36,197 nucleotides of DNA from an uncultured bacterium (GTDB taxonomy: Bacteria; Verrucomicrobiota; Kiritimatiellia; CAIKKV01; CAITUY01), in assembly GCA_903958395.1 (NCBI GenBank), contig CAJBSZ010000242.1, positions 1 through 36,197 on the forward strand, written 5' to 3'. The position numbers and the translations under genes were made by a program. Below the pieces are notes generated by a model that was not told where the DNA came from, made no database searches, and worked only from the letters and a program-made list of their open reading frames with translations. Positions 1-36,197 of the stretch are shown here, piece after piece (positions within the stretch are counted from its first letter, which is position 1; each line of letters begins with the position of its first letter).

Positions 1-570
1 CCGAACAATCTTCCAATAACGACTCGCCAATTGAACCGCCAGAACATTGTCATCTACAACCAGAACACGCTTCGCTTGCAGATCCTTGATTGATAAAGGA
101 ACAATATCCATTTGAAATGCAGGATCTGCCTTCAAGAAAGAAGCTGTAAGAATGAACTCGCTGCCATTCCCGGGAATGGACTCAATCCATATCTTTCCTT
201 GCATGGCTGTCACTAGCGCGCGTACGATCGCAAGCCCCAGTCCGGTTCCACCAAACTTGCGTGTTGTCGAAGGATCTGCCTGTTCAAAGGCCAGAAAGAT
301 CTTTTCCTGTTGATCCTTGGGTACTCCGATACCCGTATCCTTAACCGTAAAACGCAGCCCTATTTCACCACTTCTGCCCTCTATTAAAGAATCGTCCAGA
401 CGAACAATGATCCCAATACTTCCGCTAGCCGTAAACTTGATCGCATTGTTCAAAAGATTCACAAAGATCTGCCGCATGCGCGTCGGGTCACCTTTCAGAT
501 AACGCGGGATCTCTTTGGGAATGTCCACGTAAACCTCAAGCGGCTTGTCTTCCAGGCGAGGCAAGATCAT
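1..570 (-). CDS. Hybrid sensor histidine kinase, C-terminal part, running off the left edge
   Basis: The minus-strand frame reads a histidine-kinase ATPase domain followed by the first residues of a receiver domain. Visible motifs are the N-box (RQIFVNLLNNAIKFT), the G1 box (VKDTGIGVP), the G2 box (GTGLGLAIV) and, near the window edge, a receiver start (RVLVVDDN). The product would be a phosphorelay sensor kinase passing phosphate from a His to an attached Asp domain. The dimerisation/His-phosphotransfer domain that should precede the N-box is absent. Homology begins only a few codons after ATG 570, and the DNA upstream is the tail of the thioredoxin gene plus a beta-helix relic. The fragment therefore lacks its catalytic His and sensor region and is probably not a working kinase by itself. 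Its 3' end lies outside the window. No convincing ribosome-binding site precedes 570, so the start is a guess. Confidence 0.75.
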   Translation of the reverse strand, partial: MILPRLEDKPLEVYVDIPKEIPRYLKGDPTRMRQIFVNLLNNAIKFTASGSIGIIVRLDDSLIEGRSGEIGLRFTVKDTGIGVPKDQQEKIFLAFEQADPSTTRKFGGTGLGLAIVRALVTAMQGKIWIESIPGNGSEFILTASFLKADPAFQMDIVPLSIKDLQAKRVLVVDDNVLAVQLASRYWKIVR

Positions 571-3217
571 CCTTGAACTTGGCCACCCGGATCGCATCGG
601 TTCGGGCATCCTGCGGCCTCATTGACAAAGCCGGGGCTGGCATCGATTTTGAGGTTATGGCGTCGGCAGTCTTTGTCCGGATATCTCGTTCGGAAACTTC
701 CTGCCATTGCGACCATTCGCTTGCACCCAGAGGATTTTTTGCTCGGACCCGCCACCGGAATGTCTGGTTGGGACGAGTGTCGGACACATACGGCAAGTCC
801 ACGGAAAACAGAGATCGCGCGCCCCATATCCGTTTGTTCGGTTCGAAACTTTCGTCTACTTGCTCCTCTATGTCATAACTGACCGGATGTTTTCCAGAAC
901 TCGGCGTCCATCGATAATCCACAAAGCGCCCAATGTCGTGCACGGCTTTACCGTTAAGCGGAAACTCAGGCTGAGGGGTCGTGGGGATCCCATCTGAGGA
1001 AGGGGGTGCCCCAAATGGATCGCCGAATCTCTCGACTTTACCGTTTGCAAAGAGAACTAAAAAAGCAAAACCACCCGGCATACACGGGGAATGATATTTG
1101 ACATGTCCCCATTGCAACACATAGACACGCTCGCCACTATTTGCCTGTTTGGCTTGCATCGGCTCACCAATGAGCTTCACAACTTCCCTCTCGCTCATCC
1201 CAGTCCTCAGAAGCGCCCAATTCTTTTCATCGGGCTGAACCTCGTCAACAATGGTTTTAGGGAGATGACCGGCCTCATAGTCGCAGAGAGTCGATTGGAG
1301 GACGGACATGTAATTGCTATTCCCATCCGGGTCATCGATCAGGCCGATTGCTTCCTTCAGCAGCGTGATCGCCTTGTTCCTTTGGTCTTTCATGAAAGCT
1401 GCACGGGCCAGCACTTGGAGATGCCTCGCTTTTCCCCGCCGATTATCCTCACCTAAAATCATTGCCTGGTTGGCTTTGTCGGCCATCGTGTAGGCGGCCT
1501 CGAGAGGTTCTCCACGTAGGGATTCATTTTCAAGCAAACCAGAGGCAAGGGAAAGCAGTTGCCACGGATCAGCCTCATCCACGCTGAGCTTGCGCGCCAA
1601 AAGGGCCGCAGCGTCCCAATTCATCTTCTGAATATCATCATTAAACTCCCGCCAGGTTTCGGCACGTTCCTCCTCACGGCTCTTCGGAGTATTCTTCTCT
1701 GGTGACGGGGCGGTGACGGCAACCTTTGAGGCATCGAATGTGCCAGCAAGAACATCTTCGACCATTTTTTCTGTGAGTTCAGAAGGGTAACCGATCCATG
1801 CAAGTTTGCCGTCTTTGGCAACGAGGAATGCGCACGGAATTCCATTCTGACCTGCCGCGTTCAGCCAATTTTCTTTCATCGAGCCTTTCGATGACTCGGT
1901 CACGTTATCCAAGGCGACAGGATAAGTCATCTTGTTGCCCATTCTCGTGACGAATGGCTTGACGACCGTCTGGTCTTGCTCGCTGACGTTCTGGCCGATG
2001 ACCACCAACCCTTTGTCCTTGAACTTGAGATGCAGCTCGTTGAGATGCGGAATGCTGGCCACGCAAGGCCCACACCAAGTTGCCCAGAACTCAACAAGGT
2101 AGGCTTTCCCTTTCGATAACTCAGTGATCGGGCCACCTTGCACCCACCCACCGACAGCCAGCTGAGGGGCGGGGTCGCCAGCCTTGAGCATCGGGGTGAT
2201 TGTCTTCTCCTTCTTGAGATGACCCGCCTTGTAGCTGTCGAGATTCGATTGGTAGGCTGCCTTGTCCGCTTTATCCACCGTGGGACCTGCCATTAATGCG
2301 ACCACTTTTTCCTGAAGCGCGATGGCTTTCTCCCTTTCGCCTTTCATGAACGTTGCGCGGGCGAGAATATTCAGATGATCCGCCCGATGTTCATCCGTAT
2401 ACTTGGTCAAATCGCCCTCGTTGGCCTTGACGGCAAGTTCAAAGGAGGTTGCAAGAGCTGCCACAGGCAGATTCTCATTATGAAGCAGACCTTCAGCCAG
2501 CGCTTTGAGATGGCATTGATTGGTGTCGGTCTTTCCCTGCCTTTCAGCCAATCGAAGGGCCTCGTCCCACCTCTGTTCTTCGATATCTTGGGAAAATTCG
2601 GCCCAGACTTTTTCAAAGTCCTGTTCGGCAAGGAAGTAGGCAGCGGCCTTTGCGACATCGAACTTACCATCGAGAACCTCCTCGATCATTTTTTCCGACA
2701 GCTCGTCGGGGTGCCCGATCCAGGCGATCCTGCCATCTTTCCCAACCAGGAACGCGCACGGAATGCCATGTTGACCAGCGGCCCCCATCCAGGCATCCCA
2801 CGTCAGTCCTTCAATTGAGCTCATGTAATCCAAAGCGACGGGATACTTCATCTGATTGGCCATCTTCGCGACGAAGGGTTTCACCTTCACCTGGTTCTTG
2901 CCTTCCACATTCTGCCCGATGACGATCAACCCCCGACTCTTGAATTTGAGATGGAGCTCGTTCAGATGGGGAATGCTGTCCGCGCAAGGGCCACACCATG
3001 TCGCCCAAAACTCGACAAGGTAGGCCTTGCCTTTCTCGAACTCCGTAATTGGCCCCCCTTGCAGCCACTCGCACTCAATCAACTTCGGAGCGGGATCGCC
3101 GGGCTTGAGTGTTGGTTCTGCGGCTGGCAATGCGATTACGGTGGTTAGCAGCAGAACAGCGAAAAGTGTGCCCTGACTTGCGGCAACAAGGATATTGAAT
3201 ATGGGCTTTGTTCTCAT
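536..3217 (-). CDS. Exported protein with two TlpA-like thioredoxin domains, SmpA-like and FN3-like C-terminus
   Basis: An 893-residue protein with an N-terminal signal peptide (hydrophobic stretch about residues 9-31). It contains two tandem copies of a roughly 300-residue unit, each a TlpA/AhpC-type thioredoxin domain followed by a helical repeat-like segment. Both thioredoxin domains keep the CXXC motif WCGPC (residues 74-78 and 381-385), so extracytoplasmic disulfide reduction or exchange is plausible. After about residue 665 comes a segment like the SmpA/OmlA fold (TGMSEREVVKLIGEP), then a fibronectin-III-like stretch ending near WRVRAKNPLG. The last 45 or so residues are not a natural continuation: they overlap, in another frame, a relic of a beta-helix gene and then the kinase fragment. 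The true C-terminus has therefore probably been replaced. It follows the 926-residue gene by 47 bp and is likely cotranscribed with it. The ATG at 3217 has only a weak Shine-Dalgarno. Confidence 0.85.
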   Translation of the reverse strand: MRTKPIFNILVAASQGTLFAVLLLTTVIALPAAEPTLKPGDPAPKLIECEWLQGGPITEFEKGKAYLVEFWATWCGPCADSIPHLNELHLKFKSRGLIVIGQNVEGKNQVKVKPFVAKMANQMKYPVALDYMSSIEGLTWDAWMGAAGQHGIPCAFLVGKDGRIAWIGHPDELSEKMIEEVLDGKFDVAKAAAYFLAEQDFEKVWAEFSQDIEEQRWDEALRLAERQGKTDTNQCHLKALAEGLLHNENLPVAALATSFELAVKANEGDLTKYTDEHRADHLNILARATFMKGEREKAIALQEKVVALMAGPTVDKADKAAYQSNLDSYKAGHLKKEKTITPMLKAGDPAPQLAVGGWVQGGPITELSKGKAYLVEFWATWCGPCVASIPHLNELHLKFKDKGLVVIGQNVSEQDQTVVKPFVTRMGNKMTYPVALDNVTESSKGSMKENWLNAAGQNGIPCAFLVAKDGKLAWIGYPSELTEKMVEDVLAGTFDASKVAVTAPSPEKNTPKSREEERAETWREFNDDIQKMNWDAAALLARKLSVDEADPWQLLSLASGLLENESLRGEPLEAAYTMADKANQAMILGEDNRRGKARHLQVLARAAFMKDQRNKAITLLKEAIGLIDDPDGNSNYMSVLQSTLCDYEAGHLPKTIVDEVQPDEKNWALLRTGMSEREVVKLIGEPMQAKQANSGERVYVLQWGHVKYHSPCMPGGFAFLVLFANGKVERFGDPFGAPPSSDGIPTTPQPEFPLNGKAVHDIGRFVDYRWTPSSGKHPVSYDIEEQVDESFEPNKRIWGARSLFSVDLPYVSDTRPNQTFRWRVRAKNPLGASEWSQWQEVSERDIRTKTADAITSKSMPAPALSMRPQDARTDAIRVAKFKDDLASPGRQAA
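609..686 (-). pseudogene. Relic of the 3' end of a right-handed beta-helix protein gene
   Basis: In a frame different from the overlapping thioredoxin-protein gene, these 78 bases encode a 26-residue segment matching the C-terminal region of the beta-helix lipoprotein at 20712-23135. About 19 of 26 residues are identical, including RYPD near the start and PGFVNEAAG at the end. The DNA also aligns without gaps to about 20814-20890. Homology stops abruptly at both ends. This is a fragment of a second, otherwise missing, beta-helix gene, caught between the end of the FN3-like segment and the kinase fragment. Confidence 0.75.
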
Positions 3218-3264
3218 CCCAAGACACCAGAGGCGATGTTAGTTTTCATAGAACTGCGCATGCC

Positions 3265-6045
3265 CTATCGTATCTTGAACACACTGCCTCGCGGGAGGGT
3301 GGTCAAGTTACCATACAGCTCTATTTCCCGGGCATCGGGAATGCCGTCATAATCCAAGTCGCTCGCCGGACCGGTCGCAAGGCCTGTGGGCGTGTTGGTC
3401 CAGATCTTCACTGAGTCGAAATAGGCCGCTCCACCCTGCCCGCCTGCCAGGCTCAGGTCATGATAGGTCGCGATCGACGTCGCGGACACAAAGGGAATCT
3501 CCTGCCGCAGCAGGGTTCGGTTCAGGAAGATCGACGCTTTACTGGAATTGAAATCGAGGAACACACTCACACGCGCCCAGTCCCCTGTTCCGACCGTCGG
3601 AACCGGGCCACCCACGACATCGTTGCTGCACACCACCCAGCCGGGCATCTGCCGGTTATACAGTGTCAGCCACCCGTTGGTCCCGAAGTACAACTGCACC
3701 GCACTGGTGGTGTCCACCGTATCCGGCGCGGTTTCAAGCGTCATCTGGCTGGTGTCCTTCAGGTAAAGATCAGTCCACACCCGCGTATAAGTGACACTCG
3801 TACTGACCGAATTGGATACCGAGACCGCCGCCGGAATCAGGGCGGCATGGGCATCCAGATTCGTCACCGCGACCTGCACCACCGCACCAGGATCCGTCGC
3901 CGCCCAGCCATAACGCCCGAGTGATCTTAAGGCCGTGTTCGCTGCATAATTCTCAAAGTCATCGGTGAAGTTCAGGGTGGACTTTGCAAACAGGAAGGAG
4001 TTCGTATTCAGCCAGAACGTACCGGACAGCGTAATGCCATTTACCGTCACCTCTCCGTCCACAACATGAACCTGCCCGACAGAATCGGCAAAAGTTAGAC
4101 CGCCAAAAGTGGCCACCGTATTGCTGATCGTCAGCAACCCGCCCGATGCCACATTCACCTGGCCCGTCACCGTCAACGCGCCCGACACCGTGCTGACCAT
4201 ACCCGTAATCACCGTCACCGAACCATTGATCGTCAGGTTTGTGTCGCCGGCGGCGCCTGTCATGTTCGTCCCCACCAGCATCACGCCATTGGAGAGTACC
4301 AGCGTCTCTGCGTACACGCCGTTGCTGACCACGATCTGGTCGTTCGTCCACGCCAACGCAACCGCCAGTGCCCCCGTGATCGTCGTATGGTCACCCGGGA
4401 CATAGTGGATGCCATCCCGTATAAACGCCGCCGTAATCATCTGGTCATTTGTGATATTGGAAGCGAAATTGGTATAGGTAGCTGTCTTTGTGTTGTCAAA
4501 GAGGGTAACCACGCCGTTGTTGGTTAACGCCGCCACCACATAGGCCTCAGCACCCGTCAGGGCATACGTCACGTCCTGCCAAGTCGACACCATGGTGTTG
4601 GTCCCGGACGGGGTGATCGTACCATTCCCCGCGGAGGTCACACGGTTGGTCACCATCCAGTACGTTCCCGGCCCATTGGTTATGCTGCCAATCGCCAAAC
4701 TGCCGCCGACCACCTGCACTTTTCCGCCCGCCCCCGTGGCCAGGCCGCCGAAACTGGTCGCCGTGTTGCTGATCGTCAGCAACCCGCCCGCCGCTATCGT
4801 CACCTGGCCCGTCACCGTCAACGCGCCCGACACCGTACTGACCATGCCCGTAATCACCGTCACAGAGCCATTGATCGTCAGGTTCGTGTCGCCGGGGCCT
4901 GTCATGTTCGTCCCCACCAGCATCACGCCATTGGAGAGGACCAGCGTCTCCGCGTACACGCCGTTGCTGACCACGATCTGGTCGTTTGTCCAAGCCAACG
5001 CGACCGCCAGGGCACCCGTGATCGTCGTATGGTCACCCGGAACATAGTGGATGCCGTCCCGCACAAACTCCGCATGAATCACCCGGTCGGCTGTGACGTT
5101 ATTGTTGGTGTACGCCCAGCTCCTGAAACCGGTCGAGTTGAGTGATGGCAGAACATCCACGATAGTGTTCGTCAGCCCCCCCACGATCCAGGCTTCCGCA
5201 CTGGTCAGGGTATAGGCCACATTCGACCCTGAAATCACCGTGAAGGTCCCCGTCGGGTTGATGGTTCCGCTCCCCGTCGCAGAGACGGTATTGGTCAGCC
5301 GCCGCCACGTGGCCACGTTCCCGTATTGCTGGACCTCAAGCGCATCGGCCAGGCCGTCATGATCCAGGTCCACATTCGTCAGGGATGGGGGGATGGCATT
5401 GCTGACGTACACATTATCCAGCAGGGCATTGGTATCGCTTCCACTATCAAGCTGGAACGACCCATACGTGTTCAGGTTCGTGATGAAAGGGAGCCCGTTC
5501 GTCAGCAGGTGGCCGTTCAGGAACAGCGAGACCGTGTGATTCGTATAGTTCTGGAACACGCTGACCTGGGCCCAGTTTGTGGCGCCGACCACCACGTTGC
5601 TACCCCACACATCCTGCGTGATTTCGACCCAGTTGGTGACGCCGGGATCATAGACCAGCGCATAGCCCCCGGTGCTGATGCCCATCATATAGGTGGTGTT
5701 GGCGAACGCAGGCGGAACAGTCTCGAGAATCATGCGATTGGTCTCGTAGAGCCAACACTCCGTCCAGATGTTGGTGGCCACCTGGCCCACCCCGTTGGAT
5801 ACCGAGGTGTTCACCGGCAAATAGACCGCATTGGTCCCCGGGCCATCGTGCGCCGGTGAGTAGGAATTGGTCACCACCACATCAGTCGAGGAGGCCCACC
5901 AGTTGCTCAGGCCGTTGACACTAACGCCTGCGGTAAAGCGCTCGAAGTCATCCGCCACAAATGCCCCCGCCGCATCCGTATTACGAATGGCGAACGCCAA
6001 CACTAGCGCTGCCACCGTCTTGAGTTTTATTTTAAACCTGTTCAT
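3265..6045 (-). CDS. Large exported repeat protein with two LamG-like and two Ca-binding segments
   Basis: A 926-residue protein with a signal peptide ending near DAAGA (residue 26). The layout is symmetrical. A LamG/concanavalin-like domain (about residues 30-220, beginning DDFERF) is followed by a thrombospondin-3/EF-type Ca-binding motif (DLDHDGLADALE, about 227). Two InlB-B-repeat-like segments (GSGTINPTG, GNGTITPSG) alternate with two nearly identical blocks of about 108 residues starting RDGIHYVPGDH (329 and 543). A second LamG-like domain (DDFENY) and a second Ca motif (DLDYDGIPDARE) follow near the end. The repeated blocks resemble parallel beta-helix rungs. A surface or secreted carbohydrate-binding or adhesive role is inferred; no catalytic motif is seen. 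A G-rich Shine-Dalgarno lies just upstream of ATG 6045. The gene follows the 914-residue gene after 27 bp, consistent with one transcript. Confidence 0.88.
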   Translation of the reverse strand: MNRFKIKLKTVAALVLAFAIRNTDAAGAFVADDFERFTAGVSVNGLSNWWASSTDVVVTNSYSPAHDGPGTNAVYLPVNTSVSNGVGQVATNIWTECWLYETNRMILETVPPAFANTTYMMGISTGGYALVYDPGVTNWVEITQDVWGSNVVVGATNWAQVSVFQNYTNHTVSLFLNGHLLTNGLPFITNLNTYGSFQLDSGSDTNALLDNVYVSNAIPPSLTNVDLDHDGLADALEVQQYGNVATWRRLTNTVSATGSGTINPTGTFTVISGSNVAYTLTSAEAWIVGGLTNTIVDVLPSLNSTGFRSWAYTNNNVTADRVIHAEFVRDGIHYVPGDHTTITGALAVALAWTNDQIVVSNGVYAETLVLSNGVMLVGTNMTGPGDTNLTINGSVTVITGMVSTVSGALTVTGQVTIAAGGLLTISNTATSFGGLATGAGGKVQVVGGSLAIGSITNGPGTYWMVTNRVTSAGNGTITPSGTNTMVSTWQDVTYALTGAEAYVVAALTNNGVVTLFDNTKTATYTNFASNITNDQMITAAFIRDGIHYVPGDHTTITGALAVALAWTNDQIVVSNGVYAETLVLSNGVMLVGTNMTGAAGDTNLTINGSVTVITGMVSTVSGALTVTGQVNVASGGLLTISNTVATFGGLTFADSVGQVHVVDGEVTVNGITLSGTFWLNTNSFLFAKSTLNFTDDFENYAANTALRSLGRYGWAATDPGAVVQVAVTNLDAHAALIPAAVSVSNSVSTSVTYTRVWTDLYLKDTSQMTLETAPDTVDTTSAVQLYFGTNGWLTLYNRQMPGWVVCSNDVVGGPVPTVGTGDWARVSVFLDFNSSKASIFLNRTLLRQEIPFVSATSIATYHDLSLAGGQGGAAYFDSVKIWTNTPTGLATGPASDLDYDGIPDAREIELYGNLTTLPRGSVFKIR
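4091..4419 (-). repeat. Intragenic direct repeat, copy 2
   Basis: Second copy of the block, starting at residue 543. It differs from copy 1 by one inserted codon (MTGAAGDT versus MTGPGDT) and by a few substitutions near its end, where the two copies diverge into different rungs. Confidence 0.85.
4738..5061 (-). repeat. Intragenic direct repeat, copy 1
   Basis: First copy (in reading order) of a block of about 320 bp inside the 926-residue gene. It encodes residues 329-436, from RDGIHYVPGDH to about FGGLATG. It is nearly identical to copy 2, with mostly synonymous or single-base differences, which points to recent duplication or ongoing gene conversion. Confidence 0.85.
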
Positions 6046-6072
6046 CGCCCCCCCTTTTCATGAAGCAAGCGC

Positions 6073-8817
6073 TCAGTGAATGCTCAGAATCAGCCCTGAC
6101 GGGGTTAGCAGCATGAGTTGCAAATTATCTGGCGAGGAAACCAGATGTGACCCAGGCCTGATTCCCGTCCCTGTGATTGTCGGCACAGTGGAAGCGGCGT
6201 AAGTGATCGGGTTCACCGATGTGAACAAAACACGTTTGTTTGGGAATGTGCCGGTTCCGCTGGCATTGATGACCATATTCGTGGGCAGCGTCAGCGTGCC
6301 CGTCACGTTGACAACATCCCCTGTTGTGGCGTTATAATTCCAGTAGACCACCGAGCCTTCGCCCAGGGTCAGATTATTTGCAAAAGTCAGGGTCCCGACG
6401 TCGTTATTCGTTGTCCCGCCCGAAACCCCGGCCCCCGAAGCGACGATGACCGAGCCGGTCACCAGGCCGTTCCCCGCCAGGTATTGATTGTTCGTGAGGG
6501 TGTACCCCGAGGTCCAGGCGCTGACGTTGAAGGTCGCTCCACTTACAACATTGATCGAACTCTGGTCAAGAACACCCGCCGCTGTCAGTTTCAACACGCC
6601 GTTACTGACTGTCGTCATCCCGCTGTAGGAATTGGCGCCGGAGAGCGTCAGCGTTCCAGATCCGAGCTTGGTCATCCCGCCTACACCGGCGCCCGAAACA
6701 GAGTTTGTGACGGAGAAATTGACGGTATCAATCTTTCCGCCACCCGCCAGGAAGTAGTTGGTGCCGATTCCGTAAAGCAGGTTGCTGCTGGCCCGCGCGT
6801 GCAGGACGCCTACGTTGCTGAAGTTCATGGCGGCCGTATTGCTGCTCAAGTTGACGCTGGAAACATACGCATCGCCCGACAGATTGAAACTGCTGTTGAC
6901 GCCACCGAGGGTGATGGTGCTGACGTTGGTCAGGACGCCGCCAACACCCGCGGTCAGGGTGTTGTTCGTGTTCGCCCCCGCGCCGCCAAGGGTTATCGCT
7001 CCTGTGCTGAGATCCCACAAAGCGCCCGCCCCGCCCACGTAAGCCCAGTTGCCATTGTTGGCAACGCCGAGGCTGGCGCCGATTTGGCTCGACGTGCTGA
7101 CGACCCGTCCGCCATTGGTGACGATCAAATAGTTGCCCAAGGTGTTGGTTTCAGTATAGGTGCTGTTACCACCAATATTCACTGCCCCTGCCGTCAACCG
7201 GCCGCCCTGGCCAACCAAGCACCCGTTAGAGACCGTATTGGCAGTGCTACTATTGTAGGCGTCGCCGATCGCTAAAGTTAAGAAGTTGACGGCGGCATTG
7301 CTCCCGTCGGTCCCGGCGCCCCCCACAATGATGTAGCAGTTGGAAAAAGAGCCATTCCGGCCAATGAAGCTGTTCCCGCCGACGAAGCTTGCCTGGCCGC
7401 CATTCGTGACTATCAGATAATTAGCTGTGCCTTGAATATTAAGTACATTGCCAACAAGCGTTCCGCCTTGATCCACTATGGCCCGGTTGTTAAAACCATT
7501 GAGATTTTGGCCGATGATAAAGGCATTAGCATCCCTCAAGGTCGCTCTGGCCCCGGCGCTGTTGGTGCCGCCCACGTAAAGGTAATTGTTGGTGGCGTTA
7601 AGACCACCCATGGTGAAATTACGGCTGGTGGCGTTAGTTCGCAAAAACTGGCCGCCGTTGATGATATTCATCGTATTACCGATACCGACGTTCCACCCCG
7701 CGCCAAAGCCCATGCCATTGACGATGGCCATCGTGCCGTTGTTGATGGTCAGCGTGGAGTTGCCGTTTTCACCTAAACTTACGTCAAACGAACCACTGAT
7801 CGGATAACTGGCATTACCGATCTGGAACACCGCGTTGGAATTCACGCTGAAAGAATTACCGAGAATCTTCGGCGCTATCCAGGTGCCGTTGGTCTGCACG
7901 AAGGAGATGAGATTAGAACCGCCGTTCATGGTCCAGTTGCCGCTCATGTTGTAGGCGGTGTTGGAAGGGATCAGGATGCTGGCCGCGATGGCGGCGGCGT
8001 TGGACGTGATCAGCGTGCCACCGCTCATGGTGAAGGCGGAAGCGACCGTCGCGCCGCCAAGCACGCCATTGGTGGAGAGCAACTGCTGGACGGTGATGGC
8101 GCTGCCGCTGTTCATTGTGAGCGCACCGGTCAGCACATTGATGGTTGCCCCAGGCGTGTTGATCGCGCCACCATTGGCAACCGTCAGCGTACCGCCGTTG
8201 ATCGTCGTGTTACCGGAGTAGGTGTTCGCGCCGGAAAGGGTCAGCGTGCTTGAACCGGACTTGGTCAAAGCCTTACCAGCCCCACCGATGGCGCCCGAAA
8301 AAATGAAGCCCGCCGTTCCGTTTCCCGTAAATGTGATGTCCTGGTTGAGCGTAAGATTGGGAGCGTTGGTGAAGGCCAGCGTTTTCGTGCCATTCATGCC
8401 GCTTAGGTTCACGGTGGGCGTGGTGCCGTCAAAGGTCCATGTGTTGACCGCCGTGCCGATGTTGACGGCTGTATTGGCCGTAGCTGACGCTCCCAAGCCA
8501 TTGAGTGTCAACGTATTCAGCGTGAGCGTGGCGGGATCGGCATTGATAGTAAAGGTGGGCTGCCCCAAGGCGGTGGTGGTGTCGCTGAAGAATACAACCG
8601 TGGCATCGGAAGCACCCACCGGCACGCCGTTCGCGTCCCAGTTCGCAGCAACATTCCATGGTTTAGCGCCAGCCACCGTGTTTGTGTAGGTGTAGGTAGT
8701 CGCCGCTTGCGCCGTTCCCGCCACCAGCAGCGCCATGACGGCGATGGCAAGCGCCGACAAACACCCTGAACTCGTTCGTCCGAAAGACCGTGTCACATCC
8801 TGTTGAAGTGTCTTCAT
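6073..8817 (-). CDS. Secreted protein with autotransporter-associated beta-strand repeats
   Basis: A 914-residue protein rich in Gly, Asn, Ser and Thr. Its N-terminal signal peptide has a hydrophobic core at about residues 20-36, with cleavage after AQA. Two clear autotransporter-associated beta-strand motifs are present: KSGSSTLTLSGANTYSG near residue 185 and KLGSGTLTLSGANSYSG about 500 residues later. Between them lie many short beta-helix-like turns (repeated NYLIVTNGG, YVGGAG). The family forms extended right-handed beta-helices on the surface or outside the cell. There is no outer-membrane autotransporter barrel and no PEP-CTERM or LPXTG anchor; the C-terminus ends LILSIH, so release or another sorting route is likely. 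An AAGGAG Shine-Dalgarno sits 7 bases before ATG 8817. It is the first gene of a probable three-gene operon with the two genes that follow it on this strand. Function beyond surface structure is unknown. Confidence 0.88.
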   Translation of the reverse strand: MKTLQQDVTRSFGRTSSGCLSALAIAVMALLVAGTAQAATTYTYTNTVAGAKPWNVAANWDANGVPVGASDATVVFFSDTTTALGQPTFTINADPATLTLNTLTLNGLGASATANTAVNIGTAVNTWTFDGTTPTVNLSGMNGTKTLAFTNAPNLTLNQDITFTGNGTAGFIFSGAIGGAGKALTKSGSSTLTLSGANTYSGNTTINGGTLTVANGGAINTPGATINVLTGALTMNSGSAITVQQLLSTNGVLGGATVASAFTMSGGTLITSNAAAIAASILIPSNTAYNMSGNWTMNGGSNLISFVQTNGTWIAPKILGNSFSVNSNAVFQIGNASYPISGSFDVSLGENGNSTLTINNGTMAIVNGMGFGAGWNVGIGNTMNIINGGQFLRTNATSRNFTMGGLNATNNYLYVGGTNSAGARATLRDANAFIIGQNLNGFNNRAIVDQGGTLVGNVLNIQGTANYLIVTNGGQASFVGGNSFIGRNGSFSNCYIIVGGAGTDGSNAAVNFLTLAIGDAYNSSTANTVSNGCLVGQGGRLTAGAVNIGGNSTYTETNTLGNYLIVTNGGRVVSTSSQIGASLGVANNGNWAYVGGAGALWDLSTGAITLGGAGANTNNTLTAGVGGVLTNVSTITLGGVNSSFNLSGDAYVSSVNLSSNTAAMNFSNVGVLHARASSNLLYGIGTNYFLAGGGKIDTVNFSVTNSVSGAGVGGMTKLGSGTLTLSGANSYSGMTTVSNGVLKLTAAGVLDQSSINVVSGATFNVSAWTSGYTLTNNQYLAGNGLVTGSVIVASGAGVSGGTTNNDVGTLTFANNLTLGEGSVVYWNYNATTGDVVNVTGTLTLPTNMVINASGTGTFPNKRVLFTSVNPITYAASTVPTITGTGIRPGSHLVSSPDNLQLMLLTPSGLILSIH

Positions 8818-8905
8818 CGTATGTCTCCTTGGCTACTTTAGCTCCCCCGAATTGATCCCACTTTTCTCAAATTCAGCTTATAGTTTCGCACATCCCAAAA
8901 TATCC

Positions 8906-8929
8906 GTCATGTCGTAAAAAAAACGACAT
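8906..8929 (-). promoter_or_regulatory. Dyad-symmetric motif upstream of the 914-residue gene, shared with the operon at 23135
   Basis: Plus-strand GTCATGTCGTAAAAAA (8906-8921) is part of a perfect inverted repeat: ATGTCG at 8909-8914 and CGACAT at 8924-8929 around an A-rich spacer. It sits about 90 bp upstream of ATG 8817. The same 16 bases occur in the same orientation at 23198-23213, upstream of the beta-helix lipoprotein gene. A common regulator site is inferred. Confidence 0.5.
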
Positions 8930-8976
8930 AACTGGGAGTGATGATTTGGCGGCCTTGTAACGGCTGCCCTACTGGT

Positions 8977-8996
8977 GCGACGCTCAGGGTCGTCGC
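8977..8996. other. Hairpin-forming inverted repeat in the divergent intergenic region
   Basis: GCGACG (8977-8982) and CGTCGC (8991-8996) form a 6-bp stem with an 8-base loop in the 262-bp gap between the divergent genes at 8817 and 9080. It could be an operator, a leader structure or chance in GC-rich DNA. Confidence 0.25.
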
Positions 8997-9079
8997 GCGC
9001 TATGAGCGTGCCCCCCCCTACGGAGCCCTCCTGCATCCTAAGCTTGCTTTAAGCCTCGGCGTCCTTCTAAAGTGAACGC

Positions 9080-10798
9080 ATGAACCGAACCGCGTCCACT
9101 TGCAGACTCTGGCTTGGATTTGCCCTTGCCACCGGGCTGGGGCTCCTAGGCCGGACCGGAGCGGCCGGATTGTCGCTCGACTCAGTCGAGGTTAATGGAC
9201 GACTCACGACCCTCCAAGCGGATTCCACCGAACCCCTGCGAATCTCCTCGCAAGCCCGGTCCCTGCGGTTCAACTTTACCGAGGGTGACACCAATAACCA
9301 GCCGACGGCTCGTTTGCGCTACAAACTGGAAGGCTTCGAAAACTCCTGGCGTGACCTGCTGGACGAGCACGGCATGAAGGTGTACCTGCAGTTCTGGGAC
9401 AACGAAACCCTCGACCTGGGTCAGGTCGTCGGCGGTTCTTCTTATTATATGACGGGCGAAACACCCGGATGGCGAGGCTCCGTCGAAAAGTCGGTCTTTA
9501 TTCAGCGCCGGGAGACGTCCGTCGCGCCGGGCCGTTCAGTCGTTGTCAAAATCGCCATCACCTCCCTCGGCTATCGTCCTGCCATCGGCCTCGTTGGGAT
9601 GGATGCCATCCGCCTCCGGATCGAGCATCCGGAACAGGGCGGGCGCGCGGACCAATACACATGGCCCATGACCGAGGGCATTGGCCTGAACGAACCGATG
9701 GGAATTCCGGCCCACTGGGTACGGCAGGGGTCGCTCGCGGAAATGGCCCAATTGCGCATCCGGCCCACCCCTGTGCCCCACCCCGTTCTTGTCCTCAATG
9801 ACACCAGTGCCAACCGGTTTGCCGTCTGGATCACAGACATCACGACGCAAGTGATTCCGACCCATCCCGGCGATCAGGTAACGCTGGAATGGCAGACCGC
9901 TTATAGTGTCGGAGGCTGCTCGCCGGGCCTTGCCGAGTACCCGCGGCTGAAACCCGGCCACTACCGGTTCCGGGTGGCCACCGCCGCCGCCAACGGGGAG
10001 CTGACCGGAACGGAAGTATCACTGCCGGTCCTGGTGGTGGAGCCGGTGTATCATCGGTGGGAATTCTGGCTGACGCTTGTGCTGGCGGCGGGCGGCGGCG
10101 CCAGTTGGCTGAGCCTGATCATGGTGCGGCGGCGTCTGCGGATGCGGCTCGCCGAGAACGAACGGCAACACGCCCTGGAGCGGGAACGGGCGCGCATCGC
10201 CCGGGACCTGCATGACGACATCGGCGCCGGCTTGACGGAAATCGCCATGCAAAGTGCCTGGGTCTTCCGGGACTACGATCTGGGCCCCACAACTGACGGA
10301 CGACGACGCATCGAGCGCATCCGCCAGTCGGCCTCGGAACTGGCGCGCAACGTGGATGAAATCGTCTGGGCGGTGAACCCGGCCAACGACACGGTGGATC
10401 GCTTTGCGAATTACCTGACACAATCCATGGAGCAGTTACTCGACGCGGCGGACCTTCGCATTCGTTTCGATGTCCCCACCACCCTGCCTACCACCCCTTT
10501 GACCGGCAAGGTCCGGCATTTCCTTTTCCAAGCCGCACGCGAGGCCCTGAATAACGCGGTTAAGCACGCCCGCGCTCAGACGGTCCAGATCGGAATCCGG
10601 ATTGATAACGGGACGTTGCGTATCACCATCGAGGATAACGGGTGCGGATTCACGCCCGACCAGGCCGGGGCGGCGGGTACCCACGAGGGCCTCGACAGCA
10701 TGCGGCGGCGGATGGAGGAAATCGGCGGCCAGTTCATCCTGACCAGCCGCCCCGGAGCCGGAACAAAGGTAGAATTCATCGCACCATCGCAGAATTGA
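9080..10798 (+). CDS. NarL-type sensor histidine kinase with periplasmic domain
   Basis: A 572-residue membrane sensor kinase that should phosphorylate the response regulator encoded 13 bp downstream. It has a signal peptide or first hydrophobic segment (about 10-30), a periplasmic sensor of about 290 residues ending in a Y_Y_Y-like beta-sandwich (KPGHYRFRVA, 291-300), and one transmembrane helix (about 328-349). A basic linker and coiled stretch follow. The HisKA_3 domain contains the phosphoacceptor in ARDLHDDIGAG (His378), and the ATPase has the G1 box IEDNGCGF and a late GLDSMRRRMEEIGG typical of the family. The beta-propeller often found in front of Y_Y_Y domains is missing, so the ligand site must lie in the unusual periplasmic region. 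It is divergent from the exported repeat-protein genes, which are possible targets. ATG 9080 fits the signal peptide. Confidence 0.9.
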   Translation: MNRTASTCRLWLGFALATGLGLLGRTGAAGLSLDSVEVNGRLTTLQADSTEPLRISSQARSLRFNFTEGDTNNQPTARLRYKLEGFENSWRDLLDEHGMKVYLQFWDNETLDLGQVVGGSSYYMTGETPGWRGSVEKSVFIQRRETSVAPGRSVVVKIAITSLGYRPAIGLVGMDAIRLRIEHPEQGGRADQYTWPMTEGIGLNEPMGIPAHWVRQGSLAEMAQLRIRPTPVPHPVLVLNDTSANRFAVWITDITTQVIPTHPGDQVTLEWQTAYSVGGCSPGLAEYPRLKPGHYRFRVATAAANGELTGTEVSLPVLVVEPVYHRWEFWLTLVLAAGGGASWLSLIMVRRRLRMRLAENERQHALERERARIARDLHDDIGAGLTEIAMQSAWVFRDYDLGPTTDGRRRIERIRQSASELARNVDEIVWAVNPANDTVDRFANYLTQSMEQLLDAADLRIRFDVPTTLPTTPLTGKVRHFLFQAAREALNNAVKHARAQTVQIGIRIDNGTLRITIEDNGCGFTPDQAGAAGTHEGLDSMRRRMEEIGGQFILTSRPGAGTKVEFIAPSQN

Positions 10799-10811
10799 AC
10801 AAAGGACTCAC

Positions 10812-11456
10812 ATGATTAAAGTTGCTGTTGTTGAGGATGATGCGCGAATCCGGCGGGTGCTGACGGAGGTTTTCGCCAATGACAAGGACTGCAAATGCAC
10901 GGGGATGTTCCGCGACGGGACTTCCGCCATCGCCGGAATCCCCAAACTCAACCCCGATGTGATCATCATGGACATCAACCTACCGGACATCAGCGGGGTG
11001 GACTGCGTGGCCCGCATTGCCCCCCAACTGCCCGGCACCCAGATCATTATGCTGACGAGCTACCAGGATCCCGAGATGATCTTCCGGGCGCTGTCTGCAG
11101 GAGCGCATGGCTATCTGGTTAAGCCCGTGATGCCTGACAAACTGCTCGAGGCCATCCGTGAGGTCCGTGAAGGCGGGGTGCCGATGAGCCGGACCATCGC
11201 CCGCAAGGTCATCGAGGTCTTCCACCATCCTCCCCCGCCCCAGCCCCCCAACGCGCCCCCCGAGGATACCAGCCTGAAAACACGGGAGGCGCAGGTTCTG
11301 GAATTCCTCGTCGCCGGCCTTTCATACAAGGAGATTTCGTCGGAATTAGATATCAAACCGTCCACAGTGGGAACCTACGTCCAGCGGATCTACGAGAAAC
11401 TCCACGTCCGCAGCCGCCGCGAAATCATCGCCCTGCACAAAGGCGCATCAGGATAA
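10812..11456 (+). CDS. NarL/FixJ-family response regulator
   Basis: A 214-residue transcription regulator and the likely partner of the kinase just upstream. The receiver domain has the acidic pair Asp9/Asp10, the phosphoacceptor Asp54 (IIMDINLP), Thr82 and Lys104 (GYLVKP). A Pro-rich linker (about 138-152, PPPPQPPNAPP) leads to a LuxR-type helix-turn-helix (TREAQVLEFL, then KEISSELDIKPSTVGTYVQ). Phosphorylation should trigger dimerisation and DNA binding at sites not identified here. AAAGGA lies 5 bases before ATG 10812. The stop codon is separated by a single base from the stop codon of the convergent GH28 gene, leaving no room for a terminator between them. Confidence 0.93.
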   Translation: MIKVAVVEDDARIRRVLTEVFANDKDCKCTGMFRDGTSAIAGIPKLNPDVIIMDINLPDISGVDCVARIAPQLPGTQIIMLTSYQDPEMIFRALSAGAHGYLVKPVMPDKLLEAIREVREGGVPMSRTIARKVIEVFHHPPPPQPPNAPPEDTSLKTREAQVLEFLVAGLSYKEISSELDIKPSTVGTYVQRIYEKLHVRSRREIIALHKGASG

Positions 11457-11457
11457 C

Positions 11458-12783
11458 CTAAGGAAATCGACAGTCTGTGGTTTCGCAACCAACAACATCC
11501 TCACAGGCAAGCGCCGGGCGAGGATCAGAGTGTTGCACCTTGGCGACCACGTGTTTCAAGGTCATCGCGCGGGCGTGACGGATCGTGAAACAGGAGGCCG
11601 GCAACGCTCCGAAATAGAAGTGTTCGGGATACATCGCCGGCTGTTCCGGGGGCTTGTTTTGAAGGTCTTCCGACTGACCTCCACCGACAAAGTTGATCTC
11701 GATGTCTTCTAGCGTGACCTCCTCGATGCAATGGCCAGGCAAGCCCGTGATCAGGACCCCGGAAAAAGCGCGGGCCGGCATCACACCCCCGACCACCGGC
11801 CTCACAATATCCTTGGGCGGCACAAAGACGTCGGCCTTGATGTTGGAGAGCTTGATACGCCTTAGTTTCCCCGGCCCCTTCGGTTCAGTTCCCGACAGAT
11901 AGGTGCGACCCCGCTCCCCCAATCGCATGAAGATTGGCCCCGTTCCACGCTCAATACGGATGTTCGAAATCTCGATATCCTCAAACACGCCGCCATCGGA
12001 GGTCAACAGTTTGATGGCCCCGGTCGCGGCATAGCGTATCCGGCAATCGGACATCCTGACCCGCCTGATGTCGCCATAGGATTCCGTCCCCAACTTGAGG
12101 CCACCGCACTCGGTGACGAGCGTACAACCTGAAACCTGGATATCTTCACAAGGCTCGGGCAAAGTGGCCTTGAGACAGATGGCATCATCGTCACAGGCAA
12201 TATCGCAATCGGTGATCGTAACCCGCCGACTGCTGTCCACGTCAATGCCGTCGTTGTTCTCATTGATGCGGCTGTCAATCGTGAGTCCAGTGATGTCCGC
12301 ATCCTCGCAACCCATCAAATGAAGGGTCCACGCGGCTGACGCGCGCAGGGTGAGCCCCGTGATGGTGATGTGGCGCGAATAGGCCAGGCGGCAAAGGAAT
12401 GGACGAACCTTGTGGTCGGCCCCGCCAATGGGGAAAGCCCCGCCGTTACCGTCAATGATCCCTTCACCGGTGATCGCAATGCGGGCCACATGTTCCGCCA
12501 TGATCAGCGCCCGGCCCCGGATATCGCCGATGGCATCGGTGAAGGATGTTTTGGGCGGGGGGTAGTCCGCTAGACTGGCGCTCCCCACGATGATCGCTCC
12601 GCGTTGCAGGTGCAACTCCACATTGTCCCGCATGAAGAGCGTGCCGCAGCGATAGGTGCCGGGCGAGAGGGTCACCCGGCCCCCGCCGTTTGAAGAACAC
12701 GCATCAAGCGCCGCCTGAATGGCGGGCGATTCCAGTGTGCTCTTGGATTCCCGCCTGTAAGTATGCAAGGTCACAGCATTCAT
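11458..12783 (-). CDS. GH28-family (polygalacturonase-like) glycoside hydrolase
   Basis: A 441-residue right-handed parallel beta-helix protein and the last gene of the six-gene operon. The N-terminus matches the GH28 start (ESPAIQAALDACSSNGGGRVTLSPG). GH28 acid motifs are visible: NNDGIDVDS and CDDDAICLK supply the catalytic Asp residues. The usual G-H-G motif reads ECGGLKLGTES, so the conserved His is replaced; the downstream basic motif also looks altered (AIKLL instead of RIK). Substrates of the family are galacturonans, rhamnogalacturonans and related uronic-acid polymers; the substitutions suggest a divergent specificity. No signal peptide is visible, so the enzyme is probably cytoplasmic. 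Its ATG overlaps the sulfatase stop codon (ATGA, 12780-12783), indicating translational coupling. Confidence 0.85.
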   Translation of the reverse strand: MNAVTLHTYRRESKSTLESPAIQAALDACSSNGGGRVTLSPGTYRCGTLFMRDNVELHLQRGAIIVGSASLADYPPPKTSFTDAIGDIRGRALIMAEHVARIAITGEGIIDGNGGAFPIGGADHKVRPFLCRLAYSRHITITGLTLRASAAWTLHLMGCEDADITGLTIDSRINENNDGIDVDSSRRVTITDCDIACDDDAICLKATLPEPCEDIQVSGCTLVTECGGLKLGTESYGDIRRVRMSDCRIRYAATGAIKLLTSDGGVFEDIEISNIRIERGTGPIFMRLGERGRTYLSGTEPKGPGKLRRIKLSNIKADVFVPPKDIVRPVVGGVMPARAFSGVLITGLPGHCIEEVTLEDIEINFVGGGQSEDLQNKPPEQPAMYPEHFYFGALPASCFTIRHARAMTLKHVVAKVQHSDPRPALACEDVVGCETTDCRFP

Positions 12784-14531
12784 GGTACTGCCTTATTCGC
12801 TTTGCCAGTTGAGGAAACCGCCGCTTCCTTCGAGACCCGGAAGTCGTGCGAAAGCGTTTCGGCCGTAGCGCGTGCCGTAGCATCGTAATCCCAGTACTGT
12901 TTCACCACGGCTTCGATTTGCGGGTAGTCGGCGCCATCATCGCCAATTGCCCGGCGGCGGTCGGCGAGTTGTTTTTTCAAGTCGCTGACCACCCGGGCAT
13001 AGGCGGGATCATCGTAGACATTCACCAGTTCCTGCGGATCTTTCTTCAGGTCGTAAAGCTCCCAACCGGGCGGCGTTCGCGGCATCTTGTCATCACGCCT
13101 CATACCGTAATAGAAAATGAGTTTGTAATCCTTCGTGCGCAGGCCGAGATTGCCGGGGTTGTCGTGATGGACCATATGCATCCAATAGCGATAGTAGGCT
13201 GCGTGTTTCCAATCCACCGGTTCGCGACCGGTCTCGCATATCGCCTTGAAACTGCGACCCTGCATGACTTCCGGAGCCTTGATGCCGGCGATGTCGAGCA
13301 ACAAGGGCGCAAAGTCGACGTTTTCGACAATGGCATCCGTGCGGGAGCCAGGTTTGATGGTTTTCGGATAGCGGATGATAAACGGCATCCGTTCCGATTC
13401 CTCATACATCCAGCGCTTATCCATATAGTCATGTTCGCCCAGCATCATGCCCTGGTCACTGGTGTAGATGATGACCGTATTCTCCATCAAGCCGGCGGAT
13501 CTCAGATAATCGAAGAGTATCGCCAAGCTGTCATCAATGCCCTTGACGCAGCGGAGATAGCGCTTGAGATATTCATTGTAAGCGGCCCGCTTGCGCTGTT
13601 CCTCGGTGGGCAACGCTTCGAATCCGAACTTTTTGACATAATTGAAATGGGAGTTTCGAGTGCCGATGGAAGTTCCGATGTAGGGCAGGAGTTCATCATG
13701 ATGGCCCCGCGTGGCGATGGAGCCAAAGCCGGGCTGACTCCACAGGCTTGATGGTTCAGGGATCTCGACGTCTTTCAAGTAATCCTTGTATCGCGGGGCA
13801 AACTCGAACATGTCGTGCGGCGCCTTCTCATGATACATGAGGAAGAACGGTTTTCGAGGATCGCGCTTATGTTTCATCCAGTCCAGCACCAGATCCAATA
13901 TGACATCGGTGGTATGCCCCTCCCGCTTGATGGTGTTTCCCGGCCAGGGCTTTTCGCCCCTGACGAGGAAGGTGGGATTGAAGTATGGATTTAGCGTCGG
14001 GAGTACGCAGTAGTCGTCAAAGGGGCGGGGCTCGGCGCGCAGGTGCCACTTGCCGATCATCGCCGTCTGATAACCTGCCTGCTTCATCCCGATGGGGAGA
14101 TACTGGCAGGCGGGTTCCAATGTGCCATCCAGGTCATAGACCTTGTTCCGGTGGTTGTATTGCCCGGTGAGGATGGAGGCGCGGCTGGGAGTGCAGATGG
14201 AGTTTGCGGCAAAACAGTTTTCAAACAGCATCCCCTCCTTCGCCAGTTTGTCAATTGTGGGCGTTGGGTTCAACTTCGCCAGCCGGCCACCGTAAGCCCC
14301 GATGGCGTTGGCCGCATGATCGTCGGACATGATAAAAATAATGTTGGGCTTACCAGCCAAGGCGGGAACATCAGAGGCACTCAATGCGGCCAGGGGCGTC
14401 AGGATCTCCCGGGTGATCTGTGGAGGCTTGCCGTCGAGATACGGCGTGAACGGGTCGGTCGAATTGGCGGCGTGCAGCGGGATCAGCGTGGCCAATAGAA
14501 GAAGAAGAAGAAGTGTAATGGTGTATTTCAT
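12780..14531 (-). CDS. Exported family S1 sulfatase
   Basis: A 583-residue arylsulfatase-type enzyme with a strong signal peptide (residues 1-21, poly-Leu core). The alkaline-phosphatase-fold start KPNIIFIMSDDH supplies metal ligands Asp70 and Asp71, and the maturation motif CTPSR (Cys113-Arg117) gives the Cys that becomes formylglycine. Downstream landmarks are GKWHL, HDMFEF, a TSDQGMMLGEH metal/substrate motif and a C-terminal DUF4976-like tail. It removes sulfate esters from sugars in the periplasm or outside. No formylglycine-generating enzyme or anaerobic maturase gene lies in this window, so activation depends on genes elsewhere. It follows the GH43 chimera by 11 bp and overlaps the GH28 gene by 4 bases. 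The exact sulfated carbohydrate cannot be told from sequence. Confidence 0.92.
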   Translation of the reverse strand: MKYTITLLLLLLLATLIPLHAANSTDPFTPYLDGKPPQITREILTPLAALSASDVPALAGKPNIIFIMSDDHAANAIGAYGGRLAKLNPTPTIDKLAKEGMLFENCFAANSICTPSRASILTGQYNHRNKVYDLDGTLEPACQYLPIGMKQAGYQTAMIGKWHLRAEPRPFDDYCVLPTLNPYFNPTFLVRGEKPWPGNTIKREGHTTDVILDLVLDWMKHKRDPRKPFFLMYHEKAPHDMFEFAPRYKDYLKDVEIPEPSSLWSQPGFGSIATRGHHDELLPYIGTSIGTRNSHFNYVKKFGFEALPTEEQRKRAAYNEYLKRYLRCVKGIDDSLAILFDYLRSAGLMENTVIIYTSDQGMMLGEHDYMDKRWMYEESERMPFIIRYPKTIKPGSRTDAIVENVDFAPLLLDIAGIKAPEVMQGRSFKAICETGREPVDWKHAAYYRYWMHMVHHDNPGNLGLRTKDYKLIFYYGMRRDDKMPRTPPGWELYDLKKDPQELVNVYDDPAYARVVSDLKKQLADRRRAIGDDGADYPQIEAVVKQYWDYDATARATAETLSHDFRVSKEAAVSSTGKANKAVP

Positions 14532-14542
14532 ATGATTCGTCC

Positions 14543-17500
14543 TCAGGTCATCAGTGGCAGCCTCTGCTGGTTGCGAATGATTTCCATCCGCAGTTTCGCG
14601 CCTGCGGGCGTTGCGTTGAGAGCCTCACGGAATTCCGTCAGCCCTCTCACGGTCCGGCCGTTCAACCCCAGGACAAGATCACCCATGCGCAAACCTGCCT
14701 CGTGAGCCCCAGTCTGCTGGGGAACTTCCTCCACAACCACCCCGCCTGCATCCGCAGGCACGCCAAACGCGGAATACTCAAGGCCCTCCATATCGCGAAG
14801 GGTCACACCCTTCCAAGTCCAGGTGACTTGCGCCATGACCGGCGCGTCTATTTGCGGGGTGCCGGGAACGACCGGCGAGATCACCGGAGTCCGCGCCATG
14901 GCCTTCAAGCGCGGTGAGCAGACCCCGAACAGGTCCATGGGGAAATTAACGAATCCCAGTTTCAACGCCGGTGAACCAGCCTTAACCCGGAAATCGCCTT
15001 TGGCGGCATCCACAAAAAGCGGATCGCCTGAGATCGAATTCGCATCGCATCCTTTGTCGGCGAACTTGGTTCGGTCGGACTCCGAGGTGACATACGTTGT
15101 ACTGGTCAACTGCTCCCGCCAGGCGCCGAAATGGCCCTCACCGAGGAGGACGCCAGCCGCAAACAGATTGTCATCCACCTCCCTGCCCCATCGGGCGAGC
15201 TTCATTCCCGCCGGGCGATAGGGACCCATCACGATGTTGCGGGCAAAGACGTCGCCGGAGTTCTCGTACCAGACGTGCGGATGGAGGCTATTGTTGACGA
15301 TGACGTTGTTCGTCACGATACGGTCATAACCCTCTCGTAATTTGAGCCCTCCGTTCAATAGCAAGTTGTTGTAAATCTCATAACGGGATGAACCGTCGTC
15401 AAGATCCACGTCCCAGCCATGGTCACAACGCCAGCGGTTGTTCCGCATCACAATCGGCTGCACAACGTCCAGCAGCGGCAGCGCGGGGTCGGCGGCGACC
15501 TGTTTGTCCACCTCCTGCACGGAAGGATGCCAGAAACGGTCGCGTCCCCAGGAGTTGAAACTGCCATGGTCGCCGGTCTCCAGCACGGTATCAAAAATGT
15601 CGCAGTTCTCGATGACGTGGCCGCCCCAGCAGCCGTCGCCGATATTGATGCCGGCTCGCGGCACATCGTAGATCGAACAGTGCCGCACGGTAATGCCCTG
15701 CGCCATGTCGATCTCCACCGGCGCGGTCTGTTTCTCGAACCGGCCGCTGCGCGTAATGAGGCAGTCTTCCACCAGGCAGTCGGCGGGGTAATTATCCGTG
15801 AGCGGGCCGGGAGTCCGGTCGACCGTCGCGTAATCGAACTTGTCATCGTAATTGAAAACCGGACTCCGGACCGCCATGGGATCGCCCACAAAGGCGATGC
15901 CGTTCGCCCCGCTCTCGCGGATGAGGCAGCCGCGCACGGTGATGCGGCGGTTGTAGTTGTTGACGAAGACGGTGTTGCCGCCGACCTGGTCGAAATCGCA
16001 AGCCTCGATCGCCGAGTCCTCCGCACCGTTGAACACCACCGCCCCCCCGCGATAGACCGTCCAGTCCGAGCGTAACAGCGGTTCGCGATTGTCCATAAAC
16101 GTCCGCGCCGTATGCCGGAACGTCAGCCCGCGCACCGTGACAAACTTCACGGGGTTTTCCCGCGTCCCGTTGAATTCAATCAAATGGCGCAGTCGCACGA
16201 CTTCAATCGTCGCGCTCTTCAGGTCGACTGCGGCGGGCGGAATGAAATATAGCATTCCGCTTTTCGCGTCGTGGAACCACTCGCCAGGCGCGTCGAGTTC
16301 CTCGCGGATATTTTCCACAAACCGGAACTGCGGGTGCATCGGGCTTGGTCGGTTGTTCTGCCAGCCCCCCTCATACTCAAGCGAGCCATCGGCTTTCTTG
16401 CCCAGGATGCGCCAGTGCATATCGCCCCAGAGACCGACATGCATCGCGTGAATGTAGCCGTCGGCAGGGTCGGCCCAGCGGGCGACCCGTTCAGGCGAAA
16501 TGGCATCCGGCGCCGAACCGTTGAACTGTGCGGCCTTGGGGTCATACTTCGGATAGCGTGCCATATGCTGGCGCACGCCGTTGACAAAAAGCTGGTCCAT
16601 CACCAGGCCTGCGGGCGTTTTTGCCTGGAAGATCCCGTCACGGAAAGGCTGCCAATCCAATTCCAAGCGGGAGCCACCGCTGAGCACCGGCTTTTCGCCC
16701 GGCACTGCGGCATAGACTACCGGGGCCTCCTGCGTGCCTGAATCGGCCTCCGTGAACCGGAGGGTCTCCGGCAGGTAGTGAATGCCGTGATGCAGCAGCA
16801 CCATTACCGGCTCCCCGCGCCCGGCTATGGCGCGGGCGGCGGCCTGCGCCGCGGCGAGGGTTGCCAAAGGTTTTGTCGCCGTGCCGGGATTAGCGTCGTC
16901 ACCCTCTGGCGCGACATGGAGCCTGACGCCAGGCAGGGGGGGCAGGAGAATGAAGTCCGGCTGCTCCGCCGCCACCCCAGCCTTCCCGACCTTGTCGAAC
17001 TTAATCCGGACAATGCCGGGTTTTTCACGCCAGGGCGACCTGTAATCCGGTCCGAAGAAGGCGCTGTACCAGTGCCCGTCCCTGGCCTTGAAGAAGTTGC
17101 AGCCCCCGTTACACGGCACGCTCTCGTGTCTCATTTTATACGGTCCGTAAATGGAGTCGGAAACCGCCAGGCACATGGAATAGCGCCCGTAATAGTGATC
17201 TGTCGAGCCCAAGTAGTACTTCCCTTCACGCTTGAAGATCGTCGCCCCCTCGTAACCGATGCCAACCGGCTCCCGGTGATGGGTGGCGGGATCGTGGGGC
17301 GGATCCTCCAAAACAACCGGACGCAGGGGTTCGGCCAGATCGCTCAGATCATCCTTCATCCGGGCGATCCGGTTCGCCGGGCCGTAGGTGAAATAGACGG
17401 CGCCGTCGTCATCCTCAAAGAGGGTCGGATCAATCAGGAAGGAGCCTGGCAGGGGCCCGATGCCGCCCACGAGGGGTTTATCGGGGTTGGTCGCATGGAC

Positions 17501-18079
17501 ATAGGGCCCCTCGGGCTTGCCCGTCGAGCTCTTAAGGATCGACATCCCGCCCGGCGGCATCCCGAAGGTGAGACAGTAGTTCTTGTGAATGTACCTGATT
17601 TCCGGGGCCCAGATCGCACGGGTCGGGCCGCGGTGGTCGCGCCACAGCTTCTCCCATCCGCCGTCCTTTTCAATGCTCCAGACCAGACCCAGATAACTCC
17701 ACTGGATGAGATCGGCTGATTTCCACAGTTCGATCCCGTCATTGAATTTCCAGATATTATCACCCGACGAGCCGGTCATATAGTAATTCCCGTCCCCGCC
17801 AAGAATGATGTTGGTGTCGCGCAGATGGATGTCCCACACCGGCTTAATACGCGGCAGCAAGCCGCTCGTGACGACCTCACCCGTGGCCAGCGTGGCACGG
17901 TTCTCCTCCGTCACCGGGCCGCCCCCGACATCCGAGGCGCCGCCTCCGAGAACCCCCTCCCCCACAACCGGCCGGCCCGGCCCGGAAAGACCGGTACCTG
18001 TTTTGCGCACGGCATCAATCTGATCCCGAGTAAACTCCCGCGCCGCATTGATCTCAATAAGCTTCACACAATTCGTCAT
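14543..18079 (-). CDS. GH43-like beta-propeller fused to a right-handed beta-helix and a PDZ domain
   Basis: An 1178-residue protein with three parts. Residues about 80-375 look like a GH43-type five-bladed propeller with the expected acidic triad: Asp88 (RDTN), Asp217 (IDPTLFEDDDG) and Glu277 (GYEGATIF). From about 385 a long right-handed beta-helix starts HVAPEGDDANPGT and resembles the GH120/GH141-type helix proteins. The last 85 or so residues form a PDZ domain (GGVVVEEV, GLRMGDLVLGLNG). The first 75 residues are Gly-rich, without a signal peptide, so it appears cytoplasmic unless exported by another route. The start at 18079 is preferred because GAGGG lies 6 bases upstream. The longer frame from 18151 would overlap the preceding gene and lacks a site. 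Probable roles are removal of arabinosyl, xylosyl or galactosyl groups plus a second activity in the helix; the PDZ role is unknown. Confidence 0.87.
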   Translation of the reverse strand: MTNCVKLIEINAAREFTRDQIDAVRKTGTGLSGPGRPVVGEGVLGGGASDVGGGPVTEENRATLATGEVVTSGLLPRIKPVWDIHLRDTNIILGGDGNYYMTGSSGDNIWKFNDGIELWKSADLIQWSYLGLVWSIEKDGGWEKLWRDHRGPTRAIWAPEIRYIHKNYCLTFGMPPGGMSILKSSTGKPEGPYVHATNPDKPLVGGIGPLPGSFLIDPTLFEDDDGAVYFTYGPANRIARMKDDLSDLAEPLRPVVLEDPPHDPATHHREPVGIGYEGATIFKREGKYYLGSTDHYYGRYSMCLAVSDSIYGPYKMRHESVPCNGGCNFFKARDGHWYSAFFGPDYRSPWREKPGIVRIKFDKVGKAGVAAEQPDFILLPPLPGVRLHVAPEGDDANPGTATKPLATLAAAQAAARAIAGRGEPVMVLLHHGIHYLPETLRFTEADSGTQEAPVVYAAVPGEKPVLSGGSRLELDWQPFRDGIFQAKTPAGLVMDQLFVNGVRQHMARYPKYDPKAAQFNGSAPDAISPERVARWADPADGYIHAMHVGLWGDMHWRILGKKADGSLEYEGGWQNNRPSPMHPQFRFVENIREELDAPGEWFHDAKSGMLYFIPPAAVDLKSATIEVVRLRHLIEFNGTRENPVKFVTVRGLTFRHTARTFMDNREPLLRSDWTVYRGGAVVFNGAEDSAIEACDFDQVGGNTVFVNNYNRRITVRGCLIRESGANGIAFVGDPMAVRSPVFNYDDKFDYATVDRTPGPLTDNYPADCLVEDCLITRSGRFEKQTAPVEIDMAQGITVRHCSIYDVPRAGINIGDGCWGGHVIENCDIFDTVLETGDHGSFNSWGRDRFWHPSVQEVDKQVAADPALPLLDVVQPIVMRNNRWRCDHGWDVDLDDGSSRYEIYNNLLLNGGLKLREGYDRIVTNNVIVNNSLHPHVWYENSGDVFARNIVMGPYRPAGMKLARWGREVDDNLFAAGVLLGEGHFGAWREQLTSTTYVTSESDRTKFADKGCDANSISGDPLFVDAAKGDFRVKAGSPALKLGFVNFPMDLFGVCSPRLKAMARTPVISPVVPGTPQIDAPVMAQVTWTWKGVTLRDMEGLEYSAFGVPADAGGVVVEEVPQQTGAHEAGLRMGDLVLGLNGRTVRGLTEFREALNATPAGAKLRMEIIRNQQRLPLMT

Positions 18080-18105
18080 GGATAACCCTCGCTCTTTGCA
18101 CTTTC

Positions 18106-19296
18106 TTAGACTGCATATTGACTCACGCACTCTTTGGCGATTTTGTTCCATTCCTCCAACCGCTTCGGTTCACGGTTGACGGTGCTGATATCCTTCATGT
18201 ACATGGCCACGGTGCAGCCGTATTCGTGCGCAATGGCCAGATTCTCCTCCAGGTAGCGCCGTACGGCACCGGGATCCCAGTGTTCGCCCGCCAGCATCGC
18301 CGGATGGGGCCGCCAGCCGAAAATGAACCGGTTACGCACGTTCTGCGCGCCCTTGCGGAAGTCCACCCAGGGGCTCATGGATATCTGGTACAGGTTCGGC
18401 AGGTATTGCGCACAGATATCCACCTTGTTGTGCAACGGTTCACAGCAACCATAATGGACCCGCTTGAACCGCTTGAAAAACCGGGCCTCGTGCTGGAGCG
18501 CAAATTCCCCGTGCATCTCCGGGGAGACTTCGGAGAAGATCTGGGCGGCACCGGACACGGTCATCTCACGGGCAGGCTGTTCCAGTAGACCCTGGGCCTC
18601 CAATTGGTCCACGCGTGACAGCCAGCAGTCCACCAGCCGCGCCACCAGCTTATGGACATAGTCAGGGCGCAGCACCAGATCCATGAGGATTTCCTGGATG
18701 CCGGTCCAGCAGATCAACTCGTCCCACGGCACAAACCAAAATGAGGTGATCCCCTGCTTGCGAACGGAGAGGATGCCGTCGAAGATCTCGTTCCGCTTCT
18801 GATAGAGTTCCTCGGTGAGCCGCGCGTTGTGGCTGATCACCGGCATTTTGATCTTTTCGATGTCGCCCTCGTCCTGAATCTGGATGTGGAAATGGCGGGA
18901 CACGACATTGTTGGCCGCGTCCGTCTTCACAATATCCACCTGCTCGCTGATACCGAAACCGGAATCCTCGATGCAATAGGGCTGGATGGATTCGGCTGCG
19001 ACCACCAAGTCGCCAGGATGGTGCCGCCACTTGTACAGTTTGCGCCGCAGATCCCGTTCGATACCCTGGCAAAACGGATCAACGCACCGCATGTCCAGTT
19101 CCCCGGTCTGTTCCAGCTCGTTCCAGGGTTCCTGAAAAAAGGTAATCGAGGGGCGACCCGTCTGCATCTGGTCTACCGCCTCATGAACCCGGCGCCGCTC
19201 GTCGTTGACCGGGTCGGCGGCGGCCTCCGCCAATTCCCGCCCAAGTTGCCCCAAAACCCCACGATCCGAAGATGGAATTGACGTACTCATAATCAC
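18106..19296 (-). CDS. Uroporphyrinogen-decarboxylase superfamily protein
   Basis: A 396-residue (beta/alpha)8 protein of the URO-D/MtaA superfamily. True URO-D enzymes decarboxylate haem precursors, and the MtaA/MtbA branch transfers methyl groups to and from corrinoids using a His/Cys zinc site. Here HYGCCEPLH (residues 281-289) fits a metal-binding loop of the methyltransferase side, and the conserved haem-pathway N-terminus is not recognisable. Members of this superfamily are often found next to glycosidases and transporters in Lentisphaerota and relatives, with unknown substrates; that is family context, not proof. It starts 3 bases after the transporter stop codon and is followed after 26 bp by the GH43 chimera. 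The start is GTG 19296 or ATG 19290; GGGAG lies at a better distance from the GTG. It is probably cytoplasmic, perhaps demethylating or modifying a sugar product. Confidence 0.82.
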   Translation of the reverse strand: MIMSTSIPSSDRGVLGQLGRELAEAAADPVNDERRRVHEAVDQMQTGRPSITFFQEPWNELEQTGELDMRCVDPFCQGIERDLRRKLYKWRHHPGDLVVAAESIQPYCIEDSGFGISEQVDIVKTDAANNVVSRHFHIQIQDEGDIEKIKMPVISHNARLTEELYQKRNEIFDGILSVRKQGITSFWFVPWDELICWTGIQEILMDLVLRPDYVHKLVARLVDCWLSRVDQLEAQGLLEQPAREMTVSGAAQIFSEVSPEMHGEFALQHEARFFKRFKRVHYGCCEPLHNKVDICAQYLPNLYQISMSPWVDFRKGAQNVRNRFIFGWRPHPAMLAGEHWDPGAVRRYLEENLAIAHEYGCTVAMYMKDISTVNREPKRLEEWNKIAKECVSQYAV

Positions 19297-19299
19297 AAC

Positions 19300-20715
19300 T
19301 CACTCTCCCACCTCTGGTTTGGATGTATCCGGAGGGACAAACGCATCGAGGTTATCACCGCATTTTTCGCGCACATATCGGTAGACGCGGTATTGGAAAT
19401 AGGATGCCAGGCCATAGAAGAGCACCAGCCACACCGGGGCATAGCGGTAGGCAAACTCACTACCATGGTGGCACCACCGCATGACATCCAGGAAACCGCC
19501 CATCAGGATCCCGGCGGCAATTCCCGTGAACCCCACCAGCATGCTGATGGCGGACATGAACTGCCCGAAGCGTTCCCGCGGCAGGAGTCTCATGTTGATC
19601 GGAACCTGAGCCACCAGCATAACGGCGGTCACGCCCAGCAGCAAGAGATTCAACACCACCGAGACAACCAGCACCTGCCGCACGGGCATATCCACAAACA
19701 GGAATACGAGGAATCCCGCTGAGATCACGGTTTGGACCCCGCGCAGGACGGCGAACACCTTGACCACATTCATGCGGTCAATAAAGAGGCCGGCGATGAA
19801 AAAGACCGGCAGGGAGATAAGGGCGCCGTACCCGGCGATCCAGCCGATCTGTTTAAGATCGAGTCCCAGACTCCTGTTCATCAACAGGACAAACGGGGTC
19901 GCGGCGTTACCCACCTGCGTGAAGGCGGCGCCCAGGCAAATGTCCCAGTAGAAACGATGCCCGAAGGATTCGCGGAAATAGCCCTTCACCTTTCCAATCC
20001 AGGAGCCACCCGCCGGGCCCGGCGGCGGCGGCGGCGGATATTCCCCTTCCTTCACATTCAGGCACATCAGGGTATTCGCGATGGCGAAAAACACTCCGAA
20101 CCCGATGAAAACCTCGCGATAGTGGGTTTCGGCAAAGGGGAAAATGAGGAAATTAAACGCCACCACGGCGACGGTGCTGACAATCCGGAACATCATCGAA
20201 AAACGCCCCATCACTTCACGCGGCACGGTGTCGTTGAACAACATCCAATAGGGATCCCACACAAACGAGTTGCACATGGTGAACAAGAGGAGAAGCACGA
20301 CCACCACGCCAATGCTGCCCCCGGCTGCCGTCAGGGCGCCGCCGGAAAGGCGCACCATCAAGTGGCCGAGCGGATCGCTCAACCCGATGGCGACGAGAAT
20401 CAGGGCCATGACCGGCGTGCCTCCCAGCAGGAATGGAATACGCCGCCCCCACCGGCTCCGGGTGCGGTCACTCCAGGTCGAAATGACCGGGTTCCAGACC
20501 AGCCGGATCACGCCGGGCAGGCTGGTCATGAAGATGGAAATCAACATCGCCGAAGCGCCAAGGCTCTTGAGTTTCAGCGGAATGACATTGGGGATCACCA
20601 CCTCCACGATGTTGGTAAAGAAGGCGCCCCATAACAGCCAGGAGAAAAGGAGCACCAACCCCGGCGACGTGTAGGTCAGGGTGCCCAGATGATAAAGCCG
20701 CCCGGATTTTGTCAT
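19300..20715 (-). CDS. GPH-type (MFS) sugar:cation symporter
   Basis: A 471-residue integral membrane protein with about 12 hydrophobic helices. It belongs to the glycoside-pentoside-hexuronide branch of the major facilitator superfamily, shown by the loop DRTRSRWGRRIPFLLGG between helices 2 and 3 and by NPVISTWSD. These carriers import glycosides, pentosides or hexuronides with H+ or Na+ across the inner membrane. Position inside a glycosidase operon indicates uptake of oligosaccharides or monosaccharides released by the exported enzymes. The start ATG overlaps the stop of the beta-helix lipoprotein gene (ATGA, 20712-20715), and the stop is 3 bases before the URO-D-like gene, so the three genes are tightly coupled. 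A Pro-rich stretch (YPPPPPPGP) sits in the central cytoplasmic loop. Confidence 0.9.
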   Translation of the reverse strand: MTKSGRLYHLGTLTYTSPGLVLLFSWLLWGAFFTNIVEVVIPNVIPLKLKSLGASAMLISIFMTSLPGVIRLVWNPVISTWSDRTRSRWGRRIPFLLGGTPVMALILVAIGLSDPLGHLMVRLSGGALTAAGGSIGVVVVLLLLFTMCNSFVWDPYWMLFNDTVPREVMGRFSMMFRIVSTVAVVAFNFLIFPFAETHYREVFIGFGVFFAIANTLMCLNVKEGEYPPPPPPGPAGGSWIGKVKGYFRESFGHRFYWDICLGAAFTQVGNAATPFVLLMNRSLGLDLKQIGWIAGYGALISLPVFFIAGLFIDRMNVVKVFAVLRGVQTVISAGFLVFLFVDMPVRQVLVVSVVLNLLLLGVTAVMLVAQVPINMRLLPRERFGQFMSAISMLVGFTGIAAGILMGGFLDVMRWCHHGSEFAYRYAPVWLVLFYGLASYFQYRVYRYVREKCGDNLDAFVPPDTSKPEVGE

Positions 20716-23135
20716 TTAAACCTTTTCGCCCTCTGCATTTTTTCGAAGGGTATCGGCTGGAAGCCGGGAATTTGCCTAAAGATGACCGAGTCCGGGCGGA
20801 GCGTGAAGTCGCCCGCCGCCTCATTGACAAAGCCCGGATCGGTGTCGATCTCCACGTTGTGGTGGCGGTAATCCTGGTCCGGGTAACGGCTGCTGCCAAC
20901 GCCCTCGTCATTCCCAACCAGTGCGTTGTTGAAGACGCGGTTGTAGAGCGGGGTGTTGGTATTGTTGTTCACCGCAACCCCGAGATAGGTCTGGTAGAAC
21001 TCAGGATAGCGGGTGGAGTAAGGCGTCGCGGCCACATTCACATCCTTCGTCAGCATCTTCACCCCTAAGGTATATGTCGCAAGAGCCTTGGCGAAATCAC
21101 ATCCATCACCGGTTTTCACCCCGGGGTTGTCAATGAACAGGTTGTTCGCGATCACATGGTCATGGCCCTCCGTGATCCCGATCTGGCTGCGGCTCCAGGG
21201 CTTCACCGTGCGACCGATATTGCGGTAGAACACATTGCCGAAGACCTCCACGCCGTGGGTGCTGTTATCCAGGTAGACGGCGCAGTTCTGGGCGTTATGG
21301 TCCGGACTGCCCCGCTCGTTGTGATGGATGTAGTTGAATCGCAACTTGTTGCCCAGCATGCTCGGATTCTGGCGGGTCTCGATCACCCCGCCGTCTTTGG
21401 ACGCGGTGAGTCCCCGGCAAATTTCATTGTACTGCATGAGGTGGTCGTTGCCGAGGAAGTAGAGCAGCCCCCCGAGATTGTCATGCAGGTAGTTCCCTTC
21501 GACAACATTGCCACAGCCGTCCACAACGATCGCTTCCGAGTACATGTGGATGCGGCGATCCGTGTGATGGATGTTGGAATTTCGGACGAAGTTTTCTGCC
21601 GTGGTCAGCGTCTTGCGGTCGCCGCCGCCAAGTAGCACGCCCCCGCAACCTGTGTCATAAATCGTGCAGCCCTCAAGTCCGTTGCGCCGTCCACCCTGGC
21701 GATCCAGCGCCGTCGCGCCGGGAAGACGGACCGGAAGATTCTCCATGCCGGTGCAGAGCACATGCCGGTATGAACCGGGCAGGCGCGGCAGCGGTTTGCC
21801 GGGTCCGGCGGCCTTGGCCTCGGGCGGATAAGAAACACCCTGGGAGGATTTATCGGCCAGCCCGGTATCCCAGCCAAAGCCGATTTGCACTCCGACGACG
21901 CCGGTGTTGCGGATGACGCAGTTCTCCAGGACATTGTCCTCGCCTCTCTCGATGTAGACGCCGCTGGTACGCGTCGCCTCCAGGGTCAGGCCCCGCAGCC
22001 TCACATGGGAAGAATTCTCCATTGCCACCAACACATCATTCAACATGGAGACGACCACCTCCGACTTGCTACTCCAGCCTTCCGGCGGATAGAGGGTCAG
22101 CACACCGGTCTTGCGATCGAGATAATATTCGCCGGGCACGTCAAGTTCGTCCGGCAGATTGAAAATATAAAACAGCCCCGCCACGTCCTCATAGGTGGCC
22201 CACAGCCCCCTGATGGGTGTGTCAAAGGTAAGAGTGCCCTTCTTGGAATCCACCGAGGCTATTTTCCGGCTCGTGAACGCATAAGCGCGGATCAATCCCC
22301 CGGCGATGTAGGCGTCATCCAAAGGCCCCCATTGGACGGCATGGGAAAGCGCCTGTTGAGGGAAAAGCGCCGGGACATCGCCCTGATCGCCAAATCCCCA
22401 CGGCTTGATGGGCACATCCTTCAGCGAAATCGACGAATACTCCTTGGGATTGCCCTTTTCATCCTTCACGACAAGCTGAGAGGCGGCTTCGACCACACCT
22501 AGAAATGGCGACTTTTCGTTTAGGTTGGGCCAGCGAGCCAGGGTCATTGCCTTCCCGTCAATGGAGAGTTCCATCGGCGCGGGCAGATAATGCGAGCTGG
22601 AACCGAAATCCAGCGCGTGCAGCGGATGCAGTTCGCCATAGTCGGTGATCCCCAGGGCCTTCAGATCTGCCTGAATCAGGTGCCGTCGGGCGCGGCGGCT
22701 CACCACACGATCCAGAAATGCAGGATCCGTGACGGGTTTGAAAGCCGGGGCGGGAATCATTTTCCCGCCCACCAGCCGCACCGTTTCACCCGGCATGGCG
22801 GCATAAACAACCGGTGCGCCGGGTTTACCGGAATCGCGGGCATCCAAATCGAAGGAACGTTCACGGAGATAGACACCCTCGCGGAGCCAGACGGTAACAC
22901 CCCCATTGGGATATTTGCCCACCGCCTTGAGTTGCCGAACGGCATCGCGGGCCCGTTCCAGCGTCGCAAAGGGATGTGCCCGCGTCCCTGGGTTCACATC
23001 ACGCCCATCCGTCGCCACCCAGAAGGCAACACCGCTTGAGGCGGAGGCCGTCAGGGTTTTCGACAGGCACCCGCAAAGCAAACAAATCAGCGAGAGTCCT
23101 GCAATCAGCCGACCATGACCATTTTTTACTATCAT
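20712..23135 (-). CDS. Right-handed beta-helix lipoprotein, GH141/GH120-like
   Basis: An 807-residue protein when started at ATG 23135, which has GGGAGA five bases upstream; a longer frame from 23162 lacks a Shine-Dalgarno. The N-terminus is a lipoprotein signal peptide ending LICLLCGC. Then comes the characteristic beta-helix cap WVATDGRDVNPGTRAHPFATLERA, here broken only by description: VATDGRD, NPGT and PFATLERA are the key parts. A long parallel beta-helix follows with many Asn-rich turns (NCVIRNTG, NNLFIDNPG). The whole length and cap resemble proteins of the GH141/GH120 type, some of which are fucosidases, xylanases or xylosidases. It would act at the envelope on imported or external glycans. 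It is the first gene of the operon, with its start about 63 bp downstream of the shared 16-base motif. Its 3' end has a paralogous relic at 609-686. Confidence 0.86.
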   Translation of the reverse strand: MIVKNGHGRLIAGLSLICLLCGCLSKTLTASASSGVAFWVATDGRDVNPGTRAHPFATLERARDAVRQLKAVGKYPNGGVTVWLREGVYLRERSFDLDARDSGKPGAPVVYAAMPGETVRLVGGKMIPAPAFKPVTDPAFLDRVVSRRARRHLIQADLKALGITDYGELHPLHALDFGSSSHYLPAPMELSIDGKAMTLARWPNLNEKSPFLGVVEAASQLVVKDEKGNPKEYSSISLKDVPIKPWGFGDQGDVPALFPQQALSHAVQWGPLDDAYIAGGLIRAYAFTSRKIASVDSKKGTLTFDTPIRGLWATYEDVAGLFYIFNLPDELDVPGEYYLDRKTGVLTLYPPEGWSSKSEVVVSMLNDVLVAMENSSHVRLRGLTLEATRTSGVYIERGEDNVLENCVIRNTGVVGVQIGFGWDTGLADKSSQGVSYPPEAKAAGPGKPLPRLPGSYRHVLCTGMENLPVRLPGATALDRQGGRRNGLEGCTIYDTGCGGVLLGGGDRKTLTTAENFVRNSNIHHTDRRIHMYSEAIVVDGCGNVVEGNYLHDNLGGLLYFLGNDHLMQYNEICRGLTASKDGGVIETRQNPSMLGNKLRFNYIHHNERGSPDHNAQNCAVYLDNSTHGVEVFGNVFYRNIGRTVKPWSRSQIGITEGHDHVIANNLFIDNPGVKTGDGCDFAKALATYTLGVKMLTKDVNVAATPYSTRYPEFYQTYLGVAVNNNTNTPLYNRVFNNALVGNDEGVGSSRYPDQDYRHHNVEIDTDPGFVNEAAGDFTLRPDSVIFRQIPGFQPIPFEKMQRAKRFK

Positions 23136-23162
23136 AACAATCTCCCTGCTTCCCAAATTCAT

Positions 23163-23533
23163 TCTTAATTTGAATCTTCACAGATAGTCCAAACACTGTC
23201 ATGTCGTAAAAAAGACTACATCGGTAATCCGTCCGAGGTGACCTCAACTTTCCAGTCGCCCGTAAACTTGCCTAATGGGGTTCCACATCGTAACTCGAAA
23301 TAGTCCCTCTACTTCTGCCAACCTACCGCAGACTCCTCATGCATCGACGGCTTGGGCTGCCGTGGCGATTCCTTCGGTTTCGGCGGAGTGATCCGAAAGG
23401 AAATCGTGGAACAATGTGGTTTCCCACACCCCAACTTGTATTGCCGCGTGTTTCGTTCCGAGTCTGGATTGACTCAGTCCAATTACAGATCATGAACCAA
23501 AACTAGGTCAACGATCCTTGCCTCGCGATCGCT
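23163..23533. other. 371-bp intergenic region between the araC-type gene and the operon
   Basis: No coding region is credible here. It should hold the promoter of the six-gene operon; the shared motif lies at its left end. A partial inverted repeat (CCTTCGG, later CCGAAAGG) occurs near 23367-23402. I see no clear intrinsic terminator after the AraC gene, which is co-oriented with the operon. Confidence 0.4.
23198..23221 (-). promoter_or_regulatory. Second copy of the shared 16-base motif, upstream of the six-gene operon
   Basis: GTCATGTCGTAAAAAA (23198-23213, plus strand) is identical to 8906-8921 and in the same orientation to its downstream gene, about 63 bp from ATG 23135. Here the dyad is imperfect (ATGTCG against GACTACAT). 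The site probably binds a regulator; the AraC protein encoded upstream is the nearest candidate. Confidence 0.5.
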
Positions 23534-24421
23534 CTACCGCAACCGCCTGAACGCCGCCGGAGAGAGACCGAGTGTTGCCCGGAATACCCTGGAGAAGTGA
23601 TAGGGATCGTCAAACCCCACCTCCTCGGCGACCTGTTTGACCAGCACACCGGATTGCCGCAACCGGTCAGCGGCGGCATTCATCTTCAGCCTTAACAGAT
23701 GCTGGTACGGACTCTGGTTGTCATACCGCCGGTACAACCGGCACAAGTAAACGCTGGAAACATGGCATTCAGCCGCAATCTGACGCAACGTAAACAAGCG
23801 TAAGGCATGCTTTTCGATATACTGGCGGCAATGCTCGTACATCGTGAAGGCCAGCGTCTCCGACCCTTCCATCACCGCACTGGCCCCATCGATTCTCAGC
23901 GCCAGACACTCCAACAATTTGACGGATAATTCGGCGCTTTCACCCCGAATCCGCAACCCGACTTCGATCAGCTCGTCAAACAACGGCTGCAACACGTGCG
24001 GGGGATTGACATCCCTCACACTCCCCGGGGACAGGCGACAGGACTTCATCAGCGCCTCCGCCCCCGTCCCCGCAAAATCAACGAAATACTTCACCAACGG
24101 ATCTCCCGCCTCGCCCTGGATGTGGTGCGCCACGCCGGGGCCATACGAGAACACTCGACCGGGCTTCAGGACACAAGGGCTTCCTTTCAGTGTCACAGTG
24201 CCGGACCCGCGAACGACATACTCAAAGGAGAAGAAGGGAAAGGTGTCACGATGAATGGCATAATCCGGGTTACACCGTTCCAGGCCGCCGCAAACGACGA
24301 CGAGCCGCCGGGTCGCTGGGGGACTCAGATTAAGATAGAACCGACGCGCGCCCGCCACTTCGGCAGAGAAGAACTCGGGGATAGCCGGAATCCCGGATAC
24401 TGGCTTCACGGGTCGTTTCAT
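23534..24421 (-). CDS. AraC/XylS-family transcriptional regulator
   Basis: A 295-residue regulator. Residues about 40-130 form a cupin-like effector domain (FEYVVRGSGTVTLKG, LKPGRVFSYGPG, VAHHIQGE), which usually binds a sugar. The last 100 or so residues hold the double helix-turn-helix: FTLRQIAAECHVSSVYLCRLY, split as LRQIAAECHVS and YLCRLYRRY, then VKQVAEEVGFDDPYHFSRVF, ending in the family signature GLSPAAFRRLR. It lies directly upstream of the polysaccharide operon in the same orientation and is its likely activator. The start codon sits inside a dyad (24420-24456) and lacks a clear Shine-Dalgarno, which suggests autoregulation and perhaps a leaderless or weakly initiated message. Confidence 0.92.
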   Translation of the reverse strand: MKRPVKPVSGIPAIPEFFSAEVAGARRFYLNLSPPATRRLVVVCGGLERCNPDYAIHRDTFPFFSFEYVVRGSGTVTLKGSPCVLKPGRVFSYGPGVAHHIQGEAGDPLVKYFVDFAGTGAEALMKSCRLSPGSVRDVNPPHVLQPLFDELIEVGLRIRGESAELSVKLLECLALRIDGASAVMEGSETLAFTMYEHCRQYIEKHALRLFTLRQIAAECHVSSVYLCRLYRRYDNQSPYQHLLRLKMNAAADRLRQSGVLVKQVAEEVGFDDPYHFSRVFRATLGLSPAAFRRLR

Positions 24422-24456
24422 AGTTGGTTAATAATATCCATCAATTGGCTAACTAT
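24420..24456 (-). promoter_or_regulatory. Inverted repeat overlapping the araC-type start codon
   Basis: ATAGTTGG (24420-24427) faces CTAACTAT (24449-24456), an imperfect 8-bp dyad with half-sites 29 bases apart centre to centre. One arm overlaps the start codon of the regulator. It lies in the 143-bp divergent gap shared with the nucleotide-sugar operon, so one protein could act on both directions. Confidence 0.45.
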
Positions 24457-24564
24457 AGCCATTCCAATCACACAGGCAAGCCATATACTTTGCCTCAGTG
24501 TTACAGATCATCCATTCCATTAAGGAATGAGATACACAAACAACAGCCAACTGGGAGATAACGA

Positions 24565-25614
24565 ATGAAAGAGACAAAAAGACACGTTGTGAAAGACACC
24601 CCCATCAAGAAGGACGACCTGATCGTCATTACCGGCGCGGGCGGATTCATTGCCGGAAACCTTGCGCTTTATTTCCATAAGAAAGGCTTCACACGCATCC
24701 GCGCGGTAGACAAGAAGCCCGTCAACGAGTGGTATCTCCACGTCCCCGGCGTCGAGAACATCTGCCTGGATGTCAGTCAGGAAGTAAACTGTCACCGGGT
24801 CTGCGAGGGCGCGATTGAAGTCTATAATCTGGCCGCCGACATGGGCGGCATGGGATTCATCGAGCGCTTCCGCGTCGAGTGCCTGCGCTCAATCCTGATC
24901 AACACCCACATGGTCGAAGCTGCCTACAAAGCCGGGGCGCGCCGTTACTTCTACTCCAGCTCGGCCTGCGCCTACAACACCCTCCTCCAGCAGGATCCGA
25001 ATGTCCGCGCGCTCAAGGAATCCGATGCCTATCCGGCGATGTCCGAACGCGGTTACGGCTGGGAGAAACTGGTTTCCGAGATGTTCTGCCAGGAGTATTG
25101 GCATGAACGCGGCATGAAGACCTTCATCGCCCGCTTCCACAATGTCTATGGCCCGCATGGGACCTGGGACGGTGGTCGCGAGAAGGCGCCTGCCGCCATC
25201 TGCCGCAAGATCATCGAGGGGGTCGAAAAGAAGAAACTGGACATCACCATCTGGGGCAACGGCGACCAGACCCGCAGCTTCATGTTCATCGACGACTGCG
25301 TCAAGGGCATCGACATGATCACCCATTGCGATGACCTGATCGCCACGCCGATCAACCTGGGCTCCAGCGAACTGGTCTCCATCAACACGCTGGTCAGCAA
25401 GGTCGAGAAAATCGCCGCCGTGAAGATGAAACGCCACTATGATCTCGAAGCCCCCCAGGGAGTGGCCGGACGCAATTCCGACAACACCTTCATCAAGAAG
25501 ATGCTGAAGTGGGAGCCGAGCACCTCGCTCGATAAGGGTCTGGCAGCAACCTACACATGGATCAAGGGTCAGCACGAGAAGCGCAAAAAGGGTGAGCGCG
25601 TGGGCGTGGGTTGA
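24565..25614 (+). CDS. GDP-mannose 3,5-epimerase-like NAD-dependent epimerase
   Basis: A 349-residue short-chain (SDR) extended epimerase. The Rossmann motif ITGAGGFIAGNLA is near residue 22. The sequence tracks GDP-mannose 3,5-epimerase closely: NLAADMGGMGFI, SSSACAYN with the catalytic-type Cys, the YGWEKL active-site Tyr/Lys, RFHNVYGPHGTW and GGREKAPAAICRK carrying the second catalytic-type Lys. The known reaction converts GDP-D-mannose to GDP-L-galactose and GDP-L-gulose. This fits the mannose-1-phosphate guanylyltransferase four genes downstream, which would supply GDP-mannose. GGGAGA lies 6 bases before ATG 24565. It heads a plus-strand operon, and its stop overlaps the next start. The main alternative is another GDP-sugar epimerase of the same subfamily. 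Confidence 0.88.
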   Translation: MKETKRHVVKDTPIKKDDLIVITGAGGFIAGNLALYFHKKGFTRIRAVDKKPVNEWYLHVPGVENICLDVSQEVNCHRVCEGAIEVYNLAADMGGMGFIERFRVECLRSILINTHMVEAAYKAGARRYFYSSSACAYNTLLQQDPNVRALKESDAYPAMSERGYGWEKLVSEMFCQEYWHERGMKTFIARFHNVYGPHGTWDGGREKAPAAICRKIIEGVEKKKLDITIWGNGDQTRSFMFIDDCVKGIDMITHCDDLIATPINLGSSELVSINTLVSKVEKIAAVKMKRHYDLEAPQGVAGRNSDNTFIKKMLKWEPSTSLDKGLAATYTWIKGQHEKRKKGERVGVG

Positions 25615-26426
25615 GCCGACACTACACCATCATGACTACTCGCGATCCCCTCTCACAGGCGTTGGGGGCCATCCCCAACCGCCTGCAACTGGCGGGCGGC
25701 TGGATTGACCATCCGTTCGTCTCCCGCCACAACCCGGAACCGCCGGGCTCCATGGTTGTGGTGCAGATCGAACCCAACTTCCGACCCATGGACCGTTCCG
25801 GCATCGCCAGCGGAACACGGGCCATTGCCGCGAAACTCTGGCGGGGCAGACTGCCAAACCGCCCACCGGATGAACTCACACGGGAACTGTTCGAGGCCGA
25901 GAATAAAGGCAAGACCGATCCCAGCGGTTCCCAGGACATGATCGGGCTGATCTATCCCGGAGTCAACCGGTTGGATTATGACTTCACCGTGGAAGGGGGC
26001 GTATTCCCTTCGCATATCGAATCGCTGAACAACGCCCGCATGGCACGGTGGCTTGACAAGGTGTTGCATGTGCTGCCAATAGAACCACGCCCGCAGGGCT
26101 ATAATCCGCTGGGCGAACAACATCACGACCCGAGATGGGTGGCCCGGCTTGGGCAATCGGGCAAAGACTGCTTCGACGCCATCCGGCGCATGGATGTGGA
26201 CACGCTGGGCGCCTCACTTAACTTGAACATGAAATGCTGGGAGACGCTACTGCCACAGACTGTCCGGCATCCGCTGATCAAGGTGGATTTGATGGGGCTG
26301 CTAAAAGCCTACCAGCGGCGTTATGCGGGCGCAATGTATTCCGGCTGCGGCGGCGGATATTTGATCGTCGTTTCCCGCAAGTCCGTGCCCGGCGCGTTCC
26401 AAATCAATGTCAGGATCAGGAAATAA
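25611..26426 (+). CDS. GHMP-superfamily sugar kinase
   Basis: A 271-residue protein with the three GHMP kinase motifs: IPNRLQLAGG (21-30), a phosphate-loop-like SGIASGTRAIAA (63-74) in place of the usual GLGSSA, and the C-terminal GAMYSGCGGGYLIVVS (240-255). An SGSQDMIGLIYPGV segment resembles the substrate loop of fucokinase and heptose kinases. The family phosphorylates sugars, often at C1, using ATP. The protein is shorter than the usual 320-360 residues, with a contracted N-terminal half. It lies between an epimerase and a nucleotidyltransferase gene, a kinase/pyrophosphorylase order known from fucose salvage and heptose activation. The start is TTG 25611, overlapping the epimerase stop (TTGA), or ATG 25632; neither has a strong Shine-Dalgarno. 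The stop overlaps the next ATG by one base. The substrate is not known. Confidence 0.72.
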   Translation: MSRHYTIMTTRDPLSQALGAIPNRLQLAGGWIDHPFVSRHNPEPPGSMVVVQIEPNFRPMDRSGIASGTRAIAAKLWRGRLPNRPPDELTRELFEAENKGKTDPSGSQDMIGLIYPGVNRLDYDFTVEGGVFPSHIESLNNARMARWLDKVLHVLPIEPRPQGYNPLGEQHHDPRWVARLGQSGKDCFDAIRRMDVDTLGASLNLNMKCWETLLPQTVRHPLIKVDLMGLLKAYQRRYAGAMYSGCGGGYLIVVSRKSVPGAFQINVRIRK

Positions 26427-27250
26427 TGGATTCAAAAAAACAAGTCATCGTTTCAGGCGGCTTCGACGACATCCGGTCGAGACAACTTCGCTTCCTCGAG
26501 GAAGCGGCAAAGCTGGGGGAGTTGACCGTATTGCTGTGGCCGGATGAAACACTCCAGCAGCGCACGGGCAAGGCACCCAAGCTACCATTGGCGGAACGGC
26601 TCTATTTTCTCAACGCCGTACGATACGTCGCGCGGGTTGTACCAGCGGACACCCTGGCTGACCCCCATGGATTGTCGGCGCTGGCAGGCCTCAAGCCACA
26701 GGCCTGGGTCGAGGAGGAATCCGATGCCCATCCCTTGCGCCAAGCGTTCTGCCACAAGCAAGGCGTCGAGTACCGCGTATTGCCCGCATCACAGATGGGC
26801 GGCTTCCCCAATCCACCGCCCATGCCCTCGCCGCCTGGGCAGAAGAAGGTAGTCGTCACCGGCTGTTACGATTGGTTCCACACGGGCCATGTCCGCTTCA
26901 CGGAAGAAGTGAGCGCCTTTGGTGACCTCTATGTCATTGTCGGCCACGATGCCAACCTCCGCCTCCTCAAGGGCGAGGGACATCCGTTGTTCTCCCAGGA
27001 GGAACGGCGCTACGTTGTGGGCTCAATCAAGTACGTGAAGCAGGCCCTGATTTCCAGTGGCGAAGGGTGGCTGGACGCAGATCCCGAAATCCGGCGATTG
27101 AAGCCGGACATCTACGCCGTGAACGATGACGGCGCCAAAGGCGGTAAACGCGAGTATTGCGAGCAAATGGGCATCGAATACCTCGTCTTGAAACGAACGC
27201 CCGCACCGGGACTGCAACGGCGAAGCAGCACCGACCTGCGCGGCTTCTAA
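26426..27250 (+). CDS. Tandem cytidylyltransferase-fold nucleotidyltransferase
   Basis: A 274-residue protein with two copies of the cytidylyltransferase (TagD/RfaE2/NadM-like) fold. The second copy (about 140-274) is complete: VVVTGCYDWFHTGHVRF carries the nucleotide-binding HXGH motif (HTGH, 152-155), and RRSSTDLRG (265-273) resembles the family's C-terminal phosphate-binding motif. The first copy (about 5-125) keeps the fold pattern (VIVSGGFDDIRSRQLRF), but the HXGH position is RSRQ, so it is probably non-catalytic, perhaps structural or regulatory. The reaction would be sugar-1-phosphate or similar plus NTP to NDP-sugar and pyrophosphate. ATG 26426 overlaps the kinase stop (TAATG), so kinase and transferase are translated together. 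A longer in-frame start at 26234 would run through the kinase gene and is rejected. Confidence 0.82.
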   Translation: MDSKKQVIVSGGFDDIRSRQLRFLEEAAKLGELTVLLWPDETLQQRTGKAPKLPLAERLYFLNAVRYVARVVPADTLADPHGLSALAGLKPQAWVEEESDAHPLRQAFCHKQGVEYRVLPASQMGGFPNPPPMPSPPGQKKVVVTGCYDWFHTGHVRFTEEVSAFGDLYVIVGHDANLRLLKGEGHPLFSQEERRYVVGSIKYVKQALISSGEGWLDADPEIRRLKPDIYAVNDDGAKGGKREYCEQMGIEYLVLKRTPAPGLQRRSSTDLRGF

Positions 27251-27272
27251 GGAACCTCACAGGAGTCACGTC

Positions 27273-27662
27273 ATGATAAAGAACGGCATACTTAATCCTC
27301 AAATCAACTCACTGCTCAGCCGTGTCCGACACACCAATACCCTGGTCATTGCCGATCGCGGGTTCCCCTTCTGGCCTATGATCGAGACCGTTGACATTTC
27401 CCTTGTCGATAATGTCCCCACCGTTCTCGATGTTCTTCGCGCTATCCGCCCGAATTTCCAGATTGGCAAAGCCTGGATGGCGCAGGAATTCCTTCAGCAG
27501 AACAGCGATGAGACGCGCAAGGGATTCACCGAGGCGCTTCAGGGGATCGTGGTGACACACGAACCCCATGTTGAGTTCAAGAAACGCATCCCTATTGCAA
27601 TTGGCTTGATTCGGACGGGCGATACGGCCCAATACGCCAACATCGTACTCGAGAGCGCTTGA
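27273..27662 (+). CDS. RbsD/FucU-family sugar mutarotase
   Basis: A 129-residue cytoplasmic protein of the ribose pyranase/fucose mutarotase family. Conserved residues are present: His20 (RVRHTNTLVIADRG), Asp28, the GKAWMAQEF segment, a late His (HEPHVEFKKR) and the C-terminal IRTGDTAQYANIVL with Tyr121 and Asn123. These enzymes speed interconversion of sugar ring forms or anomers so that a kinase gets the form it needs. That fits the GHMP kinase gene upstream and suggests that a free sugar, possibly L-galactose or L-fucose-like, enters the pathway. AGGAG lies 7 bases before ATG 27273. The length is typical of the family. No ribose or fucose transporter gene is adjacent. Confidence 0.88.
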   Translation: MIKNGILNPQINSLLSRVRHTNTLVIADRGFPFWPMIETVDISLVDNVPTVLDVLRAIRPNFQIGKAWMAQEFLQQNSDETRKGFTEALQGIVVTHEPHVEFKKRIPIAIGLIRTGDTAQYANIVLESA

Positions 27663-27703
27663 ATTGACGTAGCACACACTCACACTATACAGGAGAATGA
27701 CGA

Positions 27704-28795
27704 ATGCATTATGCCTTAATCATTGCCGGTGGTTCCGGCACCCGCCTCTGGCCGATGAGCCGCGAACGTTGTCCAAAACAGCTTTTGCCCTTTATCGGCG
27801 GAAAGAATCTTATCCAGATCGCATCACACCGTCTTGAAGGTGTGGTCCCCGCCTCCAACCGCTATATTTGCGCGGCGACCCGTCATGAAGCCTTGATCCG
27901 CCAGTCTCTTCCTGAACTGGGCGCTTCACAGTACCTGGGGGAACCCTGTGGTCGCGACACCCTCAACGCCGTTGGCTTCAGCGCGGCCATCATAGCGAAA
28001 CAGGATCCGGATGCCATTATCGCGGTATTCACGGCTGACCACATCATCGAACCCGTGGAGGCGTTCATCAAGATCGTTGATTCGGGATTCCGTCTGGTCG
28101 AGCACCACCCTTCCATGCTCGTGACATTCGGCATTACTCCCGCTAATGCGGCCACCGGGTATGGGTATCTACAACTCGGGCAAACCATCGAGGCAAACGC
28201 CCGGGTCGTTGAACAATTCAAGGAGAAACCTGACGCCGCCACGGCACAGGCCTATCTGTCCGCCGGTTCCTATAAATACCTTTGGAACAGTGGTATGTTT
28301 GTATGGCGAGCCCGAACTCTTCTCGACTGCATCCATCGCTATTGTCCCGAGAATAGTGAGGGCCTCGCAAGAATTGCCGCAGCATGGGGCACGCCACGGC
28401 AGGAATCTGTGCTTGCCGAGGTGTATCCAACGTTGCCGAAAATCAGCGTTGATTTCGCCATCATGGAGCCCGCCTCCCGCGACACGGACGTAAGTGTTGC
28501 AGCCATACCCATGCCGCTGAGCTGGCTTGATGTGGGATCCTGGCCCGCCTTCGCTGAAACATGCAAGAGAGATACCTCCGGCAATGCTGTGTCGGCCAAA
28601 GTCCTGCAGCTTAAGAGCACCGGTAATTTGATTGTTTCCAGTGAACCCTCACACCTGATCACAACAGTCGGCTGCAAGGATTTGATCGTTATTCATACTC
28701 CTGAGGCCACACTTATTTGTTCTGCTGAACAGGCCGAACTGGTAAAAGAGGTTCAGAAAGAGGTGGCAGCAAAATGGGGCAGTCCCTACGTGTAA
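27704..28795 (+). CDS. manC: Mannose-1-phosphate guanylyltransferase
   Basis: A 363-residue nucleotidyltransferase that makes GDP-mannose from mannose-1-phosphate and GTP. The N-terminal signature IIAGGSGTRLWPMSRERCPKQLL is present in pieces: GGSGTRLWP, then PKQLLPF. Also visible are TADHII (metal/nucleotide site), GYGYLQLG, the VEQFKEKPD sugar-phosphate motif and WNSGMFVWRA. The length matches the short monofunctional form with a left-handed helix-like tail; the extra phosphomannose isomerase domain of long ManC proteins is missing. It supplies the substrate of the GDP-mannose 3,5-epimerase encoded at the head of the operon. AGGAG lies 8 bases before ATG 27704. A truncated NUDIX gene follows after 6 bases. 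Confidence 0.93.
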   Translation: MHYALIIAGGSGTRLWPMSRERCPKQLLPFIGGKNLIQIASHRLEGVVPASNRYICAATRHEALIRQSLPELGASQYLGEPCGRDTLNAVGFSAAIIAKQDPDAIIAVFTADHIIEPVEAFIKIVDSGFRLVEHHPSMLVTFGITPANAATGYGYLQLGQTIEANARVVEQFKEKPDAATAQAYLSAGSYKYLWNSGMFVWRARTLLDCIHRYCPENSEGLARIAAAWGTPRQESVLAEVYPTLPKISVDFAIMEPASRDTDVSVAAIPMPLSWLDVGSWPAFAETCKRDTSGNAVSAKVLQLKSTGNLIVSSEPSHLITTVGCKDLIVIHTPEATLICSAEQAELVKEVQKEVAAKWGSPYV

Positions 28796-28801
28796 GGATT
28801 C

Positions 28802-28903
28802 ATGCAACCCTGGAAAACACTTTCACGGAGAACCGTCTATGAACCCAACAAGTTCATTTGCGTTGAAATGCACACTGTAGAACTTCCGAATGGTAACCGT
28901 TAA
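28802..28903 (+). pseudogene. First 33 codons of a NUDIX (ADP-ribose pyrophosphatase-like) gene
   Basis: ATG 28802, with AGGA six bases upstream, opens a 33-residue frame containing PWKTLSRRTVYE and HTVELPNGN, the usual N-terminus of NUDIX hydrolases of the ADP-ribose/NDP-sugar pyrophosphatase type. The sequence then departs from the family and stops; the catalytic NUDIX box is absent on either side of the neighbouring transposase relic. It was probably the sixth gene of the nucleotide-sugar operon before truncation at about 28895. Confidence 0.75.
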
Positions 28904-28949
28904 GCTTGGCCGTTTTGATCATCACTACGCAAATACTTTTGGAGTTAGA

Positions 28950-29709
28950 CTACGGCTTCGACGAAAGAATATAGGTTCGTTTGTAGCTGGGAGCTGAGAT
29001 GACACTCCAGCTGAAGGCATTTTCCAGAGTTGGCGCCGAGGTCAACGGGGGATAGGCGCACAATGAACGGAAAGATTCCGGAATGGAGGTGGCCACCTTT
29101 TCACAGGCGGCCCTTTCACCGACGATCAGCGCGTTCTCCCACCAGTCCTCTTCAGCATACTCATGGGCGTTCCACTTCCCGTTGCTGGCCTGGATGTACC
29201 ATTCCCGGAAGTCAATCCAAGGCACATCCATGAACCACCGCCTGAGCGCTTTTCGGCTGATAAGACGGTATCGCTTGCGAACTTCCGTGAGTTCCAGATG
29301 CCCGGAGTGTTTCCACAGCAAAGGGTGAAATAGATCCTCTGGTTGTTCCCTGAGCATGGCGAAGTCCATATCCAAGGAACAGCGAAGCGCTTGGGCTTGT
29401 GTCTGAATCAACGTGACGTTGAACTTTCCCTTCCACACCGAACCCTCCCAGCCCTTGCGTGTGCAATACTCCCTGACGGTAGTACCGTTGAGGTAGGCGA
29501 TGGGAGAGGAAAGCGTGGCTGGATCGGGCGCGGCGAGCAAGAGTCGATAGCCATGTGTGCCGACCAGGTAGTTGAGTACCTTGACGGGATACTTGCGGCT
29601 CATTTCGCGCAGTCTGTTCATAAAACGGTCGCGTGACACCGTACGCAAACTTCAACAGTTTGGCGTTACGGACGCATTGCAGGCTGACGTAATAAGGAAA
29701 GGAAAGAAA
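28950..29709 (-). pseudogene. Degenerate REP-associated tyrosine transposase (Y1/IS200-like)
   Basis: The main open frame (28950-29648, TTG start) has the layout of the Y1 transposase domain of REP-associated proteins: MNRLREMSRKYPVKVLNYLV, then a LNGTTVREYC and WKGKF segment and a helical tail. The missing N-terminal strand (PYYVSLQCVRNAKLL) is found in another frame at about 29650-29700, so a frameshift lies near 29635-29645, and a stop codon sits 12 bases upstream of the strand. The HUH metal motif, normally NHYH or NHVH, reads HGYR, so both active-site His residues are lost. This is a dead copy. The family mobilises or maintains REP palindromes; a REP-like element lies at 34131-34194. Confidence 0.75.
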
Positions 29710-29755
29710 CTATGCCATGCGTGACAAAACCACACATTAGTGATATTTATTGACC

Positions 29756-30232
29756 ATGAAGACTGTTTACATAGAAACATCGGTGATCAGCTATTTGACC
29801 GCTCGCCCCTCTGCGGGTTTGGTTACGGCAGCACACCAGCAGATCACACGTGAATGGTGGGATAATTGCCGTACGCGGTTTGAGTCGTTCATCTCGCCCC
29901 TCGTGCTTGATGAAGCTTCACGGGGAGATCCGGCTGCGGCAGCGATTCGACTGGCTGCGGTGAAAGAACTAGCCATCCTTGAGGCAACGGAATCGGCTCT
30001 AGTCTTGGTTGATGCGCTGGTGAATGAAGGCGCACTGCCTGCAAAAGCTATGGACGATGCCACCCATGTTGCCATCGCCGCTGTACACAATGTGGACTAT
30101 TTGGTTACCTGGAATTGTCGCCATATTGATAATGCTGAAACCAAGCCTCTGATTCGCTCGGTCTGCGCGATACATGGATATACCTGCCCGGAAATTTGTA
30201 CACCCGAAGAACTGATGGGAGACTCACTATGA
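29756..30232 (+). CDS. PIN-domain ribonuclease, toxin of a type II toxin-antitoxin pair
   Basis: A 158-residue PIN-domain (VapC-like) protein. The N-terminal acidic motif is YIETSVISYL (Glu in place of the usual Asp), a central Glu lies in the VLDEASRG segment, and DDATHVAIAA and LVTWNCRHIDN give the C-terminal acidic cluster and the conserved Asn/His turn. PIN toxins cleave RNA with Mg2+. The ATG at 29756 is chosen over TTG 29750, which would add only two residues. The stop overlaps the start of a 54-codon partner gene (ATGA), so the toxin gene comes first, opposite to the usual vapBC order. This subgroup is often found with a small helical partner in cyanobacteria and PVC bacteria. Confidence 0.85.
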   Translation: MKTVYIETSVISYLTARPSAGLVTAAHQQITREWWDNCRTRFESFISPLVLDEASRGDPAAAAIRLAAVKELAILEATESALVLVDALVNEGALPAKAMDDATHVAIAAVHNVDYLVTWNCRHIDNAETKPLIRSVCAIHGYTCPEICTPEELMGDSL

Positions 30233-30393
30233 AAGATGAAATCCTTACTGAACTCTGGGCCATAAAGGATCAGATCGCCGCTGAGACAAAAGGGAATACC
30301 CGGGCACTCTTTGAACGCTTGAAAGTGATCCAAAATAAATCAGGTCGTCCCATTATTAATCGCACCCAAAAGCGTAAAATGCAGGCCACATAA
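30229..30393 (+). CDS. Small antitoxin-like partner of the PIN protein
   Basis: A 54-residue protein starting at ATG 30229 inside the stop of the PIN gene (ATGA overlap). It has the pattern of small partner proteins of this PIN subgroup: EILTELWAIKDQIAAE, then ALFERLKVIQNKSGR and a basic tail. It is probably mostly helical, with no obvious DNA-binding fold, and would neutralise the PIN protein by direct binding. The start is fixed by the overlap; no other start fits. Confidence 0.72.
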   Translation: MKDEILTELWAIKDQIAAETKGNTRALFERLKVIQNKSGRPIINRTQKRKMQAT

Positions 30394-30850
30394 CGAAGAA
30401 TTTAATGAGATGGTAAAAACCTTGGACACATCGCATCCAGCCGCTTGCGGGCTGAACGCAGGAACGGCCACCCATCCATTGCCGATGGTGTGCCCCCCGC
30501 CATTGCCATTCCCGTTCGCCCTCATCCTCGCCTCGAAGCGCTGGGTCTTCATAATGTTGTTCTTTGCGATGTAGAGGCGGTAGGTCGTGTCTATGCTGGT
30601 ATGGCGATAGTGTTGATTATTGGAGGCGACCCAAGTGATTTGTGGGACGTAAGGGCATATGTCTCGCCAAAGCATAAACCTTTTGAAGAGATGAGGAGCC
30701 TTGGAAACTTCCCTCGCAGGAAAATCCTGTGAAACAGATTTGGTCACGAGGCAAGGCGAATCCCCTCGAAATGAGCATGTAACATTTACTTGCATCATAA
30801 CAATCTTGATGTTATCGTGCATATAGAAAGTTACATTATGAGGCATTGCT
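30394..30850. other. 457-bp region with no supported gene
   Basis: Open frames exist on both strands (plus 30445-30732, minus 30340-30861), but neither shows recognisable motifs, a ribosome-binding site or a family pattern, and they overlap each other. A long dyad lies at its right end. The DNA may be a remnant of mobile or decayed sequence. Confidence 0.35.
30777..30836 (+). promoter_or_regulatory. 60-bp dyad just upstream of the AbiE-like pair
   Basis: ATGTAAC (30777-30783) faces GTTACAT (30830-30836), and inside these GCATCATAAC faces GTTATCGTGC. The two halves of the 60-bp stretch match as imperfect reverse complements over nearly 30 positions. It ends 14 bases before the start of the regulator gene, the expected place for an autoregulatory operator of a toxin-antitoxin operon. 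Confidence 0.6.
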
Positions 30851-31855
30851 TTGAAAGACACCGTCCAGTCTCTTGCACGATATTTTGAGACAGTTGCAGG
30901 CGTAATCCCGCAACTCAGGCCTGCCCCTGACGCGCTTCAGGGGCTTCCCGTCTATTTCGGAAGCTTGTACGAGGCGTGGGAAGGCGATTTCCTTGACCGC
31001 CACTATCTTTTCCTAGTCTCCAAGGGAGAAGAACGCTCCACCCCTGCCGAAATCGCCGGACATCACCGCGTGGCGGCGAGGGAACTTGGCAGGCCCGTCG
31101 CTTTCGTGTTCATGGGGATGGAGTCTTTCGAGCGCCAGCGGCTTCTGCAGCATCGGGTACCATTTGTTGTTCCCCACCGCCAGATGTACCTGCCGGAATT
31201 CCTGGTAGACCTACGGGAAGGAACCGTCCCCCCACGACAGCAAGGCACTGGACGGATTGCGTATCTCTCGGGGGCATCACAATCGCTCCTGCTCTACTAC
31301 CTGCAGAAACCTAATGCGACCGAACCCTGTTCACTTCGGGAATGGGCCTCCTTGCTGAACTACTCGGCCATGACCGCCACCCGCATTGCGACTGAATTGG
31401 CAGAGGCCCGGCTTTGCGGCATCGGTCAAAAAGGGCACAAGACCATCCTGGATTTCAACCATGATTGTCACGCTCTCTGGCAGAAGGCACTCCCCTTTCT
31501 GCGCACCCCGGTGCTCGGACGTACCCATGTCCAGGCTCTGGGGAAAGATCGGTTGCCGTGGCTACAGTCTGGACTTCCAGCGTTATCCAGCCACACCATG
31601 CTCGCAGATGACGGACATGCCGTATTGGCCATGAGCGCCTCCCAATACGCCTTTGCCCTCGCCGAAGGACGGCTTAAAGAAGTGCGCTACCAGGATGATG
31701 ACACGATAAGAGTCGAAAAGTGGCGGTACCGTCCCGAAATCCTATCCGACGGGCCGACTGTGGATCGCCTTTCACTATACCTGTCGCTACGCGAGGAACA
31801 TGACGAGCGGATTCAATCCGCGCTCAAGGAACTTATGGAGGGTGTCCGATGGTAA
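30851..31855 (+). CDS. Winged-helix regulator, AbiEi-like antitoxin
   Basis: A 334-residue protein that starts at TTG 30851, seven bases after GAGG; an in-frame stop lies just upstream, so no longer start with a usual codon exists. Residues about 145-192 form a winged helix (SLREWASLLNYSAMTATRIATEL is the recognition region, key parts SLREWAS and MTATRIA). The N-terminal 130 residues resemble the DNA- and ligand-sensing part of AbiEi-like/MarR-like proteins found in front of AbiEii nucleotidyltransferases. In such type IV systems the first protein represses the operon and blocks the toxin without tight contact. The coding frame overlaps the nucleotidyltransferase gene by 7 bases (31849-31855). 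A strong dyad precedes it. Assignment to AbiE-like systems rests on gene order and fold pattern, not on a direct match. Confidence 0.68.
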   Translation: MKDTVQSLARYFETVAGVIPQLRPAPDALQGLPVYFGSLYEAWEGDFLDRHYLFLVSKGEERSTPAEIAGHHRVAARELGRPVAFVFMGMESFERQRLLQHRVPFVVPHRQMYLPEFLVDLREGTVPPRQQGTGRIAYLSGASQSLLLYYLQKPNATEPCSLREWASLLNYSAMTATRIATELAEARLCGIGQKGHKTILDFNHDCHALWQKALPFLRTPVLGRTHVQALGKDRLPWLQSGLPALSSHTMLADDGHAVLAMSASQYAFALAEGRLKEVRYQDDDTIRVEKWRYRPEILSDGPTVDRLSLYLSLREEHDERIQSALKELMEGVRW

Positions 31856-32400
31856 AGGGTCTCACGCGATTCGTTGAGCATTTCGCAGGATTTGAAAACG
31901 CCTACATTCTTATTGGCGGCGCGGCCTGCGATCTTTGGTTGTCCGACCGAAGCCTTCCCTTCCGGGCCACCAAGGACCTTGATCTCGTCCTTGTTGTCGA
32001 GGCACTGGATCCCGCCTTCTTTGAACGCTTCTGGGCCTTCATCCAGGATGGCTGGTATCGGAGCCACCAGAGAAGCGAAAGTCGCCCTTCATTCTATCGC
32101 TTCAAAGATCCTGAGACGGCAGGATATCCCTACATGATCGAACTCCTGTCCCGAAACCACTTGGCATTGCCACCGGACGCGCACATCACCCCGATCCCGG
32201 CGGATGATGACATTTCCAGCCTTTCGGCCATCCTGCTGGATGACACCTACTACCCTGAGCGCCCCCCCCTCATCAGTGACCCCTTATCGGAAGCACTCCT
32301 TTTCTATCGACAGTTGAGTCCCTCAAGCACTACCGTTGGGGGTGTACAGGGAAAAATCAGTTGCAGGAGTATCACAATAGCCGTGACCAATGACGCCTGA
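31849..32400 (+). CDS. AbiEii-like nucleotidyltransferase toxin, C-terminus decayed
   Basis: A 183-residue frame with the DNA-polymerase-beta nucleotidyltransferase core: ILIGGAACDLWLSDR (Gly-Gly at 23-24) followed by FRATKDLDLVL with the catalytic acids Asp43 and Asp45. Family members transfer nucleotides to RNA or protein targets and are usually about 230-280 residues long, continuing after the LLDD segment into a helical half with a conserved Lys/Asp region. Here family-like sequence ends near LLDDTYY (residue 135, base 32253), and the remaining 48 residues look unrelated. The toxin is therefore probably truncated, with new DNA joined at about 32254. GGAGGG lies 6 bases before ATG 31849. 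Confidence 0.7.
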   Translation: MVKGLTRFVEHFAGFENAYILIGGAACDLWLSDRSLPFRATKDLDLVLVVEALDPAFFERFWAFIQDGWYRSHQRSESRPSFYRFKDPETAGYPYMIELLSRNHLALPPDAHITPIPADDDISSLSAILLDDTYYPERPPLISDPLSEALLFYRQLSPSSTTVGGVQGKISCRSITIAVTNDA

Positions 32401-32419
32401 TACATGAACGGGGGACGAC

Positions 32420-33367
32420 ATGGATAAAATCCGAATTGGTGTCAGCAAGTGTCTCCTGGGTGAGCCGGTCCGCTACGACGGCCAGCACAAGCACGATCAC
32501 TTCATCACCGACACACTGGGACGGTACTTCGACTTTGTCGGCGTCTGCCCTGAGGTGGAGTGCGGTCTGGGCGTTCCGCGCGAATCCATGCGCCTGATCG
32601 GCGAGCCGGCCAATCCCCGGCTCGTGACAACTCGCACCGGCCTTGACCTCACCGCGCGTATGCAGGCCTGGGTGGCGAACCGGGTCGAGGAACTGGCGAA
32701 GGAAGACCTGAGCGGCTTTATCTTCAAATCCCGCTCCCCCAGCAGCGGCATGGAGAACGTCAAGGTCTACAACGATAACGGCGGGGTTTCCGGCAAGGCG
32801 CCGGGCCTGTTCGCAAAGGCGTTTATGGCGCGTTTCCCGAACCTGCCCTGCGAGGACGAGGGGCGGCTGAACGATCCGGACCTGCGCGAAAACTTCATCG
32901 AAAGAGTCTTCACGCTCTGGCGCTTTCGCCAGGCCTTCCGCGCCAGCCAGACGCTCGCCACGCTGATGACATTCCACGCCCGGAACAAGCTGCTCATCCA
33001 ATCGCACCACGAAGCACTGATGCGGGAAATGGGTCGCGGGTTGGCCGGCCTGAAGGCCAGGGAAACACGCGCATTCTTTCCGCAGTACGAGACCAAGCTG
33101 ATGCGGGCGCTCAAAACTCTCGCCACGGTCAGCAAGCACACGAACATCCTCCAGCACATGGCCGGTTACCTGCGCGATGAGGTGGATGACGCCGATCGTA
33201 AAGAGCTGGCCGGGATCATCGAGGACTACCATCAGGGACTCGTGCCGCTAATCGTGCCGGTGACCATGCTCAGGCACTACGTCGTCAAACACGGCATCAC
33301 GTATCTGCTGGACCAGTATTACCTGAACCCCCACCCCCTCGAACTGAAGCTCCGCAATCATGCCTGA
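32420..33367 (+). CDS. DUF523-DUF1722 fusion protein (TudS/YbgA-like)
   Basis: A 315-residue protein with an N-terminal DUF523 domain (about 1-150) and a C-terminal DUF1722 domain (about 190-315, ending in the hallmark LDQYYLNPHPLELKLRNH). DUF523 proteins of the TudS type hold a [4Fe-4S] cluster on three Cys and remove sulfur from thiouracil; related YbgA fusions are of unclear role. Here the first two Cys motifs are present (SKCLLGEPVRYDG and CPEVECGLGVPRE), but the third reads SPSSGM instead of SPSCG, so the usual third ligand is missing unless Cys in CPEVEC serves. GGGGGA lies 4 bases before ATG 32420. It stands alone between the decayed toxin gene and a convergent PAS-protein gene. Confidence 0.9.
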   Translation: MDKIRIGVSKCLLGEPVRYDGQHKHDHFITDTLGRYFDFVGVCPEVECGLGVPRESMRLIGEPANPRLVTTRTGLDLTARMQAWVANRVEELAKEDLSGFIFKSRSPSSGMENVKVYNDNGGVSGKAPGLFAKAFMARFPNLPCEDEGRLNDPDLRENFIERVFTLWRFRQAFRASQTLATLMTFHARNKLLIQSHHEALMREMGRGLAGLKARETRAFFPQYETKLMRALKTLATVSKHTNILQHMAGYLRDEVDDADRKELAGIIEDYHQGLVPLIVPVTMLRHYVVKHGITYLLDQYYLNPHPLELKLRNHA

Positions 33368-33391
33368 CGGTCTCGAAGAGTCCGTTTGCCT

Positions 33392-33949
33392 TTATATAAG
33401 CCTGGTCGCGCATTCTTCGCAGATTCCGTGGGTGACCTCACCCAAGTTTTGTGAAGCTAAATATTCCCCCACTTCATGCCAGTAACCTTCATCCGTCCTG
33501 ATCTTCTTGCACCAGGAGCAAACCGGCAGGAGATGACGGAGGCGTTTGATCTCCTTCTCTTTAAGCGTCCGGAGTGCCTCTTCCGCATCGATCTTTTCGG
33601 TCACATCGATGCAGCTCCCGATATATCCCAGGAAGCCCCCCTGCTCGTCGAAGAAAGGGACCCCTCGATCGAAGATCCATCGGTAGATTCCGTCCGCCCG
33701 TTTCAAGCGATAGTTCATCTCGAAAATCTTCCGGGCATCGAAGTTGGTCACATAAATTTCCAGGCACCGGTCGAAGTCCTCCGGGTGCACCCCTTGGGCC
33801 CAGCCGTTTCCCGCTTCCTGCTCCATCGTACGACCTGTGAATTCCAGCCAGCGTCTGTTGAAATAGTTGCAGAGCTTGTCGGTTCCCGCCCGCCAGATCA
33901 AGATGGGCGCTTGTTCGACCAAGATACTGTATTCTTTGTATGTAAGCAT
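33392..33949 (-). CDS. PAS/PAC sensor protein with C-terminal Cys-rich motif
   Basis: A 185-residue protein when started at ATG 33949, which has AAGGAGG four bases upstream; a longer TTG start at 33979 is unlikely. Residues about 5-120 form a PAS domain with a PAC tail (YRWIFDRGVPFFDEQGGFLGYIG, key part GFLGYIGSCIDVTE). A short helix leads to a Cys-rich end: LLPVCSWCKKIRTDEGYW and HGICEECATRL, the four-Cys pattern seen at the ends of many PAS and receiver proteins, perhaps a metal-binding output or docking site. No kinase, cyclase or DNA-binding domain is attached, so it should relay a signal by protein contact. It is convergent with the DUF523 gene. Confidence 0.85.
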   Translation of the reverse strand: MLTYKEYSILVEQAPILIWRAGTDKLCNYFNRRWLEFTGRTMEQEAGNGWAQGVHPEDFDRCLEIYVTNFDARKIFEMNYRLKRADGIYRWIFDRGVPFFDEQGGFLGYIGSCIDVTEKIDAEEALRTLKEKEIKRLRHLLPVCSWCKKIRTDEGYWHEVGEYLASQNLGEVTHGICEECATRLI

Positions 33950-34266
33950 GGATCCTCCTTCGCAAATGAAAAGACGCAAGAAAACCGCATGATGACGGTG
34001 TGGTCACACACCTCTTGAGAGCGACCTGAAGCATCCATTCCCTTATAGAACGTATGCGGGAATCCGATGAAAAGATCAATATCGAAAAGGGAGCAAGGGG
34101 GCACTAACGAGAGGGGCACTTCCGAATTCTGGAGGGCCACGCTTCGTCGTGGCCGTCTTTCCGTTGTCCCGGACGCGACAAAGCGCGTCCCTCCAAAGAA
34201 AACATCCACCCCCTCGTCAGTGATTATCAGGGCTACCCGATAGTTAGACGTCTGACATATGGGTTC
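33950..34266. other. 317-bp intergenic region containing a REP-like element
   Basis: It separates the PAS gene from the end of the ribonucleotide reductase frame; both are on the minus strand. No coding region is credible. The PAS promoter should lie at its left side. The only clear structure is the double palindrome at 34131-34194. Confidence 0.4.
34131..34194. repeat. REP-like double palindrome
   Basis: A 64-bp element with outer inverted ends GGAGGG (34131-34136) and CCCTCC (34189-34194). Inside are two perfect hairpins: GGCCACG/CGTGGCC around CTTCGT (34135-34154) and GGACGCG/CGCGTCC around ACAAAG (34171-34190). The two hairpins are related in reverse-complement fashion, as in paired REP/BIME units. 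Such elements are usually dispersed in many copies and linked to REP-associated transposases, of which a dead copy lies at 28950-29709. Confidence 0.7.
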
Positions 34267-35970
34267 TCAGCATTGGGAGTAGCCGCAGCCGTGGCATTTG
34301 GCACAGCCTTCTTCGAACATCATGACACCACAGCATTCCGGGCACTTGATTTTGAAGTCGTTGAGTTCTTCCCCGTTCGAGCAGGGAAAAGCCGGACTGT
34401 GTTCGGCTTTTGTGCCACGGGCGATCCCGGAGAGGTCGGACTTGCCCAAAAGCAGGGAATGGAGGCCGTCTACTGCCTTTGCGCGCTGGTATTTCTGAAT
34501 GGCCTTGGCCAGGCCGTCGGCGAGGGAGGCGATGCGGCCGTCCTTGGTGGGAACGGATAGGCTGGAGCCGATACCGTCCAATTGGGCCACGATGTCATTC
34601 AGGGAGCCGTTGACGCGCAGATAAAGGGAGATCAGGCGGCACATGGCTTCGAGGTCGGAGCAAGCGATGTCGCCCCCCTTCCCTAACTGGGCGAAGATCT
34701 CGTATTCCCGCTGGGCGACGGGATCTACCACGATCTTGATATGCATGTTGCCGAATGGGGTCACTTGCTTCAGGCGGATGGCCGACATGATCTCGGGCAA
34801 CGGCATCGGGCGGATCGGCTTCCGGGTGGTATCTTCTTTCTTTTCTGGAGCCTTCTTGTCGGCGAGCGCCATGGGTTGATTCTGGCGGCAGCCGTCACGG
34901 TAGACGGTCACCCCTTTGCAGCGGTGCTCATAGGCGAGGAGGTAAATCTTGCGGACGTCCTCAACCGTGGCATCGTGGGGGAAGTTGATGGTTTTGGAAA
35001 TCGAGGCATCGCAGTGCTTCTGGAATGCGGCCTGCATCCGGATATGCCAATCGGGGGCGATGTCATGGGCGGTGCAAAAGACGCGTCGGACATCCTCGGG
35101 GACGTCGTCCATGTGCCGGATTGAACCCTTCTGGGCGATCTTCTCCATCAGTCCCTTGCTGTAGAATCCACGATCCTTGGCGACCTTTTCGAACGGGCTG
35201 TTTACTTCCAGCAGCTTCTGCCCGTCCATCACGTTCCGGAAGAAGACCAGGGAGAACAGCGGCTCGATACCTCCGGAGCAATTGGCGATGATGCTGATCG
35301 TGCCGGTGGGGGCCACGGTTGTGGTGGCAGCATTACGCATCTTGATGCCACGCGGCTCCCAGATGCTGCCTTTCCAGTTGGGGAATACACCGCGCTCTGC
35401 GGCGAGGGCCTCTGAGGCCCGGTGCGATTCGTCGTTCAGGAACTGCATGACCTTCTCGGCGAAAGCTACACCGTCTTCACTGTCGTAAGGGATGCCAAGG
35501 GCGAACAAGGCATCGGCAAAGCCCATGACGCCCAGTCCGATCTTGCGGTTATTGCGGCTGATCTCGGCGGTCTCCGGGATGGGATACCGGTTGATATCAA
35601 TAACGTTGTCCAGGAATCGCATGGACAGATGAATCACTTTCTTGAAGGACTCGAAGTCGAAGCCCTTTCCGGGTTTTCCGGACGGGACAAACTTGGCCAG
35701 ATTGATGCTGCCCAGGTTGCAGCTCTCATAGGGAAGCAGGGGTTGCTCGCCACAGGGATTGGTCGCCTCGATCTCGCCGATATGCGGCGTAGGGTTGTCC
35801 TCGTTGATGCGATCGAGGAAAACGACACCGGGTTCGACCGCCCGCAATTCCTCACACACGCGAAACTGGAAATCAAGGTAGCGCGAGTTGACACTTTTCA
35901 GCTCGATATGCAGTGCGCCGCGTTCGACATCAAGAGTTTTTGCGGCATAACCGGTCATACTGTAGATCAT
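34267..35970 (-). CDS. nrdJ: Class II (B12-dependent) ribonucleotide reductase, N-terminally replaced chimera
   Basis: From codon 48 (about base 35829) onward this frame is the C-terminal two thirds of a vitamin B12-dependent ribonucleotide reductase, which makes deoxynucleotides. Visible landmarks are the NPCGEQPLLPYE active-site loop, NLGSINLAKF, PTGTISIIANCSGGIEPL and FPHDATVEDV, then a linker, and a Cys-rich zinc-ribbon-like end (CPECCGVMMF, GCAKCHGCGYSQC) that serves as redox or metal tail. The N-terminal ATP-cone and first half of the catalytic barrel, with the first Cys of the redox pair, are missing. In their place are about 47 residues of YicC (see separate entry). The start at 35970 has AGGA 6 bases upstream and belongs to the YicC part. 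As it stands the product should be inactive. Either the gene was deleted through or the junction is an assembly artefact. Confidence 0.88.
   Translation of the reverse strand: MIYSMTGYAAKTLDVERGALHIELKSVNSRYLDFQFRVCEELRAVEPGVVFLDRINEDNPTPHIGEIEATNPCGEQPLLPYESCNLGSINLAKFVPSGKPGKGFDFESFKKVIHLSMRFLDNVIDINRYPIPETAEISRNNRKIGLGVMGFADALFALGIPYDSEDGVAFAEKVMQFLNDESHRASEALAAERGVFPNWKGSIWEPRGIKMRNAATTTVAPTGTISIIANCSGGIEPLFSLVFFRNVMDGQKLLEVNSPFEKVAKDRGFYSKGLMEKIAQKGSIRHMDDVPEDVRRVFCTAHDIAPDWHIRMQAAFQKHCDASISKTINFPHDATVEDVRKIYLLAYEHRCKGVTVYRDGCRQNQPMALADKKAPEKKEDTTRKPIRPMPLPEIMSAIRLKQVTPFGNMHIKIVVDPVAQREYEIFAQLGKGGDIACSDLEAMCRLISLYLRVNGSLNDIVAQLDGIGSSLSVPTKDGRIASLADGLAKAIQKYQRAKAVDGLHSLLLGKSDLSGIARGTKAEHSPAFPCSNGEELNDFKIKCPECCGVMMFEEGCAKCHGCGYSQC
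35830..35970 (-). pseudogene. yicC: N-terminal fragment of a YicC/YloC-family endoribonuclease gene
   Basis: The first 47 codons read the typical YicC start: MIYSMTGYAAK, HIELKSVNSRYLDFQFR and EELRAVEP. The frame then passes without interruption into ribonucleotide reductase (GVVFLDRINEDNP). YicC proteins are about 290 residues long and act as RNases; the remaining 240 residues are absent from the window. The join is in frame near the shared Glu/Asp-Pro-Gly, where the two families could have a few bases of microhomology. Confidence 0.82.
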
Positions 35971-36070
35971 GGGAATCCTGAGAAAATTGAGAGCAAGCGG
36001 GCGACTGGCTTTACAGCCCACCAGCAAAGCCCGAAAATGGCTGGAAAACCACATGATAGCTTCGATCTAG

Positions 36071-36197
36071 ATGACGCAACAAGCGAACCACGCCCTTCCT
36101 GCCGGTTTCCAGCTCGATGAATACCGTATCGAGCATCAGCTTTCTCTGGGGGGGTTCTCGATCGTCTATCTGGCAACCAATGCCCAGAACAGATCGG
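36071..36197 (+). CDS. Ser/Thr protein kinase, N-terminal part, running off the right edge
   Basis: Forty-two codons from ATG 36071 to the window end. The segment LDEYRIEHQLSLGGFSIVYLA matches the start of a eukaryotic-type protein kinase: LDEYRIE leads into the Gly-rich ATP loop, here SLGGFSIVYLA with the first Gly replaced by Ser. The catalytic Lys lies beyond the edge. The gene is divergent from the yicC-derived start, with a 100-bp gap. No clear Shine-Dalgarno is visible; an upstream ATG runs into a stop after five codons. The likely role is Ser/Thr phosphorylation in signalling; membrane or sensor domains cannot be judged from this part. Confidence 0.75.
   Translation, partial: MTQQANHALPAGFQLDEYRIEHQLSLGGFSIVYLATNAQNRS

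Follow-up and report, generated by a model that had tools for sequence, protein, structure and literature searches.

In the polysaccharide-utilisation loci of Bacteroidetes, glycan-enzyme operons are placed under a local sensor with a periplasmic beta-rich domain, in the form of a hybrid two-component regulator with an AraC-type HTH. In Pontiella (Kiritimatiellales), HisKA_3 kinase and response regulator genes occur among sulfatases and GHs, and the part of that report considered here gives no operator or regulon and does not mention PATR proteins (PMC10880615). Two described operators are close in form to the one presented below. The UvrY/GacA box, TGTAAG-N6-CTTACA (TGTAAGNNNNNNCTTACA), is an 18-nt operator of a NarL/FixJ-family response regulator (PMC4682653), and the lux box is a 20-bp inverted repeat next to the -35 element, centred at -42.5 (PMC3376562).

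We analyzed a 36,197-nucleotide stretch of DNA from an uncultured bacterium of the Kiritimatiellia, hereafter the window. Its glycan-enzyme operons and locally encoded beta-rich sensor would work like a Bacteroidetes locus, but in the window the kinase and the NarL-type regulator are two distinct proteins. No SusC/SusD Pfam families were found among the window ORFs scanned, where PATR proteins and an MFS transporter occur instead; this sets the locus apart from a Bacteroidetes-type polysaccharide-utilisation locus. The placement of kinase-regulator genes near a sulfatase/GH cluster is shared with the Pontiella pairs, as far as that source describes them (PMC10880615). Like the UvrY/GacA box, the window operator is an inverted repeat of the form TGT...ACA, and the protein that binds UvrY's box likewise belongs to this family of response regulators; the inner half-site bases are different (TGTCGT, TGTCRC or TGTAGT, in 19-bp dyads), the spacer is longer and AT-rich, and the whole measures 19-21 bp. 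Furthermore, the UvrY site at csrB lies far upstream of its promoter (-183), whereas the window operator abuts the -35 element. The lux box resembles it as an inverted repeat of about 20 bp beside the -35 element, the window dyad being centred near -44 by the predicted -10, but it differs in sequence, and LuxR is a one-component quorum-sensing activator rather than a kinase-regulator pair.

We found no earlier description of such an operator, and no paper pairing the PATR repeat name with Verrucomicrobia, in the open-licence literature; nor did the literature searched contain an operator or regulon for the glycan genes of these sulfatase- and GH-rich bacteria. Other members of this regulator family have been described with inverted-repeat operators; the sequence of the present operator, its regulon and the link to PATR proteins are new. 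The analysis is one of sequence inference from a fragmented assembly.

Two inverted repeats on either side of a kinase-regulator pair

The original prediction was that one 16-mer, GTCATGTCGTAAAAAA, lies at 8906-8921 and 23198-23213, each time on the same side of a minus-strand operon. Both coordinates were verified on the plus strand (chance expectation for matches with up to 3 mismatches, 0.19), and both copies lie just upstream of such an operon. There are no further exact copies in the genome (559 contigs, 5.20 Mb), and the reversed pattern has none in the same 5.20 Mb. Both copies are embedded in a 21-bp palindrome, ATGTCGT-N7-ACGACAT, which in its two-sided form occurs in the window at these two sites only (expected 0.00). 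The perfect ATGTCG/CGACAT dyad that had been noticed in one copy is real and belongs to the first (candidate operator 1, 8909-8929, ATGTCGT-AAAAAAA-ACGACAT, with a 19-bp core at 8910-8928). What had been missed is that the second copy is likewise a dyad, with one mismatch (candidate operator 2, 23201-23221, ATGTCGT-AAAAAAG-ACTACAT, core 23202-23220), and that what the two copies have in common extends beyond the 16 bases. Beyond the sites themselves, the flanks are unlike each other.

Operator 1 is placed in the divergent gap between the minus-strand PATR operon and a plus-strand kinase gene that begins at 9080; the PATR gene starts at 8817, 92 bp downstream of the operator. This first operon encodes, by Pfam, an exported PATR-repeat protein (6073-8817) and a redoxin/thioredoxin-domain protein (536-3217), and between them an exported protein of unassigned function, orf2 (3265-6045). 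Homologues of orf2 follow PATR genes at C46, G005:C2 and C170. Operator 2 lies upstream of the gene for a beta-helix protein (20712-23162), the first of a second minus-strand operon. The start of this gene is likely 23135, in frame with the ORF caller's 23162, because an RBS (AGGGAG) and then a lipoprotein-like signal peptide are found there. The operon continues with an MFS sugar-transporter-like protein (19300-20715), a protein without a Pfam match (18106-19296), a GH43 + beta-helix + PDZ protein (14543-18151), a sulfatase (12780-14531) and a GH28 protein of the polygalacturonase family (11458-12783), the other assignments again being from Pfam.

Between the two sites sit the genes for a sensor histidine kinase (9080-10798, plus strand) and a NarL-type response regulator (10812-11456, plus strand), the latter tail to tail with the GH28 gene. 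The kinase consists of a signal peptide, an all-beta sensor region, a transmembrane segment, HisKA_3 and HATPase_c. Both PF07730 and PF02518 scored over the cut-off, making it a HisKA_3 (DesK-type) partner that adjoins the regulator gene, and in a structure search the kinase part of the model (moderate confidence) resembled DesK structures; a fold search with the sensor domain gave no informative match. The regulator has Response_reg (PF00072, 96 bits) and GerE (PF00196, 58 bits) domains, both over the cut-off, which places it in the NarL/FixJ family, and it is the proposed operator binder. Upstream of site 2, Pfam identified a minus-strand gene for an AraC-family regulator (23534-24421). Elsewhere in the window, an ORF at 34267-36054 combines matches to ribonucleotide reductase barrel and TSCPD domains with a short YicC-like N-terminal stretch.

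Distribution of the motif and its position in promoters

We searched the 5.2-Mb genome for the motif GTCA-TGTCRY-N7-RYGACA and obtained 12 sites. The pattern GTCATGTCGYWWWWWWWRCGACAY, with up to 3 mismatches, gave 17 matches at 12 places and none when reversed. These 12 operators are distributed as two each in the window, C170, C114 and C207 and one each in C46, C62, C89 and C480. Allowing up to 1 mismatch, TGTCRYNAWWWTNRYGACA also gave 12 places (control 0); it omits the weaker sites, window site 2 and C89, and additionally picks up C225, inside a gene, and a weak site at C360. Window site 2 and C89 each have one imperfect half, and in both the odd half is TGTAGT. Motif-like matches in coding DNA at C225 (a Schlafen-type helicase) and C35 were treated as chance.

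Random scatter, the outcome that would have spoken against a regulatory site, was not seen; the sites front PATR and glycoside-hydrolase operons. PATR protein genes neighbour the sites in the window, C46 and C170, while the neighbours are GH95 and GH106 at C114, a GH141-like protein and GH3 at C207, GH59 at C480, a GH78-like rhamnosidase at C62, and a truncated exported ORF beside GH106 at C89. Overall, the downstream genes encode PATR proteins, GH28/29/43/59/78/95/106/141-like/3, sulfatase and MFS proteins. The C170 operon (PATR, MFS, beta-helix, GH43, GH29, GH28) looks much like both window operons merged. From the kinds of operon served, we infer that the motif links surface proteins with glycan use, as had been suggested.

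Two further observations concern individual sites. C170 has two copies of the operator core, separated by 1.1 kb (L018:10278 and L018:11386), and no obvious gene follows the second in either direction up to the contig end. Near-identical DNA extends on both sides of the operator at C480, before GH59, and at C114, before GH106 (L077:4360-4430 and L019:1798-1870); judging by this identity, a promoter segment was recently duplicated before two different glycosidase genes.

The genome contains about 40 PATR-repeat ORFs (for example at C496, C244, C557 and C14), some of them very long (3957, 3178, 2635 and 2574 aa). The idea of an operator in front of every PATR gene proved false, with a TGTC...GACA palindrome upstream of only 6 of the roughly 40. 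Since most are without this operator, PATR genes must have several controls.

For promoter geometry, 14 sites were oriented by the nearest gene, independently of any -10, and two near-duplicates were left out (n=12). The 19-bp core ends on the base that opens a -35-like ATGACR, with xTGAC or xAGAC in 11/12 sites. Among 52 spacings, the best match to TATAAT was at N17, where A2 and T6 of the -10 were present in 9/12 sites against 0.84 expected, a result that 20,000 random placements never reached. As matches to a -10, the hexamers are modest, with a mean of 3.0/6. On the minus strand, the putative promoter of the PATR operon (8882-8910) would consist of the -35 ATGACG (8910-8905), overlapping the end of operator 1, N17 and a -10-like GAAACT (8887-8882), and that of the glycan operon (23174-23202) of the -35 ATGACA (23202-23197), N17 and a -10-like GAAGAT (23179-23174). 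In GTCATGTCGTAAAAAA, the conserved GTC probably represents the -35 element as read on the complementary strand. With these predicted hexamers, the site adjoins or overlaps the -35 at a fixed distance from the -10, as in a class II-type arrangement, and the dyad centre would fall near -44 relative to a transcription start predicted from the -10.

A promoter model trained on these sites recovered them and added two sites at C150, one at C531 and a weak one beside the regulator paralogue C430, all 20-bp dyads with other inner bases. The form TGTCATCARTTTTGATGACA occurs twice on C150, first before a PATR pair, while TGTCGTACATTTGTACGACA precedes a PATR gene at C531 and has a diverged copy beside C430. 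At the paralogue C192, TGTCCCTTATTTAAGGGACA lies between the regulator and a PATR gene. Beside C408 lies TGTAGTGAGTTTTGACTACA, and with 9 matches against 4 in the control in a broad search it is a lead only. The more distant paralogues seem to own separate operator subtypes.

Occurrence of the dyad with relatives of the regulator

The regulators closest to that of the window are encoded in the same genome at C114 (68% identical) and C207 (57%), and at both the palindrome is found just before the kinase gene. C207 has a second palindrome after the regulator gene and before the GH3 gene. Paralogues that are at most 48% identical to the window regulator are without this form of palindrome. In total, 4 of the 12 sites lie within 3 kb of the three clade regulator genes (binomial probability ~1e-7, or 2.7e-6 without the window's own site).

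The association extends to other genomes. In G043, from the same class and another family, identity is 67% for the regulator and 55% for the kinase. Here the kinase and PATR genes diverge as they do in the window, with TGTCACAATTATTGTGACA in the gap. In L105 (Verrucomicrobia subdivision 3; regulator 65%), TGTCACAGAGATTGTGACA is just upstream of the kinase. In G177 (regulator 67%) the kinase gene is internal to an operon. The dyad at this locus, a perfect TGTAGTAATCTTTACTACA that was detected only with a relaxed pattern, follows the regulator gene and has TATAAT at N17. The six regulators form one tree group (support 94/95). Five of them, including those of the window, C114 and C207, which have the same recognition helix type, share the helix motif TVxTYVxRIYEKL; the sixth, G177, combines a variant helix, TIGTHMQRIYSKL, with a variant operator. 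The motif is therefore linked to both paralogues and orthologues of the regulator, with the exception of L106, a Planctomycetes relative (59%) with no such dyad at its locus. In that MAG, the kinase-regulator pair directly follows a gene with a PEP-CTERM-like tail (VPEPGTLALAGVGVILAGWRLARRR; L106:5700-6120). A further relative, L107, is truncated.

Across 116 genomes of the class, the sequence-only promoter model gave matches at E<=0.001 in this genome (G000) and G043 only. Close regulators are also rare, being found in 6 of 346 class genomes at E 1e-60. G005, of the same genus, carries a site of the C46 type upstream of a PATR orthologue, and no close regulator was found in its 78% complete assembly. 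When 80 regulator loci from named genomes were scanned, L105 alone was convincing, the other weak matches being no more numerous than in the control. We also considered TGTCGCAAATTTTGCGACA, or its complement, as an operator and rejected it; its flanks are protein-like and resemble one another, and it lies inside or next to ORFs, apparently as a conserved coding stretch and not in promoters. This palindromic operator mimic is present as a single copy in eight other class genomes (L092, L094, L096, L098 and others).

The proposed switch and its alternatives

We propose, with a probability of about 0.82, that the motif serves as operator for the two-component system whose genes lie between its copies, and that this system activates both window operons. 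The original prediction had named either the AraC protein or the two-component regulator as the binder; the second of these is favoured by the motif lying beside the closest paralogues and orthologues of the regulator. AraC proteins often control sugar genes, and the window's AraC gene is directly upstream of operon 2, so that its product could be imagined to bind the motif and control both operons. Yet tblastn found no homologue of it at the other motif loci examined, where regulator homologues are present; specifically, the G043, L105 and G177 loci gave no AraC match where searched, and no linkage of the motif to AraC-family genes over several loci was seen. Proteins of the AraC family usually bind direct sites or single, asymmetric ones, unlike the symmetric dyad seen here, and control by the AraC protein is very unlikely. 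It is hardly credible that the two copies reflect chance, or an A-rich promoter segment that was duplicated recently. The spacer is indeed A-rich and one promoter duplication is evident elsewhere, at C480 and C114, but the flanks of the window sites differ, the reversed control yielded nothing against 17 matches, and the dyad is conserved with different spacers in other genomes. Both the genome-wide and the cross-genome distribution contradict such an origin.

It is also unlikely that an unlinked regulator, such as another clade member alone or some other dimeric protein, binds the window sites, the linkage then arising from that regulator controlling kinase-regulator genes. The C114 and C207 regulators do share the helix type and the motif, and the same co-localisation would result if several such operons were controlled by a third protein. 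Against this, the motif follows this regulator clade through four genomes, and the promoter model singled out only two of 116 genomes of the class. The three clade regulators in this genome have one motif in common, which does not tell them apart, and any of them could act on the window promoters. A different possibility is that binding of the regulator to the dyad is repressive, blocking RNA polymerase at the overlapped -35 until a signal arrives. The overlap with the -35 hexamer suits steric repression, but the constant spacing from dyad end to -10 and the poor -10 hexamers better fit activator-dependent promoters, and NarL/LuxR-type proteins activate from about -42, as at the lux box (PMC3376562). 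Because the dyad centre at about -44 is like the -42.5 of the lux box, we prefer a reading in which the regulator activates while bound at a class II-like position, and regard repression as a rather improbable, if possible, mode.

In the proposed two-component switch, an extracellular, probably glycan-related signal would activate the membrane kinase (9080-10798), which would phosphorylate the NarL-type regulator (10812-11456). The regulator would then dimerise, each GerE helix-turn-helix recognising its own half (TGTCRY or TGTAGT) of the 19-21-bp dyad. With the gene-facing end of the dyad merging into a weak -35 (ATGACR), a dimer bound near -44 could contact RNA polymerase. At site 1 this would turn on the PATR operon, and at site 2 the beta-helix/MFS/GH43/sulfatase/GH28 operon. 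Site 1 may in addition let the regulator control the operon that encodes it and its kinase. In this genome, a single regulator clade and operator family would be in use at roughly twelve promoters of glycan and PATR genes, and also at orthologous loci in other Verrucomicrobiota.

A broader and more tentative idea, to which we give somewhat less than even odds, is that in Kiritimatiellia paralogous kinase/NarL-regulator pairs, each with its own subtype of TGT...ACA dyad overlapping the -35, drive modules of PATR surface proteins and glycan degradation, as a counterpart of the Bacteroidetes hybrid-regulator locus. The variation of regulator helix and operator half-site together offers a recognition code that can be tested. 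With an operator and its likely regulator in hand, co-induced genes would become predictable in these bacteria, and the so far uncharacterised PATR surface proteins would be tied to glycan use.

Follow-up and report, generated by a model that had tools for sequence, protein, structure and literature searches.

The window analysed here, a stretch of 36,197 nucleotides of contig CAJBSZ010000242.1 (assembly GCA_903958395.1) from an uncultured Kiritimatiellia bacterium, contains a cluster of six genes on the minus strand, to which all coordinates below refer. The fourth of these is a single unbroken reading frame of 1178 codons (14543-18079, ATG at 18079), encoding a fusion protein of 1178 aa with a GH43 part, a GH141-like beta-helix, and a PDZ domain. 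Upstream of it lie genes for an 816-aa beta-helix protein with a hydrophobic leader and a lipobox-like LCGC recognized by eye (20712-23162), an MFS sugar transporter (19300-20715), and a UroD/methyltransferase-like protein assigned by eye and having no Pfam match (18106-19296). Downstream of it lie genes for a sulfatase with a hydrophobic leader (12780-14531) and a rhamnogalacturonidase-like GH28 without a leader (11458-12783). The spacings across the cluster are -4, 3, 26, 11, and -4 bases, and the six genes are likely to form an operon. Leaders were found in the 816-aa beta-helix protein and the sulfatase, and none in the GH28, the UroD-like protein, or the fusion protein.

The earlier note had described a GH43 propeller, a beta-helix, and a C-terminal PDZ domain in one protein, while leaving room for a frameshift that would split the frame into separate genes. 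The frame from 14543 to 18079 is continuous, and GC3 is even across the junction (0.758 on the GH43 side, 0.760 on the beta-helix side), so that no composition break separates the two. All three domains were matched by Pfam above the gathering cut-offs, and with the structure models described below the one-protein description holds. A linker at residues 363-385 (16925-16993) joins the GH43 part to the beta-helix and occupies the place of the signal peptide in stand-alone beta-helix-PDZ relatives.

The GH43 part is a five-bladed propeller at residues 79-362 (16994-17845), matched by Glyco_hydro_43 (PF04616) with an E value of 3.2e-24 and 86.2 bits against a cut-off of 32.2. In the first structure model this part mostly had pLDDT values below 50, because the alignment contained no GH43 rows. 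A second model, for which four distant GH43 rows gave a 5-row alignment, was of moderate confidence (mean pLDDT 54.9, pTM 0.61). Viral contigs were also searched for GH43 relatives to enrich the alignment, with none of eight stretches confirmed. When the model was compared with known structures by VIA, the rows listed were GH43-type enzymes, with a best Z score of 24.2 for GH43 beta-xylosidases. The acidic triad, reported as intact in the earlier note, was found in every GH43 relative having the position aligned. It consists of D88 (17816-17818), the candidate general base by analogy with the GH43 family, D217 (17429-17431), a candidate pKa modulator aligned to the IDP of 5glk, and E277 (17249-17251), a candidate general acid that lines up with the EG/EA glutamate in GH43 structures. 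Going by the family, the activity would be an inverting hydrolysis of bonds of the arabinosyl or xylosyl type.

In front of the propeller, residues 1-75 (17855-18079) form a Gly-rich extension without a signal peptide, which the earlier note had left unexplained. It now has a counterpart in L220, a stand-alone single-domain GH43 of 425 aa with the same triad and 57% identity to the fusion protein (52.5% over residues 31-374). Unlike the fusion protein, L220 carries a signal peptide, and the extension aligns behind it, with a matching SGPG...GDGLGG stretch shortly after the leader. Because L220 carries this stretch, the Gly-rich N-terminus is native to the GH43 clade, and the fusion protein starts approximately where mature L220 starts, with the leader gone.

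The right-handed beta-helix spans residues 386-1062 (14894-16924), with a Pfam Beta_helix match at residues 677-730 (E 5.2e-13). The model of residues 380-1178 was mostly confident, with pLDDT mostly about 90 in the beta-helix and the PDZ domain. The top Foldseek match of the beta-helix was 5mqp (E 4.8e-28). In VIA, model residues 383-1062 were matched to residues 18-618 of the 5mqp chain, a right-handed beta-helix with an inserted domain, with a Z score of 36.1, an rmsd of 3.0, and 23% identity over 511 aligned residues, the next row having a Z score of 25.6. The best sequence match, 9rx2 ('Parallel beta-helix repeat protein'), was absent among the structure matches listed. The beta-helix had been called GH141/GH120-like, and only the first half of that label is retained: the GH120 insertion domain PF21258 was absent at E 0.01, and the XylC structure 3vst ranked far behind 5mqp. 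The Pfam model of the GH141 insertion, GH141_M, gave no reported match in the fusion protein at E 0.01, and in one relative (L182) it scored 19.6 bits, below the cut-off of 27.

A scan of 84,980 species genomes found 421 relatives of the beta-helix-PDZ module, of which the best 80 were kept. These 80 match mostly over residues 385-1176 with 52-72% identity, and they come from Planctomycetota, Verrucomicrobiota, Kiritimatiellota, Lentisphaerota, Bacteroidota, Acidobacteriota, and Armatimonadota. Unlike the fusion protein, they are usually about 800 aa long and lack GH43, stand-alone copies without any other enzyme being the rule, and in 75 of the 80 a leader, recognized by its strong hydrophobicity, directly precedes the match. 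Of the 80, 77 have residues in the PDZ stretch, a count biased towards PDZ bearers because the best 80 were ranked by likeness to a PDZ-containing query. In its own phylum, the gene occurs in 30 of 387 genomes (own genome included; E <= 1e-60). Thus, the beta-helix joined to PDZ is a common and widespread family and not a novelty of the fusion protein, although we found no description of this family in the literature searched.

The structure 5mqp is the GH141 alpha-L-fucosidase BT_1002, which, according to two reports, requires D523 and D564 (PMC10154630, PMC12786026). Their counterparts in the fusion protein may be D837 (15569-15571) and D894 (15398-15400), both invariant in all 79 rows of an alignment that used 78 of the 80 relatives (near-copies L069 and L093 were left out). 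D894 is aligned to the RxD of GH141-like proteins from the same genome, whereas D837 was reached by a gapless extension past the end of the sequence alignment, for which the VIA range gave a chain offset of about 5. The mapping is indirect because the HMM alignment to 5mqp ends before the catalytic region and MAFFT puts the first Asp motif in the wrong place in GH141-like rows from the own genome. It could be argued that GH43 alone is catalytic and that the beta-helix serves for binding or is inactive, since GH141 membership is a matter of likeness and the catalytic pair was mapped by inference. We regard this as quite improbable, because about 100 columns are invariant in the 79 rows, lying in the beta-helix and including many Asp, Glu, His, Trp, or Arg residues, and because most copies of the domain occur without an accompanying enzyme. 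BT_1002 shares the fold over 511 residues and, probably, the Asp pair, but it lacks GH43 and PDZ and is only 23% identical, and a fucosyl substrate of the fusion protein is a prediction. GH141 also includes a xylanase (PMC5593877) and endo-fucanases (PMC12786026), so that the fold leaves the substrate unfixed.

The PDZ domain at residues 1092-1174 (14558-14806) is of the HtrA/DegP type, as indicated by Pfam PDZ_2 (PF13180; E 3.6e-10; 40.4 bits against a cut-off of 27) and by similarity to the DegP PDZ 8f0a_D (TMt 0.77). Identity as an HtrA/Do protease was rejected, TIGR02037 scoring 43.5 bits against a cut-off of 416.2 and covering the PDZ part only. The earlier note had suggested that the PDZ domain docks to other operon products, and binding to the C-termini of operon partners would give a multi-enzyme complex. 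The HtrA-type fold, the filled PDZ stretch in most of the best 80 of 421 relatives, and the frequent location of the module next to fucosidase genes are consistent with docking. However, a crude test on C-termini ran the opposite way: the last residue was hydrophobic in 10 of the 69 close neighbours that run in the same direction, compared with 70 of the 277 remaining ORFs (p 0.08), that is, without an excess. Furthermore, the loop that reads W-K-G-V in the fusion protein, presumably the carboxylate-binding loop, has its glycine in 53 of the 79 rows, and PDZ conservation is far below that of the beta-helix, where the invariant columns sit. Considering the lack of a C-terminal excess and this difference in conservation, we did not adopt the docking idea, which seems very unlikely.

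Despite the wide distribution of the beta-helix-PDZ module, the full layout of GH43, beta-helix, and PDZ was found only in the fusion protein in all the sets searched. A GH43 of its kind was fused at none of the loci of the best 80 of 421 relatives; at one of them (L098) a separate, distant GH43 gene directly follows the beta-helix-PDZ gene. At E <= 1e-15, relatives of the GH43 part were found in 8 of 387 genomes of its own phylum and 9 of 345 of its own class (own genome included in both), in 5 of the 294 genomes from the phylum to which a Pirellula MAG belongs (G393, with L041), and in 4 of the 296 from that of a Pseudarcicella (G398, with L058). At E 1e-10, they were found in 4 of 16 genomes bearing the beta-helix-PDZ gene. 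Among these matches, frames of at least 1000 aa were read and those below 800 aa partly read, because both parts together need more than 1000 aa.

Both halves of the protein have other partners elsewhere. In the GH43 clade, these are sialidase-like BNR (L200), GH2 (L201 and L203), sulfatase (L202), CBM4_9 (L146), GH130/GH32-like (L148), GDSL (L223), and GtaA/DUF5127 with two GH43 (L221); by eye, the N-terminal part of a broken gene, L204, resembles L221. The beta-helix-PDZ module is preceded by GH95 in the own genome (contig C12), L099, L182 (all by Pfam), and L183, and followed by GH29 in L038, by GH88 in L095, and by an alpha/beta hydrolase in L076. The partners in L183 and L204 were assigned by likeness, without Pfam. 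Thus, both modules are much shuffled, and the fusion protein joins them. In the GH95 proteins a glycosidase precedes the same module as in the fusion protein, but it is of another family, and those from C12, L182, and L183 have a leader by eye, L099 being cut at its start. In a tree of 111 rows built by a quick method, the GH95 fusions lie in one starred clade (96, including one unfused row), whereas the fusion protein lies elsewhere, beside L038 (SH-aLRT 93), so that the GH95 and GH43 fusions were separate events. L038, from an Opitutaceae MAG, is also the highest-ranked relative and is likewise fused, but it carries a GH29 alpha-L-fucosidase after the PDZ domain and a signal peptide at the front. 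The own genome further encodes a fusion of a GH141-like protein with a sulfatase, and a GH43-GH120 protein (contig C403), in which a beta-helix also follows GH43, but this beta-helix is a GH120 with the insertion domain PF21258 (E 6e-25), and PDZ is lacking. The layout, unfamiliar to the author of the earlier note, has indeed no second example as a whole in the sets searched, but its beta-helix-PDZ part is common and is fused to other enzymes elsewhere. It is a new combination inside a recurrent pattern of fused glycosidases, not a new kind, and its unusual points are the GH43 in front and the missing export signal.

Since the fusion is known from one assembly and none was found in the other genomes searched, the assembler might have joined a GH43 gene to a beta-helix-PDZ gene, and the contig does carry a probable chimeric join towards its far end, with a YicC start on a ribonucleotide reductase. 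At the fusion gene, on the other hand, the join is in frame and at a domain boundary, with the second leader removed, GC3 is even, gene spacing is tight on either side, and independent genomes carry fusions of the same module with other enzymes. Such a chimera is therefore highly improbable.

The place of action was considered separately. The MFS transporter and the leaderless GH28 in the operon, together with the lack of an export signal, suggest that the fusion protein is probably cytoplasmic, which would be a departure from a family mostly equipped with leaders. Alternatively, the bifunctional fusion may be real but exported, its leader having been lost in assembly or its start misread. The leaders of L220 and of 75 of the best 80 of 421 beta-helix-PDZ relatives would fit this explanation, as would the export of two other operon products, the sulfatase and a beta-helix protein. 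However, ATG 18079 has a good ribosome site, a Shine-Dalgarno-like GAGGG at -11 to -7 (18086-18090), and lies just 26 bases from the upstream gene, so that starting at the alternative in-frame ATG at 18151 would create an overlap with that gene. No leader was found in any frame: the other frames checked at the 5' end held no concealed signal peptide or open continuation, and hydropathy over residues 1-90 reached a maximum of 1.26 in a 9-residue window. The GH28 of the operon likewise has none. We consider export rather unlikely, though a serious alternative to a cytoplasmic location.

Taken together, we lean with moderate confidence towards a genuine gene fusion that gave a two-site glycoside hydrolase, with a GH43 site and a fucosidase-type GH141-like site, most likely acting in the cytoplasm on imported oligosaccharides; both activities are predictions. 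In this scenario, the exported sulfatase and the beta-helix lipoprotein would first trim oligosaccharides outside, and the MFS transporter would import them for the fusion protein. The GH43 propeller would then release sugar of one type (arabinosyl or xylosyl) and the GH141-like beta-helix would cut a fucosyl-type bond, so that one chain could strip both decorations from one branched oligosaccharide. The PDZ domain, which usually follows the beta-helix at the C-terminal end, would have been brought in with it. If both sites work, this pair of activities in one chain may help to name the side chain degraded by the operon.

A fucosyl-type bond as the target of the beta-helix is suggested by the GH29 and GH95 neighbours of its relatives and by the GH29 and GH95 fusions of the module. 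Among 136 of the 140 immediate neighbours of the genes of the best 80 of 421 relatives (neighbours of near-copies L069 and L093 excluded), GH29 was the commonest family (14/136; 9/91 plus 5/45), and there were six GH95 and five sulfatase genes. As a background, in 16 chosen genomes of these relatives (about 94 Mb), in which glycosidase genes cluster in any case, GH29 genes number at least 234 and sulfatase genes at least 540, yet few sulfatases are found among the neighbours. It is tempting to speculate further that the GH141-like-PDZ proteins make up a widespread, so far undescribed family that releases fucose, a hub joined separately to GH95, GH29, GH88, an esterase-like hydrolase, and GH43, in which PDZ positions partner enzymes or substrate and of which the fusion protein is a cytoplasmic all-in-one debranching offshoot for imported oligosaccharides; as a whole, we regard this as unlikely. 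The recurrent GH29 and GH95 fusions make the substrate of the family directly testable, and an HtrA-type PDZ on a mostly secreted glycosidase in several phyla offers a ready test case. In the own genome, GH29 adjoins a stand-alone beta-helix-PDZ copy on contig C375. The neighbours of the fusion gene in its own operon include the GH28 and the sulfatase, not fucosidases.

The genome that carries the window contains two near-copies of a GH95-beta-helix-PDZ protein: one is a 1601-aa protein truncated by the contig end (contig C12, locus L129, 2-4804, minus strand), and the other is seen as a second PDZ end which differs slightly from the first (contig C408, locus L133, 2-367). Two further fusions are found in the same genome, namely a GH43-GH120 fusion encoded as a single 998-aa protein (contig C403, locus L131, 492-3488, plus strand) and a fusion of a GH141-like beta-helix with a sulfatase (contig C207, locus L225, 1-3555, minus strand). 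The gene following the latter encodes a similar beta-helix protein, related over its full length to the solved structure 9rx2.

Many beta-helix-PDZ relatives carry ~180 aa more, C-terminal to the PDZ domain. By eye this extension is discoidin-like, and that of one relative (locus L061, 8359-8919) had no match in a Pfam search.

Within the window, the putative sugar operon includes a protein judged by eye to be UroD/methyltransferase-like (18106-19296, minus strand), for which a Pfam search also gave no match; speculatively, it might act on methylated sugars. A 914-aa protein with autotransporter-type PATR repeats is encoded at 6073-8817 (minus strand). Near the contig end, a 595-aa frame (34267-36054, minus strand) joins a YicC-like N-terminal piece to the C-terminal two thirds of ribonucleotide reductase, and looks like an assembly chimera.
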